A stretch of DNA of 64,000 bases. Origin: Solimonas sp. K1W22B-7. Its GTDB lineage: Bacteria > Pseudomonadota > Gammaproteobacteria > Nevskiales > Nevskiaceae. Shown piece by piece: positions 1 to 64,000 of this stretch. Each line of letters starts with the position of its first letter. The first letter of the stretch is position 1. The notes under the pieces are model-generated. The model was not told where the DNA came from. It worked only from the letters and a program-made list of their open reading frames with translations, and searched no databases. Made by a program: the position numbers and the translations under genes. The DNA lies in the NCBI RefSeq assembly GCF_003428335.1, contig NZ_CP031704.1:4030001-4094000 (forward strand), written 5' to 3'.

Positions 1-1
1 C

Positions 2-1387
2 TTCGAGGGGCTCGATTCCCCTCTCGTCCACCCCCAGTGGACGCTCGATCATCCCGACACGCGCGTGCGGGCGGCCTTCGACCACATCGAAGCGCATTGG
101 TGCAAGCTGGTGAAGACCAGCGCCGGTGCGCGCGGCAGCTCGCTGCTGCGCACGCCCTACCCCTTCCTGATTCCCGCCGGGCGTTTCCGCGAGGCGTACT
201 ACTGGGACACCGCGTTCGGCATCGATGGGCTGATCGCCACCGGCAGGCTGGAGCTTGCGCGGATGCAGGCCGACAACTTCCTGGAACTGATCCGGCGCTT
301 CGGCTTCGTGCCCAACGGCAACCGCGACTACTACCTGAGCCGCTCGCAGCCGCCGCTGTCCAGCCGGCTGATCCGCGCGGTGGTGGAGGCCAGCGACAAC
401 GAGAACCAGCAGCGCGGCGATGCGAAGCGCGCCGCCACCCTGCTGGCCTGGGTACGCGAGCGCGCGCTGCCGCTGCTCGCCAGCGAGTTCCTGGATTTCT
501 GGTCCAACCCGGAGACGCGCTACGACACGGCCACCGGCCTGCACCACCACTGGGACGCCCTCGAGGCGAAGCGCCCCGAGCGCTACTCGGAGGACGAGGA
601 GGCCGATCTCGGCAAGACCCTGCGCGACGTGCGCGCCATGACGGAGGCGGGGCTGGATTTCACGATCCTGTATGCCGGCCCCTCGGGGAAGAACGAGATG
701 TCGGGGTTCGCGCCGGTGATGCTCAATGCGCTGCTCGTGCAGTTCGCCGGTGACGTCGCCTGGCTGGCGGGCTTCGCCGGGGATGAAGCGTTGCAGGCAC
801 GTTTCTCCGGCCTGGCCGGTGAGCGCCGCGCGTCGATCGATCGGTACCTCTGGGACGACGAGGGCTGTTGCTACCGCAGCCTGCACCTGGAAACCCGCCG
901 GCGCAGCAGCGGCATCGGCTTCACCGTGTTCGCACCGCTGTTCGCGGGCATTGCCTCGGCGCGCCAGGCGGAGCGCGTGCTGCAGGCCGCGCAGCCGCTG
1001 CTGCGGCGCGGCGGCATCGCCGGGTCCAGCCGCCTCGATTCGCTGCACCAGTGGGACGGCGACAACGGCTGGGCGCCGGCGCAGGTGATGGCAGTGCGCG
1101 GGCTGCAGCGCTACGGGTTCGATGCGGCCGCGCGCGATATCGCGCAGCGCTGGGTTGAGGCGCTCAGCACGGTATTCGAGCGGCACGGCGGCTTCTTCGA
1201 GCGCATCAACGTCGAGACGCTCGACCTGCCGCTGCGCAAGGGTCACCAGTATCCCGTCCAGGAAGGTTTTCTCTGGACCAATTCCAGCTTTGTGTGGATG
1301 GCCACCGAGGTGCTCGGCCATCCGCTGATTCCCATCGCGGGGCCAAGTACCCCGCCAAGCGGCCCGCCGTCCGTGGCCGCATCCTGA
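2..1387 (+). CDS. Trehalase (GH37), N-terminus outside the window
   Basis: Alpha,alpha-trehalase, hydrolysing trehalose to two glucose molecules. The frame is open from the first bases of the window, so the true start lies upstream and about 460 C-terminal residues are visible. Both family signatures are present: GRFREAYYWDTAF near nt 178-216 and QWDGDNGWAPAQ near nt 1048-1083, the usual (Q)WDxPxGWAP site with Pro replaced. The C-terminus ends in a short Pro/Ser-rich tail. Full trehalases are about 540-570 residues, so roughly 100 residues including any signal peptide are missing, and periplasmic or cytoplasmic location cannot be decided. It is convergent with the next gene. Confidence 0.93.
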   Translation, partial: FEGLDSPLVHPQWTLDHPDTRVRAAFDHIEAHWCKLVKTSAGARGSSLLRTPYPFLIPAGRFREAYYWDTAFGIDGLIATGRLELARMQADNFLELIRRFGFVPNGNRDYYLSRSQPPLSSRLIRAVVEASDNENQQRGDAKRAATLLAWVRERALPLLASEFLDFWSNPETRYDTATGLHHHWDALEAKRPERYSEDEEADLGKTLRDVRAMTEAGLDFTILYAGPSGKNEMSGFAPVMLNALLVQFAGDVAWLAGFAGDEALQARFSGLAGERRASIDRYLWDDEGCCYRSLHLETRRRSSGIGFTVFAPLFAGIASARQAERVLQAAQPLLRRGGIAGSSRLDSLHQWDGDNGWAPAQVMAVRGLQRYGFDAAARDIAQRWVEALSTVFERHGGFFERINVETLDLPLRKGHQYPVQEGFLWTNSSFVWMATEVLGHPLIPIAGPSTPPSGPPSVAAS

Positions 1388-1429
1388 GCGACGAGAGGAT
1401 CTGTTGCAGCGCTACCTGCTGCGTGCCCA

Positions 1430-1452
1430 GCGCCGCCAGGAGCTGGCGGCGC
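1430..1452. terminator. Hairpin between convergent genes
   Basis: A perfect 10-bp stem (GCGCCGCCAG / CTGGCGGCGC) with a 3-nt loop lies between the ends of the trehalase gene and the opposing gene. No T-tract follows on either strand, so its role as a bidirectional terminator is only likely from position. Confidence 0.4.
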
Positions 1453-1464
1453 AGCCTCAAGCCA

Positions 1465-1953
1465 CTACATGATGCGGAAACCCAGGCCCTGCCCGCGGGC
1501 GGCGCTCTCCACGAACAGGCGGGTCAGTTCGCTGAACATGCCGAACACCTCCTCGGTCTCCTGCGCGTAGTGCTGGCCGTGGTAGATCTCGCCGTAGTCC
1601 AGCGAGCGTATGGCCGCCATCACGCGATTGCGCTCGCGCAGCAGGGCCAGCAGCCGCAGGGACAGCTTGCGGACGCTGTCGACGCTGATCACGCCGCAGA
1701 ACTCGCCGTTGCAGCCGCCCTCGATCATCTGTTCGCCGGTGGCGCCGCCTAGGCCGAGCTTGCCTTCGAGCAGGTTCTGCACCAGGTCCCAGGCATCCTC
1801 CACGCTGTGCAGCACGCAGGGCGGCAGCGGGTCGTCGCTGCCGTTGGCCGGGAACCGCTGCGCCGTCAGGAAGGCGTCCAGCGCCGTCTGGTCGCTCCAC
1901 ACCTGCATCAGCGCGGGACCGTCCACGCTGAAATACTCGCCACCCATGCTCAT
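1465..1953 (-). CDS. DUF1877-like protein
   Basis: A 162-residue soluble protein that resembles the DUF1877 (YfbM-like) family: an N-terminal YFSVDGPAL segment, a central acidic HSVEDAWDLVQNLLEG helix, and a C-terminal GEIYHGQHYAQE segment before a long helix. Family function is unknown. The start chosen is the first ATG (MSMGGEYF); a second in-frame ATG lies two codons later. No signal peptide or membrane segment is seen. It is convergent with trehalase and stands alone. The family match is from memory of its general pattern. Confidence 0.6.
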   Translation of the reverse strand: MSMGGEYFSVDGPALMQVWSDQTALDAFLTAQRFPANGSDDPLPPCVLHSVEDAWDLVQNLLEGKLGLGGATGEQMIEGGCNGEFCGVISVDSVRKLSLRLLALLRERNRVMAAIRSLDYGEIYHGQHYAQETEEVFGMFSELTRLFVESAARGQGLGFRIM

Positions 1954-2171
1954 GCGCTGTCCATCGTCTTCGTCGCGCGGTGCCGCGCGGCATTAGAGTG
2001 CCAAGCTACAGGGCAGACAGACAAGCGGGTGGGCGACGATGCCGGGCGGCGGGGATCAAACGCGCGTGCTCGCGAAGGAGATCCAATCCGCGGACGCCGC
2101 AAGCAGGTTGGCCAACCCATTGCGACTTGCGTCGCTCCCACGGGAAAGCGCTTGCGGCTGCAGCCAAGCAA

Positions 2172-2384
2172 TCAGGCGTGCGTCTGCTCTGCGGAGAATG
2201 CGAGGAAGCGCTTGCCGCGCGGCGTGGCGCTGACGTTTTCGGCTTCAAGCCGGATCAGGCCGAGGCCACCGAGCGACATCAGGTCGTCGGTCTGCAGGAC
2301 ATCCAGCGGCATGGTGCCGGCAGACGAGATTTTCTCAAGCAGTTCGAGTTGCGGCGTGCCGAGGCGAATGGAACGGGTGTCCAT
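2172..2384 (-). CDS. Small hypothetical protein, possible winged-helix fold
   Basis: A 70-residue protein starting MDTRSIRLGTPQ. The start was chosen because GGAGG lies nine bases upstream; the frame is open further upstream but without a better start. The sequence runs helix, then an LDVLQTDDLMSLGGLGLI segment, then ENVSATPRGKRFLAF. That pattern (helix, recognition-like helix, TPRG wing) resembles small winged-helix proteins, but the match is weak. No partner gene is obvious; it lies between the DUF1877-like gene and the FabR-like regulator, all on the same strand but widely spaced. Confidence 0.55.
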   Translation of the reverse strand: MDTRSIRLGTPQLELLEKISSAGTMPLDVLQTDDLMSLGGLGLIRLEAENVSATPRGKRFLAFSAEQTHA

Positions 2385-2565
2385 GACGCTAACCTCCCTG
2401 TGAGCGCGATGCCTCCGGGAGGGTGGCACACGCGTGGGACGAGCACTGTACCCCAGGAAAATGAACTTTTTCTTGCGGTTTTCGGAGGCAGGAACGGCCA
2501 TCCATGAATTCACCTTCAGGATCAATGGACTGGCTGGCGTTGTTATGGTGATTTGGCGAAAAGCG

Positions 2566-3384
2566 TCAGTTTTTGGGGGTTCCAGCAGAGGCGGCGACCG
2601 GTGAGCGGGGCTCCCCTAACTTCTTCGCCGTCACCTTCTTCTTCCCCGCCATCGCCAGCGCCATCTCGCCGGCGAACATGCGCATGATGAAGCGCTCGGC
2701 CTGTTCGCGGATTTCCTTGCGGCGCTGCGGCTGCTCCAGGTATTCCATGGAGAAAAAGGTCATCTGGTGGATGACCTGGCGCGCGATCTCCTGCATGGAG
2801 GCTTCGTCGGTCACGGGAGCGTCGAGCATCTGCTGGATGTCTTCGGCCATGTCGCGCGCGAAGTCGTCGAGCAGCTTGCGCACGGCGGCGCGCATCTTCG
2901 GCGAGCTGCCGTTGAGTTCACGAATGCCGACCACGTAGGCGGTGGGGTGCTCGGTGACGAAGTCCAGCACCAGGCCGACGGTCTCGGAGATGCTCTGGCG
3001 ACCGGTGTCGCTGACCACGCCGGGGCCGCCCAGCACCGGGCCCTTGCGGTTGCGCGCGAGGCGCTGGCGGCGCTCGCGCAGTCCGCGGCGCAGTTCGCCG
3101 CCCATCATGTCGACAGCGGCCAGGCCGAGGTCGTCGAAGTCCTTGAAGTGGCGATAGAAGGCGTTGGGCGCCAGGCCGGCGCAGCGCGTGACCTCGCGCA
3201 GGCCCAGGGAGGCCAGGCTGCGGGTGGTGGAAGCCAGTTCCAGGGCGGCATCGATCAGCTTCTGCCGGCCACCGGAACCGCGTCCCATGACGCTGGCGCG
3301 CCCCGGGGCTTCATCAATATCTTCTTTCATATCAGCTGCTTGTGTCGTCCTGCCAAGGCGCACTGGCGGAAGGGATATTGACAT
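2566..3384 (-). CDS. TetR-family regulator, FabR-like
   Basis: A transcriptional repressor of the FabR branch of TetR. The helix-turn-helix LREVTRCAGLAPNAFYRHF lies at about residues 62-80 (FabR itself reads LREVAREAGIAPTSFYRHF), and the C-terminal all-helical ligand domain ends in a Lys/Pro-rich tail. It is divergent from the BVMO gene and two palindromes lie between them, so it probably represses that gene and itself. The start is uncertain: ATG at 3384 gives 272 residues, ATG at 3330 gives 254, and a GTG at 3396 would sit inside an operator. E. coli FabR senses acyl-CoA/acyl-ACP; a fatty-acyl or lipid-like ligand is an inference here. Confidence 0.85.
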   Translation of the reverse strand: MSISLPPVRLGRTTQAADMKEDIDEAPGRASVMGRGSGGRQKLIDAALELASTTRSLASLGLREVTRCAGLAPNAFYRHFKDFDDLGLAAVDMMGGELRRGLRERRQRLARNRKGPVLGGPGVVSDTGRQSISETVGLVLDFVTEHPTAYVVGIRELNGSSPKMRAAVRKLLDDFARDMAEDIQQMLDAPVTDEASMQEIARQVIHQMTFFSMEYLEQPQRRKEIREQAERFIMRMFAGEMALAMAGKKKVTAKKLGEPRSPVAASAGTPKN

Positions 3385-3388
3385 GAAT

Positions 3389-3426
3389 GTGGACACTCGT
3401 CTACTTTTTGTGGACGGTCGTACACA
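3389..3426. promoter_or_regulatory. Two operator-like palindromes between FabR-like and BVMO genes
   Basis: Positions 3389-3404 read GTGGACACTCGTCTAC (GTnGAC-N4-GTCnAC). Positions 3409-3426 read TGTGGACGGTCGTACACA (TGTGnACGnnCGTnCACA). The two dyads share a GTGGAC left half and are about 21 bp apart centre to centre, two helical turns. Their place between divergent genes fits cooperative binding of the TetR-family product encoded on the left. Confidence 0.6.
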
Positions 3427-3471
3427 TTGATGGCGGCCCTACAACGAAGGCGTTTCCACGAGGAGCAGCAG

Positions 3472-4986
3472 ATGCAAACGGCACATTACGACGTAGTGAT
3501 CATTGGCGCGGGCATCTCCGGCGTCGGCGCGGCCTGCCACCTGGAACGCATGTGCCCCGGCAAGACCTACACGATCCTGGAGCGTCGCCAGTCGATGGGC
3601 GGCACCTGGGACCTGTTCCGCTACCCGGGCATCCGCTCGGACTCGGACATGTACACCTTCGGCTTCAACTTCCGCCCCTGGACCGAGCCGAAGATCCTGG
3701 CCGACGGTCCGTCGATCCGCCAGTACGTGCGCGACACCGCCGCCGAGTACGGCGTGGACAAGAACATCCGGTTCGGCATCAAGGTGATCAGCGCGTCCTG
3801 GTCCAGCGACGAGCAGCTGTGGACGCTCACGGCGGTGCCGGAAGCCGGCGGCGCGGAGATGGTCTTCACCTGCAACTTCATGATCGGCGCTACCGGTTAC
3901 TACAACTACGACGCCGGCTTCCAGCCGAAATTCCCGGGCCAGGAAAAGTTCAAGGGCCAGATCATCCACCCGCAGCACTGGCCGGAAAACCTGGACTACG
4001 CCGGCAAGCGCGTGGTGGTGATCGGCTCGGGCGCCACGGCGATCACGCTGGTACCGTCGATGGCCGGCAAGGCCGGGCACGTGACCATGCTGCAGCGCTC
4101 GCCCACCTACATCATGACGCTGCCGGCGATCGACCCGCTGTCGTCGCGCCTGCAGAAGTTCCTGCCCGACATGCTGGTGTACCGCATGGCGCGCACGCGC
4201 AACGTGACGCTGCAGCGCCTGCTCTACCAGGCCTCGCGCGCGCGCCCGAAGGTGGTGCGCCGCCTGCTGCTGGCCCAGGTGAAGGCGCAGCTCGGCGGCA
4301 AGGTGGACATGAAGCACTTCACGCCCAGCTACAACCCCTGGGACGAGCGTCTCTGCGTGGTGCCCAACGGCGACCTGTTCAAGGCGCTGAAGCGCGGCGA
4401 TGCGTCGATCGTCACCGACCATATCGAGTCCTTCACCGCCAAGGGCATCAAGCTCAAGAGCGGCGAGGAGCTGGAGGCCGACATCATCGTCAGCGCCACG
4501 GGCCTGAACGTGCAGCTGATGGGTGGCACGGCCGTGTCGGTGGACGGCAAGCGCTTCCAGCCCAGCGAGCACATGACCTACAAGGGCGTGCTGGTGGAGG
4601 GCGTGCCCAATGCCGCCATCATCATCGGCTACACCAATGCCTCGTGGACGCTCAAGGCCGACATCGCCAGCGAATACATCTGCCGCGTGCTCAAGCACAT
4701 GGACAAGAAGGGCTATGGCCAGGTCGTGCCGCAGGACCACGACAACAGCATGGTGGCGAGCGAAACGGTGATGGGCGGCCTGAACTCCGGCTACATCAAG
4801 CGCGCCGTGGACCAGCTGCCCAAGCAGGGCAACAAGCGTCCCTGGAAGATCGTGCAGGACTACGTGCGCGACGTGCCGGTGCTGCGCTACTCGCCGATCG
4901 AGGACAGCGCGCTGCAGTTCACGCGCAAGAGTGACAAGCCGGCCAGCACGCCGAAGCCGGCGGCGAAGAAGCGCCAGGCGGCCTGA
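3472..4986 (+). CDS. Flavin-containing Baeyer-Villiger monooxygenase
   Basis: A 504-residue class B flavoprotein monooxygenase that would insert one oxygen next to a ketone using NADPH and O2, giving an ester or lactone. Visible features are the FAD site G12-A-G-I-S-G17, the GGTWDLFRYPGIRSDSDMYTF segment typical of the family, the BVMO fingerprint FKGQIIHPQHWP at residues 160-171 (FxGxxxHxxxWP), and the NADPH Rossmann motif GSGATA near 185. The start MQTAHYDVVIIG follows AGGAGCAG; an upstream in-frame ATG at 3427 has no ribosome site and would overlap the operator. A strong terminator follows. The substrate is unknown; the FabR-like neighbour hints at a lipid-like ketone. Confidence 0.9.
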   Translation: MQTAHYDVVIIGAGISGVGAACHLERMCPGKTYTILERRQSMGGTWDLFRYPGIRSDSDMYTFGFNFRPWTEPKILADGPSIRQYVRDTAAEYGVDKNIRFGIKVISASWSSDEQLWTLTAVPEAGGAEMVFTCNFMIGATGYYNYDAGFQPKFPGQEKFKGQIIHPQHWPENLDYAGKRVVVIGSGATAITLVPSMAGKAGHVTMLQRSPTYIMTLPAIDPLSSRLQKFLPDMLVYRMARTRNVTLQRLLYQASRARPKVVRRLLLAQVKAQLGGKVDMKHFTPSYNPWDERLCVVPNGDLFKALKRGDASIVTDHIESFTAKGIKLKSGEELEADIIVSATGLNVQLMGGTAVSVDGKRFQPSEHMTYKGVLVEGVPNAAIIIGYTNASWTLKADIASEYICRVLKHMDKKGYGQVVPQDHDNSMVASETVMGGLNSGYIKRAVDQLPKQGNKRPWKIVQDYVRDVPVLRYSPIEDSALQFTRKSDKPASTPKPAAKKRQAA

Positions 4987-5020
4987 TCGCTCGCACAGCG
5001 AGGGCTTGAAGGGAAAATGC

Positions 5021-5053
5021 GCGGCGCGGGCCGAAAGGTCCGCGCCGCTTTTT
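5021..5053 (+). terminator. Rho-independent terminator of the BVMO gene
   Basis: A 12-bp stem (GCGGCGCGGGCC / GGTCCGCGCCGC, one G-T pair) with a GAAA loop, followed by TTTTT, 35 bases after the stop codon. Confidence 0.9.
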
Positions 5054-5130
5054 GGTGGGCGAATCAGCAGACACACGGATCAAGCCTGACCCTCCTGCGC
5101 GTCGTCCGGAGTCGCCCAGGGGCTATCGGC

Positions 5131-5703
5131 TCAACTCGCCTTCAGAGCCGGGGCAACGACCATGCGGTTCAAGACCTCCGCCGCTTGTTGGACGGTCAGG
5201 CTCTGGGGGTCGTCCATCCACCAGCGGACGATTTCCAGCATCGAGGCCACCCCTACCCGCGTGCCCAGCTCGACGGCGACCCATTTCTGGTCCCGGTTCT
5301 TCCTGGGCCGCTTCTGCAGCGTCAGGCCGATCAGCTCTTCGCGCAGCATTTCGGGCGCGGCCCGAACCAGCGTGGACCAGACGTCCCTGTTCTGGTCGAT
5401 GTGACGACACAGCACCAGGCAGCCGGCATGGGTGTCCTTGTCGTCCACGACGGGAACCGTAGCCGCGAGCAACCGGGTGACATGTTCCTGGACGATTTCG
5501 CGCAGCAGCACCTCTTTCGAGGAATAGTGACGGAAGAAGGAGGCGTATCCGACCTTGGCCCGGGAGGCCAGCTCCTGGTGAGTCACCTGGTCGAGCGGTT
5601 TGTCTTTCAGCAACGAAAGCAAGCCCTCGCGTAGCGCCTGGCGGGTGCGTTGGACCTGAGGATGGCTGGCAGCGTCCGGGAGCTGGGCGGTTTTCTTTTT
5701 CAT
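5131..5703 (-). CDS. TetR/AcrR-family regulator
   Basis: A 190-residue repressor. The N-terminal tail is basic (MKKKTAQ), followed by RTRQALREGLLSLL and the helix-turn-helix THQELASRAKVGYASFFRHY at about residues 41-60. The rest is a helical ligand-binding domain. It is divergent from the SnoaL-like gene, and two near-identical palindromes lie in the gap, so it likely controls that gene and itself. The inducer is unknown. Confidence 0.85.
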   Translation of the reverse strand: MKKKTAQLPDAASHPQVQRTRQALREGLLSLLKDKPLDQVTHQELASRAKVGYASFFRHYSSKEVLLREIVQEHVTRLLAATVPVVDDKDTHAGCLVLCRHIDQNRDVWSTLVRAAPEMLREELIGLTLQKRPRKNRDQKWVAVELGTRVGVASMLEIVRWWMDDPQSLTVQQAAEVLNRMVVAPALKAS

Positions 5704-5777
5704 TCGACTTTCGAGGCGCCAGGTGACGCCGTTATCAGGGTCACTTTACCTCGCGGTTGCCCTGTCGGGCGCAAAGA

Positions 5778-5813
5778 TGATACATATAGTATCAAGTGAT
5801 ACATTTAATATCA
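5778..5813. promoter_or_regulatory. Tandem 17-bp operators of a TetR-type regulator
   Basis: Positions 5778-5794 read TGATACATATAGTATCA, a perfect dyad TGATAC-N5-GTATCA. Positions 5797-5813 read TGATACATTTAATATCA, with the outer five bases symmetric. The copies start 19 bp apart in a gap between a TetR gene and its divergent neighbour. Confidence 0.65.
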
Positions 5814-5953
5814 TCACTGGCGAGCCGGGAATCGATGGACCGGGCCGCATTCGCATCGTCATTTGGGCAAGGCCTGGAGCCGTCGTTCCTTTTCCGCGCC
5901 AGGAGCCCGCAGCTTCACCCAGACCGCAGCACCCCCCAACAACCGAGGAGCGC

Positions 5954-6526
5954 ATGATGTATCCCGCAAAACAAATGTCGAAGGCCGTCCCGGCAACCCT
6001 CCCTGCCCTGCACAGCCGCACTGTGCAGGCGTGGATCAGGAGCATGTTCCTGGCCCTGCTGCTGATGGCCGCTTTTTCCCCCTCCATTTCGTCGGCGTCC
6101 ACAGCCGAAGAACTGACGGATATCGAGCAGATCCAGCAGCTCAAGGCTCGATACTTCCGCCTGATGGATACGAAGCAGTGGCAGCAATGGGGGGAGGTGT
6201 TCACCGAGGACGCCACCGTGCAGGCCACGTCGCTGATCATCACCATCAACTGGCAGGGAAGGTCCCAGATCGTTGCGCAGAACAGCAGCTTTCTGTTGCT
6301 GGCCAAAACGGTACATCACGGACACATGCCCGAAATCACGCTGACCAGCCCCACCACGGCGACGGGCATCTGGGCCATGGAGGACCGCCTGGAATTTCCC
6401 CTCGTCGCTTACCACGGCTGGGGCCACTACAACGAGACTTACCAGAAAGTGAACGGGCAGTGGAAGATCAAAAGCCTCGTGCTGACCCGGTTGCGTGAGC
6501 GGCTGGGCACCGTGCTCACGGACTGA
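5954..6526 (+). CDS. Exported SnoaL-like (NTF2-fold) protein
   Basis: A 190-residue protein with a hydrophobic N-terminal stretch (MFLALLLMAAF, about residues 34-44) ending in SSAST, probably a long signal peptide or anchor. It is followed by a SnoaL-like domain beginning at EQIQQLKARYFRLMDTKQW and continuing with GEVFTEDATVQ. The C-terminal pattern KVNGQWKIKSLVLTRLRER is typical of that fold. Members are isomerases, hydratases, dehydrases or ligand binders; the reaction here cannot be read. The start was chosen after GAGGAG. Likely under the divergent TetR protein. Confidence 0.75.
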   Translation: MMYPAKQMSKAVPATLPALHSRTVQAWIRSMFLALLLMAAFSPSISSASTAEELTDIEQIQQLKARYFRLMDTKQWQQWGEVFTEDATVQATSLIITINWQGRSQIVAQNSSFLLLAKTVHHGHMPEITLTSPTTATGIWAMEDRLEFPLVAYHGWGHYNETYQKVNGQWKIKSLVLTRLRERLGTVLTD

Positions 6527-6554
6527 CACCCCAGGGTTGATTCAACCCGAACTT

Positions 6555-6590
6555 CCCGCGGTGCCGGAGGATTCCGGCACCGCGGGGGTT
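6555..6590. terminator. Bidirectional terminator hairpin
   Basis: A perfect 14-bp stem (CCCGCGGTGCCGGA / TCCGGCACCGCGGG) followed by GGTTTCTGTG. It separates the convergent SnoaL-like and lipoprotein genes. Confidence 0.7.
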
Positions 6591-6630
6591 TCTGTGTTGC
6601 CGCTATGGCTTTCGTGGGCTGTCCGCTGGC

Positions 6631-6921
6631 TTACGGATTGCAGCGACCTTCCTCGCGGTGGGCAATGATGTAGCCCTGGCGGTTCATGAGCCAGAAGTGG
6701 ATGCACGAGGGATCGACGTCCGGGCGCGGGTATCGGTACTCCAGCCTGCGTTCCTCGAGCTTCACGATGCTTTTCGGCGGGCCCCACACCTTCACCAGCT
6801 CGGTTGCCGGATGGCCGAACCATCGCTCCATCTCATCGTCACGGGGCGGCGCGTGCGAGCAGGCCGAGAGGCCTGACAGTGCCGCAAGAAGCATGACGAT
6901 TGCCTGTCTGTTCGATGTCAT
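6631..6921 (-). CDS. Small lipoprotein
   Basis: A 96-residue protein starting MTSNRQAIVMLLAALSGLSAC, whose LSAC lipobox near residue 21 marks a lipoprotein signal. The mature part has WFGHPATELVKVWGPPKSIVK, resembling the short envelope domains (SmpA/OmlA- or BamE-like) in which a GxPxxv motif follows a helix. The upstream open frame was rejected because it lacks coding character. Function unknown. Confidence 0.7.
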   Translation of the reverse strand: MTSNRQAIVMLLAALSGLSACSHAPPRDDEMERWFGHPATELVKVWGPPKSIVKLEERRLEYRYPRPDVDPSCIHFWLMNRQGYIIAHREEGRCNP

Positions 6922-7135
6922 CTTTATCGCCTGGCGGCCAGCTTGAGCCGCACTGTGCAGCGTCGGCTCGACGTACTGAGGGGTAGTCCGGGCCAATCCA
7001 TGAAGCCCAGGCCTACTATCGCGCCTTCTGCATTGATCAACAAGGCTTGGGCCCGCCTTCACGAATGCTCCCGGAAGCACCCGGCGGAGATTCAATGACA
7101 AGTCACGTGCATCAAGGCTGGACCACTCCGATCCA

Positions 7136-9152
<2,017 letters not shown>

Positions 9153-9209
9153 GGGTGTTTTCTCTCTCAGGGTCATTTGAACTGCTGCCATTCTCGTGGT
9201 TCAGGTCAG

Positions 9210-9233
9210 TTCGATAAATGGATATAGTGCGAA
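9210..9233. promoter_or_regulatory. Possible LysR binding site
   Basis: TTCG and CGAA half-sites 16 bases apart lie in the 105-bp gap between the divergent SDR and LysR genes, about 25 bases before the LysR start. Weak evidence. Confidence 0.25.
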
Positions 9234-9257
9234 TGGAGTCATGAGAAAATTGCATAA

Positions 9258-10181
9258 ATGGAACGAGCCGACATCAAGCATCTGCTGGCCTTTCTCGCTG
9301 TCGCCAGAGAGCGCAGCTTCACGCGGGCGGCAGCCAAGCTCGGGATGTCGCAGTCGGCCCTGAGCCACACCATCCGAGGGCTGGAAGCCCGGATGGGCAT
9401 GCGCCTGCTGACCCGCACCACGCGGAGCGTGGCGCCAACAGAAGCCGGGGAACGCCTGCTGCGAAGTGTCGGACCTCACTTCGAGGAGATCGAGTCGGAA
9501 CTGGCGGCACTGACCGAGTTCCGGGACAAGCCCGCCGGCACCATCCGGATCACGGCGGTCGAACATGCTGCCGAGACACTGATATGGCCAGCCCTGCGGA
9601 AGCTGCTGGGCAAGTACCCCGACATCAATCTCGAGATCATCCTGGACTATGGATTGACGGACATCGTCGCCGAGCGGTTCCACGCGGGCGTGCGCCTTGG
9701 AGAGCAGGTCGCGCCGGGAATGGTCGCAGTGCGGATCGGGCCGGACATCCAGATGACGGTGGTTGCAGCGCCCTCTTACCTGGCAGAGCATCCAGCCCCG
9801 AAGACACCGAGGGACGTCGTGAATCACCGCTGTATCGTCTTGCGACTGCCGACGTATGGCGGCCTCTACACCTGGCCCTTCCGAAAGGGCCGAAGTGAAT
9901 TCAACGTAAAGGCCGAAGGCCATCTGGTCTTCAACACCGTTCCCCAGATGCTGCAGGCGGCGTTGGACGGTTTCGGTCTGGCCTACCTCCCCGAGGATGT
10001 CGTGCGGCCGCACATCGCGTCTGGGAGGCTGCAATGGGTTCTGGAGGACTGGTCGCCTGTCTTCCAGGGTTACCACCTGTACTTCCCCAAGCGGAGGCAG
10101 ACATCAGCTGCGTTCAAGTTGGTGATCGACGCGCTGCGATTTGAATCCGGAAAAAAAGCGGGCCGGACTTCCGGGCGCTGA
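9258..10181 (+). CDS. LysR-family transcriptional regulator
   Basis: A 307-residue regulator. The winged helix-turn-helix occupies residues 1-62 (FLAVARERSFTRAAAKLGMSQSALSHTIRGLEARMG, split here as FTRAAAKLGM and SQSALSHTIRGLE). A substrate-binding domain begins near residue 90 (GTIRITAVEHAAETLIWPAL). It is divergent from SDR and AKR genes, the usual arrangement for a regulator and its target. The effector is not identifiable. Confidence 0.92.
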   Translation: MERADIKHLLAFLAVARERSFTRAAAKLGMSQSALSHTIRGLEARMGMRLLTRTTRSVAPTEAGERLLRSVGPHFEEIESELAALTEFRDKPAGTIRITAVEHAAETLIWPALRKLLGKYPDINLEIILDYGLTDIVAERFHAGVRLGEQVAPGMVAVRIGPDIQMTVVAAPSYLAEHPAPKTPRDVVNHRCIVLRLPTYGGLYTWPFRKGRSEFNVKAEGHLVFNTVPQMLQAALDGFGLAYLPEDVVRPHIASGRLQWVLEDWSPVFQGYHLYFPKRRQTSAAFKLVIDALRFESGKKAGRTSGR

Positions 10182-10341
10182 GCGCCTGCTTCAAGCTGAA
10201 ACCTGACGACCGAATCAGTCGATTTTGTGCCGAAAGCAGAGCCACTCCGCCCCCCTTTCGGGTGGGTTTGACGCGATTTCCGCCGACGGATGGCATTTCA
10301 CCATTCCTTCCTGCGCAGGGTCGCTGCTATGGTTCCCACCC

Positions 10342-11091
<750 letters not shown>

Positions 11092-11128
11092 CCGGCCCTC
11101 CACCGGAGTGAAGCGGATGGAAGCACGG

Positions 11129-12247
11129 TCAGTGCGAGGGCTTCACGCGCAACGAGCCCGCGGGCTGGGTGGCGTTGGTGAGGCTGGAGAAATCCGTGTG
11201 GCAGTAACCGCCGGGATTCTTTTCCAGGTAATCCTGGTGGTAGTCCTCGGCCGCGGCGAAATGGCTTAGCGGCAGCAGCTCGGTCACGATGGGCGCCGCC
11301 AGCTGGCCCTGCTCAGCCTTCATCGCTGCCTGGGCTACCGTGCGATCCGCCGGGTCCCTGTAGTAGATGCCGCTGCGGTATTGCCTGCCGCGATCGTTGC
11401 CCTGGCGATTGAGCGAGGTCGGATCGATGATCCTGAAAAACAGGGTGAGCAGCTTCTCCAGGCTGACTCTCGCGGGGTCGTAGCGGACGAGCACGGTTTC
11501 TGCGTGACCGGAGCCGCTGGAGACTTCTTCATAGCTGGGCTTGAGCGTCGTGCCGTTGGCGTAGCCGGACACGGCATCGGCCACGCCATAGACGCGCGCG
11601 AAGTAGGCTTCGACTCCCCAGAAGCAGCCACCGGCCAGCCAGATCTCCTTCAGCCCGGTCTTGCTGTAGTCCACGCCGATGTTGGGATTGATCGGGAACC
11701 GCGACTTGCTTCGTTTCCCGGGGCCCTTGGCTTCGTCGAAATGCGCCCGGATCCAGTCATTCGACACCTGGCCGGTGTGCACATCGAGCAGCTTCCCGGC
11801 GGAACCGATCCAGATCGACGATGGATACTTGTCCACGCCCAAGGAGGCGGCAAAGCGCCCCCCGGTGTCGATCAGCACAGGCACGCGGAAATTACGACGC
11901 TTGGCCCAGGTCCGGAATTCCTGCTCGTCCATCTCGCCGAGATAGTCCGGCGAGGCGATCGTCAGCACTTCGACGTCGTCGCCGGTGTTGGCCGCGAGTT
12001 CTTCCACCTCGGACATGCCGGCGAGGCAGATGGGACACCAGCTAGCCCAGAACTTCACGTAGACCTTCTTGCCCCGGTAGCTGGACAGGCTCACAGCTTT
12101 TCCATCCAGGTCGGGCAGTGTGAGGTCCAGCACAGGACCGGAGGGATCAGCGCCCGGGGAGGAGGAATCGCTGCCCTTCCCGCAGGCCGCGGTGCTGGTC
12201 AGGGCCAGCCCGAGCATGAATGCCAACAGCGGTTTCGACCAATTCAT
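11129..12247 (-). CDS. msrA: Lipoprotein fusion of TlpA-like thioredoxin and methionine sulfoxide reductase A
   Basis: A 372-residue envelope protein that would repair S-sulfoxides of methionine outside the cytoplasm. A lipobox ends at C22 (STAAC). Residues about 38-180 are a thioredoxin domain with W-C71-P-I-C74, and residues about 198-350 are MsrA with GGC208FWG and a C-terminal GGYCHTDFS. The order thioredoxin-MsrA matches the first two domains of neisserial PilB, but the MsrB domain is absent. The thioredoxin domain would recycle the MsrA cysteines. A Ser/Asp/Pro linker follows the lipid anchor. Start preceded by AGAGGAA. Divergent from the P450 gene. Confidence 0.92.
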   Translation of the reverse strand: MNWSKPLLAFMLGLALTSTAACGKGSDSSSPGADPSGPVLDLTLPDLDGKAVSLSSYRGKKVYVKFWASWCPICLAGMSEVEELAANTGDDVEVLTIASPDYLGEMDEQEFRTWAKRRNFRVPVLIDTGGRFAASLGVDKYPSSIWIGSAGKLLDVHTGQVSNDWIRAHFDEAKGPGKRSKSRFPINPNIGVDYSKTGLKEIWLAGGCFWGVEAYFARVYGVADAVSGYANGTTLKPSYEEVSSGSGHAETVLVRYDPARVSLEKLLTLFFRIIDPTSLNRQGNDRGRQYRSGIYYRDPADRTVAQAAMKAEQGQLAAPIVTELLPLSHFAAAEDYHQDYLEKNPGGYCHTDFSSLTNATQPAGSLRVKPSH

Positions 12248-12391
12248 GGGTTCCTCTGGGAAAGCAGCGCCGCCAGGCGGAATGGATCATCCGCAAGCCT
12301 AGATTACGGCGTACCCGTCACCGCCAATATGCCCAGGCGTCCTGCTCTTCGTCCCGAACGTCCCGGAATCGCCAGAGCACTTGACCCTCGA

Positions 12392-12421
12392 TATAATTGA
12401 TGTCAGTGTATTGACATCAAT
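12392..12421 (+). promoter_or_regulatory. P450 promoter with perfect 10-bp dyad operator
   Basis: A TATAAT box at 12392-12397 overlaps the left arm of a perfect inverted repeat at 12396-12421: ATTGATGTCA, a 6-base spacer (GTGTAT), then TGACATCAAT. A weak -35 (TCGCCA) lies 17 bases before TATAAT. The dyad covers the region around the start point, so a bound protein would block transcription. The P450 gene starts about 90 bases downstream. Confidence 0.65.
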
Positions 12422-12509
12422 ATTCGCAGCTTTGCAGGATGGCCGCTCGCCGGCGCCCTGTTCGCGCCTGCTGCCTTGCCAGCGATCCCAGACTCAAGCG
12501 GAGCAACCC

Positions 12510-13721
12510 ATGACTGCCGACTCCACTGCCCAGGCTTCCGCCCCAGGCTGCCCGGTCCATTCCGGCCGCGACGATCGCAAGAGCGCGAAGATCGCGGCGC
12601 AGAATCTCGCGCCGCCCAAGGATGCGCGTCTGATCAAGACCTTCGGCCTGGCACGCGAGATCCTGCGGTCCCCGGTGTCGAAGCAGGCCGGAGCGGGCGC
12701 GGAGCAGATCGTCCTCGACAACCCCGACCACATCTCGTTCTTCTTCCTCGATGGCGACCAGCACCGGAAGCGGCGCACGGCGGTGGCCAATTACTTTTCG
12801 ACCAAGACGATCGTGGCGCGCTACCACACGATCATGCAGCGCACCATGGACGCGCTGATCGCCCATCTGCAGGCCAAGGGTGAAGTGGAACTGGACGAAC
12901 TCAGCTTCCAGATGGCCGTGGACGTGGCGTCCGAAATCCTCGGGCTGACCAACAGCGGCGACAACCTCGCCCTGGCGCGCCGCATCAGGGGCATGCTCGA
13001 ACTCACCGACTTCCAGCGCCATGGGCCGATCCGGCGGATGTACTCCCAGATCCTGCTGGGCATCAAGGCTCTCGAGTTCATGCGCAAGGACCTCAAGCCC
13101 GCGGTCAAGGCACGCAGGATCGAACCTCGCGAAGACGTGATCTCCTACATGGTCAAGGAGAACTATTCGAAGAAGGCGATGTTCATCGAGTGCCTGACCT
13201 ACGGTTCCGCGGGCATGCTGACGACGCGCGAGTTCATCGTGATGGCGGCCTGGCATCTCTTCGACAACGAGGCGCTGCGCGACCGCTATCTTGCCGGCGA
13301 CGAGCCGGACCAGTTCGCGATCCTCGAGGAAATCCTGCGCCTGGAGCCGGTGGCCTCGCTGCTGCACCGCCGCCCCGTGCAGGAAATCCAGAGCGCCAAG
13401 GGCCATGTCGCCGCCAACGAACTGGTCTGCATCAGCCTGCGCGACGCCAACACCGACGAAGCGATCACCGGCCCCTGCCCCTACCAGCTCGATCCCGACC
13501 GCGCCAGGCGCGTGAAGATGATCGGCTCGTACATGAGCTTTGGCGACGGCCCGCACCGCTGCCCCGGTTCGCAGGTCGCCCTGCACGAGACGCGCATCTT
13601 CCTCGACCGGCTGTTCCGCATTCCGGGACTGCGCCTGAAGAACCCGCCGAACGTGACCTGGAACCAGCAGATCCAGGGCTACGAACTGCACGGCGCCGTC
13701 GTCGCGGTCGACCGCGCATGA
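12510..13721 (+). CDS. Cytochrome P450
   Basis: A 403-residue soluble bacterial P450 monooxygenase. The ExxR motif is E274-I-L-R277, the haem loop is F344-G-D-G-P-H-R-C351-P-G, and the I-helix region reads YGSAGMLTTREF, with Thr where oxygen-activating Thr is expected. The start MTADSTAQ follows CGGAG; a longer in-frame start at 12381 would lie inside the promoter. The ferredoxin gene follows after 31 bases, giving a class I electron-transfer pair without its reductase. The divergent neighbour is MsrA. Substrate unknown. Confidence 0.93.
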   Translation: MTADSTAQASAPGCPVHSGRDDRKSAKIAAQNLAPPKDARLIKTFGLAREILRSPVSKQAGAGAEQIVLDNPDHISFFFLDGDQHRKRRTAVANYFSTKTIVARYHTIMQRTMDALIAHLQAKGEVELDELSFQMAVDVASEILGLTNSGDNLALARRIRGMLELTDFQRHGPIRRMYSQILLGIKALEFMRKDLKPAVKARRIEPREDVISYMVKENYSKKAMFIECLTYGSAGMLTTREFIVMAAWHLFDNEALRDRYLAGDEPDQFAILEEILRLEPVASLLHRRPVQEIQSAKGHVAANELVCISLRDANTDEAITGPCPYQLDPDRARRVKMIGSYMSFGDGPHRCPGSQVALHETRIFLDRLFRIPGLRLKNPPNVTWNQQIQGYELHGAVVAVDRA

Positions 13722-13752
13722 CCCCTCCCCCATTTTTCGCGAAGAGATTGCG

Positions 13753-14073
13753 ATGGCGCATGTGACCTACATTACCTTCCACGGCAAGGAACAGACCGTC
13801 GAGCTCGGCTCGGGCGTGTCGCTGATGGAAGGGGCGATCCAGAACGACGTCGAAGGCATCGAGTCGATCTGTGGCGGCAACTGCTATTGCGGCATGTGCC
13901 GCGTCTACGTCGCGGAAGCCTGGCGCACGCGTGTCGGCGCAGCCGGAGACTTCGAACTGCCGGTACTCGAAGGCCTGGGCGAAGAACAGCCCGGCGCCCG
14001 CCTGGCCTGCCAGATCCAGGTTTCGGACGCGCTCCATGGCCTGGTCGTCCACCTGCCCGAAAAGCAGGGTTGA
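13753..14073 (+). CDS. [2Fe-2S] ferredoxin, putidaredoxin type
   Basis: A 106-residue electron carrier. The ligands C40, C46, C49 and C86 have the spacing of putidaredoxin. It lies 31 bases after the P450 gene and very likely feeds it. No ferredoxin reductase is adjacent; the only one in the window is at 39328-40551. Confidence 0.93.
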   Translation: MAHVTYITFHGKEQTVELGSGVSLMEGAIQNDVEGIESICGGNCYCGMCRVYVAEAWRTRVGAAGDFELPVLEGLGEEQPGARLACQIQVSDALHGLVVHLPEKQG

Positions 14074-14330
14074 TCGGCAGGGGTCCCGGCCTGGGCCGTC
14101 GGCAAGAAGCCACGGAAAGACCAGATCCTCGTACCCCCTCCATTTGAGGAGGGGACCTTGCCACGGAGTGCGCCCAGGCTAAGCTTGGATCGGCGCTCGA
14201 GCCTCGCGGCGCAGCCGGCGACAGACCGGACCTGCCTGCGATGGAGAACGGCAAGGCCGTCGTTGCCGGCCTGACGTCGCAGGATCCCGTCGATCGAAGG
14301 GCTTCGCAACACAACCCCGGGAGGGTCCCC

Positions 14331-14945
14331 ATGGCTGTTCGCTTCCTGAATTTCCTGCTGGAACGGCTGCTCATGCGCCGGCTGTGGGCCGCGTGGCGGG
14401 ATTGCCTCGCGGCGGCTGCCGTGCCGGGGAGCGGAGGGATCGTCGTCCTCGGCGACAGCATCACCCATGGCGGTCGCTGGGACCTGATGTTTCCCGGGCT
14501 GCCCATGCGCAACTTCGGCATCAGCGGCGAGCGCAGCGAGCATCTGCTGACCCGCCTGGACCCGATCATCGGCCTCCGGCCGGACAAGCTCTTCCTGCTG
14601 ATCGGCACGAACGACCTCTTCGTCGGCCGCAGCGTGGATGACATCTGCAGCGACGTCGACCAGATCATTGACCGGCTCAGCCGCGCCCTGCCCGATTGCA
14701 GGATCCACCTGCAGACCGTGATGCCTCGCGCGGAGAAGTACGCAGAACGCATCCGCGCACTGAACCTGCGCTACCGGGAAATCGCTTCCCGGCACGGCAT
14801 CCACCTGATCGACCTCTATCCGGTGTTCGAGGATGGCAAGGGCAAGCTGCGCAAGGCACTGACCTACGACGGCCTGCACCTGCAGGGCGCCGGGTACCGG
14901 ATCTGGGGCGAACTCCTGGAGCCCTACATCGTTGCGCAGCCGTAG
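14331..14945 (+). CDS. SGNH/GDSL hydrolase
   Basis: A 204-residue esterase-like hydrolase. Block I is GDSIT with Ser43, block II FGISGERSEHL gives the Gly, block III is IGTNDLF, and block V YDGLHLQGAG gives Asp and His. This resembles the platelet-activating-factor acetylhydrolase/TesA type. An N-terminal amphipathic stretch (RFLNFLLERLLMRRLW) may associate with the membrane; no cleavage site is clear. The start follows GGGAGGG. Acyl esters are the probable substrate class. Confidence 0.82.
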   Translation: MAVRFLNFLLERLLMRRLWAAWRDCLAAAAVPGSGGIVVLGDSITHGGRWDLMFPGLPMRNFGISGERSEHLLTRLDPIIGLRPDKLFLLIGTNDLFVGRSVDDICSDVDQIIDRLSRALPDCRIHLQTVMPRAEKYAERIRALNLRYREIASRHGIHLIDLYPVFEDGKGKLRKALTYDGLHLQGAGYRIWGELLEPYIVAQP

Positions 14946-14965
14946 CGATGCAGGCTAGCCGGCGT

Positions 14966-15721
14966 TCATGAGCCCCGCTCCCCGGCCCTGGCCAGCGCCA
15001 CGGCGTCGGGGCCCGCCGGGTAGCGCAGCTGCTTCGACCCGTCGGTGGCAGCGCGCCACACCGCCTCGGCGACATCCAGCCCGGTGGTGACCGCATCCGT
15101 CTGCGTGAGCATTGCGAACACGCTCTGCGCGAAAGGCGCATAGGCCTCCGGAACCAGCCCCTGCATGCGCGGTCCGCCGTTCTCCGCGAAGCGGGTGCCG
15201 GGGCCGTAACCGGGCTCGACCAGCTTGGCGCTCAGGCCAAAGGCCCCGAGCTCATGCGCCAGCGACGCGGTGAAGCCCTCGATGGCCATCTTGCTGGCGG
15301 TGTACACGGCCACCAGCGGCATCGGCGCCAGCGTGGCGCTGGAAGTGACGTTGACCACCACGCCGGCGCGCCGCTCGCGGAACCGCGGCAGCACCGCCTG
15401 CGTCATCGCCATCACGCCGAAGGTGTTGGTCTCGAACACCTCGCGCGTGGTTGCCATCGGCGTGGCCTCGAAGGCGCCGAACAGCCCGATGCCGGCGTTG
15501 TTGACCAGCACATCGATGGGGCCGCTGGCTTCGACCACGGCCGCGATACTCTCCGGGCGGGTCACGTCGAGCGCCAGGACCCGCAGCCGCTCCGACCGGG
15601 GCAGGACCTCTGCGCGAGGGCTGCGCATCGTGGCGATCACGTTCCAGCCCTGCGAAAGGAAGTGACGCGCAGTTTCCAGGCCGTAGCCCGACGAGCAGCC
15701 GGTGATGAGGACGGTTTTCAT
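14966..15721 (-). CDS. Short-chain dehydrogenase/reductase
   Basis: A 251-residue SDR of the DltE/retinol-dehydrogenase-like group. TGCSSGYG binds the cofactor near residue 8, NNAG follows near 80, and YTASK carries the catalytic pair. The start was set at MKTVLITG because AGGAGA is upstream. It is divergent from an AraC-family gene, which probably regulates it. Substrate unknown. Confidence 0.88.
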   Translation of the reverse strand: MKTVLITGCSSGYGLETARHFLSQGWNVIATMRSPRAEVLPRSERLRVLALDVTRPESIAAVVEASGPIDVLVNNAGIGLFGAFEATPMATTREVFETNTFGVMAMTQAVLPRFRERRAGVVVNVTSSATLAPMPLVAVYTASKMAIEGFTASLAHELGAFGLSAKLVEPGYGPGTRFAENGGPRMQGLVPEAYAPFAQSVFAMLTQTDAVTTGLDVAEAVWRAATDGSKQLRYPAGPDAVALARAGERGS

Positions 15722-15819
15722 GGATGTCTCCTGTGTGGTTTCCATGGCGCTCACGATAGAGGCATGATGACGGACGATCTATAATCAAACGTCCATCATT
15801 CATTATCAGGAGTCCAGCC

Positions 15820-16731
15820 TTGACGGACCCTCTTACACAGGTCATCGCCCTGCTCCGCCCCAGCGCGGTGTTCTCCAAGGGCATCAGCGGGGCCGGACCC
15901 TGGGCGGTGCGCTACTCGGTCTTCGGGCAGCCGAGCTTCTGCGTGGTGCTCCAGGGCAGCTGCCTGCTGGCCGTGGACGGCGAAGCCGCCATCACGCTGG
16001 AGGCGGGCGACTTCGTGCTCCTGCCGGCGACACCGGGTTTCACCATGTCCGGCTTCGCGCCGGCCAAGGCGGTATCGATGGATCCCAGGACCAACCCTGC
16101 GGCGACCGGCGAGCTGCGTCACGGCAACCGCGGCGGCCCGCCCGACGTGCGCCTGCTCGGAGGCTACTTCGTCTTCGACTCGCCCGATGCGGAGCTGCTG
16201 GTGTCGCTGTTGCCCGCGCTGGTGCACGTGCGCGGCGTGGAGCGCCTGTCGGTGCTGGTACGCCTGCTGAGCGAAGAATCGAAGGAGCGGCGTTCAGGCC
16301 GCGAGCTGGTGTTGACGCGCCTGGTGGAGGTGCTGCTGATCGAGGCCCTGCGGGCGGCGCCCGGGGACAGTGCGCCCCCCGGCCTGCTCAGGGGGCTGGC
16401 CGATGCACGGCTGGCGCGGGCCCTGCGCCATGTGCATGGCGACCCCGCCCGCCCCTGGACGGTGGCCGATCTGGCGCGGAAATCCGCACTGTCGCGCTCG
16501 GCTTTCTTCGAGCGCTTTACGCGAGCGCTGGGCTTGTCGCCGATGGAATATCTCGTCGCCTGGCGCATGGCCATCGCCAAGGGCTTGCTGCGTCGCCAGG
16601 AGTTCGGGCTCGCCGAGGTCGCCGAACGCGTGGGCTACGGTTCGGCGAGTGCCTTCAGCACGGCCTTCAGCCGCTACGTCGGGCAGTCTCCCGGCCAGTA
16701 CGCGCGCCATCCTCCGGCCGGCCCGGGCTAG
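15820..16731 (+). CDS. AraC-family regulator with cupin N-domain
   Basis: A 303-residue regulator. The N-terminal half is a cupin_6-type sensor (CVVLQGSCLLAVDGEAAITL) and the last 100 residues hold the double helix-turn-helix (WTVADLARKSALSRSAFFER and GLAEVAERVGYGSASAFSTA). The start is TTG, following CAGGAG eight bases before. It is divergent from the SDR gene. The gap holds TATAAT and the half-sites GGACG and CGTCC on either side of it, a plausible operator. Confidence 0.88.
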   Translation: MTDPLTQVIALLRPSAVFSKGISGAGPWAVRYSVFGQPSFCVVLQGSCLLAVDGEAAITLEAGDFVLLPATPGFTMSGFAPAKAVSMDPRTNPAATGELRHGNRGGPPDVRLLGGYFVFDSPDAELLVSLLPALVHVRGVERLSVLVRLLSEESKERRSGRELVLTRLVEVLLIEALRAAPGDSAPPGLLRGLADARLARALRHVHGDPARPWTVADLARKSALSRSAFFERFTRALGLSPMEYLVAWRMAIAKGLLRRQEFGLAEVAERVGYGSASAFSTAFSRYVGQSPGQYARHPPAGPG

Positions 16732-16736
16732 GGGCC

Positions 16737-17003
16737 TCAGCGCAGCTGGCTGTCCTTGCTGCCGCGCCGGTTGTAGCCGCTGAACGCCGTGGCCTCGCGG
16801 TCATGTGCGTCCTGGCAGGCCACGCACAGCCGCACGCCCGGGACGGCCAGCCGACGGCCTTCGGGAATCGCGGCGTCGCACTCGGCGCAATGGCTCAGGC
16901 TGGGGCCCGCGGGCAGGCCGCTGCGTGCGCGCGCCACGGCATCGGTGACCGTCGCATCGATCTGTTCCTGCACCGCGCCTTCACGTGCCCAACCCGTAGC
17001 CAT
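16737..17003 (-). CDS. DksA/TraR-type C4 zinc-finger protein
   Basis: An 88-residue protein with C39-x2-C42 and C60-x2-C63, the zinc finger of the DksA/TraR family, and a short helical N-terminus. It is far shorter than DksA (about 150 residues) and lacks the long coiled coil, so it is like the small phage/plasmid TraR or YbiI proteins. It may bind the RNA polymerase secondary channel; this is inference. It is convergent with the AraC gene, only 5 bases apart. Confidence 0.78.
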   Translation of the reverse strand: MATGWAREGAVQEQIDATVTDAVARARSGLPAGPSLSHCAECDAAIPEGRRLAVPGVRLCVACQDAHDREATAFSGYNRRGSKDSQLR

Positions 17004-17185
17004 TGCCTTGCTCCCGCTCTTGCCCTTCCAGGATTCCCTGCCCGGGAAATAGTGCCATCGGCCCTGGGTTCAAGGGTTTCCAGAGTAAAAAATGCGCAGG
17101 GTTCCGGGATTCAAGCTCACCGGCAGCTTTGTGCCTGAAGCGGACTCCATCCACGGTCTTGCCGGCTCGATGGCATCATGAGGCC

Positions 17186-18286
17186 ATGCCACGTGCCCTT
17201 CAGCTCGACGACCTGCGCCGCCATGCCATCGGGCGCAGCTTGTTCACTCCAACCACGCTATCGCGCGCGATCGAGCGCTTGGGCTTCGTGCAAGCCGATC
17301 CCATCCGCGCACCGGCCCGCGCGCAGGACCTGAACCTGCGCCTCCGGGTGGCCGGCTACACCGCCGGCGAGCTCGAGCGGCGCTACCCGCGGCTATCGGT
17401 AGAAGAGGACTTCTTCGTCAACTACGGATTCCTGCCGCGGCGCCACCTGGCACTGATGCACCCCCGCACGCCGCGAACCGAATGGACTCCAGCGCGCTGG
17501 CAGCAGGCACAAGAGGTGCTGTTCTTCGTACGGGAGCGCGGCACGGTGCATCCGCGTGAGGTGGACGCGCAGTTCGCCCACGGCAAGACCCGCAACTGGT
17601 TCGGCGGTTCGTCGAACGCCAGCACCCAACTGCTGGATGGCATGCATTACCGCGGCCTGTTGCGCGTGGCGCGGCGCGATGCTGGCGTGCGTGTCTACGC
17701 GGCACGCGATGCGCAGGAGCCTGAGCCTGATGAAGCCGGGATCCACGCCCGCATGGACCAGCTGCTCGACCTGGTGATCGCCAAATACGCACCCCTCCCT
17801 GCCGCCGGCTTGGGGCAGCTCGCCAACCTGCTCGGTGGCGGTGTACCCCAATGGCGCGGCGAGCGTCAGGCGGCCCTGAGGCGGGCGAAAGCACGTTCGG
17901 CTCATGCGCACGTCGAAGGGGTTGACTGGTACTGGCCCGCCGATGAGCGCCCGGCCTCAGGACGCTACGACATCCCCGAACGCGTTTACCTGCTGGCGCC
18001 CTTCGATCCGGTGGTCTGGGACCGCCGCCGCTTCGAGCACTTCTGGGGCTGGGCCTATCGCTTTGAGGCCTACACGCCGGCGCCCAGGCGCCGGTTCGGC
18101 CACTACGCGCTGCCCTTGTTGTGGCGTGATCAGGTGATCGGCTGGGCCAACGCCGCTGTACAGGCTGGGCAGCTGCAGTTGGAGTGCGGCTATGTCAGTG
18201 GTCGCGCTCCGCGCGAGCTGGCCTTTCGCAGGGCTCTGGACGAGGAGCGGCACCGCCTGTCCACCTTCCTGTGTCTGGGCGGCTGA
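17186..18286 (+). CDS. Winged-helix DNA glycosylase, YcaQ/AlkZ family
   Basis: A 366-residue member of the HTH_42 (YcaQ/AlkZ) family, DNA glycosylases that unhook interstrand cross-links or remove alkylated bases. Visible marks are LGFVQADPIRAPARAQDLNL near residues 31-50, including the Q-x-D catalytic motif, the FVNYGFLPRRHLALMHPR segment, and the C-terminal LLAPFDPVVWDRRRFEHFWG. The start MPRALQLDDLRR is the first with coding character. Single gene, with a REP-like repeat after it. Substrate preference cannot be told. Confidence 0.85.
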   Translation: MPRALQLDDLRRHAIGRSLFTPTTLSRAIERLGFVQADPIRAPARAQDLNLRLRVAGYTAGELERRYPRLSVEEDFFVNYGFLPRRHLALMHPRTPRTEWTPARWQQAQEVLFFVRERGTVHPREVDAQFAHGKTRNWFGGSSNASTQLLDGMHYRGLLRVARRDAGVRVYAARDAQEPEPDEAGIHARMDQLLDLVIAKYAPLPAAGLGQLANLLGGGVPQWRGERQAALRRAKARSAHAHVEGVDWYWPADERPASGRYDIPERVYLLAPFDPVVWDRRRFEHFWGWAYRFEAYTPAPRRRFGHYALPLLWRDQVIGWANAAVQAGQLQLECGYVSGRAPRELAFRRALDEERHRLSTFLCLGG

Positions 18287-18302
18287 TAGCCAAGGGAGTG
18301 TC

Positions 18303-18372
18303 AGTGCAGTAGGGCGGATCGTTGATCCGCCTTTCGCGACAGGCGGGTCAAGGACCTGCCCTACGTGAACTA
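18303..18372. repeat. REP-like double hairpin, first copy of a 40-bp direct repeat
   Basis: A hairpin GGCGGATC / GATCCGCC is followed by a second, GGCGGGTC / GACCTGCC, and ends in GTGAACTA. The last 40 bases (18333-18372) recur at 18727-18766 with two mismatches. The final CTA is the stop codon of the leftward hypothetical gene. Outer GTAGGGC and GCCCTAC arms close the structure. Confidence 0.75.
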
Positions 18373-18690
18373 AATCCTGTCCTTCAGCGGTGGGGGCCCA
18401 TACAGTGCAGTCTCCCACTCCTCTAGGGGAGGTTCGATCTTAAATGTTGGATCAAAGTACGACTTCAAGTAGTCGGTCGCGCGCTTTTGCGCATAAGTGA
18501 AATTCAGCACCTGGCCATTCTCGTCAAGTTCGATGACGTTGGCGAAGATGGCGTAGACCTGTTCGATCGCACTCGGTTCGTTGCCATAAAGGCTCAAGTA
18601 ATCGACGTCTTCGAGCATGTAGTGCGATCCGCTAGTCATGAAGTATGCAAAGGTCCTGAGCGCTCCGCTAAAGTCATTGCTCAATTTCAT
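18370..18690 (-). CDS. Hypothetical protein flanked by direct repeats
   Basis: A 106-residue soluble acidic protein: MKLSNDFSGALRTFAYFMTSG at the start, aromatic and acidic in the middle, ending ETALYGPPPLKDRI. The start follows GGAG nine bases upstream. GC content and third-position GC look lower than in neighbours, and near-identical 40-bp repeats flank it, suggesting acquisition as a cassette. Such small acidic single-domain proteins are often immunity or DUF-type genes; I do not recognise the family with certainty and assign no function. Confidence 0.6.
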   Translation of the reverse strand: MKLSNDFSGALRTFAYFMTSGSHYMLEDVDYLSLYGNEPSAIEQVYAIFANVIELDENGQVLNFTYAQKRATDYLKSYFDPTFKIEPPLEEWETALYGPPPLKDRI

Positions 18691-18726
18691 GGCTACATCT
18701 CCAAAATGGTCCAATTCCCAGCTTAA

Positions 18727-18766
18727 TTCGCGACAGGCGAGTCAAGGACCCGCCCTACGTGAACTA
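18727..18766. repeat. Second copy of the 40-bp direct repeat
   Basis: 38 of 40 bases match 18333-18372. It can form the single hairpin GGCGAGTC / GACCCGCC with one mismatch, and lies just upstream of the hypothetical gene. Confidence 0.75.
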
Positions 18767-18816
18767 CCTTAAGCCGAGGCATCCGAGAAATTCCGCGGCG
18801 TCTTGGTGAAAAAGCC

Positions 18817-18858
18817 GCCCCTCACCCCAACCCTCTCCCCGCAAGCGGGGCGAGGGAG
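18817..18858. repeat. Intergenic palindromic repeat
   Basis: A stem CCCTCTCCCCGC / GCGGGGCGAGGG with an AA loop, preceded by CCCCTCACCCCAA. This is a widespread intergenic palindrome type in proteobacteria. On the leftward strand it follows the AraC gene and is succeeded by a CTTTTTC stretch, so it may help end that transcript. Confidence 0.55.
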
Positions 18859-18927
18859 AAAAAGCAAGGTAGGATGCGGTGAATGAAATGAACCGCATCA
18901 ATCGCGACCATGCGCGCCCCACACCCA

Positions 18928-19941
18928 TCAACTGGCGGAAATCCTTCCGGCCTGCCGCACGGACTGCGCCGAGACGCCGTGCCAGCGTCGGAATGAGCGG
19001 CTGAAGGCGCTCACCTCCGAGTAGCCGAGGATTTCGGCAATCTCCGCGATAGCCAACGTGGAGCTGCGCAGGTAGCGCAGCGCAAGGTCGGCGCGCACCT
19101 GGTCCTTGATGCCCTTGAAGCTCTGGTCCTGCTTCAGCAAATGATCCTGCAGCGTGCGCGTGGTCATGCCCATCGCGCGGCTGACGTCGTCGACCGTGCA
19201 GGAGGCGAAAGGCAGCAGTGCGCGCACGATGCCTTCGACGCGGGTGGTGATGCCGGGGTCCTGGACCTCGTGCTCCAGGCGCAGGACGGAGCGCATCACC
19301 GCGCGCGTGTGCGAGCCGCCGGTGTTGAGCAGCAGCGCCAGCGTGGCGCGGTCTGCATACACGGCGTTGCGATCCTGGTTGAAGCGGACGTTGGGGCCGA
19401 AGACGCGGTGGTGCGCGCTCAGGTCCGGCGGCGCGGCATGCCGGAACATCACGCCCGGCGGATTCCAGCTGGAGGGGGCGTGGGCGCGGAACTCGTTGCT
19501 GCCCAGCGCGAACACGAACTCCACCGCCTGCACGGTGCTTTCCTCCACGCCGGCTACGGCATCCCAGCACAGCAGCAGGCCATCGCCGGCAGGCTCCATC
19601 GTCACGATCGCCGCACGGGTGTAGAAGTCGTAGTTGGCGGCCAGATCCTCCATGAACTGGCGCACGGTGCCGGCGTTGCGCAGCAGCACCCAGAGGGGGC
19701 CGAGGATCGCCAGCGTGCTGCGGCTGGCGAGGCGCATGCCGAAGTCGCGGCAGCGGCAGGTCCCGGCCGCCTGCTCCAGCAGCCGGTAGGTGGTGGCACC
19801 CGGAATCGGAATGTCCGGATGGTCGAAGGCCTTGGGGGACAGGCCCGCAATCCCGGCAACGACCGCGGGGTCGCTGCCGAGGCTGCGGATCAGGTCCGCG
19901 ATCGGCAGCAGCACCTCGCCGGGAAAGTAGTTGCCAGCCAT
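18928..19941 (-). CDS. AraC-family regulator, Arabinose_bd/OruR type
   Basis: A 337-residue regulator with the N-terminal Arabinose_bd-like domain (from GLSPKAFDHPDIPIPG to SWNPPGVMFRHAAPP) and a C-terminal helix-turn-helix pair (TVDDVSRAMGMTTRTLQDHL and AIAEIAEILGYSEVSAFSRS). It is divergent from the multihaem cytochrome and the esterase/SDR/BVMO genes, which it probably controls. Start at ATG (MAGNYF); a TTG five codons upstream is possible. Confidence 0.87.
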   Translation of the reverse strand: MAGNYFPGEVLLPIADLIRSLGSDPAVVAGIAGLSPKAFDHPDIPIPGATTYRLLEQAAGTCRCRDFGMRLASRSTLAILGPLWVLLRNAGTVRQFMEDLAANYDFYTRAAIVTMEPAGDGLLLCWDAVAGVEESTVQAVEFVFALGSNEFRAHAPSSWNPPGVMFRHAAPPDLSAHHRVFGPNVRFNQDRNAVYADRATLALLLNTGGSHTRAVMRSVLRLEHEVQDPGITTRVEGIVRALLPFASCTVDDVSRAMGMTTRTLQDHLLKQDQSFKGIKDQVRADLALRYLRSSTLAIAEIAEILGYSEVSAFSRSFRRWHGVSAQSVRQAGRISAS

Positions 19942-20058
19942 GTTCGGGGGCCCCAAAACCTGCGGCCAATGTCAACGAACCTGCGGCTGGAGTCAACGGT
20001 CGCTCTGCCGGGAGGCGCATATTTCAGCCTGACCTCGAAGGGAAGGCGGCGGGAGCCC

Positions 20059-22482
20059 ATGACAATGATTCGAAAACTGACAACGCTCTTCGCCATCGGC
20101 GGGGCCCTGCTCGTCTCGGCCTGCGGTGACTACAGCTCGCGGGTCGAGTCCGGCACGCCGACCGGCGGCAACGGCGGCGGCGGCACGGCGGCGGTCAAGA
20201 ACTGCACTGAGCTGTTCGCCGGCCGCGTGCAGAAGCGCATGGATTTCTGCCGCACCTGCCATATCCCCGGCGGCGCTGCCGACGTGCCGGACGGCAAGCT
20301 GTTCCAGCTGACCCAGGACAGGTCACAGGACTACGCCAACCTGCGCGCGTCCTGGGACCGCCTGGGCCGCAACGACAACGGCAAGTCGCGCATCCTCAAG
20401 ATGGCCTCGGGCACGGATACCCGCTCGCATACCGGCGGTACGCCCTGGCCGGTGGGCAGCGATGCCTACAAGGAGATGGATGCGCAGCTGCTCGGCTTCG
20501 TCGATGCGGGGGCCTGCGCGATCGGCGGACTCGGCGGTGATCCCACAGCCGAACTGCCGCTGCTGGCGGAAGGCCACCGCGGCGGCAGTCATTTCAGCCG
20601 TTTCTGCGAAGGCAAGGCAGATTCGGCCGTCCTGCCGCCGGACCCGGTCCGCCTGATCAAGCCCGGCGTCAACGCCGGCAAGGCGGTGTACTTCAACACC
20701 CACTGGAAGGATTGCCACATCAACAACCCGGAGACGGCCCAGACCTGCGGCGAGTGGCGCTCGCGCATCGAGAAGGGTGGGGAGTGGCTCGATGTCGCGG
20801 GCAACCGGAACGCCGCCGGCTTCTTCGGCGGGACCTCACCCACGGGGCTCATCACCTTCGCCGCGTCCGACTACGGCAACCTCTGGCGGCATTGGGGCTT
20901 GCCCGGTCGCCCCGACAATTTCGATCAGTTGCTGTCCGAGCGCTGGGGCACGCCGCTGGCCAAGAAGCGCAATCCCTATCCGCTGCCCGGTGAAGACCCG
21001 AATGCGACCAACGGTGGTTCGGGACAGTTGCCGGTCATTGCGACCCAGCTGCGTAATGCGGACGGCAGCTTCTCCGGACGCATGGGTTTGAACTGCCATG
21101 TGTGCCACACCGGCCAGGTGGGCCTGCCGGGCGAGAAGGACCCGGCCACCCAGAAAGAGCTGCCGGGCCTGCTCTATTCGATCGGCGCCTCGTTGGACCT
21201 GGGCGTTGTGGCCATGGATATTGCCCCGGGGAACCCAGTGGCCGGGGCGGTGCTGAGCTCCCTGGCCGTCAGCCGCGGAAACCACAACTCATCCCAGTTC
21301 CAGTTCGTGGGTATCGGCGCCTCCGTCCAGCAGCCGCTGGAGCTGTTGCTGCCGGTTCTATCGACCTTCTTTGTTAACGTTCCCGCGTCGGGGGTTTCGG
21401 AATCCACGCTGTGGTGGAATCACAACCATCGTGCGCAGCAGTTCGCCGCGGGGGACATCTACGGGGACGCAACGCGGGCCACCGCCGCATTCTTCCTGCC
21501 GATCCTGGATGCGAACCCTGCCAATCTTATAAACGCCGGCGCGAAGTCGATGGTATTTGACGAGGCGATCGACCAGGACCTGTCGGCCTGGGTCACGAAC
21601 CTGCAATCGCCCGAGTATCCTTCGACGATCGACACGGCGCTGGCCGAGCAGGGCGCGATCCTGTTCCACAGCAAGGACCTGTTCGCGCAAGCCGGGAACG
21701 CCGGGCGCAGAAAGCCCAAGGGCAACGGCTCCTGCGCCGGCTGCCACGGCGCCTATTCGCCGCGCTACGTCAACGATCCGGCTTATCTCGAGACGCCGGC
21801 GCTCGAAGGCATGGCCGGGTACATCGTCCCGCCCGAGATCATCGGTACGGACCTGGCGCTGCTCAAGGCCTTCCCCGATGCCGCAAAGGAGGCTTCGGAA
21901 GACGCCTGGATCCTGTCCAATGAGCAGAAGGGCACCCCCGATGCCTGTGCCATCGCCACCACTCCCGGAAAGCGGATAGATCCCGAGGAGGGCTACATCG
22001 CTCCCCCGCTGTACGGGGTGTGGGCCTCGGCGCCGTACTTCCACAACGGCTCGGTGCCGGATGTCTGGAGCGTGCTCAAATCCTCCGACCGGCCTGCGAT
22101 CTGGCGCCGCGTGTCCACGCCCAACGACAGCGGATCCGACATCGTCATGGGCTTTGACATGAGCTTCAATCGCGCCTACGACAAGAACAAGCTCGGCTGG
22201 AACTATGACCCCGTTTCTCCCGGCTACACGGCCGACCGGCCGCTGTCCCCGATCTTCCGGCTCGATGGCTTGTTCAAGGTGTTGTCCCTCGGCTACAACG
22301 GCGTGCTGCTCGTCAACAACCTGCCCACGGCGCTGCCTCCTCAGCTCAGCAATGCGCAGATCGAGGGACGCAAGGTCTACGACACGCGAGAGCACAGCCG
22401 CAGCAACGCCGGCCACGACTTCACCGACGTGCTGACCGACCAGGAACGCCGCGCGCTCATCGAGTACCTCAAGACGCTGTAG
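20059..22482 (+). CDS. Multihaem c-type cytochrome lipoprotein, RoxA/MauG-like
   Basis: An 807-residue lipoprotein (lipobox LLVSAC about residue 20 followed by Gly/Thr-rich linker). Three haem c sites are visible: CRTCH early, CHVCH in GLNCHVCHTG, and CAGCH in GNGSCAGCHGAY. The segment IAPPLYGVWASAPYFHNGSVP (given here as its core PPLYGVWASAPYFHNGSVP) is characteristic of the di-haem peroxidase/MauG superfamily, to which the rubber oxygenases RoxA/RoxB also belong. The length is unlike ordinary di-haem peroxidases (about 350) and close to the RoxA range. The ATG follows GGGAG; the long open frame upstream runs antisense to AraC and is not coding. It precedes esterase, SDR and BVMO genes. Confidence 0.8.
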   Translation: MTMIRKLTTLFAIGGALLVSACGDYSSRVESGTPTGGNGGGGTAAVKNCTELFAGRVQKRMDFCRTCHIPGGAADVPDGKLFQLTQDRSQDYANLRASWDRLGRNDNGKSRILKMASGTDTRSHTGGTPWPVGSDAYKEMDAQLLGFVDAGACAIGGLGGDPTAELPLLAEGHRGGSHFSRFCEGKADSAVLPPDPVRLIKPGVNAGKAVYFNTHWKDCHINNPETAQTCGEWRSRIEKGGEWLDVAGNRNAAGFFGGTSPTGLITFAASDYGNLWRHWGLPGRPDNFDQLLSERWGTPLAKKRNPYPLPGEDPNATNGGSGQLPVIATQLRNADGSFSGRMGLNCHVCHTGQVGLPGEKDPATQKELPGLLYSIGASLDLGVVAMDIAPGNPVAGAVLSSLAVSRGNHNSSQFQFVGIGASVQQPLELLLPVLSTFFVNVPASGVSESTLWWNHNHRAQQFAAGDIYGDATRATAAFFLPILDANPANLINAGAKSMVFDEAIDQDLSAWVTNLQSPEYPSTIDTALAEQGAILFHSKDLFAQAGNAGRRKPKGNGSCAGCHGAYSPRYVNDPAYLETPALEGMAGYIVPPEIIGTDLALLKAFPDAAKEASEDAWILSNEQKGTPDACAIATTPGKRIDPEEGYIAPPLYGVWASAPYFHNGSVPDVWSVLKSSDRPAIWRRVSTPNDSGSDIVMGFDMSFNRAYDKNKLGWNYDPVSPGYTADRPLSPIFRLDGLFKVLSLGYNGVLLVNNLPTALPPQLSNAQIEGRKVYDTREHSRSNAGHDFTDVLTDQERRALIEYLKTL

Positions 22483-22493
22483 CCGACACGTAC

Positions 22494-22523
22494 GGGCCTG
22501 CTGCTGCAAGCAGCAGCAGGCCC
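22494..22523 (+). terminator. Strong hairpin after the cytochrome gene
   Basis: A perfect 13-bp stem (GGGCCTGCTGCTG / CAGCAGCAGGCCC) with a CAAG loop, 12 bases after the stop. There is no T-tract, so it may be a partial terminator or a stabilising 3' end. Confidence 0.5.
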
Positions 22524-22548
22524 CGGCCTTGCACGGAACTCAAGACCC

Positions 22549-23835
22549 ATGCCCGCATCCAATCGCATCGCAGTCCCGCCCGATCTCAGCGACGTGACCT
22601 GCTACGACCCGCGGGAGGAATGCCGGCCGCAGGATGCGGGGCTCGCGCCCGGAGCCGTGGCAAGCATCTGGAGCGCCGTCGAGTCGCTGTATCGAACCGG
22701 ATTGCATCCCGGCATCGTGCTCGCGGTGCGCTATCGCGGGCAGTTGATCCTCAATAGGGCGATCGGACATTCCTCCGGCAATGCGCCGGGCGAGCATGGG
22801 CGAACCAGGACCGTGCTGACGCCGCAGTCCCCCATTTGCCTGTTCTCGGCCTCAAAGGCGATCACCGCGATGCTGGCGCTCCGCCAGGTGGAACTGGGCC
22901 GGCTGCGGCTCGATGTGCCGGTTGCCGACTACCTGCCGGAGTACGCGGCGCATGGCAAGGGCCGCGCCACGCTGGCCGAGTTGCTGAGCCACCGCGGCGG
23001 CCTTCCGCGACTGCCGGTGAAGGAACTCGACCCCGCGCTGCTGTACGACTGGAACGCGATGCTGCGCCTGATCTGTGCCGCGCGCCCGCAACTCGTGCAT
23101 GGCCGGCGTCAGGCCTATCACGCCGTCACTGCGGGTTTCGTCGTTGGCGAGATCGTGCAGCGGGTCAGCGGCCGCAGGCTGCCACAACTGCTGCGCGAGC
23201 AGTTCGCCGAACCACTGGGCTGCCGTTACCTGAGCTACGGTCTGGCGCCCGATCAGCGCGAACATTACGCCCGCAATGCCTATACCGGTCCGCTGCCGCC
23301 GTTTCCGCTGGACCGGCTGGCGCGGCGGGCGCTCGGTCGCGACGCCCAGGACTTCGCCGCGCTGGCGAACCGGGACGACTTCCTGTCCGCGGTTCTGCCG
23401 GCGGTCAACATCTGTTGCACGGCCGACGAATGCAGCCGCTTTTTCCAGATGCTGCTGGATGGCGGCACCTGGAACGGCCGGCGGCTGCTGCAGCCAGAGA
23501 CCATTGCGTCGGCGGTGCGCCCTGCGGGCCGCGTCCAGCTCGACGGAACACTGATGCTGCCCTTGCGGTTCTCACCGGGCTTCATGCTCGGTACGCGGCC
23601 CTTCGGCTTGTACGGCGCCGACTGCGAACAGGCGTTTGGGCATCTGGGCTACATGAGCGTGCTGTGCTGGGCCGATCCGAAGCGCCAGGTTTCGGCGGCG
23701 CTGCTGACCACCGGGAAGTCGGTGGCGCCGGCGGGGCTCGCGGGCCTGTGGCGGGTGCCGCGAACCATCGAACGCCACTGTCCGCCGGCGGCGGCTGCGC
23801 GCGGTCGACGGACCCTGGCCGCCGAAGCCGCTTGA
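22549..23835 (+). CDS. Serine hydrolase, beta-lactamase/class VIII esterase fold
   Basis: A 428-residue hydrolase. The S-x-x-K motif is S100-A-S-K103, the general-base Tyr is Y190 in QAYHAVTAG, and the third motif is HLGYM near residue 364. There is no signal peptide, as in class VIII esterases such as EstB. In this position, before SDR and BVMO genes, ester hydrolysis is the most economical role: it would cleave the ester made by the monooxygenase. That is inference. Confidence 0.85.
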   Translation: MPASNRIAVPPDLSDVTCYDPREECRPQDAGLAPGAVASIWSAVESLYRTGLHPGIVLAVRYRGQLILNRAIGHSSGNAPGEHGRTRTVLTPQSPICLFSASKAITAMLALRQVELGRLRLDVPVADYLPEYAAHGKGRATLAELLSHRGGLPRLPVKELDPALLYDWNAMLRLICAARPQLVHGRRQAYHAVTAGFVVGEIVQRVSGRRLPQLLREQFAEPLGCRYLSYGLAPDQREHYARNAYTGPLPPFPLDRLARRALGRDAQDFAALANRDDFLSAVLPAVNICCTADECSRFFQMLLDGGTWNGRRLLQPETIASAVRPAGRVQLDGTLMLPLRFSPGFMLGTRPFGLYGADCEQAFGHLGYMSVLCWADPKRQVSAALLTTGKSVAPAGLAGLWRVPRTIERHCPPAAAARGRRTLAAEAA

Positions 23836-23915
23836 GGCGCAGGAACGCGCGCCGACTTCCCTCGATTGATGAACAGGAGCAAATCCACCATGCCGCGCCC
23901 GATCGGGAAAATCCG

Positions 23916-24749
23916 ATGAAGACTTTTGCAGGACGCGTGGCCGCCATCACCGGAGCAAGCTCCGGCATCGGCCGCGCCCTGGCTCTGGAGCTGGCAGCCC
24001 GGGGTTGCAACCTTGCCCTGTGCAGCCACAGCAACCAGGACGGCCTGCAGGAGACGGCGGCACTGGCCAGGCGCCGAGGAGTCAAGGTGAGCCACAGCCA
24101 GGTTGATGTTGCCCAGCTTGGGCAAGTCCGCGATTGGGCAAGGTCGGTCGTGCGCGAGCACGGCTGCGTCAACCTGTTGATCAACAATGCCGGGGTCGCC
24201 CATGCCGGAAACGTGGCCGATACCGACTATGCCGACTACGAATGGCTGATGGGAATCAACTATTGGGGCGTGATCTACGGCAGCAAGGAGTTCCTGCCGT
24301 ACATGGTTGCTTCCGGCGAAGGCCACATCGTCAACATCTCCAGCGTGTTCGGCCTGTTCGCGCCACCCGGCATGAGTGCGTACAGCTCCAGCAAGTTCGC
24401 GGTGCGCGGCTTCACCGAAGCATTGCGGCAGGAACTCGAACTTTCCGGCAGTTGCGTCAGTGCGACTTGCGTGCATCCAGGTGGTGTCAAAACCGGCATC
24501 GCCAAGGCGGCCCGCACATCCGGCAGTGCCGTCGACCCGTTGAAGGGTGTCGAGAAGCTGCTGCAGGCCAGCGCCGGGGACGCCGCCCGGGCCATTCTTG
24601 CTGGCGTGCGCCGTAATGCGCGCCGCGTATTGATCGGCGCCGATGCGCGCGCAGCCGACGGCGTGCAGCGCCTGCTGCCTGCTGCCTATCAGGGCCTGGT
24701 GACCGGTGGGCTGCGCGTCGCTGGAAGCTTCCGGCCACGTCCCCGGTGA
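23916..24749 (+). CDS. Short-chain dehydrogenase/reductase
   Basis: A 277-residue SDR with TGASSGIG near residue 12, NNAGVAH near 90, and a YSSSK catalytic pair after SSVFGLFAP. It resembles the SDRs found next to flavin monooxygenases in ketone and terpenoid degradation. Start MKTFAGRVAAITG. It would oxidise an alcohol to the ketone used by the following BVMO. No strong ribosome site is seen. Confidence 0.88.
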   Translation: MKTFAGRVAAITGASSGIGRALALELAARGCNLALCSHSNQDGLQETAALARRRGVKVSHSQVDVAQLGQVRDWARSVVREHGCVNLLINNAGVAHAGNVADTDYADYEWLMGINYWGVIYGSKEFLPYMVASGEGHIVNISSVFGLFAPPGMSAYSSSKFAVRGFTEALRQELELSGSCVSATCVHPGGVKTGIAKAARTSGSAVDPLKGVEKLLQASAGDAARAILAGVRRNARRVLIGADARAADGVQRLLPAAYQGLVTGGLRVAGSFRPRPR

Positions 24750-24783
24750 ACATTCCCGGTAGCGCATGACAAGGAAATTCGAC

Positions 24784-26271
24784 ATGAAACATCGCCGTTC
24801 CCCTATCGCCGCATCTGGACCTGCACCGAGAGTGATCATCATCGGTGCCGGCATGTCCGGCATCCTGATGGGCATCAAGCTGCGCGCGGCCGGCATCGAG
24901 AGCTTCGAGATCCTGGAGATGGGCCACAAGCTGGGGGGCACCTGGCGCGACAACACCTACCCGGGGCTGTGCTGCGATGTGCCGGCGCACACCTACGCCT
25001 ATACCTTCGAGCCGAACTGGAAGTGGAAGGGGCTGTATGCCGAGGGAGCGGAGATACAGGCCTACTTCGAGCACTGCGCGGACAAGTACGGCATCACGCC
25101 GTTCGTGCGCCTCGATACCCGGGTCACCGGCGTGATCCGCGAGAACGGCGCCTGGACGGTGACGACGGCCGACGGCCGGCGGCGTCTTGCCGACGTGGTC
25201 GTCACCTGCGTCGGCGGACTGGTGCACCCGAAGACTCCCGAGATTCCCGGCCTCGACAGCTTCGCCGGAGCCACGTTCCATAGCGCGCGCTGGGATCATT
25301 CCGTGCCGCTGGAAGGCCGCCGCGTCGGCGTCATCGGCACCGGCTCCACGGCCGTGCAGATCACCAGCGCGCTGGCCGGCAAGGCCGGCCATTTCTCGCT
25401 GTTCCAGAGGACGCCGCAATGGGTGTGCCGCAACTTCGAGATGCGGCGCCCGGAATGGCTGCGCCAGCTTTATCGGCGCATGCCGTCCCTCGCGTGGGCG
25501 ACGGGGCGTTTCCAGAACCTGCTGCTGGAGAACACCTTCTCGCGCGGCGTTGCCGGCAACCAGACCCTGATGCGACCGATCGAGGCCCTGTGCCGGGCAA
25601 ACCTGGATCGTGTGCGCGACCCGGTGCTCAAGGCCAGCCTCACCCCGGACTATCGCGTGGGCTGCAAGCGCCTGGTGTTCTCGGACAGCTTCTACGAAGC
25701 GATCCAGCGTCCGGCCACGGAGCTGGTGACGTCTCCGATCGAGCGCATCGAGCCGCGGGGCATCGTGACCCGCGACGGTCGCCTGCACCCGCTGGACGTG
25801 CTGGTGGCGGCGACCGGTTTCCATGTCATGGACTACTTCCGCGGCATGAGCGTGATCGGCGACGAGGGGCAGAACATCGGCGAGACCTGGGCGCAGACCG
25901 GTGCGCAGGCGCATCGCACGGTGGCGGTGGCGGGCTGCACCAACTTCTTCATGGTGATCGGGCCCAACAGCCCGGTCGGCAACTTCTCGCTGACCGGTGT
26001 TTCGGAGACGCAGGTGCGCTACATCATGCAGTGCATCGCTCTGCTGCGGGATGCGAAAGCCCGCGCCCTGGTGCCCAGGGCAGAGGCGCAGCTGCGGCAC
26101 AACGAGCGCCTGCGTAGAGGGATGAAGGGCACGGTCTGGACCTCCGGCTGCCGCAGCTGGTACCTCGATGCCAGCGGGCTGCCCAACGTCTATCCCTTTG
26201 TCCCTCAGCAGTTCCGCCGCGACATGAAGCGTGTGGAGCCCGAAGAGTTTTTGGTGACGCCGAGTACCTGA
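24784..26271 (+). CDS. Flavin-containing Baeyer-Villiger monooxygenase
   Basis: A 495-residue BVMO, related to the one at 3472 but not closely. FAD site G21-A-G-M-S-G26, GGTWRDNTYPGLCCDVPAH, BVMO fingerprint FAGATFHSARWD at residues 160-171, and second Rossmann IGTGSTAVQ. The start MKHRRS follows AAGGA; an ATG six codons earlier is also possible. Last gene of the serine hydrolase-SDR-BVMO series. Confidence 0.92.
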   Translation: MKHRRSPIAASGPAPRVIIIGAGMSGILMGIKLRAAGIESFEILEMGHKLGGTWRDNTYPGLCCDVPAHTYAYTFEPNWKWKGLYAEGAEIQAYFEHCADKYGITPFVRLDTRVTGVIRENGAWTVTTADGRRRLADVVVTCVGGLVHPKTPEIPGLDSFAGATFHSARWDHSVPLEGRRVGVIGTGSTAVQITSALAGKAGHFSLFQRTPQWVCRNFEMRRPEWLRQLYRRMPSLAWATGRFQNLLLENTFSRGVAGNQTLMRPIEALCRANLDRVRDPVLKASLTPDYRVGCKRLVFSDSFYEAIQRPATELVTSPIERIEPRGIVTRDGRLHPLDVLVAATGFHVMDYFRGMSVIGDEGQNIGETWAQTGAQAHRTVAVAGCTNFFMVIGPNSPVGNFSLTGVSETQVRYIMQCIALLRDAKARALVPRAEAQLRHNERLRRGMKGTVWTSGCRSWYLDASGLPNVYPFVPQQFRRDMKRVEPEEFLVTPST

Positions 26272-26296
26272 ACTTCCCTCCTCAGCAACAGCCCGA

Positions 26297-26320
26297 GCCG
26301 CCGGCCACCTGGCCGGCGGC
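26297..26320 (+). terminator. Hairpin after the BVMO gene
   Basis: A perfect 10-bp stem GCCGCCGGCC / GGCCGGCGGC with an ACCT loop, 25 bases after the stop codon. No T-tract follows. Confidence 0.45.
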
Positions 26321-26344
26321 GCCGGGGCCTGCTTTCCAAACGCC

Positions 26345-26740
26345 ATGACGATCCGACACATATCATCCGCAACCGTGTGCCTCACCCAGTACCGCTGGGG
26401 CAAGATTCCGCTGGACAAGGCCGTTGCCCAACTCGCACAGCGTGCCGACGGGAGTTTCGCCAGGCTCGAAGAAGTGGCGAGCGCCCTGTGCGTCTCGCCG
26501 CGTACGCTCAAGCGACGGCTGCGCGAGTGCGGATGGACTTATCGCGGGCTGATCGAGGACATTCGCCGCGTCCGTGGCCAGGAGTTGCTGACCAGCGGCG
26601 CAGGATCGATCGAGTCAGTGGCAGCCGCCGTCGGCTACAGCATGGCATCCGGCTTTCACAGGGCGTTCCGGCGCTGGCATAGCGTGACACCGGGTGCGTA
26701 TCGACGGCAGGAGATGCAAGCCGCCAGCGGCTGCTCGTGA
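26345..26740 (+). CDS. Short AraC-type DNA-binding protein
   Basis: A 131-residue protein consisting essentially of the AraC/XylS DNA-binding domain: FARLEEVASALCVSPRTLKR as the first helix-turn-helix and SIESVAAAVGYSMASGFHRA as the second, ending TPGAYRRQ. There is no sensor domain. It could act without a ligand, or be a truncated regulator that lost its N-domain. It follows the BVMO gene after a hairpin. No clear ribosome site at the chosen ATG. Confidence 0.75.
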   Translation: MTIRHISSATVCLTQYRWGKIPLDKAVAQLAQRADGSFARLEEVASALCVSPRTLKRRLRECGWTYRGLIEDIRRVRGQELLTSGAGSIESVAAAVGYSMASGFHRAFRRWHSVTPGAYRRQEMQAASGCS

Positions 26741-26994
26741 TCCTTGCAATGTCCGCTATGGGCTGGTAGCTGCCTGCCGGGACGGACCGTCATGTGCCAG
26801 GAGCGGACGCCCAACCGCTGGAATCAAGCCGGGCCGAGTCACTCGCCGCAGTGTCCCTGAGGAGTGTCTGGTAGTAAAAAATCAATCGGATCAGTGGCCT
26901 GGGTGCATGCCCAGTGACGAAACCGCAGTGCCAGTGCAGTAATCACGCACTCGAAACGTCTTGTAGACATGCATAGCCGTCACATCCCCGCCCC

Positions 26995-27570
26995 ATGAAA
27001 CCCGCTGCCGCATCGCCCGAGCCCTCGGCCGGCAACTCTCTACCGCATCGCCAGTCGGTGGGTGCGCTGGTGCGCGAGCACGAACGCATGCTGCATGCCT
27101 TCCTGTTGTCGCGCTGCCAGGACGAGCAGGAGGCCCGGGAGGTGGCGCAGGAAGCCTATGTGCGCATGCTGAATCTTGCCGAACCCGGCGCGGTCAGCTT
27201 CATGCGCGCCTACCTCTTCAAGACTGCGTCCAACATCGCCGCCGACCGGGCGCGTCACCGCAAGGTGCGCGAGCGCCATGCCGGCGCGGTTGAAGAACCG
27301 GTGGACGAGTTGTCCCCCGAGCGCCATGTCCTGGGACAGGAAGAGATCGACATGCTGCGCCGCGCGTTGATGGAGCTGCCGCCGAAGTCGCGCCGCGCTT
27401 TCCTGCTCTACCGCCTGGAGGGTTGGACCGCCGAGGAGATCGGCCATCACCTGGGATTGCAGGCGCGCATGGTCTGGCGCCACCTGTCGCGTGCTGGCGT
27501 TTACTGTGGCCTGCGCGTGCGCGGCTATTCCGCCGAGGAATCACTGGAGATCGCCGATGGGCAAAAATGA
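26995..27570 (+). CDS. ECF sigma factor, FecI family
   Basis: A 191-residue sigma-70 family protein of the FecI type. Region 2 is seen in EHERMLHAFLLSRCQDEQEA and YLFKTASNIAADRARHRKV; region 4 is LPPKSRRAFLLYRLEGWTAEEIGHHLGL. It overlaps the FecR-like gene by 14 bases, and a TonB receptor follows, the classical surface-signalling order. The 254-bp gap upstream holds no other gene and no obvious Fur box. Confidence 0.9.
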   Translation: MKPAAASPEPSAGNSLPHRQSVGALVREHERMLHAFLLSRCQDEQEAREVAQEAYVRMLNLAEPGAVSFMRAYLFKTASNIAADRARHRKVRERHAGAVEEPVDELSPERHVLGQEEIDMLRRALMELPPKSRRAFLLYRLEGWTAEEIGHHLGLQARMVWRHLSRAGVYCGLRVRGYSAEESLEIADGQK

Positions 27571-28594
27571 GCGCATGCCGATCGAGCAGCAAGGTCCGGC
27601 GATCCGGGCAGCCTGGGACTGGCTGCTGCGGCTGCGCCAGCCGGACGTCGGCGAGCAGGAGATCACCGCCTGGATGGCCTGGTACGAAGCCAGCGATACG
27701 CACAAGGACGCCTACGACTACATGCAGGCACTCTATTCGCAGCTCGACCAGGCCGCCGAAGGCCCGGTGGGCCTTCCGGCCGCACTCTGGCTGGGTGATC
27801 GCGAACCGGCGCGGGCGCCCTCGCATGCGCTGCCGCTGCGTCGCCGGCGCTGGCGGGTCGCTGCGGCCGCAGCGACCATCGCGGCCTGCGCAATCGGGCT
27901 GGCACTGCAATCGCTGCCCACCGGGCGGGGGAGCGCGGCCGTCGCAAAAGCCGCACCGGGTGGCACGGAGGTCCGCGAAACCTTCCTCGCGGACGGCTCC
28001 CATGTGACGCTCGCGGCGGCCACATCGATCTCGGTGGAGCTTACCGACAAGCAACGCACGATTGTCATGCAGCAGGGGGCTGCCTATTTCACCGTTGCGC
28101 ACAGCCCCGAGCGGCCCTTCATCGTCAAGACCGGAGGCCTGGACGTTCGCGCCGTCGGCACCGCCTTCAATGTCCGGCGCGCCGGGCATCGCACGGTGGT
28201 GACGGTCGTCGAGGGCGTGGTGGACGTGCAGCCTACCGGCACTGTCGCCGGCGTGCGTGCCCGCGCAGGCACCGAAGTGGCCTGGACCGACGGCGGCAGC
28301 AGTCCCGTCGTCACCGGCGTCGATCCGGCACAGGCGCTTTCCTGGCGGAGCGGCAGCCTCGACTACACCAGCGAGCCGCTGGAGTCCGTCATTGCCGACA
28401 TCAACCGTTACTCCCGCAAGCGAGTATTGATCCGCGACGCAGGCGTCGGAGACATCCTGATCTGGGGCACGGTGCGTACCGACGGCGTAGAGAAATGGGT
28501 GGAAGCCCTGCCCAGCCTGTTCCCGGTGGATCTGAGCCGCGACGCAGAGGGAAACCTCGTCCTCAGCGCCCGGCGAGCCGGTGGAAATACCTGA
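27557..28594 (+). CDS. FecR-family anti-sigma regulator
   Basis: A 345-residue inner-membrane regulator. An N-terminal DUF4880 segment (WDWLLRLRQPDVGEQEITAW) contacts the sigma factor, a single transmembrane helix lies at about residues 98-118 after RRRRW, and the periplasmic FecR domain follows (RETFLADGSHVTLAAATSI, TAFNVRR). A C-terminal DUF4974-like region with YSRKRVLIRD completes it. It would pass the receptor's signal to the sigma factor. Start overlaps the end of the sigma gene. Confidence 0.9.
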   Translation: MGKNERMPIEQQGPAIRAAWDWLLRLRQPDVGEQEITAWMAWYEASDTHKDAYDYMQALYSQLDQAAEGPVGLPAALWLGDREPARAPSHALPLRRRRWRVAAAAATIAACAIGLALQSLPTGRGSAAVAKAAPGGTEVRETFLADGSHVTLAAATSISVELTDKQRTIVMQQGAAYFTVAHSPERPFIVKTGGLDVRAVGTAFNVRRAGHRTVVTVVEGVVDVQPTGTVAGVRARAGTEVAWTDGGSSPVVTGVDPAQALSWRSGSLDYTSEPLESVIADINRYSRKRVLIRDAGVGDILIWGTVRTDGVEKWVEALPSLFPVDLSRDAEGNLVLSARRAGGNT

Positions 28595-28698
28595 TTGCCC
28601 GGTGGAAGCCACGGATGGAGTGCAGTTGCGCAGGACCTTTCCGTCTTGGATAGCAGAGCTCGCGTGAACCACGGCGGGCTGCCAAGAGGAGTCGAACC

Positions 28699-31449
28699 AT
28701 GCTAGGGCCTTGCAAACCGGTGCCTTCCACCGCTGGCCGGAAGATCATTCTGTGGACCGCCTGTTGTCTGGCGCTGGTGGGAGCATCCGCGGCCTGGGCG
28801 CAGCAGTCCGCGCCTGCGGCCGGCTCGATGGAGGTCGCGCAGGCCTCCCTGCTGGAGCGGCGGGTTTCGCTGGACATGAAGGCGCAGAGCGTCCACAGCG
28901 CCCTGCTGGAACTCGCCCGGATCGCCGGCGTCCAGATGCTGGTTCGAGACGGTGGGCTGCAGCAGAAGCCCATGCCTGGCCTGCGCGGTGATTTCTCGCT
29001 GCGCCAGGCGCTGACCGAAATTCTCGGCAGCAGTGGCTATACCTTCCAGCAGATCAATGAGGCCACGATCGGCATCGTGCCGCCGGCGCAAGAGCGGTCG
29101 GGCGATCCAGTCCTCGACGGACTCCTGGACCTGGCGGATGCCGGGGGTGCCGCCGGAGCAGCGGCCGGGACCACGGCGGACGACATCCTGCCAACGATTG
29201 CGCTGCCGGACAGGCCGGAGCCGGAGTCGGGCGCCGGCCCCCGACCGCGCCAGTCGAGCCCTCAACTGGAGGAGATCATCGTTACTGCCACCAAGCGGGA
29301 GCAGTCGGCGCGCGAGATTCCGGTCAGCATCGACGCGATGCTCGGCGCAGACCTGGAAAAGACCGGTGCCCGCGAGATGAGGGACTATCTCAGGGAGGTC
29401 CCTGGCATTGCCTTGCTTGAGCCCAGCGGCGACAAGCCGGCCAAGATCTCGATCCGCGGTGTCGGTCCGACCGACGGCGCCAACCAGACCACCGGAGTCC
29501 TGCTCGACGACGTGCCCCTCACCGATCCGTACGGCACCTTTCCCATCGCCGACCCGGATCCCTTCGACATGCGCACCGTGGAAATCCTGAAGGGGCCCCA
29601 GGGCACGCTGTTCGGCGCTTCCGCGCTCAACGGCGCGATCCGGTTCGTGCAGAACAAGCCGGAACTGGACCATTGGAGTGGCCGCGGCTTTGCCGAACTG
29701 CTCAGCATCCACGAAGGAGGCACGGAGCCAACCTACGGCGCGGTCTTCAATGCGCCGCTCGGCGAGACCGTCGCCTTGCGTGCCAGCGGTGTCCTGCAGC
29801 ACACCCCCGGCGTGATCGACTTCAAGACTCCCGGGCATCCTGAAAAGATCGACGGCGACGACGTCGAGAAATGGATCGGTCGCTTGCTCGCGCGCTGGGA
29901 CGCCACCGACGATCTGAGCCTCAACGCCTCCTACATGCAGCAGAAGCGTCATATTGACGAATCCGGCTTCACTACCAATTTCGAGGGCCGGCTCGAACGC
30001 GACAACGCCCCCACCTCCAGTCCGACGACCTTGCTGTTCAGCGTCGCCACCCTTGATGCACGCTATGACCTTGGCTGGGCCACCCTGGTATCCGAATCCA
30101 GCCGCCTGACCAAGCGCATGGACCTGCGTCTCGACGCGACATACGCTCTCGCGAACAGGGTTGCCCAATTGGGCTTGTCTCTCGCACAGGCCACGCAGGA
30201 CATTGACGCCAGCGGCTATCTGCAGGAGTTCCGCCTGGTCTCCAGCGACAGCGAACCCTGGAGCTGGCTCGGTGGCGTTTATCTCAACAAGTACACCGCC
30301 GACATTGACATCGACCTGTTCGCCGCCAACACCGGAGTTCTGTCGCCGCTGCTGGCCAGCGTTCTCGGGAACAACGCCATCCTTCAGGCGGTCACCACGG
30401 AGAATGGCATCAGCATCGCCAACCAGCACTTTCACCCCCTGCGCGCCGATGACCGCGCCCTGTTCGGAGAAGTCTCGCGCACGTTCTCGGATGCCGTGAC
30501 GCTGACGATAGGTGGGCGCTACTACAAGGTCCGTGTCGCCGGCGATACCACGACGCGCGGTGTCCTGAACCTCGTCACCAAGCAGCAGCTGGAGACCAAC
30601 CAGTACATCGAGGTCGCGGACCATGGCTTCAGTCCGAAGCTCGCCCTGACCTGGCAGGCCGGAGAGGATGTCATGATCTACGCCAATGCCACGCGCGGGT
30701 TCCAGTACGGCGGTGTCAACATTCAGCCGGCGAACCTCAACGTGGCACCGAACACGCACCCGACGTTCAAATCCAGCGTCCTGTGGAACTATGAAATCGG
30801 CGTTCGTACGGACTGGTTCGATCGTACCTTGCGCGCTGACGTCACGCTGTTCCATATCGACTGGAAGAAACCGCAGGTATTCCAGGCCGACGACGGCGCC
30901 ATCGGGATCAACGGTATCTACATCGACAACGTCGGCGCGGCACGAGGAAATGGCGTGGAAGGCACGCTGCGCTACCTGACCCCCATTCCGGGACTGAGTG
31001 TCAGGATCGGCGGCTCCTATATCGTCATGAAGAGTGCCACGGAATTTGCCACCGCGAGCGGCGACATCGTTCCCGCTGGCGCCGACATGCCGCTGGCGCC
31101 CCGCGTGCAGGCTGCCGCCGGCATCAGCTACGCCAACTCCCTGGGTCCATGGCAAGTCGGTGCCGATCTGGGCGGCCAGCATCAGGGCAAGGCCTACAAC
31201 AACGTCGAGCACGACTTCAGCGTGTTCGACTACTCCATCATCAATCTGAACCTCAGCATCGCGCGCCCCGACCTGCCGTACGCACCTTCCTTTGCCCTTG
31301 TCGCGGGAAACATCACGGATCGCCGCGCGTTCACCGGCATCAATGGCACTACGCCCTCTCTGACCACGCTCATCACCGGCGGCGATCCACCGGCCACCTA
31401 CAATCGCCCGCGCTCCATCGGCCTGCGCGTGACCATGGCATTCGACTAG
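28699..31449 (+). CDS. TonB-dependent receptor with STN signalling domain
   Basis: A 916-residue outer-membrane receptor. The signal peptide ends AAWAQ near residue 35. Residues about 57-127 form the secretin/TonB N-terminal (STN) domain that interacts with FecR. A Pro/Gly linker leads to the TonB box-like EEIIVTATKR at 191-200, the plug (GVGPTDGANQTTGVLLDDVP) and the barrel ending in aromatic-terminated VTMAFD. SD AGAGGAG precedes the start. The barrel resembles the CirA/FecA-type receptors that often import organic ligands other than iron. Ligand unknown; the hydrolases downstream suggest a peptide or ester. Confidence 0.92.
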   Translation: MLGPCKPVPSTAGRKIILWTACCLALVGASAAWAQQSAPAAGSMEVAQASLLERRVSLDMKAQSVHSALLELARIAGVQMLVRDGGLQQKPMPGLRGDFSLRQALTEILGSSGYTFQQINEATIGIVPPAQERSGDPVLDGLLDLADAGGAAGAAAGTTADDILPTIALPDRPEPESGAGPRPRQSSPQLEEIIVTATKREQSAREIPVSIDAMLGADLEKTGAREMRDYLREVPGIALLEPSGDKPAKISIRGVGPTDGANQTTGVLLDDVPLTDPYGTFPIADPDPFDMRTVEILKGPQGTLFGASALNGAIRFVQNKPELDHWSGRGFAELLSIHEGGTEPTYGAVFNAPLGETVALRASGVLQHTPGVIDFKTPGHPEKIDGDDVEKWIGRLLARWDATDDLSLNASYMQQKRHIDESGFTTNFEGRLERDNAPTSSPTTLLFSVATLDARYDLGWATLVSESSRLTKRMDLRLDATYALANRVAQLGLSLAQATQDIDASGYLQEFRLVSSDSEPWSWLGGVYLNKYTADIDIDLFAANTGVLSPLLASVLGNNAILQAVTTENGISIANQHFHPLRADDRALFGEVSRTFSDAVTLTIGGRYYKVRVAGDTTTRGVLNLVTKQQLETNQYIEVADHGFSPKLALTWQAGEDVMIYANATRGFQYGGVNIQPANLNVAPNTHPTFKSSVLWNYEIGVRTDWFDRTLRADVTLFHIDWKKPQVFQADDGAIGINGIYIDNVGAARGNGVEGTLRYLTPIPGLSVRIGGSYIVMKSATEFATASGDIVPAGADMPLAPRVQAAAGISYANSLGPWQVGADLGGQHQGKAYNNVEHDFSVFDYSIINLNLSIARPDLPYAPSFALVAGNITDRRAFTGINGTTPSLTTLITGGDPPATYNRPRSIGLRVTMAFD

Positions 31450-31476
31450 GGGACTCTTTTCACCGGGGTTCGAAGG

Positions 31477-32331
31477 ATGAGCACAACCGTCTTTGATCGG
31501 CGCGATGTCGATATCTCCGGCTGGCGCCTCCACGCGCGCATCCGCGGCCGGGCGGGCCCGCTACCCACCGTCGTACTGGAATCCGGCGGCGGCGGCGTCC
31601 AGTTGCCAAGCTGGCGGAGCATCGAGGAGGCGCTGGAGCCTCACACCCGGGTGTTGAGCTACGAGCGCGCGGGCATCGGTGACAGCACAGGCCCGTTGGA
31701 CAGCGTGCGCCCGGAGGCCGTGGCGCAGCGCCTGGAGCGGCTGCTGCAGGCGCTTGACGTCACGGAGCCGGTCATCCTGGCCGGGCACTCCATCGGCGGT
31801 CTCTACTCGCGCTATTTCGCGACGACGCGGCCCCATCGGGTCGCGGGCCTGGTCCTGCTCGATGCGACGCCCGAGGACTTGCCGTTTCCGCGATCCATGA
31901 TCCTGGCATCCGGAATCGCATTCTGGGCAGCCCATTGCCTGGCACGCATGGGAGTCCTGAAACGCTTGGGCCTGCCGCCGCACCAGATCGCTGCCATGGG
32001 GAGCCGCCGGCACGTGAAATCGGTGCTGGCGGAAATCGGCGCGCTGCGCGACATCCAGGCCGACATCGCCGGTCTCACGCCCTCGATCCCGCTGCCGACC
32101 CTGGCCATCAGTGCCGGCCTGAAGTCCGGCGGTAGTTCGCGAAGATTCGAGCAGTTCCGCCACAGTCATCATCGGCTCGCAGCCATGGGCCGCGCCCCCC
32201 ACAGCCGTCACCTGCGCATCGAGGGCGCGCAGCATATGTCGATGTTGACCGAGCCTTCGCATGCGCACACGGTGGCCGCCGGGATCCTGGATTTTGCGCG
32301 GAAGATCTCGCGGCACGACACCCTCGGCTGA
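31477..32331 (+). CDS. Alpha/beta hydrolase
   Basis: A 284-residue alpha/beta hydrolase. Nucleophile elbow G103-H-S105-I-G-G, oxyanion region VLESGGGG, an acid in the LVLLDATPED region and the His in IEGAQHMSML. Start near AAGG, 27 bases after the receptor stop, so probably same transcript. No signal peptide; cytoplasmic. Substrate unknown. Confidence 0.88.
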   Translation: MSTTVFDRRDVDISGWRLHARIRGRAGPLPTVVLESGGGGVQLPSWRSIEEALEPHTRVLSYERAGIGDSTGPLDSVRPEAVAQRLERLLQALDVTEPVILAGHSIGGLYSRYFATTRPHRVAGLVLLDATPEDLPFPRSMILASGIAFWAAHCLARMGVLKRLGLPPHQIAAMGSRRHVKSVLAEIGALRDIQADIAGLTPSIPLPTLAISAGLKSGGSSRRFEQFRHSHHRLAAMGRAPHSRHLRIEGAQHMSMLTEPSHAHTVAAGILDFARKISRHDTLG

Positions 32332-32530
32332 CCGCTGTGGCGCCGAACGAAAACGAGCGGATATCAATCCAGTAGTTTCATTGATGGTGTCGTTCTGCAT
32401 CTATACCTAGATTGCCGTCATGTGCAGGCTCACTGCCATGCCGATACCGGACGATGCAGGCGAGGTCGAGAGCACCGCACCCGACCTGGCTGGGCATCTC
32501 CCTTCATCCCGAACCCCAAGATCCACGCCC

Positions 32531-34216
32531 ATGTCCGACGCCAGATCCCCAGCCCCCCTCGCGATTGCCCAGAAGCTCGATGAGCTGTTCAAGCCCTGGA
32601 ATCGCAGCGACGCGCCCGGCATGACCGTTGGCATCAGGCACCAGGGCAAGTTGATCTACCGTCATGGTTTCGGCCTTGCCAGCATCGAGCATGCCGTAGC
32701 CAACACGCCCGGCATGCGTATGCGCATCGGCTCCACCAGCAAGCACTTCTGCTGCCTGGGCATCATGCTTCTGGCGGAGGATGGCAGGGTCGATATCGAC
32801 AAGCCTGTAGGCCACTACCTGCCCGAGCTCGGCGCCATCTGTGGACGGCCCACACTGCTGCAGCTCATGCATCATACCGGCGGCCTGCACGATCCCGCCG
32901 CGCTCACCCTGTTCCAGTACGGTGGACAGTACCCGCAGCTCGCCCGCGGCGGACATCTGCAGTTGATGCCGCTACTGGAAGCTGTCAACTTTGCGCCCGG
33001 CAGCCGCTTCGCCTATTCGAACAGCGGCTATCACCTGCTTTCGGTCCTCATCGAACGCCTCAGCGGCCAGGAGTGGGGCGAATTCATGGATCAGCGCGTT
33101 TTCGCGCCCCTGGGCATGAGTGCAACGGCCCTGCTGCGAAGCGACCTGGATGTCTGCCCCAACATGGCCAGCCTGCATGTCCGGATGCCGGACGGCCAAT
33201 GGCGGCGGGGCATCTACCCCAGCGACGAGTTGCTGGGCAGCGGCGGCATGATTTCCACCGTGGACGACATGCTGGTCTGGACGGAGCACCTGCGCAGCAA
33301 GCAGAAGAGAGTGGGTAGCGCCGCCACCTGGAGCAGGATGCTGGAGCCCCAGACTTTTCCCAACGGTAGCGGCCATTGCTATGCCCTGGGCCTGCACATC
33401 GAGAGGCACCGTGGGGTGAAGATCATCCAGCATGCCGGTGCGACCCTGGGTTCCATGCACCAGATGCTCATCGCACCCGAGCACGGTCTGGACATCATCG
33501 TCATGTGCAACCGGATGGATGCTCCCGCTCCGGCACTGGCGCTCAAGGCACTCGAGGCGGTGCTGGAGGGCGAAGGGCTGGGCCCCGAGGTGATTCCGCC
33601 TGCCGCAGCCGATCACCCCGCGCTGCAGGGTCGCTGGTACAGCCGCGCGTCGAAGACGCTGGTCGAGATCACGGCGTACAGGGCCCACCCCGACCGCCCG
33701 GAGTGTCTGGCGCTGTCCACGTTCAACCAGCTCGTTGGCGTGCTGCGAAGGGCCGACATGGGTCTGGCCCAGCCCGATGGGCCATTCAGCACACTGGAAA
33801 TTCGACAACCGCCGGAGGGCAGCATCCCCCCCGCGACCATCGATGTCCATATCTGCGGCGAGCCGGAGTGTTTCGAGCACCTGCCCGATGTACCACCCGC
33901 GGCCGAGTCGTTGTCAGCCGAACTCTGCGGGCGCTACCGCCAGCCGGGCTATCCGAAGGAAATGGAAATCGCCCTGCGCGACGGCAAGCTGGTGCTGGAC
34001 CTGCTGCCTCTTCATGGCTATGGCTACTGGGAGCTTCAACCCTACTCCCGGGAGGTTCTCGGCTGCGGCCTCTTCCACTCCGAACCGCAGGACCCGCTTC
34101 CCAGGAAGGCGATGCTGGTGGTCCAGCGTCAGGACGACAAGGTTACCGGCCTGCTGCTGAGCTTCGATCGCCTGCGCGGCGTGCCGTTCGCGCGTGTGCA
34201 AGGACATCGGGAATGA
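32531..34216 (+). CDS. Serine hydrolase, beta-lactamase fold (MlrB-like context)
   Basis: A 561-residue hydrolase from the chosen ATG (MSDARSPAP); starts at 32420 or 32438 are possible and give a longer N-terminus. Motifs: S68-T-S-K71, Y162-S-N, and an HAG triad-like QHAGATLGS. A C-terminal lipocalin-like beta region (PALQGRWYSRASKTLVEI and LCGRYRQPGYPKEMEI) follows the catalytic domain, as in D-aminopeptidase-type S12 enzymes. Its last codon overlaps the start of the M81 peptidase gene (ATGA), so the two are translationally coupled. MlrB of microcystin degradation is from the same fold and sits beside MlrC. Confidence 0.85.
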   Translation: MSDARSPAPLAIAQKLDELFKPWNRSDAPGMTVGIRHQGKLIYRHGFGLASIEHAVANTPGMRMRIGSTSKHFCCLGIMLLAEDGRVDIDKPVGHYLPELGAICGRPTLLQLMHHTGGLHDPAALTLFQYGGQYPQLARGGHLQLMPLLEAVNFAPGSRFAYSNSGYHLLSVLIERLSGQEWGEFMDQRVFAPLGMSATALLRSDLDVCPNMASLHVRMPDGQWRRGIYPSDELLGSGGMISTVDDMLVWTEHLRSKQKRVGSAATWSRMLEPQTFPNGSGHCYALGLHIERHRGVKIIQHAGATLGSMHQMLIAPEHGLDIIVMCNRMDAPAPALALKALEAVLEGEGLGPEVIPPAAADHPALQGRWYSRASKTLVEITAYRAHPDRPECLALSTFNQLVGVLRRADMGLAQPDGPFSTLEIRQPPEGSIPPATIDVHICGEPECFEHLPDVPPAAESLSAELCGRYRQPGYPKEMEIALRDGKLVLDLLPLHGYGYWELQPYSREVLGCGLFHSEPQDPLPRKAMLVVQRQDDKVTGLLLSFDRLRGVPFARVQGHRE

Positions 34217-35667
34217 GGATTTTTGCCGCGTCACTGGCCACCGAGACCAATACCGCTGCCGTAGCCCCGACGGGTCGGGCTGACTACGAGGCCTTCGGTG
34301 TCTACCATGGGAACGCGGGCGTCAGTGCCGCCGATGGCGTCGGCGTGGCTCATGCCGAACTGCACCGCCTGGCCGCCGCCGCCGGCGACACGGTCGTGGA
34401 GAGTCTGGTGGCCTTCGCGCAGCCCTCCGGCCCCACCTTGCGCGCGGTATACGAAGAATACCGCCAGTGCATACTGGACGACCTGAAAGCGGCAGGGCCC
34501 GTCGATGCAGTGCTGCTGACCCTGCACGGCGCGATGGTGGCACAGGGCTACGATGACTGCGAGGGAGACCTGATCGATCGGGTCCGCAGCATCGTCGGAC
34601 CGCAGGTTCCGATCGGCGTGGAACTGGACCTGCATTGCCACTTCACCGAGAGGATGCGTGCGAACGCCGACATCATCATCGCGTTCAAGGAGTATCCGCA
34701 CACCGACAGCCTTGATCGGCTGCGCGAACTCCATGCTTTGCTGAAGCGGCAGGTGGCTGGCACCATCCGGCCCGTCATGGCAGTGCATGACTGCCGCATG
34801 ATCGGGCTCTGGCACACCACGCGCGACCCCATGATCTCCTTCGTGCAGCGCATGAAGTCCCTGGAAGGAAAGGACGGCGTTCTTTCGGTGTCGCTCGGCC
34901 ATGGCTTTCCCTGGGGAGACGTGCCCGACTGCGGGGCAAAGCTGTGGGTCGTGACCGACAATGACCTGCCCAGGGCCGAGGCGCTTGCGCATCAACTGGG
35001 ACGCGAGTTCTGGGACCTGCGCTCGCAAACCTACGATCCACCGCTCTCCATCGAAGCGGCACTGGATGAAGCCGCGGGCGCCGGACAAGGGCCTTGCGTG
35101 CTGGCCGACGTGGGCGACAACGCCGGCGGCGGGGCGATGAGTGACAGCACCTTCGTGCTGAAAGCCATGATCGACAGAGGCATTGGCGACGCCGCGATCG
35201 GTTGCTTCTGGGACCTCGGTGCCGTGGCACTCTGCCAGAGCGCTGGCGTGGGAGCCGATTTCCTGCTGCGGATCGGCGGGAAGTGCGGACCGATGTCAGG
35301 AGATCCCGTGGACTTGCGGGTCACCGTTCGCGCGATCGTGGAAAACCATGGCCAGCGCGGACTGGAAGGGCACTCTGCGCTCGGAACCGGCGTCTGGGTC
35401 CGGAGCGACAAGGGCATCGACATTGTTCTCGTCACCCGGCGGGCGCAGGTATTCAGCCGCGATGCCTTCGAAGGCCTGGGCATCGATCTGCGGGAAAAAC
35501 GGCTGATCGTGGTCAAGTCTGCCCAGCACTTCTACACCTCGTTCGCGCCGGTGGCCCGGAGGATTCTCTACGTGGGCTCGCCTGGATCGACCTCGCAGCA
35601 CTTCGCCCAGATGTCGTTCACACGGCGCGACAACAACTTCTGGCCTCGGATCGACCATCCGACCTGA
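34213..35667 (+). CDS. M81-family metallopeptidase (MlrC-type)
   Basis: A 484-residue M81 peptidase. LHGAMV near residue 105, the metal-ligand motif D139-L-H141-C-H143 and a GDNAGGGAMSDST segment match the MlrC (microcystinase C) family. MlrC cleaves the linear peptides made by earlier steps, notably at Adda-Glu, but most family members have other, mostly unknown peptide or amide substrates. It overlaps the serine hydrolase gene by 4 bases. Context with a TonB receptor suggests uptake of a peptide or amide nutrient. Confidence 0.85.
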   Translation: MRIFAASLATETNTAAVAPTGRADYEAFGVYHGNAGVSAADGVGVAHAELHRLAAAAGDTVVESLVAFAQPSGPTLRAVYEEYRQCILDDLKAAGPVDAVLLTLHGAMVAQGYDDCEGDLIDRVRSIVGPQVPIGVELDLHCHFTERMRANADIIIAFKEYPHTDSLDRLRELHALLKRQVAGTIRPVMAVHDCRMIGLWHTTRDPMISFVQRMKSLEGKDGVLSVSLGHGFPWGDVPDCGAKLWVVTDNDLPRAEALAHQLGREFWDLRSQTYDPPLSIEAALDEAAGAGQGPCVLADVGDNAGGGAMSDSTFVLKAMIDRGIGDAAIGCFWDLGAVALCQSAGVGADFLLRIGGKCGPMSGDPVDLRVTVRAIVENHGQRGLEGHSALGTGVWVRSDKGIDIVLVTRRAQVFSRDAFEGLGIDLREKRLIVVKSAQHFYTSFAPVARRILYVGSPGSTSQHFAQMSFTRRDNNFWPRIDHPT

Positions 35668-35721
35668 GGTCGAGGCAAGCCGCCAACTCGCTATGCCGTG
35701 TCTTGTCGTGTCGCAGCCCCC

Positions 35722-36090
35722 TCAGGGCTTCGTCGCGGCATCCACCACCAGCGGAGACACTGCCGGTGCGGGCCCGTCCTTCGGAAGCAGGCGCGAGATC
35801 TTGCTGCCGATGATCGTCAGGGCGGCAAACACGCCGAACAGGCTGGCGCCGAAGGCCTGCCTCAGCTCCTGCGGAAACATGTGCTCGCCCCGGTACGACG
35901 GTCCAAACAGGATCACCGTCACCAGCGGCGCCAGGAACAACATGATGTTGCAGTAGGTGATCCAGAAATCCGTCCGTTCGGCAGTCCCGCAGGAAGACAG
36001 GAGCAGCCGCCTGAGCGCCTTCGTCCAGAACAGGACGATCGACAGGGACATGATCAGGCTGATGGCGATCTGGAAGAGGAAGATTTTCAT
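35722..36090 (-). CDS. Hypothetical inner-membrane protein
   Basis: A 122-residue protein with three probable transmembrane helices (FLFQIAISLIMSLSIVLFW, ITYCNIMLFLAPLVTVILFG and FGVFAALTIIGS) and a Pro-rich C-terminus. Family not recognised. Convergent with the M81 gene; 240 bp of non-coding sequence separates it from the TetR gene on its other side. Confidence 0.7.
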   Translation of the reverse strand: MKIFLFQIAISLIMSLSIVLFWTKALRRLLLSSCGTAERTDFWITYCNIMLFLAPLVTVILFGPSYRGEHMFPQELRQAFGASLFGVFAALTIIGSKISRLLPKDGPAPAVSPLVVDAATKP

Positions 36091-36293
36091 GGCGTCACGG
36101 CAGGTGAGTTTCGCCTGCGCAGCGAGGGCGGATTCCCGCCGCCGCGAAGGTCGCGATACTGCCGGATACTCTAGAGGGCGCTGCGGCCGCGCGGGGGGCC
36201 TCGCATTCGCCCAAAAGACACCTTCCGTCAGGCGCGCCCCCGCGACTGGCCAGGGGCGTCTTGCGGGGGCGGGGCCATTCCCGGGCAGGGGGC

Positions 36294-36320
36294 TTGACTA
36301 AAAATACCGACTGGTATAAT
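36294..36320 (+). promoter_or_regulatory. Promoter with operator ATACCGACTGGTAT
   Basis: TTGACT (36294-36299) and TATAAT (36315-36320) are 15 bases apart, and the palindrome ATACCGACTGGTAT (36304-36317) lies between and over them. A bound repressor would block this promoter, which would be autoregulation of the TetR gene at 36330. Confidence 0.7.
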
Positions 36321-36329
36321 TTACTCGCC

Positions 36330-36914
36330 ATGAACAAGGCAGAACGCACCAGGCAGTTCATCGTGGAAAAGACGGCGCCCATCTTCAACGTGAAGGGCTA
36401 CGCCGGAACCTCGGTGACCGACATGACCGAAGCCACGGGGCTCACCAAGGGCAGCGTCTACGGCAACTTCGCCAACAAGGAAGAAGTGGCCCTGGCCGCC
36501 TTCGAGCACAACTGGCAACGGACGCAGACGGCGGTGCGCGCGGCCATGGACAAGCGCAGGACCAGCAAGGACAAGCTGCTGGCCCTGGCGGGTGTGTACG
36601 AGAACCTGCCTGCCGACTTTCCCGAGGGCGGCTGCCCGCTGCTCAATACCGCGGTCGAGGCCGACGACACTCATCCGGCGCTGCGGGAGAAGGCCGCGGA
36701 CGCTTTCCGGAGCTGGAAGAAGAGCATCGTCACGGTCATCGAGGCCGGCGTTGCCGACCGCGAGTTCCGGGCCGGCGTGGATGCGGAGCAGACCGCCGTG
36801 ACGCTCATCGCCATGATCGAGGGCGCCATCATGATCTCCCGTCTCACCGGCAACGGCAGGCACCGCAGGGCCGTGATGCCGGCGCTGGAAAAGATCATCC
36901 TCGACCTGGCCTGA
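36330..36914 (+). CDS. TetR-family regulator
   Basis: A 194-residue repressor. The helix-turn-helix reads SVTDMTEATGLTKGSVYGNF at about residues 29-48; the C-terminal domain is of the TetR_C_6/YfeW-like type with GGCPLLNTAVEADDTHP. Operators of the same sequence lie before this gene and after it. The same-strand genes downstream (DUF2798, Ohr, SDR) are its likely targets. An Ohr in the regulon suggests a response to organic peroxides or a reactive electrophile. Confidence 0.88.
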   Translation: MNKAERTRQFIVEKTAPIFNVKGYAGTSVTDMTEATGLTKGSVYGNFANKEEVALAAFEHNWQRTQTAVRAAMDKRRTSKDKLLALAGVYENLPADFPEGGCPLLNTAVEADDTHPALREKAADAFRSWKKSIVTVIEAGVADREFRAGVDAEQTAVTLIAMIEGAIMISRLTGNGRHRRAVMPALEKIILDLA

Positions 36915-36921
36915 CTTTCAT

Positions 36922-36950
36922 TTGTCCTTGATTATACCGATCGGTATTTT
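36922..36950 (+). promoter_or_regulatory. Promoter with perfect operator ATACCGATCGGTAT
   Basis: TTGTCC (36922-36927), 17 bases, then TATTTT (36945-36950). The perfect 14-bp palindrome ATACCGATCGGTAT (36934-36947) overlaps the spacer and -10. It shares ATACCGA..GGTAT with the site before the TetR gene. Confidence 0.7.
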
Positions 36951-36972
36951 TATGCAACACAGGAGAACCGCA

Positions 36973-37194
36973 ATGAACACGCAACTGAAACGCAGGATCG
37001 CCTTCGCCCTTTCGATGGGCGTCGTGACCACGGGCATCATCTCCTTCGTCCTGCTCTCGCTCAATCTCGGTTTCTCCGACCGCTTCGCCCTGATGTGGCT
37101 GCGCTCCTGGGCCACCGCCTACGTGATCGTCATCCCCGCGATCCTGCTGATCGGGCCGCAACTGCAGGCACAGGTCGATCGCCGGGTTCACTGA
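36973..37194 (+). CDS. DUF2798 membrane protein
   Basis: A 73-residue protein with two transmembrane helices (IAFALSMGVVTTGIISFVLL and AYVIVIPAILLIG), a DUF2798 pattern seen beside TetR and Ohr/nitroreductase genes. The start MNTQLKRR follows AGGAGA. First gene behind the perfect operator. Function unknown. Confidence 0.8.
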   Translation: MNTQLKRRIAFALSMGVVTTGIISFVLLSLNLGFSDRFALMWLRSWATAYVIVIPAILLIGPQLQAQVDRRVH

Positions 37195-37285
37195 ACACGC
37201 ATCGCGCCGCCGGACGCCCGCCATCACCGACGACGTTCAATCCCCCCATGGCCAGCAACGCTCCCAACCATAGAAGGACCCCGTC

Positions 37286-37705
<420 letters not shown>

Positions 37706-37766
37706 AGACCATCCTGCGGCCTGCGCCGATACGGCGGCCGCCCTCTTCCCGTTCCGGAGAACTCAC

Positions 37767-38576
37767 ATGACCCACATCCACAAAGGTACCGCCCTGATCA
37801 CCGGCGCCTCGTCCGGCATCGGCGCGATCTATGCCGATCGCCTGGCGCGCGACGGCTACGACCTCATCCTGGTTGCCCGCAACTCCGAAAAGCTCCAGCA
37901 CCTGGCCCGGAAGCTCTCCCGGGCCAGCGGCCGCTCGGTGGAGACGATCGCCGCCGACCTGACGCAGGCGGCAGACCTGGACCGCATCGAGTACATGCTG
38001 AAGACGGGTGCCGACATCACCCTGCTGGTCAACAACGCCGGCTTCGGCTCCACCGCGCCGCTGCTGCAGTCGGATGTCGCCGACATGGACCGCATGATCA
38101 CGCTCAATGTCAGCGTGCTCATGCGGCTCGCCTACGCCGCCGCTCCGGCCTTCGCTGCGCGCGGCAGGGGCACCATCGTCAACATCGCCTCCATCGTCGC
38201 GATCGCCCCCGAGTTGCTGAACGGCGTCTACGGCGGCACCAAGGCCTTCGTCCTGGCGTTTTCGCAGTCGCTGCAGCACGAGCTCGCGAACAAGGGGGTG
38301 CGCGTCCAGGCCGTGCTGCCGGGCGCCACGGCCACCAACTTCTGGAACGTGGCGGGCACGCCGGTCGAGCAGCTGCCCGATGGCATCGTGATGAACGCCG
38401 ACGACATGGTCGACGCCGCACTGGCGGGGCTGGAGCAGGGCGAGGTCGTCACCATTCCCTCGCTGCCGGACCTCCGCGACTGGAACGCCTTCGAAGCCGC
38501 CCGCAAGGCCCTGGGGCCAGGACTGTCACGCTCCGCGCCGGCAGCGCGGTATCGCAGCCAGCGCCTCGCGGCCTGA
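37767..38576 (+). CDS. Short-chain dehydrogenase/reductase
   Basis: A 269-residue SDR: TGASSGIG near residue 13, NNAGFGS near 92, GVYGGTKAF with catalytic Tyr and Lys, and a C-terminal TIPSLPDLRDWNAFEAARKA typical of the DltE/YqjQ-like subgroup. CGGAGA precedes the start. End of the TetR-controlled series. Substrate unknown. Confidence 0.9.
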   Translation: MTHIHKGTALITGASSGIGAIYADRLARDGYDLILVARNSEKLQHLARKLSRASGRSVETIAADLTQAADLDRIEYMLKTGADITLLVNNAGFGSTAPLLQSDVADMDRMITLNVSVLMRLAYAAAPAFAARGRGTIVNIASIVAIAPELLNGVYGGTKAFVLAFSQSLQHELANKGVRVQAVLPGATATNFWNVAGTPVEQLPDGIVMNADDMVDAALAGLEQGEVVTIPSLPDLRDWNAFEAARKALGPGLSRSAPAARYRSQRLAA

Positions 38577-38679
38577 AGGCGGCGCCAGGAAGGCCCGCAG
38601 GGCCAGGTCCGGGGTTTTCGGCGACAATCCCGGCCTGGCGCCTTCGGGTCGCGCCACCACCTGCAGCAAAGGACGCTCC

Positions 38680-39246
38680 GTGACACTGGCCACCATCATC
38701 AGCTTCTCCGACTTCGGCATCCTGGTCGAAAGCGCATTCCAGGCGGAGACCCCGGTCGTCTCCTCTTCCGAATCCGACCTGGGGGAAGCGCTGCAGCGCT
38801 TCGCGAATCCGGCGGAGATCCAGGCCAAGGCGGCGGCCTGCGCAGCGGCGGGTGTCCACAACTATGCCTTCGGCCTGTGGTATCCCTCGATGAAGGGCCC
38901 GGTGCACGAGCGCAAGGTCATTCTGGATCCGCCGCGCGAAGGCAAGACCTTCCGCCACTCACTGGCGGGCTGGGGCATCATCCACCTGCACCTGTATTTC
39001 ACGCCCCACAACGGACTGCAGTGCCGGGTGCTGGTCAACTCGAAGGACCGCGCCCTGTCACGCCAGGAGCGCCACCCCGAGCTGGGCCCGGTATCGGAGT
39101 GGGATTGGGGCGTGGTGGAGGCCTATGCATTCCGGCTCTCCCGCAGGCTCGCATCCATGGGGCCCACGGCGCCCGTGGCCCAGCCAGCGGCCCCGGCACC
39201 GGCTACCGGGCCGCGCGATTCGCCTTTGTACAAGAAGAAAAAGTAG
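38680..39246 (+). CDS. Hypothetical protein with GTG start
   Basis: A 188-residue protein with no recognised family. The start is GTG following AAAGGA. The middle part is a compact domain (GFGLWYPSMKGPVHE is not present; the actual motif is FGLWYPSMKGPVHERKVILD, a Trp/Pro/Lys-rich segment) and a HLHLYFTPHNGLQCRVLVNS segment. The C-terminus is Ala/Pro-rich and ends in four lysines. Composition and third-position GC are normal for this window, so it is probably real. Its neighbours do not suggest a role. Confidence 0.6.
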   Translation: MTLATIISFSDFGILVESAFQAETPVVSSSESDLGEALQRFANPAEIQAKAAACAAAGVHNYAFGLWYPSMKGPVHERKVILDPPREGKTFRHSLAGWGIIHLHLYFTPHNGLQCRVLVNSKDRALSRQERHPELGPVSEWDWGVVEAYAFRLSRRLASMGPTAPVAQPAAPAPATGPRDSPLYKKKK

Positions 39247-39327
39247 ACGGCCGCTTCCATGTCCCGGAACCGTCCCGTGCAATGCTCAGATCGCAGGTAC
39301 GACAACCCACTGCTGGCGGAAAATGAG

Positions 39328-40551
39328 TTAGCGACTTAGTTCGGACAAGGGAATGGCCTCATCCGCGATCCTTCCCGGGTCGACCCTCAAGCCGCCGCCG
39401 ATGGCGCGCCGCGCGAACAGATGATCCTGCGGCCGGTTGAGGCTGTCGGCCGCGATCATCCGCCCGGCAAGGAAGTAGAAGACCGTGAACGCCCCGAATG
39501 CGGGATCGCCGCGCAAGACCAGGTGGTCGTGTGGCGCCGAGATACCAGCGATCTGCAGCTTGACGTCGTATTGGTCCGACCAGAACCAGGGCAAGGCCCG
39601 ATAAGGCTTCGTCGCCGCACCGCACAGCGTCGCGGCCGCCGTTCGCGCTTGGTCCGCCGCGTTCTGCACCGACTCCAGCCGCAGGCGCGTACCGGTCCAG
39701 ACACTCGGATGATTCGCGCAGTCGCCGGCGGCCACAATGCGCGGATCGGAGCTGCGAGCGCATTCGTCGACGACGATGCCGTCCCTCACCTCGAGCCCGG
39801 CGACCTCGGCCAGCGCCGTGTTCGGCAGCAGGCCGATGCCGACGAGAACCAGGTCGGCGGCCAGACGCGTGCCATCGGCCAGCACCACCGCACTCACCTG
39901 CGGCATGCCTTCCAGTCCGACCACCTGCACGTTCTTGCGCAGCGTCACGCCGGCGGCGCCATGCAACTTCTCGAAGAAATCCGATACCGCGGGAATGGTA
40001 ACGCGGGACAGCAGCCGATCCTGCGCTTCCAGCACCGTCACCTGCAGGCCGGCGCGCACCGCAGTCGCCGCCACCTCCAGTCCGATGAATCCGCCGCCGA
40101 TGACCACCAGACGCTTGCCGGCGGACCAGTAGTCGCGCATCCGCCGCACGTCGTCGATCGTCCGCAGCGAAAAGACATTGTCCGCTCGTGCCTCGGGCCA
40201 TGGCAGTGCACGATTGCGTCCGCCAGTCGCGATCGCCATGCGGTCGTAGGCAATGGACGACCCGTCCTCAAGCTGCAAGGTTCTGTTCCGGCGATCGATG
40301 CCGCTTGCCCGAACACCGCCGCGGAAATCGATCCCGGCCTCCCGCAGCCGCTGCCCCGACACCAGACTGAGCCGCTCCTCAGGCAGTTCGCCGGCGAGAT
40401 AGGCCTTCGACAGCGGCGGGCGCTGATACGGCATGTGAGTCTCGTCGCCGATCAGCGTGATGCGGCCGCCGAAGCGCAGCTTGCGCAGCTCCGTGGCAAT
40501 CCCGCATCCGGCCTGTCCCGCTCCGACAACGACGATATGTTCCGCGTTCAT
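39328..40551 (-). CDS. Ferredoxin reductase, putidaredoxin-reductase type
   Basis: A 407-residue FAD- and NAD(P)H-dependent reductase of the class that feeds [2Fe-2S] ferredoxins. FAD site G10-A-G-Q-A-G15, YQRPPLSKAYL, NAD(P)H site VIGGGFIGLE near residue 150 and AAGDCANHP near 290. The C-terminal domain has the PWFWSDQYDVKLQIAG pattern of this family. Last gene of the isomerase-dehydrogenase-ligase series on this strand, 92 bases after the ligase. It could serve the ferredoxin at 57100 or the P450/ferredoxin pair at 12.5 kb. Confidence 0.9.
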   Translation of the reverse strand: MNAEHIVVVGAGQAGCGIATELRKLRFGGRITLIGDETHMPYQRPPLSKAYLAGELPEERLSLVSGQRLREAGIDFRGGVRASGIDRRNRTLQLEDGSSIAYDRMAIATGGRNRALPWPEARADNVFSLRTIDDVRRMRDYWSAGKRLVVIGGGFIGLEVAATAVRAGLQVTVLEAQDRLLSRVTIPAVSDFFEKLHGAAGVTLRKNVQVVGLEGMPQVSAVVLADGTRLAADLVLVGIGLLPNTALAEVAGLEVRDGIVVDECARSSDPRIVAAGDCANHPSVWTGTRLRLESVQNAADQARTAAATLCGAATKPYRALPWFWSDQYDVKLQIAGISAPHDHLVLRGDPAFGAFTVFYFLAGRMIAADSLNRPQDHLFARRAIGGGLRVDPGRIADEAIPLSELSR

Positions 40552-40643
40552 GGAGCGGAGCTCCGCTACGCCCCCTGCGGCCGCATGGGCCAGGCCTTCG
40601 TACTCCGTCGTCGCGGCGATCGTCACGCGCTGCTCCCAATCGC

Positions 40644-42215
40644 TCAGGAAACGCGGCGCGAAACGCCAGCCCAGTACGGCTCGCGCAGCCGGGCCTTGAG
40701 AATCTTGCCGGCACCGTTGCGCGGAATCGCATCGACCCGGCTGATCGACCGAGGGACCTTGAATCCGCCGAGATGACGCCGGCAATGCTCCATCAGCTGC
40801 TCCTCGTCGAGTTCCTCGCCGGCGCAGACGACGATGGCCTTCACCGCCTCGCCCCAGCGCTCGTCGGGAACGCCGATCACCGCCGCGTCGGCTACCTGCG
40901 GGAAGCACAGCAGCACCTCTTCCACCTCGGTCGAGGCCACGTTCTCGCCCCCGGACACGATGATGTCCTTCAAGCGGTCGACGATGTGCAGGTAGCCGCT
41001 GCCGTCGAGATACCCGGCGTCGCCGGTGAACAGGAAGCCTTCGCGCAGGGCTTCCTGCGTGGCGTCTGCGCGCTTCCAGTAGCCCGCCATCACCTGCGGG
41101 GCACGCACGCAGATTTCGCCGACCTGGCCGCGGCCGAGTTCCATGCCGTCGCCATCGACGATCCTGAGCACGGCGCCGGCCACTGGCCGTCCCGCCGAGC
41201 CGAGCAGCTGCGCCCGCTCGCCATCCAGCGCGCGGCGGTGATCCTCGGCATCGAGCACCGAAATGACACTGTGCGTCTCGGTCATGCCGTAGATCTGCAC
41301 GAAATCGCAGCCGTAGCGCTGCGCGGCGGCGCGCAGTGTGTCCTCGGTGACTGGCGAAGCGCCGTAGATGATGCTGCGCAAACCATCGAAATCGCGGCGC
41401 CTGCCGCCGCAGGCACTAAGGCAGGCGCGGATCATCGCCGGGACCAGCACCGCATGCGCCACATTGCCGCAGGCCATCAGGTCCTCCGTGACGGCCGGAG
41501 AGAATTCCCGCCGCAGCAACAGGCTGGCCCCCCGGTACACCGACCACAGCGACGCGAAAATTCCGCCGACGTGAAACAACGGCAAGGCCTGGTAGACGCT
41601 TTCGCCGGGCCGCGGCATCAGGTCCACCGCTGCCATCAGCCCGAACTGCTGACCGAGGCAGTTGTGCTCGGTCAGCACCACGCCCTTGGGGCGGCCGGTC
41701 GTACCGGAGGTGTAAACCTGCAGGTAGGCACGCCCGATGTCGGCCGGCGGCGGACGGTCTTCATCGCCCTGCGCCTGCAGCCAGGACTCGAACGAACCCC
41801 AGCCTTCTTCCGCCGGACCCAGCAGCAGCCGTGCCGCCGGCGCGACCCGGACCGGAATCCGTCCCACCAGCGCCGACGCGAACTCCGCCTCGGCGATCAC
41901 CGCGCAACAATCGCTGTCCTCGAGTATCCACCCCATTTCCGACGGCGCAAGCCGGTGGTTGACCGGCACGATCACCGGGCCACCCTTCAGTGCCGCCAGG
42001 ATCAGCAACAGCACCTCCGTGCGGTTGCGCGACACCACGGCGACACGATCGGTCTCGCCGAGCCCCAGAGCGCGGAAGCCGTTGATCAGCCGGCGCACGC
42101 GCTCGGCCGCTTCGGCATAACCCATGCTTCCGAGTTCGCTATCCACCAGCGCCCGCGACGGCGCATGCTGGACGTGATGGTCGAAAGCGCTGAAGGCGCG
42201 GAACGGAACGACCAT
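40644..42215 (-). CDS. AMP-dependent acyl-CoA ligase
   Basis: A 523-residue adenylate-forming enzyme. P-loop YTSGTTGRPKG at residues 168-178, YGMTETHSV as the adenylate motif, and the GDAGYLDGSGYLHIVDRLKD region with the catalytic Lys in NGAGKILKARLR near the C-terminus. It would activate the carboxylic acid from the aldehyde dehydrogenase encoded just upstream, three bases apart, for beta-oxidation. Related ligases act on medium-chain, aryl or cyclic acids. Confidence 0.9.
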   Translation of the reverse strand: MVVPFRAFSAFDHHVQHAPSRALVDSELGSMGYAEAAERVRRLINGFRALGLGETDRVAVVSRNRTEVLLLILAALKGGPVIVPVNHRLAPSEMGWILEDSDCCAVIAEAEFASALVGRIPVRVAPAARLLLGPAEEGWGSFESWLQAQGDEDRPPPADIGRAYLQVYTSGTTGRPKGVVLTEHNCLGQQFGLMAAVDLMPRPGESVYQALPLFHVGGIFASLWSVYRGASLLLRREFSPAVTEDLMACGNVAHAVLVPAMIRACLSACGGRRRDFDGLRSIIYGASPVTEDTLRAAAQRYGCDFVQIYGMTETHSVISVLDAEDHRRALDGERAQLLGSAGRPVAGAVLRIVDGDGMELGRGQVGEICVRAPQVMAGYWKRADATQEALREGFLFTGDAGYLDGSGYLHIVDRLKDIIVSGGENVASTEVEEVLLCFPQVADAAVIGVPDERWGEAVKAIVVCAGEELDEEQLMEHCRRHLGGFKVPRSISRVDAIPRNGAGKILKARLREPYWAGVSRRVS

Positions 42216-42218
42216 GGC

Positions 42219-43670
42219 CTAGCCCCCCATCAGGCCGATCAGGCGCCGGGCAAGGTTGCCGTAGGGCGGGTACAGCAGCTTCAGGCCAGTGAACGAACCC
42301 AGTCCACGCTGCATGAACACCGGCTTGAGATGGGAAAACGTCTCGAAGCCTTCCTGGCCGTGGTAGCGGCCGAAACCGCTGGCACCCACGCCACCGAAAG
42401 GAAGATCGACCTGCAGGAACTGCAGCATCACGTCGTTGATCGACACGCCGCCCGACACGGTCCGATCCAGGACCGCGCGCTGCCGTTCCGACGAGCGTCC
42501 AAAGTAGTAGAGCCCCAGGGGGCGCTCGCCGGCGTTGACGCGCCGGATCGCATCGTCGAGGCCGTCGTGCTCGAACACCGGCAAGACCGGCCCGAAGATT
42601 TCCTCGCGCATGATCCGCGAGTCGGGCGGCGGATTGATCACCAGGGTCAGCGGGAACTTGCGCGCCGCCGCGTGATCGGGCGTGTGCTGCTCGATCTCCT
42701 GGATCACGGCACCCGCCTCGCGTGCACCCTGTACCAGCGACTGCAGCCGCTCGTAGGCGCGGGGATCGATCACCGAGCTATAGCTGCTTTCGCCGGCACC
42801 GCGCGGGAAATGCGCCAAGTAGTGCCGCGACAGCGCGCTGGCGAATGCCGCCAGGCTGCCCTTGGGCAGCAGGACATAGTCGGGCGCCACGCAGGTCTGC
42901 CCGGCATTGAAGGTCTTGCCCCAGAGGATGCGGTGCGCCGCTTCCTCGATCGGGTAGTCGGCGTCGACGATGACCGGGCACTTGCCACCCAGCTCAAGCG
43001 TGACGGGAGTCAGGTTCTGCGCGGCGGCAGCCATCACCATCCGTCCCACGCGGGTCGACCCGGTGAACAGCAGGTGATCGAACGGCAGGCTGGAGAACGC
43101 GGCGGCGACGCCGGCATCGCCGCCGATGATTGCGATCTCGCTCTCGTCGAAGGCCAGCGCGATCAGCCGCTTCAGGGTCTCGGTGGTTGCCGGGGTCAGT
43201 TCCGACATCTTGACCATGGCGCGGTTGCCGGCCGCCAGGGCCGAGGCCAGCGGCGCTACGGCGAGATTCACCGGATAGTTCCACGGCGCCATCACGCCGA
43301 CCACGCCCAGCGGTTGCGGCAGCACGCTATTGGAGCCTGGCAGGAACCAGATCGACGTCGAGCGCCGGCGCGATCGCATCCAGCGGCGCAGGTTGCGGAT
43401 CGCATAGTGGATGTTGGCGACGGTGCCGCCGATCTCGGCAATGCGCGATTCCTCGGTCGAGCGATGACCGAAATCCTGCGCCACCGCCTGGATGATCGCC
43501 GGCGCATTTTCGACGATCAGCGCATGCAGGCGCCGCAGCCGGTCGATGCGCACCTGCAACGGCGGATTGCTGTCGCGCTCGAAAGCCATGCGCTGCGCAT
43601 TGAATATCGCTCGCAGGGAGGATTGCCTCGTCGAACCCGCAATATCCCTTTCGATGGAAACTGCACTCAT
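42219..43670 (-). CDS. Aldehyde dehydrogenase, coniferyl aldehyde dehydrogenase type
   Basis: A 483-residue NAD(P)-dependent ALDH. Catalytic Glu226 in LELGGK, Cys260 in GQTCVAPDYVL, the cofactor motif FTGSTRVG, and an N-terminus (SLRAIFNAQRMAFERDSNPP) typical of the CalB/long-chain family. The start MSAVSIERD follows AGGAG. The ligase begins three bases after its stop, so product acid would pass directly to CoA activation. Confidence 0.9.
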   Translation of the reverse strand: MSAVSIERDIAGSTRQSSLRAIFNAQRMAFERDSNPPLQVRIDRLRRLHALIVENAPAIIQAVAQDFGHRSTEESRIAEIGGTVANIHYAIRNLRRWMRSRRRSTSIWFLPGSNSVLPQPLGVVGVMAPWNYPVNLAVAPLASALAAGNRAMVKMSELTPATTETLKRLIALAFDESEIAIIGGDAGVAAAFSSLPFDHLLFTGSTRVGRMVMAAAAQNLTPVTLELGGKCPVIVDADYPIEEAAHRILWGKTFNAGQTCVAPDYVLLPKGSLAAFASALSRHYLAHFPRGAGESSYSSVIDPRAYERLQSLVQGAREAGAVIQEIEQHTPDHAAARKFPLTLVINPPPDSRIMREEIFGPVLPVFEHDGLDDAIRRVNAGERPLGLYYFGRSSERQRAVLDRTVSGGVSINDVMLQFLQVDLPFGGVGASGFGRYHGQEGFETFSHLKPVFMQRGLGSFTGLKLLYPPYGNLARRLIGLMGG

Positions 43671-43751
43671 TTTCCGGCACTCCTGCTTTGCGATGATGCG
43701 CACACTCTCGCGGATGCCGCCGGCCACTTCCCCGATCGAAAGGTCTGCCCA

Positions 43752-43777
43752 TAAAAAAAACCCAGTCGATGGGCTCG
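43752..43777 (-). terminator. Terminator between isomerase and dehydrogenase genes
   Basis: Leftward, AGCCCA-TCGAC-TGGGTT forms a 6-bp stem with a G-T pair, followed by a run of eight T (the A-run at 43753-43760). It lies between the end of the isomerase-like gene (43846) and the start of the ALDH gene (43670). Confidence 0.65.
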
Positions 43778-43845
43778 TCCTGGGCCAAGTGGGGGAAGGG
43801 ATTCCTGCAGGCGGCAAAGGCAAGCCAGCCGCCGCCGGCGACGCT

Positions 43846-44319
43846 TCAGTCCAGCGGCTTGGCGCGCAGCAGCAACACCACCGCCACGGACAGGGTCACG
43901 GCGCCCAGCAGCGCCGGAAAGAAAGCCACCGCGCCTGCGAGGCTGGCTTCGCCCAGGCGATTGGCCTGCAGCGTCAAGCCGTGGTTCGGCGCGAACATGC
44001 CGAACAGGTAGAAACAGAAGTTGCCCCAGACCGCGACGATCGTCCCCCAGCAAACCCAGGCCGCATCGCTGCCTCGCAGCGAGAACCAGCGCAGGCAGGC
44101 CCCGAGCAGGATCGCCATCAGCCCGTTCATCATCATTCCTAGATGCACGATGCGCCAACCCTGGGGGGTTCCCGGCACGGCTACGTCGATGAACACCGGC
44201 AACGGCGACAAGGAAATCGCGCCGATCATGGAGAACAGCAACACGAAGCCGCCGAGCAAGGACACCAGCATCGCGGCAAGCCCATGCTTGATCAGCCGGG
44301 TCGAATGTAGGTAATGCAT
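43846..44319 (-). CDS. Styrene-oxide-isomerase-like membrane protein
   Basis: A 157-residue protein with four predicted transmembrane helices, the size and topology of StyC. StyC converts styrene oxide to phenylacetaldehyde by a Meinwald rearrangement and binds haem b. Two segments match StyC: VPGTPQGWRIVH with GMMMNGLM, and FYLFGMFAPNHGLTLQANRLG (core FYLF-x2-F-x-PN-x-GLT). H59, N65 and Y104 fall at the positions I recall as the haem ligand and catalytic residues in StyC (H58, N64, Y103). The start follows GGAG; the longer ATG at 44331 is less likely. Its neighbours supply the next two steps, aldehyde to acid to CoA ester. No StyAB epoxidase is present, so the substrate may be another epoxide. 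Confidence 0.75.
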   Translation of the reverse strand: MHYLHSTRLIKHGLAAMLVSLLGGFVLLFSMIGAISLSPLPVFIDVAVPGTPQGWRIVHLGMMMNGLMAILLGACLRWFSLRGSDAAWVCWGTIVAVWGNFCFYLFGMFAPNHGLTLQANRLGEASLAGAVAFFPALLGAVTLSVAVVLLLRAKPLD

Positions 44320-44531
44320 ATTTTTCTCCACGTTTGGTTCTGGTGCGCTTGGATCATAGGGAGCCCGCCCGCCCGCGCCCCCATCGAAAGGTTGGGGTGG
44401 GAGCTCTCAAGGTAGGGTTTATGATCGTCTGCAGTGGACGGCCACCCTTCGCAACAGACGAGCCCGCCCGCCGCCGAACGATGGCGAATGCCTTCGCCGG
44501 CGCTACAGGGAATGCACCGAGGAGACTGCAG

Positions 44532-47312
44532 ATGTCCAGGAAAAGCACGGGGGCGCTGCCCGAAAGCCTGATCACGACCAAGCTGAATCCACCCGAACTG
44601 GATTCCCGGCTGATTTCGCGCAAGGCGCTGGTCGATCGACTGCTCAACGGCGAGGCGAGGCGCACGGTAATCAGTATTGTCGCCGCGGCGGGCTCCGGAA
44701 AGTCGACCCTGATGGCCCAGCTGCGCCAAGCCCTGCGGGATGGCGGAGTCAGCACCTGCTGGATCAGTCTCGACGCGGACGACGACAGTCCCGCGGCCTT
44801 CGCCACCTACTTCATCTCCGCACTGGCGGCACTGGACATGCCGGTAGCCCAGCGCGAACTGGCACTGCAGCGTGCCAATCCGGCACGCGATTTCGAGGTG
44901 CTGTTCGACAACCTCATCGCGCAGATTTCCGCCCTGCGGGGCGAATCCGCGATCTTCCTCGACGACTTCCAGCACATCCGCGACGAGCGCGTCCTGCGCT
45001 TCATCAACAAGCTGATCGCGCACGCGCCGCCATCGGTCCGCACGATCATCGCCAGCCGCGCGCGCCTGCCCCTGGACCTGGCCCGCCAGCGCATCTCCGG
45101 CCAGCTCGCCGAGGTCGAACAGGACGAGCTCAACTTCGATTCCACGCAGGCCGCCGATTTCCTGCTGCGCTCGCACGAGCTGAGCCTGCAGCCGGAGGAC
45201 CTGGCCACGCTGCTGACGACCACCGAGGGCTGGCCGACCGGCCTACAGCTCGCCGCGCTGGCGCTGCGCCGGCATCGCGGTCCGGCGAGCGAACTGATCA
45301 ACCAGTTCTCCGGACGCGACAAGGATCTCACCAGCTATCTGGTCGAGGCCGTACTGCGCAGCCAGCCCGAGGCCGTGCGCAAGTTCCTGCTGCTGACCGC
45401 GCCGCTGCGGCGCATGTCGCCCGACCTGTGCCAGGCCGCCTCCGGCCATCCGAACAGTGCCGAAATGCTGGCCTACCTGGCCCGCAGCAATCTCTTCGTG
45501 ATCGCGCTGGACCGCAACGAGCAGTGGTACCGCTACCATCATCTGTTCGCCGAGTTCCTGCAGAACGAACTCAAGCGCAGCAATCCGGAGGCCTTCCTGC
45601 AGGTCTGCGATCACGCCGCGCAATGGTGCGAAGCCCAGGGCCAGACCACCGAGGCGATCCAGTACGCGCTGGACGGCCACCGCTACGAGAAGGCCAGCGA
45701 TCTCATCGCCGACCGTGCACCGATGGTCTCGCAGGCCCATGGCGACCACTACACGATCCTCGACTGGATGCGACGCCTGCCAGCCCCGTACCACGAGCGC
45801 CGGCCCGAGATCGGCCTTAGCCATGCGTGGTCGCGTGCGTTCTCGCGCGACACCGACCTCGCCATGGCTCTCACCGACCGCGTCCTGCAGCGTCTGCGCG
45901 ACGACAACGACGGCTGGCGACTCAGCGAGGCCGAAAGGCATCGCCTGAAGCTGCTGGCGCGCGTGATCCAGGCGATCGCCAAGGCCTGCTCGGACGAGAT
46001 CGAGGAATGCATCTCCCGCAGCCAGGAGCTGCGCAAACAGATTCCGGAAAGCGAGCCATTCCTGATCGCCTCGATCTGCAATTGCATTGGATACAGCCAC
46101 TTCGCCCGGCGCGAATTCGAAAGCAGCGCACGCGCCGCCGCCGACGCCTACCTGTACGGGCATCGCGCCGGCGCGGCCTATGCCACGGTGTGGGCCGATT
46201 TCCTGCACGGGGTCGCCGATGTGGAGTTGGGGCGCCTGCGCACTGCTCAGGAGCACGGGCACCGCGCGGAGAACGTCGCCGGCACCGAGAGCGGCACCGC
46301 CAAGAGCTATTCGGCCGCGCTGGCCGCCCTGCTCAATGCCGACATCTCCACGCAGCGTTGCGAGTTCGACCAGGCGAAGACCTACATGGAAACGGGCCGC
46401 TCGTTCACCGCGCTGTTCGGACCCTTGGAACCGCTGCTGGTGGCGATCCGCAACGACGCACGCATCCACGCCTGGCGTGGCGACCTGGACGCCGCGCGGC
46501 GTGTGCTGATGCAGGGACAAGACACGGCTCTGAGTACCAGCCAGCCGCGGCTATTTCTCAACCTGGCGATCGAGGAAGTGACCCTGCAGCTGCGGGCCGG
46601 CGATATTTCCGGCGCGCTGCAGACCGCGCAGCGCGCACGCCTGCGCGACGACAGCAGTTCGGTACGCAACGCCGACAGCTCGCGCGGCTCGCGCGACGCC
46701 CTGCAACTGATGGAAGCGCGCCTGCTGCTCGCCGAGGACAACCCGGAGGGCGCATTGCGTTGCCTCAACCTGCTGCAGAACTCCCCCGCGGCAAAGGCCG
46801 GCGGCGGTGTCAACCTGACCCAGAGAACCCTCAAGGCCGTCGCGCTGTGGCAGAGCGATCGCGGAGCCGAGGCCGTGCGGGAACTGGATCGGGCCTTGAG
46901 TCTCGGCACGCCGGAACTGCATACCTATCCCATCGCCTCGGCCGGCCGCGCGCTGCTGCCGATCCTGCAGGCCATCGACCAGCGCCGCGCCGACACAGCG
47001 GCAGGCGGCGACCTGCAGGCCAAGCGCGACATGGAGGGCCGGTTGATCTCGCTGCTGACCGGCGAAAAACCGAATCGCGGTGGCACCCATCCCGACGCGG
47101 TCGATCCCGGAATATCCTCGGAGGCCCTGACCCTGCGCGAAATCGAACTGTTGCGCCTGGTCGAGGCCGGCCTCGCCAACCGCCAGCTTGCCGATGCCCT
47201 GCTGATCTCCGAAGCCACGGTCAAATGGCATCTGCACAACATCTACTCCAAGATCGGCGTCCGCAACCGCACCGCCGCCGCGACCCGGGCGCGGGAGCTG
47301 ACGCTGATCTAG
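44532..47312 (+). CDS. Large LuxR-family regulator, MalT/STAND type
   Basis: A 926-residue ATP-dependent activator. NTPase P-loop G54-S-G-K-S-T59, a Walker B-like FLDDFQHI near 140, a helical TPR-like region through the middle, and a C-terminal LuxR helix-turn-helix (ALTLREIELLRLVEAGLANRQLADALLISEATVKWHL, split here as LTLREIELLRLVEAGLAN and LLISEATVKWHLHN). Members integrate a small-molecule inducer and ATP. Start follows AGGAG. It is divergent from the isomerase-ALDH-ligase series and probably activates it and the operon to the right. Inducer unknown. Confidence 0.92.
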   Translation: MSRKSTGALPESLITTKLNPPELDSRLISRKALVDRLLNGEARRTVISIVAAAGSGKSTLMAQLRQALRDGGVSTCWISLDADDDSPAAFATYFISALAALDMPVAQRELALQRANPARDFEVLFDNLIAQISALRGESAIFLDDFQHIRDERVLRFINKLIAHAPPSVRTIIASRARLPLDLARQRISGQLAEVEQDELNFDSTQAADFLLRSHELSLQPEDLATLLTTTEGWPTGLQLAALALRRHRGPASELINQFSGRDKDLTSYLVEAVLRSQPEAVRKFLLLTAPLRRMSPDLCQAASGHPNSAEMLAYLARSNLFVIALDRNEQWYRYHHLFAEFLQNELKRSNPEAFLQVCDHAAQWCEAQGQTTEAIQYALDGHRYEKASDLIADRAPMVSQAHGDHYTILDWMRRLPAPYHERRPEIGLSHAWSRAFSRDTDLAMALTDRVLQRLRDDNDGWRLSEAERHRLKLLARVIQAIAKACSDEIEECISRSQELRKQIPESEPFLIASICNCIGYSHFARREFESSARAAADAYLYGHRAGAAYATVWADFLHGVADVELGRLRTAQEHGHRAENVAGTESGTAKSYSAALAALLNADISTQRCEFDQAKTYMETGRSFTALFGPLEPLLVAIRNDARIHAWRGDLDAARRVLMQGQDTALSTSQPRLFLNLAIEEVTLQLRAGDISGALQTAQRARLRDDSSSVRNADSSRGSRDALQLMEARLLLAEDNPEGALRCLNLLQNSPAAKAGGGVNLTQRTLKAVALWQSDRGAEAVRELDRALSLGTPELHTYPIASAGRALLPILQAIDQRRADTAAGGDLQAKRDMEGRLISLLTGEKPNRGGTHPDAVDPGISSEALTLREIELLRLVEAGLANRQLADALLISEATVKWHLHNIYSKIGVRNRTAAATRARELTLI

Positions 47313-47397
47313 GGCGTCCCCGCCAAAAGTTCGGTGCCCGACGGTCGTCACTGGCGAACAATCCCCGTGTGCTCCCAGAGCCGGAGGAGAAAAAGCC

Positions 47398-48300
47398 ATG
47401 AAGCCCGTTTCGGAACACCCGATGGACGCCTTTCCGGTGCGTCCGCTGCAGTTCCAGGTCGAGAAGATCCGCTCGCGCGATCTGGTCTGGAGCCGCACCT
47501 GCCCGGAATTCTCGATGTTCATCAATGCGCTGGGCATCCATGTGCCCTATTTCGAACGCTACCTGGTCCGCGCGCTGACCAAGGCACGCACACAGATCAA
47601 GGACGAACGCCTGCTGCGCGATATCTCGGCGATCATCGGACAGGAGGCCCACCACGCGAAGAACTTCATCCATCTCAACCAGGTGCTGGCGCTGCGCTAT
47701 CCCAGGGTCGCCCAGATGGAAGCGGCAGCGAGGGACTACTTCGCCGAGCACGCGAAGAAGGACTCGCTCAGGCAACTGGTCGGCTACACCGCCGGCTACG
47801 AGACCTTCACCTTCCTCGCCGGCATGATCATCCTGCAGAACTACGATCGCTGGTTCGCCGACTCCGAGCCGGTGATCAAGGCCATGTGGGTCTGGCACCA
47901 GGTCGAGGAGGTCGAGCATGGTGCGGTGGCCTTCGAGGTCTACAAGCACCTCTACGGCGACGACGAGCTGTATCGCAAGCGGATGGTGCTGAAGGCCCTG
48001 GCGCACATCGCCGGCGAAACCATCAAGGCCTATACCCACATGGCGCGGGTCGAGGGCTGGTTGCGCAACCCGTTCCGCGGCGCCGTCCGGCTGGGCTTCT
48101 GCGGGCTCATGCTGCTGCGTCTGCTGAAGAGCGCGCTGCCGGTGTTCCGCAAGGACTACCACCCGCGCCGCCATCCGCTGGTCACCACGCAGCAGAACCC
48201 GATCCAGATCGCCTGGCGCCGCTATGAAAGCCGCGGCGGCGACGTGCTGGAGATCGACCGGGCGAAGATGGCCCGGATCATGGGCGTGGAGCCGGCCTGA
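47398..48300 (+). CDS. Predicted metal-dependent hydrolase (PF10118, ferritin-like di-iron)
   Basis: A 300-residue helical protein of the COG3687 group. Two metal-ligand pairs are visible: E83-A-H-H86 and, after E135 in GYETFTF, the E170-E-V-E-H174 sequence. The spacing fits a four-helix di-iron centre. The family is annotated as a hydrolase but is not biochemically settled; a di-iron oxygenase role is equally possible. Strong SD GGAGGAG. It is convergent with the DUF1329 gene, 6 bases apart. Confidence 0.82.
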   Translation: MKPVSEHPMDAFPVRPLQFQVEKIRSRDLVWSRTCPEFSMFINALGIHVPYFERYLVRALTKARTQIKDERLLRDISAIIGQEAHHAKNFIHLNQVLALRYPRVAQMEAAARDYFAEHAKKDSLRQLVGYTAGYETFTFLAGMIILQNYDRWFADSEPVIKAMWVWHQVEEVEHGAVAFEVYKHLYGDDELYRKRMVLKALAHIAGETIKAYTHMARVEGWLRNPFRGAVRLGFCGLMLLRLLKSALPVFRKDYHPRRHPLVTTQQNPIQIAWRRYESRGGDVLEIDRAKMARIMGVEPA

Positions 48301-48306
48301 GCGGGC

Positions 48307-49686
48307 TCACACCGCGCCCAGGCGCATCAGCGCCGCACTGGTCAGGTACTTCTCGTAGATGCCGGCATCGTTGACGCTGGTCGCGTGTCCGCCGGAGATC
48401 GCGCGCACCTGCTCCAGCCGCGTCATGCGCCCGGTCTGGATATCGAAGGCATGCACATGCCCCCAGGACCAGTACGGATGCGCGCCATCCATGAAGGACT
48501 TTGCGCCCGCCTCGTAGAGGCCGTAGGCGCCGTCGAACGAGCGATAGGCCTCGCCACGGCGGTCGTAGGACACCATGGCGATCGGCAGCTGCGTGCGTGC
48601 ATCGAACCAGACGCGCTTGCGGCTGATCGGTGCGCGCGGAAACTTCACCGGCTCGGCTTCCACCGCGATCGCCTCGGGCACCAGTTCGACCGTGGTGTCC
48701 CAGAACGTCTTGCCCTTGGGCCCACCGTGGACGCGGTGCTCCCAATTCGGATGCTGGGCATTCCACGCACCGGATACGGCCGCCAGCATCGGACCGCGGC
48801 CGACGATGCGATAGTTGCCCCAGGTATACAGCGGATCGCCCGCCGTCCAGGCATCCGAGAGATACAGCGTCGAGCCCGGGATCAGCGGCTCGAAACGCTG
48901 GTCGGTGGGAAACTGGCGGATGCGCTTGTAGGCCGGCAGGTAGCCGTAGAGATCCGGAAAGCGATGCTGGTCGTAGGGCCAGACGTTCAGGAACGACGTG
49001 CCCTTGATGCTGTCGGGCGTCTGGAAGAAGATCGACTGATACCGCAGCTTGTCCTCCTTGCCCGGCCAGTACGGCCGCGGCTGCAGCGACACGCGGCAGA
49101 CCGGCGACAGCTCCGACCAACCCGCCTGGTACTGGAACAGCACGTCCCCCTCCGCCGACAGGTCGTATTCCTTCACCGCGTAGAACGAAGCATCGTGGCG
49201 CCCCCAGCTCAGCGTCAGCCCGGCGAACAGCTCCAGCGCCGACTGCGCGGCGGGGAACGGATTGCCGCCGATCCACGGCCTGCCCTCCGCCGTCACCACG
49301 TTGCCGTCCGCTGCGAAACGCGCCTGGCCCTTGTTGCGCAGCGTGGCCTCCACATACTCCCAGGGGCTCAGGCGCAGGATCTCCGTCGTCGTCCTGGCCA
49401 CGCGCAGTCGCCGCCCCATGTCACGAACCTGCAGATACTTGATAGGCTCCAGCAGGTCCTTGACCCACTCGACATTGGCCGCCGTGATCTCGTCGCCGGT
49501 CTTGATCCTGCCGCGCGTGTACATCTCGATCGACAGCAGTTCCTCGGGGTAGGCGGCAGCGGCATCGCCGCTGGCGGCGATCGCATCCCATAGCGGCATC
49601 AGCACACCTGCCGCGGCGACGCCGCGTGCGGTCTGCGCCAGGAAGTGACGCCGGCTACAGGCGCGGTCGTATCGCAGGAACTTCAT
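48307..49686 (-). CDS. DUF1329 outer-membrane-associated protein (second copy)
   Basis: A 459-residue DUF1329 protein with a twin-arginine-like start CSRRHFLAQTARGVAAAG and conserved segments SIEMYTRGRIKTGD, PWIGGNPFP and RFPDLYGYLPAYKRIRQFP. About 460 residues is the usual length. A paralogue lies at 53009; the two bracket the YCF48 and DUF1302 genes. The family accompanies DUF1302 and RND proteins, probably in moving hydrophobic substrates across the envelope; the mechanism is unknown. Confidence 0.9.
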   Translation of the reverse strand: MKFLRYDRACSRRHFLAQTARGVAAAGVLMPLWDAIAASGDAAAAYPEELLSIEMYTRGRIKTGDEITAANVEWVKDLLEPIKYLQVRDMGRRLRVARTTTEILRLSPWEYVEATLRNKGQARFAADGNVVTAEGRPWIGGNPFPAAQSALELFAGLTLSWGRHDASFYAVKEYDLSAEGDVLFQYQAGWSELSPVCRVSLQPRPYWPGKEDKLRYQSIFFQTPDSIKGTSFLNVWPYDQHRFPDLYGYLPAYKRIRQFPTDQRFEPLIPGSTLYLSDAWTAGDPLYTWGNYRIVGRGPMLAAVSGAWNAQHPNWEHRVHGGPKGKTFWDTTVELVPEAIAVEAEPVKFPRAPISRKRVWFDARTQLPIAMVSYDRRGEAYRSFDGAYGLYEAGAKSFMDGAHPYWSWGHVHAFDIQTGRMTRLEQVRAISGGHATSVNDAGIYEKYLTSAALMRLGAV

Positions 49687-49764
49687 GCGGGAATCCCGTC
49701 AGGACAAAAAGAGCCGGCGGCCGGGGCAAGCGGACGCCGGCAATGGAGGAGCTGTTACGGAGAA

Positions 49765-51906
49765 TCAGAACTGATAGGTCAGGCGCAGCGTGAATTCATC
49801 TGCGAAACCCAGCGAGGACACCACGTTGTCGTTGGGATTACCGCCCAGGTCGCCGTTGATGTAGGTGTAGAACCCCTCGACCGTCACGTCGCCGCTGGGC
49901 TTCCAGCGCAGGCCCGGCTGCAGCAGCGCCCCGCCCTTCAGATCCACCAGCGTGGCGAACTCGACCTGGTAGATCTGGTTCGGGAAGGGCTGCAGGAAGG
50001 CCATCACCAGGTAGTTCGAACCGCCCGATTGGCCCGGCGACTGTTCCTGCTCGCTGCCGCCGTAACCCTTGAGTGAGCGGCCCACCAGATCGCTCTTGGT
50101 CTTGTGCATGCCCTGGAACACGATATAGGTGCCGGGGAACTCGTTGAAGAAACGATGCCACTTGTCCATCACCAGCGCGACGGTCAGCTCGCGCTCCTTC
50201 AGGTAATTGCGGCTCAGCGAGGGGTTGGTGAATCTGCGGTCCGGCACGTACATCGCTTCCAGGTTGAAGATCAACTGGTCGAAGAAGCTGCCGGGCTCGC
50301 CCTCGTTGACGTAGCTGATGCCGCCGCCGAGATTGGTCTCCTGGAAATATTCTCGCGCCAGGTGACCACGCAGACTGCCGCCGGCTGCCATGAAGAAGGT
50401 GTTGAGCTCGTGCGTCGCTTCTTCATAGTTGCCCGCGACCGAAGCATAGAGATCCTGCACTGCCGGAAACTCCAGGACCGCCGAGTTCAGGCCGTCGGTG
50501 CCCGCGAGCCGCGCATCTGCGGCGTAGTAGAACCACTCGTTGGCGGAATACACGCCACCAGGCGCCACCTCGAACGGCGTATGTGCCAGGGCCTCGCCGG
50601 TGCTGCCGTACTGACCCGACACAGCGTAGCTGGCATTGACCAGCCCGCCCAATCCCGAGTTGGGCAAGTCGCGGTTGACACCCGACTCGGTCCAGCGGAA
50701 TACGCCATCCGGGTTGAAGCGCCGCGCCGCCACCGCCTGGAAGCCCCACTGGCCGTAGTCGCCCTTCAGGCGCAGACCGTAGCTGATCTCGTTGTCGTAC
50801 TTGCCGGCCGCGTACATGTCGTGAATCGTGAACTGTGTCGGGATGATGTTGTAGGGCGTGTTGGGATTGGGGTAGATCGTCGGCTGGAACTTCTGTACGT
50901 AGGCATCCGCGAGGATATTGTCGGTGGCCTGGAAGGTGGCGCGGATCGCCAGCGAGGGCACGCGCTTGTCGCCGTACTCCTCGACCGCGCGGTCGAGGAT
51001 GAAGTGACGCCGGTAGTCGATGCCGTCCGGCACATCGAGCACCCGGAAGAAGATCGCCTGCCCCCAGGCGATCTGCTGGTTGCCGATGCGAACGTTGAGC
51101 GGACCATTGGTGTAGTCCAGCAGCAGCGCCGGAAAATACACCATGTAGTCGTCGCCGGACCATTCCAGCGGATTCGGACTCTTGTCGCCCTCCACGCGGT
51201 ACTGGAAGTAGTTCGGTGCGCCCTGGTACAAGGCCGGGTCGCCGCCGGCGATGCCACCGCCCTGCAGGTCGGCGACGCTCGCCGCATCGAACTGGCTGTA
51301 GTGCCCCGGATCGAAGAGTCCGCGTATACGGCCGATGATCGACCAGTTCGAGTTGAACTTGACCGCCACCTCGGTTTCGGCGCGCACATAGTGCATGTTG
51401 AAGGTATTGCCGGATTCCGGCACCGGGCGGCGCACCTCGTCCTGAAAGCCCAGGACCGTCAGCGGCAAGGTATTCCAGGTCCCGATGTCGGGCAAGGGCA
51501 GGCCCAGCCCGCCGGTGATGTTCCCCAGCAGCGCCGGCGGCGCATACGCCGTGCGCTGTATCGTGCGCTTGTTGAACACATTGCCGCGCTGGTTGTTGGG
51601 ATTCTCGGAGCCCGTGGAAATCGCGAACTCCGGACGGATGAAGCCACCGAAGCTGATGTCGAAGTCGCTGCCGAACAGCCCCGCGAAGAACCCTTCGTCC
51701 GGTGTGGATTCGACCGCCTGCTCCTCGATCGGCTGCGGCTCCGGCACCTGCGGCTCGGTCGCAACCGCTTCGACCGCCTGGGACTCGGTCGCCTGCACTT
51801 CAGCCGGAGGGGTCTCCCCCTGGGCCTGAACCGCGCCGACGGCACAGCCCAGCAGGATTACCGCTCCCCAGTGACGCCGCCCCTGCATATGTTCGATGCT
51901 GCGCAT
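49765..51906 (-). CDS. DUF1302 outer-membrane protein
   Basis: A 713-residue beta-barrel-like protein. Signal peptide ending VQA near 30, then a 40-residue Glu/Pro/Val/Gln-rich tether, then the DUF1302 barrel starting DFDISFGGFIRPEFAIS and ending in Phe (RLTYQF), as expected of an outer-membrane protein. SD AGGAG. The tether is longer than in typical members. Neighbours are YCF48 and two DUF1329 genes; a channel for a hydrophobic compound is the working idea. Confidence 0.88.
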   Translation of the reverse strand: MRSIEHMQGRRHWGAVILLGCAVGAVQAQGETPPAEVQATESQAVEAVATEPQVPEPQPIEEQAVESTPDEGFFAGLFGSDFDISFGGFIRPEFAISTGSENPNNQRGNVFNKRTIQRTAYAPPALLGNITGGLGLPLPDIGTWNTLPLTVLGFQDEVRRPVPESGNTFNMHYVRAETEVAVKFNSNWSIIGRIRGLFDPGHYSQFDAASVADLQGGGIAGGDPALYQGAPNYFQYRVEGDKSPNPLEWSGDDYMVYFPALLLDYTNGPLNVRIGNQQIAWGQAIFFRVLDVPDGIDYRRHFILDRAVEEYGDKRVPSLAIRATFQATDNILADAYVQKFQPTIYPNPNTPYNIIPTQFTIHDMYAAGKYDNEISYGLRLKGDYGQWGFQAVAARRFNPDGVFRWTESGVNRDLPNSGLGGLVNASYAVSGQYGSTGEALAHTPFEVAPGGVYSANEWFYYAADARLAGTDGLNSAVLEFPAVQDLYASVAGNYEEATHELNTFFMAAGGSLRGHLAREYFQETNLGGGISYVNEGEPGSFFDQLIFNLEAMYVPDRRFTNPSLSRNYLKERELTVALVMDKWHRFFNEFPGTYIVFQGMHKTKSDLVGRSLKGYGGSEQEQSPGQSGGSNYLVMAFLQPFPNQIYQVEFATLVDLKGGALLQPGLRWKPSGDVTVEGFYTYINGDLGGNPNDNVVSSLGFADEFTLRLTYQF

Positions 51907-51956
51907 TACGCTCTCCTGATATTGTTTGCTTCGTCGAATCCGCATACCGCAGCCGC

Positions 51957-52934
51957 TCACTCGAATCGCAGAATCTTCCCGGCGTTGCCCACGACCAGCG
52001 GTGTCCCGCCTTCGGGACGTGCCACGCCGACATACCAGGACGAGGCCACCGCCGCGTCGGTGAAACGGCGCCAGGTCTTGCCGTCGTCCCGGCTGAAGTA
52101 CATGGCATGCATGGCAGTGATCAGCACATGCCCGTTGGCAGCGGAACTCACGCCGAGCAGGATCGACTTGGCGGCCAGACGCGTCGACCTCCACGACAGA
52201 CCCCCGTCGCTGCTGCGCAGGATGGTTCCGTCCTGCCCGACGGCATAGCCGATACCGTCGGCGCGGATATCCAGCGCGAACAGCGACGCATCGTCCTTGT
52301 GATTGACCGGATCGCCCTTGTGCAGCAGCGTCCATTGTCGGCTGTCCGCGCTGTAGCGCAGGATCGTGCCGAGCTCGCCGACCACCGTGGCGGTGCCCTG
52401 GTCGTCGAGTTGCACCGCGTACAGGTGCGGCTGGAAGCCCTCGCCCTGCGCGGCCATGAAGCTCATCCAGTCGGGCGCGATCGAGGTCCAGCTGCGGCCA
52501 CGGTCCGACGAGGCCAGCACCGTGCCGAAGGACCCCACGGCAATCGCATCGCCCCTGGCGTTGATCGACACCGACAGCAGGCGCTCCTGGGTGCCGCTGG
52601 CCATCTGCGCCCAACCGGAACCACCGTCACGCACCAGGATCAACCCCATCTGCCCCACCGCCACACCGAGCGACTCGCGGACATCGACGCCGAGCAATGT
52701 CAGCGGCGAAGGCGATGCTGCCCTTGTCCAGGTCGCGCCACCGTCCTGCGTCGCCTGGATTTCACCGCCTGCGCCGACCGCTACGCCCACCTTGCCGTCG
52801 AACGCCACGCCCAGCAGGGCCTGATGGAGCGTGCCGCCGGTCACCTGCGTCAGCTTCGGCGCCGCAGATGCCGCGCAGATGCCCGCAAGCGATAGCACGA
52901 CGGCGCAAAAGGCCGTCCGTAAATCTCGATTCAT
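51957..52934 (-). CDS. YCF48-related exported beta-propeller
   Basis: A 325-residue protein with a signal peptide ending SAAP and seven or so repeats of the AVGxxGxIxxTxDGGxTW type (AVGAGGEIQATQDGGATW, ILRSSDGGLSW), as in photosystem II stability factor YCF48 and BNR-repeat proteins. In bacteria this family sits next to DUF1302, DUF1329 and RND genes, suggesting it helps assemble or stabilise that envelope machine. SD GGGAG. Confidence 0.85.
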   Translation of the reverse strand: MNRDLRTAFCAVVLSLAGICAASAAPKLTQVTGGTLHQALLGVAFDGKVGVAVGAGGEIQATQDGGATWTRAASPSPLTLLGVDVRESLGVAVGQMGLILVRDGGSGWAQMASGTQERLLSVSINARGDAIAVGSFGTVLASSDRGRSWTSIAPDWMSFMAAQGEGFQPHLYAVQLDDQGTATVVGELGTILRYSADSRQWTLLHKGDPVNHKDDASLFALDIRADGIGYAVGQDGTILRSSDGGLSWRSTRLAAKSILLGVSSAANGHVLITAMHAMYFSRDDGKTWRRFTDAAVASSWYVGVARPEGGTPLVVGNAGKILRFE

Positions 52935-53008
52935 TTTGGCTCTCCCGTGTTTGCGGCCTGGGTACGGTGGCCGCGCGGAGCCGATGGCCCGGCGCGGCCG
53001 CCATCGAC

Positions 53009-54391
53009 TCAGACCGATCCCAGGCGCTGGATCGCCTGCTGCGTGAAGAAGCGGTTGTACATCTCGTCGCTGTCGCCACGGAGCAGGCTCTTGTAGCCGC
53101 CGGTGATCTCCTCGGCATGCTCGGCGCGGCTCATGCGGTTGGCCTGGATGTCGTGGCACATCACGTAGGTCCAGGACCATTCGGGCGTCTTGCGGCCCGG
53201 TTCCAGCATCACCTTGTCGCCGTCGACCATCTGCCCGGAGCCGGTTTCGAAATTAACCCAGGGTTGGCCGTTGCGGTCGTAGCGGACCTCGCCGCAGTAC
53301 ATGCCGTTGCGGACGTCGATCCACGCGCGCTTCTTGCTGCAGGGCGCACGCGGATAGCCGGTCGGCTCCATCTCGACTTCGAGAACCTCCGGCGCCAGCT
53401 CGTACTCGGTGTCGAAGAAGGTCAGGCCCTTGGCGCCGCCATGCACGCCCTTCTCCCAGTTCTTGCTCTTGCCGGCCCAGTTGCCGGACCAGGCACCGAG
53501 CATCGGCTTGCGCGAAATGACCTTGAAGTTGCCCCAGGTCAGCATCGGATCGCCGGCATACCAGGGATCGGTGAGGAACCAGGTCACGCCCGGGATCAGC
53601 GGCTCGAAGCGCTGGTTGGTAGGGAACTGGCGCACACGCTTGAACTGCGGCAGGTAGCCGTAGAGATCCGGATACTTGCGCTGGTCGTAGTACCAGATGC
53701 TGAGGAAGGAGCTGCCAGCCACGTCCTGCGACGAGGTGAACAGCACCGTCTGGTAGCGCATGAACTCCTTCTTGTTCTGGAAGATCTTGCCGTCCATGCG
53801 ATTGGTGGCCTGCAGCTCGGCCCAGCAGAAGTCGTACTTGTAGGCGATCTTGCCTTCTGGCGAGATGTCGGTCTCGCGGATCGCGTACTGGCAGTAGTCG
53901 TGCTTGCCCCAGCTCAGCGCCAGGTTGCCGATCGCCTCCTGTGCGGTCTTCGGATCCAGGAACGGCGCGCCACCCATCCAGGGGCCGCCGTCCGGCCCGT
54001 AGATGTTGCCGTCGGCACCGAACTTGGCCTTGCCGCGGTTGCGCAGGCTGGCCTCGAGGAAGCTCGCCGGGAACATGGTCGTCACGTCGCGCGTGGTCGC
54101 TCTGATCTTGATCTTGCGGCCGAGATTCTTGATCTGCAGATAGACGATGGGGTCCAGAAGTTCCTTGACCACCTCGACGTTGGCCGAGGTGATCATGTCG
54201 CCGGTCTTGATCTTGCCCTTGGTGTACATCTCGATCGAGGTGAGTTCGTCGGGATAGACCTTGCCGATGTCGGCCGCTTCACCCAGTACCGGCCACAGCG
54301 GTGCCAGGACACCGGCAGCGGCAGCGCCCTTGGCCGCCTTCTCCAGAAGCATGCGACGGCCGTAGTTGAAATCGTATTTCTTGATCCACAT
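53009..54391 (-). CDS. DUF1329 outer-membrane-associated protein (first copy)
   Basis: A 460-residue paralogue of the protein at 48307: YGRRMLLEKAAKGAAAAG start, SIEMYTKGKIKTGD, PWMGGAPFLDP, KYPDLYGYLPQFKRVRQFP. It is the second gene after the RND protein in transcription order, 68 bases after it. SD GAGGAGAG. Having two DUF1329 genes in one operon suggests two different roles or substrates. Confidence 0.9.
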   Translation of the reverse strand: MWIKKYDFNYGRRMLLEKAAKGAAAAGVLAPLWPVLGEAADIGKVYPDELTSIEMYTKGKIKTGDMITSANVEVVKELLDPIVYLQIKNLGRKIKIRATTRDVTTMFPASFLEASLRNRGKAKFGADGNIYGPDGGPWMGGAPFLDPKTAQEAIGNLALSWGKHDYCQYAIRETDISPEGKIAYKYDFCWAELQATNRMDGKIFQNKKEFMRYQTVLFTSSQDVAGSSFLSIWYYDQRKYPDLYGYLPQFKRVRQFPTNQRFEPLIPGVTWFLTDPWYAGDPMLTWGNFKVISRKPMLGAWSGNWAGKSKNWEKGVHGGAKGLTFFDTEYELAPEVLEVEMEPTGYPRAPCSKKRAWIDVRNGMYCGEVRYDRNGQPWVNFETGSGQMVDGDKVMLEPGRKTPEWSWTYVMCHDIQANRMSRAEHAEEITGGYKSLLRGDSDEMYNRFFTQQAIQRLGSV

Positions 54392-54459
54392 GTCTTTCTC
54401 TCCTCACGCTTTTGAAAATCGGGATGTATGCACGACCGGCGGCACGAAGCCGCCGGTCA

Positions 54460-56955
54460 TCAGGTGGGTTCCGGTTGCAGCCGCGCCGGCAGCAGGTCCG
54501 CCGGATCGTCCTGGTTCTCGGACGTCTCGGGTTCCGGCGTGCCGTCGCCGGATTCGGTGAACAGCGACAGGTCGACGCCCTCTCCGACGAGAAGGTCCTT
54601 GCGCTTCACGAACTCCGGCTTCACCAGCCAGACCAGCAGTGGCAGCACGACCAGGGCGAGAACCATGTTGATCAGCATGGTCAGCGTCAGCAGCAGGCCC
54701 ATGTCCGCCATGAACTTGAGCGCGGACAGGAAGTACCAGGGCACGATGCCGATGAACATGATCGAGGCGGTGAACATGATCGCCTTGCCGGTCGTGGTCA
54801 GGGAGGCATCGATCGCGCGGCTCCAGTTCTGGTCGTGCGCGTGAAACTCCTCGCAGATGCGCGACAGCAGGTAGATGCCGTAGTCGATGCCGACACCGAC
54901 GCCGATCGCGGCCACCATCAGGGAATTGATGTCCAGGCCGATGCCGATCATGTGCATCGACGCGTTCAGGATGAAGTTGGCGAGGTTGACCGGGAACAGC
55001 AGGATCAGGCCGGCAACCAGGGATCTGTAGGCCCAGCTGGTGCCGATGAAGATCACCAGGTTCAAAAGGCCGATGATGACCCAGTGATAGCGCTCCACCA
55101 CGTGATTGGTGGCCTCCTGCAGCGCGATCGTGCCGGTGCCTAGGCGCACCGTGAAATCCTTGTGGTCGGCACCGACCTTGGCAACCGCATCGCGTGCCGC
55201 CGCCAATGCCGCGGTCACCGTGCTCTGCTTGTTGTCCTGGTACCAGAGCGACACCGTGGAATGCTGCTGCTCGAAGTCGACCACGTGCGAGAAGTTCTTG
55301 GCATTGGTACCGAAGGTCACCGCCGTGGCCGCGGCGCTGATCGCACGATCAGTGGGATCCAGTGCGTACCACTTCGGGTTGCCGCCGGAGAACAGCCGGT
55401 TGCCCTCCATCATGTAGTCGGCAAAGGACAGGTCGGCGCGCGGCGGCGCGGCGCTGTGCTCCATCAGCACCTGCAGCTGCTGGGCGATCATCACCGTTTC
55501 CGCCTGTCGCGCGACGCGGTTCGGGTTGTCCATGTCCTTCGCTTCGAGGACGATTTCCAGGGTGTTGACGCCCGGAAAGTGGCTGTTGATCTGCCGCACC
55601 GCCGTGTTGAACTCGGAGTCCTCCCACAGCAAACTGCTGCCCTCGACCGGATTGCCGATCCTGATCTGCAGCGCGGTGTAGACCGCGAAGATCGAGATCA
55701 CCGCGACGACCGCCGTCGTCAGGCGTGCGGTCTTGCCGTAGGTCAGCTTCGACAGGCCGCCAAGGGTTTTCTTGAACGCCTTGTGCATGCCCGAGTCGCC
55801 TTCCTTGCCGATCAGCCGGCCGACGTTGCGCGGCGCCGGCAGGGCCGACAGCAGCAGCGAGATCAGCACGACACCGGTGGGGATCAGCCAGATGCACCAG
55901 AAGCCGCAGAACAGGGCGAAGCGTTCCATCGCCGGGATCGGCGCCAGCGCGATGAGGAACACGCCGACGATGTCGGTGAAGATCCCGAGGATGCTGGGTG
56001 CCATCATCACACCCATCGTGATCTCGGCCGCCTTCACGCGATCCTTCACGTGCCAGTACACCTCGTAGTAGCGCTCGGTGAATTGCACGCAATGCGAGAA
56101 CGAACGCGCCACCAGCAGCAGCGGCACCACCATCAGCAGCGGCTCGATCGGCGACTTGATCCAGCCGGTCAGACCGAAACCCCAGATCGCGGCCACCAGG
56201 CTGGTCAGGATCGGCGTGACCACGCCGACGATATTGCGCATGTACAGCGCAAGTGCGACCACCAGCGCCGTCAACGTCACCGCGAAGATGCCGAAGGTCT
56301 GGCTTTGCAGGTGATAGACCCAGCCGGTCAGCATCGGCTGCCCGGCCACGTAGACCTCGTGATCGGCATCGCGCGCCTCGGTGGCGAGCTTGTGCACGAA
56401 ATCGAAGGCTTCGCCGTAGTCGAGGCGCTGCTCGATGAAGGTCGCATTGATCAGTGTCGCCGTGCCGTCGTTGGAGATCAGGAAAGTACGGGCGTTGGGC
56501 GACTGCTCGACGCGGCGGCGGAAATCCGCGACTTCGGCCTTGCTGTCCGGAACCCTGTCGCCCATCAGGGGACGCATGTCGATGCCGAACGGCGTCGCCT
56601 CCGCGTAGCGCGCTTTCTCGGTGGCGATCGAAAGGATCTGGTCGTGGTCCACGCCGGGGGCCAGGTCGATGTCGCGGGTCAGCTTCCAGACCTTCGCCAG
56701 CGTGACGGGGTTGTAGATGTCTCCGTCCTTGCGCTTCACCATGATGGTCATGGTCAGCGGGTTGCCGAAGTTCGGATGGTCCTTGAACACCTGGACGTAG
56801 GGATCGTCCTTGGGCAGGAGATCGGAGAAGATCGTCTTGAGCTGCACATTCGGCAGGCCCGCGGCGAAGAACAGCGTGACGAGTACGAACAGCACCGTCG
56901 AGGCGGTCCGGTGCTGCATCACCCATTTCGCGATCCTGAATCGCAGTGGCTTCAT
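54460..56955 (-). CDS. RND-superfamily exporter-like protein (COG1033/MMPL)
   Basis: An 831-residue protein with about 12 transmembrane helices in two halves, each with a large periplasmic loop, as in MmpL/HpnN-type RND proteins. The first loop starts near residue 40 (FSDLLPKDDPYVQVFKDHP), and the second half has TATLINATFI. The sterol-sensing-like membrane cores (WGFGLTGWIKSPIEPLLMV; GVGVGIDYGIYLLSRICEEF, given here in part as GVGIDYGIYLLSRICEEF) are clear. Proton-driven movement of a hydrophobic compound or lipid between the inner membrane and periplasm is the family role. Second gene of the operon, 144 bases after the ferredoxin. Confidence 0.9.
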   Translation of the reverse strand: MKPLRFRIAKWVMQHRTASTVLFVLVTLFFAAGLPNVQLKTIFSDLLPKDDPYVQVFKDHPNFGNPLTMTIMVKRKDGDIYNPVTLAKVWKLTRDIDLAPGVDHDQILSIATEKARYAEATPFGIDMRPLMGDRVPDSKAEVADFRRRVEQSPNARTFLISNDGTATLINATFIEQRLDYGEAFDFVHKLATEARDADHEVYVAGQPMLTGWVYHLQSQTFGIFAVTLTALVVALALYMRNIVGVVTPILTSLVAAIWGFGLTGWIKSPIEPLLMVVPLLLVARSFSHCVQFTERYYEVYWHVKDRVKAAEITMGVMMAPSILGIFTDIVGVFLIALAPIPAMERFALFCGFWCIWLIPTGVVLISLLLSALPAPRNVGRLIGKEGDSGMHKAFKKTLGGLSKLTYGKTARLTTAVVAVISIFAVYTALQIRIGNPVEGSSLLWEDSEFNTAVRQINSHFPGVNTLEIVLEAKDMDNPNRVARQAETVMIAQQLQVLMEHSAAPPRADLSFADYMMEGNRLFSGGNPKWYALDPTDRAISAAATAVTFGTNAKNFSHVVDFEQQHSTVSLWYQDNKQSTVTAALAAARDAVAKVGADHKDFTVRLGTGTIALQEATNHVVERYHWVIIGLLNLVIFIGTSWAYRSLVAGLILLFPVNLANFILNASMHMIGIGLDINSLMVAAIGVGVGIDYGIYLLSRICEEFHAHDQNWSRAIDASLTTTGKAIMFTASIMFIGIVPWYFLSALKFMADMGLLLTLTMLINMVLALVVLPLLVWLVKPEFVKRKDLLVGEGVDLSLFTESGDGTPEPETSENQDDPADLLPARLQPEPT

Positions 56956-57099
56956 GGCTTCTCCTGGTTATAGTCCGGCGCCGACCGCTCGACGGCTGGT
57001 CGCAACTGACGGCCCGATGGATGAATCGTCCGGCCGCAAGCGGGGCAAATCACCGATCTTTCGGATGGGTAGCTGCCGGCGACGCGGATGGGTTTCGGG

Positions 57100-57450
57100 C
57101 TACTCGGCCTCGGCGACGACGACCGTAGCGCCGTCGAATTCCCGGGTCACCGCGATCTGGCAACCCAGCCGCAGGCCCGCCTCGGGCGCCCCCAGGAACT
57201 GCAGCAGCTCCTGTTCTGCGAGGTCAGGCGGGCGGGCGGTTCTCGCTACGATCGGATCGACACGGATGCGGCAGGTACCGCAGGCGCAATTGCCGCCACA
57301 GTCGCCACCGATACCGGCGATCAGATGGCTGGTCGCCGCCGACATCAATGTTTCGCCTACTGCAGCGCTGATGTCGTGCGCGCACCCGGCGCTGTCGACA
57401 TAGCGGATGCGCACGGTTTTACCTGCGACAGCTTCGATTGAATCGGTCAT
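57100..57450 (-). CDS. [2Fe-2S] ferredoxin, putidaredoxin type
   Basis: A 116-residue ferredoxin. Ligands C51, C57, C60 and C97 have the putidaredoxin spacing; GGDCGGNCACGTCRI is the cluster loop. The start MTDSIEAV follows GGAG. First gene of the operon that leads into the RND and DUF genes, so it presumably feeds an oxygenase for the same compound; that oxygenase is not in the operon. The reductase at 39328 is the nearest candidate partner. Confidence 0.9.
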   Translation of the reverse strand: MTDSIEAVAGKTVRIRYVDSAGCAHDISAAVGETLMSAATSHLIAGIGGDCGGNCACGTCRIRVDPIVARTARPPDLAEQELLQFLGAPEAGLRLGCQIAVTREFDGATVVVAEAE

Positions 57451-57873
57451 TTGTGTTCTCCGGTTCTGCACGCACAGGCGGCACGATCGGTCGATGCGAT
57501 GAATTTCGCAGTCGCGATCCTCTGTGGATTAGAACAACGGACACGGAGCTTTCCCCCCATCAACAGGTTGGGTATCTCTGGAAAACACGGATTTCCACCC
57601 GGAAGGCGGGCGGGTGAAGCACGGAGGATCGCGAAGTGTGCGTCGCAGGAAACAGGTCCCGCGCCGGTGGCAGACGACCCCGGGGACACGGTCGAACGGC
57701 TGGTGCAGCTCAATCTGGCGGTGCGGATGATCCGGATCGAGCCGGAAGATCATGCCAGCATCCTGGCCAGCGAAAGATTCATGCAGGGACTGAAAGCGTT
57801 CCTGTTGCGCCACAACGCCGCCGCGAATTCTCAGCCCGGCAAGTCCGGAGACGGGACAGGCGCCTCGCCCACG
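57451..57873. other. Gap of 423 bp with a possible gene relic
   Basis: No complete gene is seen. On the plus strand, 57661-57825 is open with strong third-position bias (45 of 55 codons end in G or C by hand count) and reads as helical protein (ERLVQLNLAVRMIRIEPEDH). It has no ribosome site or stop of its own and runs antisense into the next gene. It may be the tail of a degraded gene. The first 200 bases show no coding character. Confidence 0.3.
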
Positions 57874-58305
57874 CTACTCCTTGCGGGTCGCGAATTCCTT
57901 GATGCCGTTCCAGTACTTCCACACCGGATCATGGTCGTGGAATATCTCGATGGGGAAGCGCGGCTGGCCCTTGAGCGCGGTGTTGAGGTCGCGCATGAAC
58001 TGCGCGTAATCCCTGGCGTAGTAGCACCATTCCTTGATGCCGGCACCGGTGTAGGCGTGGAGCATGAGGCTGTTGCCGGCGGGATCGTCCAGCGCGTCCA
58101 GCAGTTCCTCGAAGGCCATCATGGCGGCGTTGGTTTCGCGATCGGGCAGGCCGGCGTCCGCGTAGCGCCATTCGACGATGACACTCTCGCAAAAGCGGGC
58201 GGGATCCACGGCTTCCGGCGGGGCCAGGCGCATGCGGTAGAGCCGCCGCTCGTCCTCCACCTCCAGCAGGATCATGGTCCACTCTTCTTCCGCTTCGCTC
58301 GCCAC
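57874..58305 (-). CDS. DUF695 protein
   Basis: A 143-residue protein: SEAEEEWTMILLEVEDERRL at the start, LDALDDPAGNSLMLHAYTGA and GIKEWCYYARDYAQFMRDLN, the DUF695 pattern. The start chosen is GTG (after GGGGAA); an ATG ten codons later is the alternative. Function unknown. Next on the same strand is DUF2834. Confidence 0.65.
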   Translation of the reverse strand: MASEAEEEWTMILLEVEDERRLYRMRLAPPEAVDPARFCESVIVEWRYADAGLPDRETNAAMMAFEELLDALDDPAGNSLMLHAYTGAGIKEWCYYARDYAQFMRDLNTALKGQPRFPIEIFHDHDPVWKYWNGIKEFATRKE

Positions 58306-58388
58306 GTTTTTCCCCGGATTGTCAGCGCGCGACGGCGCCCGTGGGGACGAAGCGTAGCGCCCCCTGCGTTGGCATGCACGGCGTCCTG

Positions 58389-58841
58389 CTAGCGCAGTTC
58401 CGGCCGCTTGCGCAGCTGGCGCTCCTGCACCGCCAGGTACAGGGCCATGGCGAAGGCGAAACTGGTCACCACGCTCATCGGGAAATAGAACCAGGCCGCC
58501 TTCATGCCGCGGCGGCGACCGTCGATGAGCGTCCACAGCGGAAACAGTACGACGTTCGCGAAGATCAGGTCCTGCCCGCCGGAGGCCGAGGCCGGGTTGA
58601 CGAACAGCAGCGTGGTCCAGTGCCACCAGCCCATCACGTCCTTGTACTCGCGCATGTAGACGATGTTGAAGTACCAGCCCACCAGCAGCGCCGCCACGGC
58701 GGTGAGGTAGTAGACCCCTTCGAGCCCCGAGACCCCGAGCTTCGCATCGCGGCCGTAGAGATCGCGGTTGAACCAGAACACCGCCACGATCGTGGCCAGC
58801 CCCAGGATCATGTAGAACGTTTCATGTGCGCTGAACGACAT
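58389..58841 (-). CDS. DUF2834 membrane protein
   Basis: A 150-residue protein with four transmembrane helices (MILGLATIVAVFWF, YYLTAVAALLVGWYFN, DLIFANVVLFPLWTLI and WFYFPMSVVTSFAFAMALYL). The pattern WTTLLFVNPASASGGQDLIF is of the DUF2834 type. SD GGAGG. Function unknown. Confidence 0.75.
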   Translation of the reverse strand: MSFSAHETFYMILGLATIVAVFWFNRDLYGRDAKLGVSGLEGVYYLTAVAALLVGWYFNIVYMREYKDVMGWWHWTTLLFVNPASASGGQDLIFANVVLFPLWTLIDGRRRGMKAAWFYFPMSVVTSFAFAMALYLAVQERQLRKRPELR

Positions 58842-58944
58842 CGGATGCCCTCCCCCTGACGACGCCTGTATGGATGCGGGCCGCGAGCGGCCCGGACCCA
58901 TGTTCTGCCCGCCCCAGGCGGCTTGTATCGTCCGAATGAAGTGC

Positions 58945-59589
58945 TTATCCCTGGATCGCAGCCCCAGCCAGCCCAGCCAGAATTCCCAGCGCCAGCCCCA
59001 CCAGCACGGCGCCGGTAGCACGGTCGACCCAGTGCCGGTGCCGCAGCAGCCGTGTGCGCACGCGCTCGGCACTCAACGCCATCGCCAGGAAGCAGAACCA
59101 TGCGGCGGTGCTGCCGACGATGCAGGCCGCCAGGGCCAGGCGCAGCCAGTACGAGGCATCCGGCCCGATCATCACCGCGAACAGCGACACGAAGAACAGT
59201 ACGGCCTTGGGATTGAGCAGGTTGCACAGCAGGCCGATGCGGAAGGATTGCCCCGCCGACGGCAAGGCGGCGGCCTCCGGCACCTGGGCCTCGCCTGCTG
59301 CCGGCCGGGAGCGCAGCGCGCCAATGCCGAGATAGAACAGGAATATCGCGCCAATCCCGCGCAGCAGCAGCAATAGCGAAGGAAACCCTTCGATCAGCCA
59401 GCCCAGTCCGAACAGGGCGTAGCTGACGTGGAAGACGATGCCTGCGGCAATACCCACCGCGGTCCAGACGCCCGCCGCGCGGCCGTGCAGCAGGGTCTGG
59501 CGCGTCACCACCGCGAAGTCAGGGCCGGGCGAGATCACCGCCAGCAGGTGCGCGGCCAGCACCGCCGCAAACAGGCTTGCGGCACTCAT
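58945..59589 (-). CDS. LysE/RhtB-family amino acid exporter
   Basis: A 214-residue transporter with six predicted helices. The N-terminal motif ISPGPDFAVVTRQTLLHGRAAG is the LysE family signature, and NPKAVLFFVSLF follows. Members export amino acids or their derivatives driven by the proton gradient. A hydrophilic insert of Ala/Glu/Pro residues (RSRPAAGEAQVPEAAALP) sits in the central loop. Single gene. Confidence 0.9.
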   Translation of the reverse strand: MSAASLFAAVLAAHLLAVISPGPDFAVVTRQTLLHGRAAGVWTAVGIAAGIVFHVSYALFGLGWLIEGFPSLLLLLRGIGAIFLFYLGIGALRSRPAAGEAQVPEAAALPSAGQSFRIGLLCNLLNPKAVLFFVSLFAVMIGPDASYWLRLALAACIVGSTAAWFCFLAMALSAERVRTRLLRHRHWVDRATGAVLVGLALGILAGLAGAAIQG

Positions 59590-59694
59590 CGGGCCTGGAA
59601 TCGAATCGCCCGCAGGGCTCGCATCGTCATCTCGTCGTCATCGCGCGGCACGGCTGCCGGGCTCGATGATAAGCGCGGCGGCCCTTGCCCCGCG

Positions 59695-60159
59695 CTAGCG
59701 CATCACGCCGTCGCGCAGCAGCCCGGAAATCCGCACGCGCGCGGCGGCATAGGTTTCCAGCATCAGCGCCAGCGGCAGGCGCAGCTCGCGGGCACGGTGG
59801 CGGTCGGCATCGCCGGCGCTGAGGTCGCGGCCCTGCTCCACGCGCAGGCGCCAGCGCGGCGGGTCGACGTAGACGCCACGCAGCACTTGTCGCTGCAGCT
59901 GCGGCAGGCGCCGCCAGGCGATGTCCACGCTCTCGCCGGCCAGCGGGTCGGGCCGGTCCTGGTCCCCCGCATCCTCGCTGTCCCAGGGCGGCGCGGAGTA
60001 GTGGCGCTCGGCCGAGGCACAGGCCGTGTACACCTGGGGCCCGCCGATCTCGCCGCCGCGGGCCCAGCGGCCCCAGTTGTCCAGCATCTGGTCCAGCCAG
60101 GCGTCGCCCTGCAGGCGTGCGATCACTTCCGTCGTCAGGCCGCTGTCGTAGGACTTCAT
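59695..60159 (-). CDS. Phage-type antitermination (Q-like) protein
   Basis: A 154-residue protein starting MKSYDSGLTTEVIARLQ. WGRWARGGEIGGPQVYT and the region IAWRRLPQLQRQVLRGVYVD have the look of phage Q/RinA-like regulators, where a helical region 4-like segment follows an N-terminal helix. Start after GGAG, overlapping the stop of the preceding small gene by 4 bases (ATGA), so both are co-translated. No phage structural genes are nearby. Confidence 0.6.
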   Translation of the reverse strand: MKSYDSGLTTEVIARLQGDAWLDQMLDNWGRWARGGEIGGPQVYTACASAERHYSAPPWDSEDAGDQDRPDPLAGESVDIAWRRLPQLQRQVLRGVYVDPPRWRLRVEQGRDLSAGDADRHRARELRLPLALMLETYAAARVRISGLLRDGVMR

Positions 60160-60434
60160 GCGCTGCTCCGTTGGATACCGCCGACCCGCAACTGTCGTCC
60201 GGCGGCGGACGGCGGCATCGGGCCGGGGTCGGCCCCGGCAGCCTCGTCCCGCTGGTTCGCCCGCTCCGACAGCTGCCACAAGCGCACCGCCGCCATGCCG
60301 CGCGGCTCCCGCGTCGCCCCCCGCATCAAATCGCCCAGAGAGGAATAGGAAAGGCCGCAGCTGTCCGCGATTTCCGCCCGGCTCAGCCCTGCCCGCTCGC
60401 ACCACAAGACCCGCTCTATCCAGATGTTGTGCAT
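60156..60434 (-). CDS. Cro-like helix-turn-helix protein
   Basis: A 92-residue protein: WCERAGLSRAEIADSCGLSY with LGDLMRGATREPRGMAAVRL, a helix-turn-helix protein of the Cro/CI type, with an Ala/Gly/Pro-rich C-terminus. It lies opposite the S24 repressor and shares a control region with four-base-symmetric operators, the classical switch arrangement. TAAAAT lies six bases before the ATG, so the mRNA may be leaderless. Confidence 0.65.
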   Translation of the reverse strand: MHNIWIERVLWCERAGLSRAEIADSCGLSYSSLGDLMRGATREPRGMAAVRLWQLSERANQRDEAAGADPGPMPPSAAGRQLRVGGIQRSSA

Positions 60435-60440
60435 ACCGCT

Positions 60441-60499
60441 ATTTTACGGTTTTCCGTACATACGGCGCAATGGATTTTTGCAACGGAATTCCGTATATT
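60441..60499. promoter_or_regulatory. Divergent leaderless promoters with two operators
   Basis: Leftward: -10 TAAAAT (60441-60446) six bases before the Cro-like ATG, with TTGCGC 18 bases upstream. Rightward: -10 TATATT (60494-60499) six bases before the repressor ATG. Operators TACGGTTTTCCGTA (60445-60458) and AACGGAATTCCGTA (60482-60495) each overlap one -10 box. No ribosome site precedes either ATG. Confidence 0.65.
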
Positions 60500-60505
60500 T
60501 GCTAG

Positions 60506-61168
60506 ATGACTGTCGGAGAACGAATTAAATCCGCGCGCAAGGCGCATACCCCGGTGGTGGGCGTGAAACAGCTCGCCGACGCCGTCGGCCTGGCCGTGAG
60601 CACGCTCTACGACCTGGAGCGCGGCGAGCAGGAAAGCAGCACCAAGCTGCACGCCATCGCCGAGTTCCTGGGCGTGCGCGCACGCTGGCTGGAGACCGGC
60701 AGCGGCCCGATGCGCGTCGAGCAGGGCGACCTGCTGGACGCCAGCTTCGAGGACAAGTACGACCGCGTGACCGTGGTGCGCGGCGCCATGCTGTCCGGCG
60801 GCCCCGGCCGGGTGTCCTGGGAATTCGAGGAGGTGGACCGGCACTTCGCCTTCCGTCGCCAGTGGCTGGCCGACAAGGGCCTGCGCGCCGACCGCTGCCG
60901 CATCTACCAGGTGGCCGGCGACAGCAACGCGCCCTACATCCGCAACGAAGACGTGGTGATGATCAACCTCGACGACCGCCGCGTGGTCGACGGCGAGTTC
61001 TACGGCCTGGCCTTCGGCGACGACCTGCGCGTCAAGCAGTTGTCCTTCCGCGCCGACGGCGCCCTCAGGGTGATCAGCGCCGCCGACCCCGACAAGGCCG
61101 AGATCTACCGCGGCCAGGAGATCGAGGCGATCAACATCATTGGAAGAGTGGCCTGGCGGGGCGGGTGA
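60506..61168 (+). CDS. CI-like S24 repressor
   Basis: A 220-residue repressor. Helix-turn-helix VKQLADAVGLAVSTLYDLER at residues 20-39, then a S24/LexA-type domain with Ser140 in AGDSNAPYI and Lys177 in DLRVKQLS. No obvious Ala-Gly cleavage bond is seen before the domain, so whether it self-cleaves is open. It would bind the TACGG-N4-CCGTA operators found on both sides. The start overlaps no ribosome site and the promoter -10 is six bases away. Confidence 0.85.
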   Translation: MTVGERIKSARKAHTPVVGVKQLADAVGLAVSTLYDLERGEQESSTKLHAIAEFLGVRARWLETGSGPMRVEQGDLLDASFEDKYDRVTVVRGAMLSGGPGRVSWEFEEVDRHFAFRRQWLADKGLRADRCRIYQVAGDSNAPYIRNEDVVMINLDDRRVVDGEFYGLAFGDDLRVKQLSFRADGALRVISAADPDKAEIYRGQEIEAINIIGRVAWRGG

Positions 61169-61216
61169 TCCGCTCTGGATGGCTATCCGGCAGAGAGGGC
61201 AAGTCGGCCCAATAAT

Positions 61217-61258
61217 TACGGAATTCCGTTATGAAATGAGTACGGCATGCCGTATACT
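61217..61258 (+). promoter_or_regulatory. Two further repressor operators and promoter
   Basis: TACGGAATTCCGTT (61217-61230) and TACGGCATGCCGTA (61241-61254) repeat the operator found at 60.45 kb. A -10 TATACT (61253-61258) overlaps the second. The small gene at 61290 follows, so the CI-like protein probably represses it. Confidence 0.6.
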
Positions 61259-61289
61259 AAAGCCGTAGTCCCACTACGGAAAACCCGCC

Positions 61290-61454
61290 ATGCCGAACAC
61301 CCCCGCACTGCTCCCCGGCGACACCGCCCGTATCCGCCACGGCCGCCTCCGAAACCGCCTCGCCGAGGTCCTGCGGGTGGACGGCCGCCACGCCACGGTG
61401 ATCACCGCCGCCGGCGAATCGGTGGTACCCCTGTCCTGCCTGGAGGTGGAATGA
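61290..61454 (+). CDS. 54-residue small protein under repressor operators
   Basis: Reads MPNTPALLPGDTARIRHGRL, then RNRLAEVLRVDGRHATVITA, ending SCLEVE, a small SH3-like or beta-rich protein by pattern (GDTARIRHGR, VLRVDGRHATV). The ATG lies downstream of two operator copies, and its stop overlaps the next start (ATGA), which supports it as a real gene. Function unknown. Confidence 0.6.
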   Translation: MPNTPALLPGDTARIRHGRLRNRLAEVLRVDGRHATVITAAGESVVPLSCLEVE

Positions 61455-61789
61455 TGGACGGCAGCCTCGCCCACCCGCCTCTGTACGGCGCCGACGACAC
61501 CGCACTGCCCGAGCTGGACCTGTCGGGCGCAGGCGTCCGCATCAATCCCGAAACCGCCGAGCGCCGCCGCATCGCCGCGGCGCTGGACTTGAAAACCGGT
61601 GCCTTCAGCGACGGCCGCAGCCTGGTCGCCGAGGCCCTGACCGACTGCGACAGCGCCAACACCACGCTGAGCCGCCTCGCCAGCCATATCCGCGCCGCGA
61701 TGCTGGGCAGTGACGAAACGGCCGACCGCGAGATCGGGCGGATCGTGCGCGAGGCGGTGCTGTGCTATGCGCGGGCAGCCCTGGGGTGA
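61451..61789 (+). CDS. Hypothetical phage-associated protein
   Basis: A 112-residue protein (MMDGSLAHPPLYGADDTALP) with an acidic N-terminus and a helical C-terminus (SRLASHIRAAMLGSDETADR). SD GGAGGTGGA, overlapping the previous stop by 4 bases. Family not recognised. It follows the CI-like switch and probably belongs to the same element. Confidence 0.6.
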   Translation: MMDGSLAHPPLYGADDTALPELDLSGAGVRINPETAERRRIAAALDLKTGAFSDGRSLVAEALTDCDSANTTLSRLASHIRAAMLGSDETADREIGRIVREAVLCYARAALG

Positions 61790-61811
61790 TCGCGGGATTC
61801 CGGCCCCGGCC

Positions 61812-62042
61812 TCAGGAATCCCGCCGCTTTCCCGGCTTGGCCGGCGGCGGCGGCGGGAGCGGCTTGTACTCTTCGTCCGGCGACTCCCCCAGGCTGTCGA
61901 TAAAGAGACGCAGCCAGAAGGCGATGAACATGCCGCAGAAGATCCCGAAGACCGAATTGTCGGGGTCGAACAGCCAGCCGCCCAGCCCCATCACGACGAA
62001 CAGGACCACATGCAGCAGGGCCTTGGTATCGTCCCGGTTCAA
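61812..62042 (-). CDS. Small two-helix membrane protein, paralogue A
   Basis: A 76-residue protein starting at TTG (MNRDDTKALL) with two transmembrane helices (LHVVLFVVMGLGGWLF and VFGIFCGMFIAFWLRLFI) and a Pro-rich cytoplasmic tail (PLPPPPPAKPGKRRDS). A paralogue follows at 62115 on the same strand. Function unknown. Confidence 0.55.
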   Translation of the reverse strand: MNRDDTKALLHVVLFVVMGLGGWLFDPDNSVFGIFCGMFIAFWLRLFIDSLGESPDEEYKPLPPPPPAKPGKRRDS

Positions 62043-62114
62043 GCGGCGCCACCGCCGTCACGCTCACGGCCTGGCGCACCCGGAACGGGGGCATCGACCC
62101 GCTTGCGCGCCGCG

Positions 62115-62369
62115 TCAGGACTCACGCTGCTTGTCCAGCGATGGCGCCTGGCGCACAGCGCCCACCTGCGGCTGTATGCGCGTCCTGGGCTTTGCTTCGG
62201 CCACGGGGTCCTGCCAGAGGCCGCGGAACAGCTGGCGCAGGAGCGCCATGGTGACAATGACGAAGAAGCTGCGCACCTGGACCGAATGGGTGTCGAGCAG
62301 CCAGTAAGCCACCGCCATTGCGCCCAGCGCCCCCAGGATCAGCAAGGCATTGATCGCGTCGCGATTCAT
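62115..62369 (-). CDS. Small two-helix membrane protein, paralogue B
   Basis: An 84-residue protein starting MNRDAINALL, with ILGALGAMAVAYWLLD and SFFVIVTMALLRQLFRGLW as membrane helices and a basic tail. The first residues and topology match the neighbour at 61812, so the pair arose by duplication. The start follows AAGGGA. Function unknown. Confidence 0.65.
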   Translation of the reverse strand: MNRDAINALLILGALGAMAVAYWLLDTHSVQVRSFFVIVTMALLRQLFRGLWQDPVAEAKPRTRIQPQVGAVRQAPSLDKQRES

Positions 62370-62617
62370 TTCGTGTCCCTTTGCTACGCGCCGACGGCGC
62401 CATACGCCGGAATGCTGCATCAGCCTGGCGGATGCCGACAACGTGACGACCGAATCAGCCGGGCAGTATCCGCCAGCGAGCGCACCGGATCATCGATCCG
62501 CGCCAGGTCGCCCAGGTTTCCATGGCCGACGGCCAGCGCCTTGCCGGCGCGCAGTCCACGCAACATCCGGACGCAGTTTCCGGCAAGATTCCGAACGCGA
62601 TACAGCGAGGACCACCC

Positions 62618-63031
62618 ATGCTCCACGGCAGCTGCCTCTGCGGCAACATCCGCTACGAAATCCGCGGCGATCCGGGCCCGGCCTACTACTGCCACTGCTC
62701 GCGCTGCCGCAAGGCCGGCGGCTCGGCGTTCGCATCCAACGCGGTGGTGGCGGCACAGGATTTCGTGATCGTCTCCGGCCAGGATTCGCTGAAGACCTTC
62801 AGCACGAAGGAAGGCGTGCACCGCGATTTCTGCGGCAACTGCGGCTCACCCCTGATCAGCCGCCGCGACGCGCTGCCGGACATGGTGCGGGTGCGCATGG
62901 GCACGATCGACACGCCGCTGCAGCAAGGCCCCGGCGCGCACATCTACGTGGCGTCCAAGGCGGACTGGCATGCGATCCACGACACCCTGCCGCAGTACCC
63001 GGAACGCCCGCCGGCGATCGGCAAGCGCTGA
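62618..63031 (+). CDS. GFA-family zinc protein
   Basis: A 137-residue protein of the glutathione-dependent formaldehyde-activating (GFA) family: C6-L-C8 GN, then C25-H-C27-S-R-C30, and a second zinc-binding pair C72-G-N-C75-G-S-P. Family members have this zinc arrangement, but a formaldehyde role is proven only for Gfa. The ATG follows GCGAGG. Single gene. Confidence 0.88.
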   Translation: MLHGSCLCGNIRYEIRGDPGPAYYCHCSRCRKAGGSAFASNAVVAAQDFVIVSGQDSLKTFSTKEGVHRDFCGNCGSPLISRRDALPDMVRVRMGTIDTPLQQGPGAHIYVASKADWHAIHDTLPQYPERPPAIGKR

Positions 63032-63156
63032 AGCGCGGCTCAGCGCTGATTGGACCTGCCCATGGGGACTGCCGGCCAAATCTGTGACGCCCGTCTCACT
63101 TTTGGCACCCTGCTTTTTGCAGTAGACCCCACCCGTGGCAGGATGGGCCCCAGGAC

Positions 63157-63231
63157 ATGAACCAGCCCAGCCAGCAGGGCAACGCCGCCCTGTCGCCACG
63201 CGAAGCGCTCCCCTGGGGGGCAGCGCCATGA
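63157..63231 (+). CDS. Possible 24-residue leader peptide
   Basis: A short frame MNQPSQQGNAALSPREALPW, ending GAAP, whose stop overlaps the ATG of the next gene (ATGA). It could couple translation of the cyclase. AGGA lies only one or two bases before its ATG, so a ribosome site is poor and this remains a weak call. Confidence 0.25.
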   Translation: MNQPSQQGNAALSPREALPWGAAP

Positions 63232-64000
63232 GCCTGCATTTGCCGACGCTGCTGGTGGTGACGGTGCTGGCCTACCTGGTGTTCGGGCTGTTCCAGCTGG
63301 CCATGTGGCAGCTGCGGCGTTCGGAAGCGGGCCTGCTGCTGTGGGGCTTTTCCAACGTCGCCGGCGCCATCGGCGGCACCCTGCTGTGCCTGCGCGGCGT
63401 GATCTCGGACTTCTCCTCGATTGCCCTGGCCAACGGCCTGCTGATCCTGTCCAACTCGCTGATGTGGGCCGGGCTGCGGGGCTTCTCGGGACAGCCGATA
63501 CGCTGGTCGCTGGTGTGGCTGGCGCCGGTGGTGCTGGTATTGCTGTTCTCCGTGGTCGGGCCGATCCGCGACAACCCGCCGGCGCGCACCTGCACGGTGG
63601 CGCTGTTCATGCTGCTGTTCGCCGGCGCCAATTTTGCCGATGCCTGGCGCGCGCAGCGAACCGAGCCGCTGAACATGCGCCGCCTGGCGATGCTGGTGTT
63701 CCTGCTCACCTGCGCCTTCATGGGCGACCGTGCGCTGTACATGCTGGAGCACGCGCGCAAGCCGGAAGAATTCGCGATCACCCACCCGATGCACACCTAC
63801 GCCGCGCTGGCGGCACTGCTGATCGTCACGGTGTGGAACCTGGCGCTGCTGATGATGGCCAACGAACGCCTGGCCAACCGCCTCACCGGCATCGCCCACA
63901 GCGACGGCCTGACGCGCGTGCTCAACCGCACGGGCTTTCGTGCACTGGCCGGCCGCCAGGTGCTGCGCTGCCAGCGCGACCGCGTGCCGGTGTCGATACT
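63228..64000 (+). CDS. Membrane-anchored diguanylate cyclase (GGDEF), C-terminus outside the window
   Basis: A partial gene open to the end of the window, 257 residues visible. The N-terminal two-thirds is a membrane sensor with about six or seven helices (PTLLVVTVLAYLVFGLFQLA, FSNVAGAIGGTLLCL, ANGLLILSNSLMWAGLRGF, SLVWLAPVVLVLLFSVV, TCTVALFMLLFAGANFAD, LAMLVFLLTCAFMGDR and YAALAALLIVTVWNLALLMM). At the end the GGDEF domain begins: HSDGLTRVLNRTGFRAL, the usual DxLTxLxNRRxF motif. Catalytic GGDEF itself is beyond the window. It would make c-di-GMP. The start follows GGGGGG. Confidence 0.85.
   Translation, partial: MSLHLPTLLVVTVLAYLVFGLFQLAMWQLRRSEAGLLLWGFSNVAGAIGGTLLCLRGVISDFSSIALANGLLILSNSLMWAGLRGFSGQPIRWSLVWLAPVVLVLLFSVVGPIRDNPPARTCTVALFMLLFAGANFADAWRAQRTEPLNMRRLAMLVFLLTCAFMGDRALYMLEHARKPEEFAITHPMHTYAALAALLIVTVWNLALLMMANERLANRLTGIAHSDGLTRVLNRTGFRALAGRQVLRCQRDRVPVSI

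Follow-up and report, generated by a model that had tools for sequence, protein, structure and literature searches.

The 64,000-nucleotide stretch of the Solimonas sp. K1W22B-7 genome analysed here (the window) contains a gene cluster that, with somewhat better than even confidence, serves to break down a hydrophobic alkene or aryl-alkene. A PF10118 protein would epoxidise the substrate, a StyC-family protein would isomerise the epoxide, an aldehyde dehydrogenase (ALDH) and a CoA ligase would process the product, and an Ame-like system would give protection. The StyC-family protein truly belongs to the StyC superfamily, within which it falls in a separate clade. For the first step of the pathway, which lacked an enzyme, the PF10118 protein overlooked in the first-pass annotation is the best candidate.

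The StyC-family protein

The gene at 43846..44319 (minus strand) encodes a styrene-oxide-isomerase-family membrane protein of 157 aa with a predicted haem b ligand, H59, together with N65, N100 and Y104. The protein has significant matches to the StyC model, to the solved isomerases by sequence and to the isomerase fold by structure comparison. These matches confirm the first-pass description of a StyC-like membrane protein, and the profile and structure check it proposed does not place the protein outside the family, though the score of 96.2 bits on the StyC equivalog model NF045734 is below the curated cut-off of 150 bits.

Residues were numbered on the VLB120 sequence from its plasmid record, in which the expected letters are present at the cited positions. 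The haem-ligand histidine (VLB120 H58) is H59 in the window protein and is kept in 107/107 homologues. N64, N99 and Y103 correspond to N65, N100 and Y104 and are kept in 26/26 members of its clade; the alignment to VLB120 H58, N64 and Y103 agrees with the earlier placement of H59, N65 and Y104 at haem-ligand and catalytic positions of StyC. The position of VLB120 D95 is occupied by A96, with A in all 26 clade members. In the 107-row census, D at this position occurs in 12/12 StyA-linked rows and otherwise in 2 unlinked rows only. The window clade thus has the signature H-N-A-N-Y (26/26), with H at the R112 position in 21 members; StyA-linked isomerases have H-N-D-N-Y (12/12, two of which are references) and the AlkB- and flavoprotein-linked ones H-N-T-N-Y (9/9). 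Therefore, the window protein retains the catalytic core and differs at a residue diagnostic of the styrene type.

The available text on the VLB120 styrene oxide isomerase (SOI) describes haem b bound by H58 and a substrate network of N64, D95, N99 and Y103, with N99A and Y103A inactive and N64A and D95A substantially impaired (PMC11374702). In the accessible part of the work on Rhodococcus RoSOI1, the H57A variant lost both its haem and its activity, R111A membranes had lost much of their activity, and whole cells with D94A remained active (PMC12502698). By our own reading of the numbering, H57, D94 and R111 of RoSOI1 are H58, D95 and R112 of VLB120. D95 is not treated as family-defining because RoSOI1 whole cells stayed active without it. 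As counter-evidence, the window clade carries a D95A-type change, which impaired VLB120 SOI, and the haem-steadying arginine is mostly absent. The window protein is likely to be an epoxide isomerase, which would bind haem and rearrange an epoxide.

The 107-row isomerase tree separates a StyA-linked clade (support 100/92) from the window clade of 26 rows (99/99), 22 of which are PF10118-linked; loci L155-L157 were added later and are outside this census and tree. A search by StyA at E 1e-20 found 0 copies in the own genome (G000), in agreement with the first-pass statement that a styrene monooxygenase is absent, and was positive in 11/58 genomes of the family, although the match in one of these reaches just 30% identity. 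Plain StyC was rejected as the identity of the protein on the missed cut-off, the separate clade, the loss of D95 and no StyA found in the genome.

Of the 39 distant PF10118-linked isomerases, 9 retain Y103 and 18 retain N99. Either these distant members perform other chemistry, or the protein has a function beyond isomerisation. Tandem pairs of isomerase homologues are found beside one PF10118 gene in L052, L064, L105, L106, L107, L112, L116 and L119. One copy has S at the tyrosine position (A in L112) and the other has F; therefore, the catalytic tyrosine is present in neither copy.

The candidate epoxidase and its pairing with the isomerase

The gene at 47398..48300 (plus strand) encodes a PF10118 (Metal_hydrol) protein of 300 aa, a candidate diiron oxygenase, which scores 157 bits against a Pfam gathering cut-off of 33.2. 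It has E53, E83xxH86, E135 and E170/E171xxH174, an E, ExxH, E, ExxH arrangement on four helices in which the ligand positions are kept in 63/63 or 64/64 rows. This is the ligand pattern of ferritin-like diiron proteins, and the structure model also predicts their fold. A Pfam search of the protein up to E 1 returned PF10118 alone and no match to PF02332, and its identity as a PF02332 enzyme was rejected on this ground. When PDB sequences were searched with the PF10118 profile, only weak matches to unrelated proteins appeared (best E 0.02), and no link between PF10118 (COG3687/Metal_hydrol) and the StyC-type isomerase family was found in the open-access literature searched. The PF10118 protein is plausibly the epoxidase of the pathway. 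The earlier view that the cluster lacks an oxygenase is not supported, since this candidate, a ferredoxin and a ferredoxin reductase are all present in it.

Pairing was counted in a family sample of 58 genomes, own included (named members of the family include Nevskia, Solimonas, Hydrocarboniphaga and Stenotrophobium); 96 isomerase homologues were found, in 36 of these genomes. An isomerase fragment scoring 27.5 bits (L031) was dropped before the census, and L090 was left out of alignment A3 (in-frame stop codons). The neighbours within 6 kb are PF10118 for 56 homologues, StyA for 9, an AlkB-like desaturase-family protein for 5, a flavoprotein for 4 and none of these for 22; contig ends and the length of the fetched flanks (~6-10 kb) limit these counts. 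StyA took precedence at loci with two nearby oxygenase types (a flavoprotein match is present at three of the StyA loci as well), and L070 was scored as PF10118 despite an AlkB-like match 5.6 kb off. Given PF10118 copy numbers, chance would place PF10118 near ~2 of the 96 homologues within 6 kb, versus the 56 observed; within 1 kb the values are 48/96 observed and 0.48 expected, a comparison that is not a probability because the genomes are related. Chance neighbours were rejected on the 1 kb values. In the window clade PF10118 lies within 6 kb in 22/26 members (21/25 other clade loci), so the conserved epoxidase that the first-pass annotation proposed to seek beside homologues has been found in the form of a candidate.

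Because most loci were chosen by isomerase, the PF10118 tree under-samples isomerase-less copies, and counts from the PF10118 side serve as a check. Close orthologues of the window PF10118 protein occur in 21/58 genomes, namely the 20 with a close isomerase orthologue plus G029, which has the copy alone; in those 20 the distance to an isomerase homologue ranges from 54 to 3633 bases. The sister PF10118 clade has 26 members in 22 genomes. An isomerase homologue lies within 1 kb of 25 of them, on the same strand in 24, and the remaining member is cut by a contig end. Distant isomerases also adjoin PF10118 on the same strand in L101, L103 and L104 of the class sample (one other family, two genera) and in L157 of the phylum sample. 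The other class-sample loci are L102, a StyAB cluster, and L100, without PF10118 on its 9.7 kb contig. Isomerase homologues (E 1e-5) were found in 5/369 genomes of the class sample and 2/398 of the phylum sample, own included in each, and clade-I PF10118 (E 1e-60) in 1/369 of the class sample, the own genome. Viral contigs gave 8 pattern matches with no confirmed relative, and plasmid records gave six matches, none covering 80% of the query.

Two further arrangements were seen. One contig of G044 carries, in addition to a window-type pair, an isomerase homologue next to a second-clade PF10118 gene that is broken into two ORFs (L031:4593-5624). Two clade-edge isomerases without PF10118 (L089, L090) lie near a small membrane protein, DUF4345-like by eye, which is a possible other partner.

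Replacement of PF10118 in two loci, L037 and L155, is the best reason for reading it as an oxygenase. G001 has two sister copies of the window clade (100/97), L039 with PF10118 and L037 without. The L037 isomerase is flanked on one side by a flavoprotein (PF13450, 24.9 bits, cut-off 21.9), for which no other family was found at cut-off, and on the other by a StyB-type flavin reductase (216 bits, cut-off 200); we infer that the flavoprotein is a monooxygenase. L155, from another class, has an isomerase that is 61% identical with the same residue signature, an ALDH (56%), a MalT-like regulator (46%), MMPL and DUF1329. Its cluster also holds a PF02332 alpha subunit, a beta subunit and TmoB, and none of the genes called across its 20 kb was found to be PF10118.

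These exchanges bear on whether the window protein is an isomerase at all. It could instead be a haem b membrane partner of the PF10118 oxygenase, serving as electron carrier, haem or substrate holder or anchor, although this is rather unlikely. Such a role would fit a haem histidine present in 107/107 homologues when the catalytic tyrosine is lost in 30/39 distant PF10118-linked copies and yet the pairing persists, and it would fit the tandem isomerase copies beside one PF10118. However, N64, N99 and Y103 are kept in 26/26 of the window clade, a close ALDH homologue adjoins the isomerase in five loci, and such isomerases are likewise found beside a flavin system (L037) and beside a PF02332 monooxygenase (L155), two oxygenase types in which the known relatives rely on reductants of their own.

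The exchanges also bear on the source of the epoxide. The isomerase may act on an epoxide made elsewhere, for example by a P450 in the window or at another locus, with PF10118 performing another step. The P450 with its own ferredoxin 30 kb away, the uncharacterised chemistry of the PF10118 family, and the presence in the own genome of 11 PF10118 copies but only one isomerase all point this way. Nonetheless, this reading is unlikely, as PF10118 recurs in 21/25 other clade loci and known oxygenase types occupy its place in two loci. A PF10118 match is present in 56/58 family genomes, own included. Other copies in the own genome (L093-L099) lie near TetR regulators, BVMO-like flavoproteins or DUF1302/DUF1329 in several loci, by eye, and no isomerase was found near them. 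The P450 gene (PF00067; 12381-13721, plus strand) is followed by a ferredoxin-like ORF with the motif CGGNCYCGMC; the two span 12381-14073 and form a second oxygenase system.

Other oxygenase-like genes adjoin isomerase homologues elsewhere. L037 and L138 are among the 22 census loci scored without a listed oxygenase type; in L138:4402-6741 a PF02332 hydroxylase lies ~0.3 kb from the isomerase homologue, and a gene that by eye is ferredoxin-reductase-like lies further away. In L055, L061, L063, L066 and L117 the isomerase homologue is at most 3 kb from an AlkB-like membrane protein (PF00487 in L055), and the first four loci have CoA ligase, enoyl-CoA hydratase or acyl-CoA dehydrogenase genes nearby (by eye). 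The AlkB-like-linked loci look like another uncharacterised epoxide pathway. In L057, L059, L062 and L067 the homologue adjoins a conserved flavoprotein that is not StyA (56-69% identity among L057, L062 and L067) and is possibly an epoxidase.

Remaining cluster genes

The ALDH and CoA ligase reported earlier downstream of the isomerase on the same strand are indeed there. The ALDH gene (42219..43670, minus strand) scores 274 bits on Pfam Aldedh and 330 bits on its best NCBIfam model, MdlD (cut-off 550). The acyl-CoA ligase (AMP-binding) gene (40644..42215, minus strand) starts 3 bases past the ALDH stop, and its nearest NCBIfam model is the long-chain-fatty-acid CoA ligase PRK06187 (468 bits, cut-off 476). 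This ligase bears on the reading of the cluster as an ordinary styrene pathway variant, with StyC acting on styrene oxide and followed by ALDH and a ligase of the phenylacetate-CoA type. The family of the isomerase and the order of the genes are as expected for such a variant. It is nevertheless quite improbable, given a ligase closest to a long-chain fatty acid model, 96 of 150 bits on the StyC model, a window clade (99/99) apart from the StyA-linked clade (100/92), the loss of D95 and no StyA found in the genome.

An FAD ferredoxin reductase (39328..40551, minus strand) is nearest to the AndAa/HcaD models, below their cut-offs, and has a homologue in L100 (39%). A [2Fe-2S] ferredoxin (PF00111; 57100..57450, minus strand) is 64% identical to a ferredoxin near PF10118 in L031; this gene was found by protein search, having been missed by a DNA pattern search. 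A MalT-like LuxR-type regulator (44532..47312, plus strand) is divergent from the isomerase gene; its start was assigned to an ATG with a ribosome-binding site.

Most of this layout is repeated outside the family in Zhongshania aquimaris (L075), with identities of 63% for the isomerase, 67% for PF10118, 58% for ALDH, 47% for the CoA ligase, 42% for the regulator, 40% for the ferredoxin, 66% for MMPL, 60% for DUF1329 and 39% for YCF48; DUF1302 and the ferredoxin reductase had no match in its 20 kb. Most clade loci have the isomerase and PF10118 alone, and ALDH occurs with the ligase in 4/26 (window, L035, L075 and L100).

The minus strand also carries a second DUF1329 protein (48307..49686), a DUF1302 protein (AmeA-like, 49765..51906), a YCF48/BNR protein (AmeC-like, 51957..52934), a DUF1329 protein (AmeB-like, 53009..54391) and an RND/MMPL transporter (AmeD-like, 54460..56955). 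DUF1302, DUF1329, YCF48 and RND thus lie in one block, which is AmeABCD-like by the definition in the available text of PMC6394551. That text gives Castellaniella AmeA-D as DUF1302, DUF1329, COG4447 and an RND protein, the deletion of which lowers monoterpene tolerance. In Pseudomonas putida, DUF1302/DUF1329 genes were required for Tween 20 use, according to the accessible part of PMC10866462. The four AmeABCD families support the earlier impression of a hydrophobic-compound degrader. By analogy with AmeABCD and the Tween 20 role, the substrate is probably hydrophobic. For the known isomerases, the part of PMC5874493 available reports ring-substituted styrene oxides as substrates; the substrate of the present cluster may be a terpene, an alkene or an aryl-alkene.

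Pathway and significance

In the preferred reading, the double bond of a hydrophobic alkene or aryl-alkene would be epoxidised by the putative diiron oxygenase PF10118, with electrons supplied by the ferredoxin and ferredoxin reductase of the cluster. Ferric haem b held by H59 would act as a Lewis acid in the isomerase, where Y104, N65 and N100 would place the epoxide oxygen, and a Meinwald rearrangement would give the aldehyde. ALDH would oxidise the aldehyde, the ligase would make the CoA thioester, and the AmeABCD-like system may limit the toxicity of the apolar substrate.

A broader proposal is tentative and falls somewhat short of an even chance: part of PF10118 would be a new class of ferredoxin-dependent diiron epoxidases with dedicated StyC-superfamily haem b isomerases. 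In the source family this chemistry would then mostly take the form of such pairs, the styrene pathway would be a single special case, and PF10118, flavin, AlkB-like and PF02332 enzymes could stand in for one another as the oxygenase. The exchanges suggest that the oxygenase can be replaced while the isomerase is kept. The results provide a testable function for part of PF10118, and the StyC superfamily in the source family is much wider than styrene degradation. If the reading is true, converting alkenes to aldehydes would be a useful application of such a haem b Meinwald isomerase, which has an altered active-site network and comes with a diiron oxygenase of its own.

Comparison with known systems

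The window protein is homologous in sequence and fold to StyC of Pseudomonas sp. VLB120 (PDB 8PNU/8PNV) and Rhodococcus opacus 1CP and keeps the haem-ligand histidine, N64, N99 and Y103. It differs in its low identity (27% when aligned by structure; 37-38% across 59% of the query), in A at D95 and H at R112, in its separate clade, and in having PF10118 instead of an adjacent StyAB. The cluster shares with styABCD the logic of oxygenase, epoxide isomerase and aldehyde dehydrogenase, but has a candidate diiron epoxidase in place of a two-component flavin epoxidase, a CoA ligase, its own ferredoxin and reductase, and a MalT-like regulator where VLB120 has StySR. With AmeABCD of Castellaniella defragrans, which in the available description exports apolar monoterpenes, the block shares the same four families; it differs by the extra DUF1329, and the block was matched in only 1/25 other clade loci read (L075). 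PF10118 is annotated as a predicted metal-dependent hydrolase family, whereas the ligand pattern and model fold of the window member are those expected of ferritin-like diiron proteins. The diiron ligand pattern and predicted bundle resemble the soluble diiron monooxygenases (PF02332; sMMO, toluene-4-monooxygenase), from which PF10118 differs as a separate sequence family.

What the first reader, a model, noticed from the sequence alone, without database searches (positions are those of the whole stretch)
42219..44319. A styrene-oxide-isomerase-like enzyme beside aldehyde dehydrogenase and CoA ligase, without a styrene monooxygenase
The 157-residue membrane protein at 43846 keeps the size, four-helix topology and two long motifs of StyC, including H59, N65 and Y104 at the positions of the StyC haem ligand and catalytic residues. 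Downstream on the same strand lie ALDH and CoA ligase, the two steps that follow an aldehyde. This is the logic of the styrene pathway (epoxide to aldehyde to acid to CoA), but no StyAB is present and the surrounding genes are those of a hydrophobic-compound degrader. The true substrate may be a terpene, alkene or aryl epoxide not yet described for this enzyme class.
Basis: partly seen in the sequence, partly recalled or inferred. Interest (0 to 1): 0.78.

Follow-up and report, generated by a model that had tools for sequence, protein, structure and literature searches.

The report
Epoxide isomerase with candidate diiron epoxidase
A bacterial gene cluster holds a relative of the styrene-pathway enzyme that turns epoxides into aldehydes, and in many bacteria this relative travels with an unstudied iron-type protein that is probably the missing enzyme making the epoxide, which would define a new route for breaking down alkenes.

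Summary
The 157-aa protein at 43846-44319 (-) belongs to the styrene oxide isomerase (SOI/StyC) superfamily: its AlphaFold2 model superposes on the solved SOI (TM 0.84, rmsd 1.9 A), with H59, N65, N100 and Y104 kept. It is not StyC proper: 96 bits against a cut-off of 150, and a separate clade, "T1". ALDH, CoA ligase and a ferredoxin reductase follow on the same strand.

"Without a monooxygenase" is half right. StyA was not found in the genome, but 3 kb away lies a PF10118 "predicted metal-dependent hydrolase" (47398-48300). Its orthologue (58-81% identity) is near SOI in 20 of 24 named loci and occurs in 21 of 21 genomes of the order with T1 SOI, against 2 of 64 without. PF10118 keeps E, ExxH, E, ExxH in 60 of 60 distinct sequences checked; its model resembles ferritin-like diiron proteins, at marginal scores. 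In one relative each, a flavoprotein/flavin-reductase pair or a diiron hydroxylase stands near SOI instead.

I propose PF10118, with ferredoxin and reductase, as the epoxidase: alkene to epoxide to aldehyde to acid to CoA ester. Neighbouring AmeABCD-like genes hint at an apolar hydrocarbon such as a terpene. No activity is shown.

The parts
43846..44319 (-). SOI-superfamily membrane haem isomerase (T1 clade), 157 aa
42219..43670 (-). aldehyde dehydrogenase (PF00171; start inferred), closest NCBIfam model BenzalDH MdlD (329 bits), StyD models only 144-156 bits; 56-66% identical homologues downstream of SOI on its strand in L006, L008, L017, L020, L067, L072
40644..42215 (-). acyl-CoA ligase (PF00501/PF13193), starts 3 bases after the ALDH stop
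39328..40551 (-). ferredoxin-NAD(P) reductase of the HcaD/AndAa type (PF07992 + PF14759; start inferred)
44532..47312 (+). MalT/LuxR-type regulator (start inferred); homologue in 9 of 24 named T1 loci
47398..48300 (+). PF10118 'Metal_hydrol' protein, candidate diiron epoxidase; E53, E83xxH86, E135, E171xxH174
57100..57450 (-). 2Fe-2S ferredoxin (PF00111), candidate electron donor; homologue directly beside PF10118 on its strand in L006 and L014
54460..56955 (-). MMPL-family transporter, AmeD-like by domain
53009..54391 (-). DUF1329 protein, AmeB-like by domain
51957..52934 (-). YCF48/BNR protein (PF14870), AmeC-like by domain
49765..51888 (-). DUF1302 protein, AmeA-like by domain (start inferred)
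48307..49686 (-). second DUF1329 protein

Best explanation
The region encodes an alkene-degradation module built on the logic of styrene side-chain oxygenation but with a different epoxidase. NAD(P)H reduces the ferredoxin reductase (39328-40551), which reduces the 2Fe-2S ferredoxin (57100-57450). The ferredoxin drives the PF10118 protein (47398-48300), proposed to be a stand-alone ferritin-like diiron monooxygenase that epoxidises an apolar alkene. The membrane haem protein (43846-44319) then opens the epoxide by Fe(III) Lewis-acid catalysis and a 1,2-shift (Meinwald rearrangement) to an aldehyde. ALDH (42219-43670) makes the acid and the ligase (40644-42215) the CoA ester. Shown here by computation: family and fold of SOI, its separate clade, its linkage to PF10118, and diiron-type ligands conserved in PF10118. 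Supported but not settled: the ferritin-like fold of PF10118. Inferred: metal content, epoxidation, electron partners, substrate.
For: (1) SOI identity. (2) Linkage: PF10118 orthologue (58-81% identity) within the held flank of 20 of 24 named loci, including Nevskiales, Zhongshania and Novosphingobium, where the two ORFs overlap (L023). (3) Co-occurrence in the order: 21 of 21 genomes with T1 SOI have the orthologue, against 2 of 64 without; 21 of 22 T1 genes lie within 5 kb of it, 15 within 250 bases; Fisher p 6e-18, not corrected for kinship. Counts (2) and (3) overlap, since many named loci come from the same genomes (duplicates seen). (4) In several Nevskia-type loci PF10118 and SOI are a divergent pair between housekeeping genes that look like mfd and radA (names recalled). 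(5) The host genome has 11 PF10118 matches; the ten others are only 26-29% identical to the linked one over the aligned parts. (6) E, ExxH, E, ExxH kept in 73 of 73 entries, 60 of them distinct (39 orthologues, 21 paralogues); AlphaFold2 pLDDT 84, best structural matches R2, R2lox, CmlI and MMO hydroxylase. (7) Inside the T1 clade L069 has a FAD-type protein plus flavin reductase, and L008 a PF02332 hydroxylase, near SOI instead of PF10118. (8) Other PF10118 paralogues sit beside other SOI clades in 8 of 30 fetched T2/T3 loci; none is within 8 kb of the 9 StyA-linked SOIs.
Confidence: 0.6

Rival explanations
1. PF10118 acts after SOI, not before: a diiron enzyme that oxidises, deformylates or otherwise removes the aldehyde that SOI makes, while the epoxide comes from a monooxygenase elsewhere or from outside.
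For: Some ferritin-like diiron enzymes act on aldehydes (a protein with aldehyde-deformylating oxidase activity, 6d9f, is among the Foldseek hits). In Nevskia-type loci no window-type ALDH was found near the pair.
Against: In one T1 locus each, oxygenases of other families stand near SOI instead of PF10118, and ALDH plus CoA ligase can already consume the aldehyde in the fuller loci.
Confidence: 0.17
2. One reading: a StyC-type enzyme whose epoxidase is encoded elsewhere; PF10118 is an unrelated neighbour (for example lipid or membrane metabolism).
For: PF10118 is a large paralogous family in these genomes (11 matches in this one); the window also has a P450 with a ferredoxin 30 kb away.
Against: The linked PF10118 is one orthologous group found in 21 of 21 genomes with T1 SOI and mostly adjacent to it; other SOI clades are paired with other PF10118 groups too.
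Confidence: 0.13
3. The T1 SOI has lost isomerase activity and is a membrane haem partner (electron carrier or anchor) for PF10118.
For: D95 is Ala in 29 of 29 T1 sequences and R112 is His in 26 of 29; D95A impairs Pseudomonas SOI (PMC11374702) and R111A weakens Rhodococcus SOI (PMC12502698). Some PF10118-linked T3 copies have lost N99 and Y103.
Against: H58, N64, N99 and Y103 equivalents are kept in 29 of 29 T1 sequences. RoSOI1 D94A kept activity in whole cells (PMC12502698).
Confidence: 0.1

Closest known systems
Styrene oxide isomerase StyC (Pseudomonas VLB120, Rhodococcus 1CP; PDB 8pnu/8pnv, 30tw)
   Same: Fold (TM 0.84), equivalents of haem-ligand His58, Asn64, Asn99, Tyr103; an ALDH follows.
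   Different: 29% identity in the structural alignment; separate clade (100/99 support); D95 to Ala, R112 to His; no StyA found; a different regulator type beside it.
styABCD styrene side-chain oxygenation
   Same: Epoxide to aldehyde to acid logic.
   Different: Candidate diiron epoxidase with ferredoxin and reductase instead of flavoprotein StyAB; CoA ligase in the operon; no PaaA/PaaC (PF05138) match in the genome.
Ferritin-like diiron oxygenases: R2lox, CmlI/AurF type, bacterial multicomponent monooxygenases
   Same: Helical bundle in the model; E, ExxH, E, ExxH with spacing 30/52/36.
   Different: No convincing sequence similarity; no PF02332 hydroxylase among the window ORFs scanned (coupling proteins were not searched for); family labelled 'hydrolase'.
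AmeABCD, proposed apolar monoterpene exporter (Castellaniella defragrans, PMC6394551)
   Same: DUF1302, DUF1329, YCF48/COG4447-type protein and an RND transporter in one cassette.
   Different: Second DUF1329 gene, a leading ferredoxin gene, placed beside SOI/PF10118; no sequence comparison with AmeABCD was made.

Membership tests
Styrene oxide isomerase superfamily | SOI fold, four transmembrane helices | tested here: met
Styrene oxide isomerase superfamily | Haem-ligand His58 and network residues N64, N99, Y103 | tested here: met
   H59, N65, N100, Y104; 29 of 29 T1 sequences
Styrene oxide isomerase superfamily | Ferric haem b at a trimer interface; epoxide isomerisation | not testable with these tools
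   needs expression and assay
StyC equivalog (NF045734) | Score above curated cut-off 150 bits | tested here: not met
   96.2 bits
StyC equivalog (NF045734) | Groups with StyA-linked SOIs in a tree | tested here: not met
   T1 is its own clade (29 rows, 100/99); the 9 StyA-linked SOIs lie in another clade of 11 rows (100/92)
StyC equivalog (NF045734) | Network residue D95 of StyA-linked SOIs | tested here: not met
   Ala in 29 of 29 T1, Asp in 9 of 9 StyA-linked
styABCD pathway | StyA (PF17885) present | tested here: not met
   (no match in own genome, control silent); found in 12 of 85 genomes of the order
styABCD pathway | Phenylacetyl-CoA oxygenase (PF05138) for the product | tested here: not met
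   control genomes ring in 4 of 14
Ferritin-like diiron oxygenase superfamily (PF10118 protein) | Four-helix bundle fold | tested here: inconclusive
Ferritin-like diiron oxygenase superfamily (PF10118 protein) | Six ligands E, ExxH, E, ExxH | tested here: met
   pattern kept in 60 of 60 distinct sequences; metal-site geometry not measured
Ferritin-like diiron oxygenase superfamily (PF10118 protein) | Bound metal pair, O2 activation | not testable with these tools
   needs protein
Bacterial multicomponent monooxygenase | PF02332 hydroxylase subunit | tested here: not met
   the protein matches PF10118 only; PF02332 seen in relatives L008 and L106
AmeABCD-type RND cassette | DUF1302 + DUF1329 + YCF48-like + MMPL/RND in one cassette | tested here: met
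   (domain content and order only)

The most novel reading that the evidence does not exclude
PF10118, an uncharacterised and multicopy 'metal-dependent hydrolase' family, is a new class of stand-alone diiron alkene epoxidases, and SOI-type haem isomerases are their regular partners in several SOI clades, so that Meinwald epoxide-to-aldehyde metabolism goes well beyond styrene (probably to terpenes and other apolar alkenes).
Probability: 0.5. Interest if true: 0.85.

Novelty: new variant of a known kind. Interest (0 to 1): 0.7.

Why it matters
It also suggests that the SOI superfamily is much larger than StyC: 111 matches at E <= 1e-5 in 43 of 85 genomes of one order (the weakest, about 43-60 bits, may differ in function), and the 76 distinct sequences placed on a tree fall into several clades with different oxygenase neighbours.

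Tried and rejected
Own-genome StyA search first gave a silent control; repeated over the order, where it rang in 12 of 85. Sequence profile of PF10118 against the PDB: top hits are eIF3 subunit E (E 0.004) and alpha-actinin, taken as chance helical matches. The PF10118 family search over the order listed only the strongest matches, so the window-type orthologue was sought separately. First conservation table used out-of-frame queries for ALDH, FdR, DUF1302 and BNR; all queries were redone. My first ORF picker hid SOI or PF10118 in some loci behind antisense ORFs (one search ended in an error and its table was made in 44); profile and tblastn searches replaced it. Rows dropped: 11 of 87 SOI rows as identical before the tree; 6 of 53 PF10118 frames by length, among them a second PF10118 gene of L002/L068 that is split over two frames; the second gene of the tandem L031/L033 was not included, so 9 of the 10 other paralogues of this genome were checked. 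Styrene as substrate: disfavoured by lack of a PF05138 match and an ALDH unlike StyD, not excluded. Literature: PF10118 one paper, on lanthipeptide proteases (listing only); COG3687 with 'metal-dependent hydrolase' none; SOI with 'metal-dependent hydrolase' none; IPR016516, COG3687 or UCP07580 none; SOI with diiron one plastic review (listing only); SOI with limonene two papers (listing only). These cover the held open-access library only. The SOI review PMC5874493 was seen in passages.

Full report
Observation. The 157-aa ORF at 43846-44319 (-) is real and is homologous to solved styrene oxide isomerases (E 4e-19 and 2e-16) and to the NCBIfam StyC model (E 2e-27, but 96 bits against a cut-off of 150). 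The Pfam scan gave no match; a Pfam accession, PF26512, is precomputed for its listed relatives. Its AlphaFold2 model (47 sequences, pLDDT 89.8, pTM 0.82) has one PDB match with E <= 0.001, 8pnu (TM 0.84, rmsd 1.9 A over 146 columns). It is the only match to this protein in its genome at E <= 1.

Catalytic residues. In Pseudomonas SOI, H58 binds haem, Y103 hydrogen-bonds the bound inhibitor, N64A and D95A are impaired, and N99A and Y103A are inactive (PMC11374702, passages seen). In an alignment of 76 distinct SOI-superfamily sequences H58 and N64 equivalents are kept in 76 of 76; N99 and Y103 in 29 of 29 T1 sequences. D95 is Ala in 29 of 29 T1 but Asp in 9 of 9 StyA-linked sequences; R112 is His in 26 of 29 T1 and Arg in 9 of 9 StyA-linked. 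R111 of the Rhodococcus enzyme is thought to hold a haem propionate (PMC12502698, parts 1-3 of 5 read, passages). So the pocket is that of an SOI but not of StyC.

Neighbourhood. On the minus strand follow ALDH (43670-42219), CoA ligase (42215-40644, 3 bases later) and a ferredoxin reductase (40551-39328). On the plus strand lie a MalT/LuxR-type regulator and PF10118 (47398-48300). Beyond, on the minus strand, a ferredoxin leads a cassette of MMPL transporter, DUF1329, YCF48-like, DUF1302 and DUF1329 genes, the same domain set as AmeABCD, proposed to export apolar monoterpenes in Castellaniella (PMC6394551, abstract and passages seen). In Zhongshania (L006) PF10118, ferredoxin, MMPL, DUF1329 and a YCF48-like gene follow one another on one strand, while SOI, ALDH and CoA ligase form the divergent arm. 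This fuller set is not general: of 24 named T1 loci the regulator is found in 9, ferredoxin and ALDH in 5 each, CoA ligase in 4, ferredoxin reductase in 3, MMPL in 2 (some loci are short).

Linkage. One genome-contig scan gave 24 loci with a relative of this SOI. A PF10118 orthologue (58-81% identity) is in the held flank of 20 of 24. The four without: L008 and L013, whose genomes have it elsewhere (64% and 66%), and L012 and L017, whose genomes have only paralogues of at most 32%. In Novosphingobium sp. Chol11 the two ORFs overlap (L023). In several Nevskia-type loci the pair is divergent, between housekeeping genes that I take for mfd and radA by recall.

Co-occurrence in the order. Of 85 genomes, 43 have 111 SOI-superfamily matches, in three score tiers: T1 above 200 bits (22 genes in 21 genomes), T2 and T3 below. 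The PF10118 orthologue (E <= 1e-50) is in 23 genomes: 21 of 21 with T1 SOI and 2 of 64 without (G031, G067). 21 of 22 T1 genes lie within 5 kb of it, 15 within 250 bases; the exception is the second T1 gene of G003. Fisher p is 6e-18, but the genomes are related, and several named loci are from these same genomes, so the two counts are not independent. StyA is in 12 of 85; by coordinates 10 of the 12 lie beside a T2 SOI and none beside a T1 SOI. Eight genomes have both StyA and T1 SOI, so T1 is not simply a StyC that lost its partner.

Tree and partner exchange. I fetched 49 regions around SOI matches of the order, plus one (L111) around the G031 PF10118; not all 111 matches were fetched. With the named loci, four plasmid StyC loci and the window this gave 87 SOI rows, 76 distinct. 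In a maximum-likelihood tree T1 is one clade (29 rows, support 100/99): 25 with PF10118 within 8 kb, 1 with a PF02332 hydroxylase (L008, 4-8 kb away on the other strand), 1 with a FAD-type protein and a StyB-like flavin reductase (L069), 2 with none recognised. L069 is sister to L070 of the same genome, which has PF10118. In 30 fetched T2/T3 loci (L077-L106), 8 have a PF10118 paralogue, 8 an unidentified flavoprotein-like gene next door (one tested: weak NAD_binding_8 match only), 1 a PF02332 hydroxylase, and 13 matched none of my queries. Some deep T2/T3 branches are long and their places unsure.

Mechanism. I favour PF10118 as epoxidase because conserved pairing with an epoxide isomerase, diiron-type ligands and, in single cases, replacement by other oxygenases all point there, and because the window supplies a reductase and ferredoxin. 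Confidence: SOI-type isomerase about 0.9, PF10118 epoxidase about 0.6, apolar hydrocarbon or terpene as substrate about 0.45, styrene itself below 0.15.

Novelty. I found no paper in the held library that links SOI to PF10118 or gives PF10118 a function. The SOI chemistry is known; the clade and its proposed epoxidase appear new.

Noticed in passing
L082, L088, L091, L097, L101 (operons); L020, L025 and L002 have related single T3 copies: PF10118 is followed by two tandem SOI-like genes: one (T3) keeps the haem His and N64 but lacks N99 and Y103, the next (T2) has Phe for Y103. This looks like a heteromeric or altered SOI; unexplained.
   Followed up: partly
L077, L079, L080, L081, L085, L092, L095, L100: A T2 SOI clade (8 rows, 99/94) stands directly beside a ~450-aa flavoprotein-like gene (weak NAD_binding_8 match in the one scanned), possibly another epoxidase partner.
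   Followed up: partly
L106 and L008: SOI-family genes near PF02332 diiron hydroxylase genes, suggesting alkene monooxygenase plus SOI pathways.
   Followed up: partly
L002 (4944-6008) and its copy L068: A second PF10118 gene beside a T3 SOI matches in two adjacent frames, so it looks split in this MAG.
   Followed up: no
Own genome, G000:C1:3680234-3682017 (L031, L033): Two PF10118 matches lie in tandem about 240 bases apart; one has an open frame of 726 aa, the other 304.
   Followed up: no
window 12381-14073 (+): A P450 gene with a 2Fe-2S ferredoxin gene, a second possible oxygenase system 30 kb away.
   Followed up: no
L111 (G031:C4): A PF10118 orthologue (64%) in a genome without T1 SOI; none of the other window genes queried matches within the 15 kb held.
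   Followed up: partly
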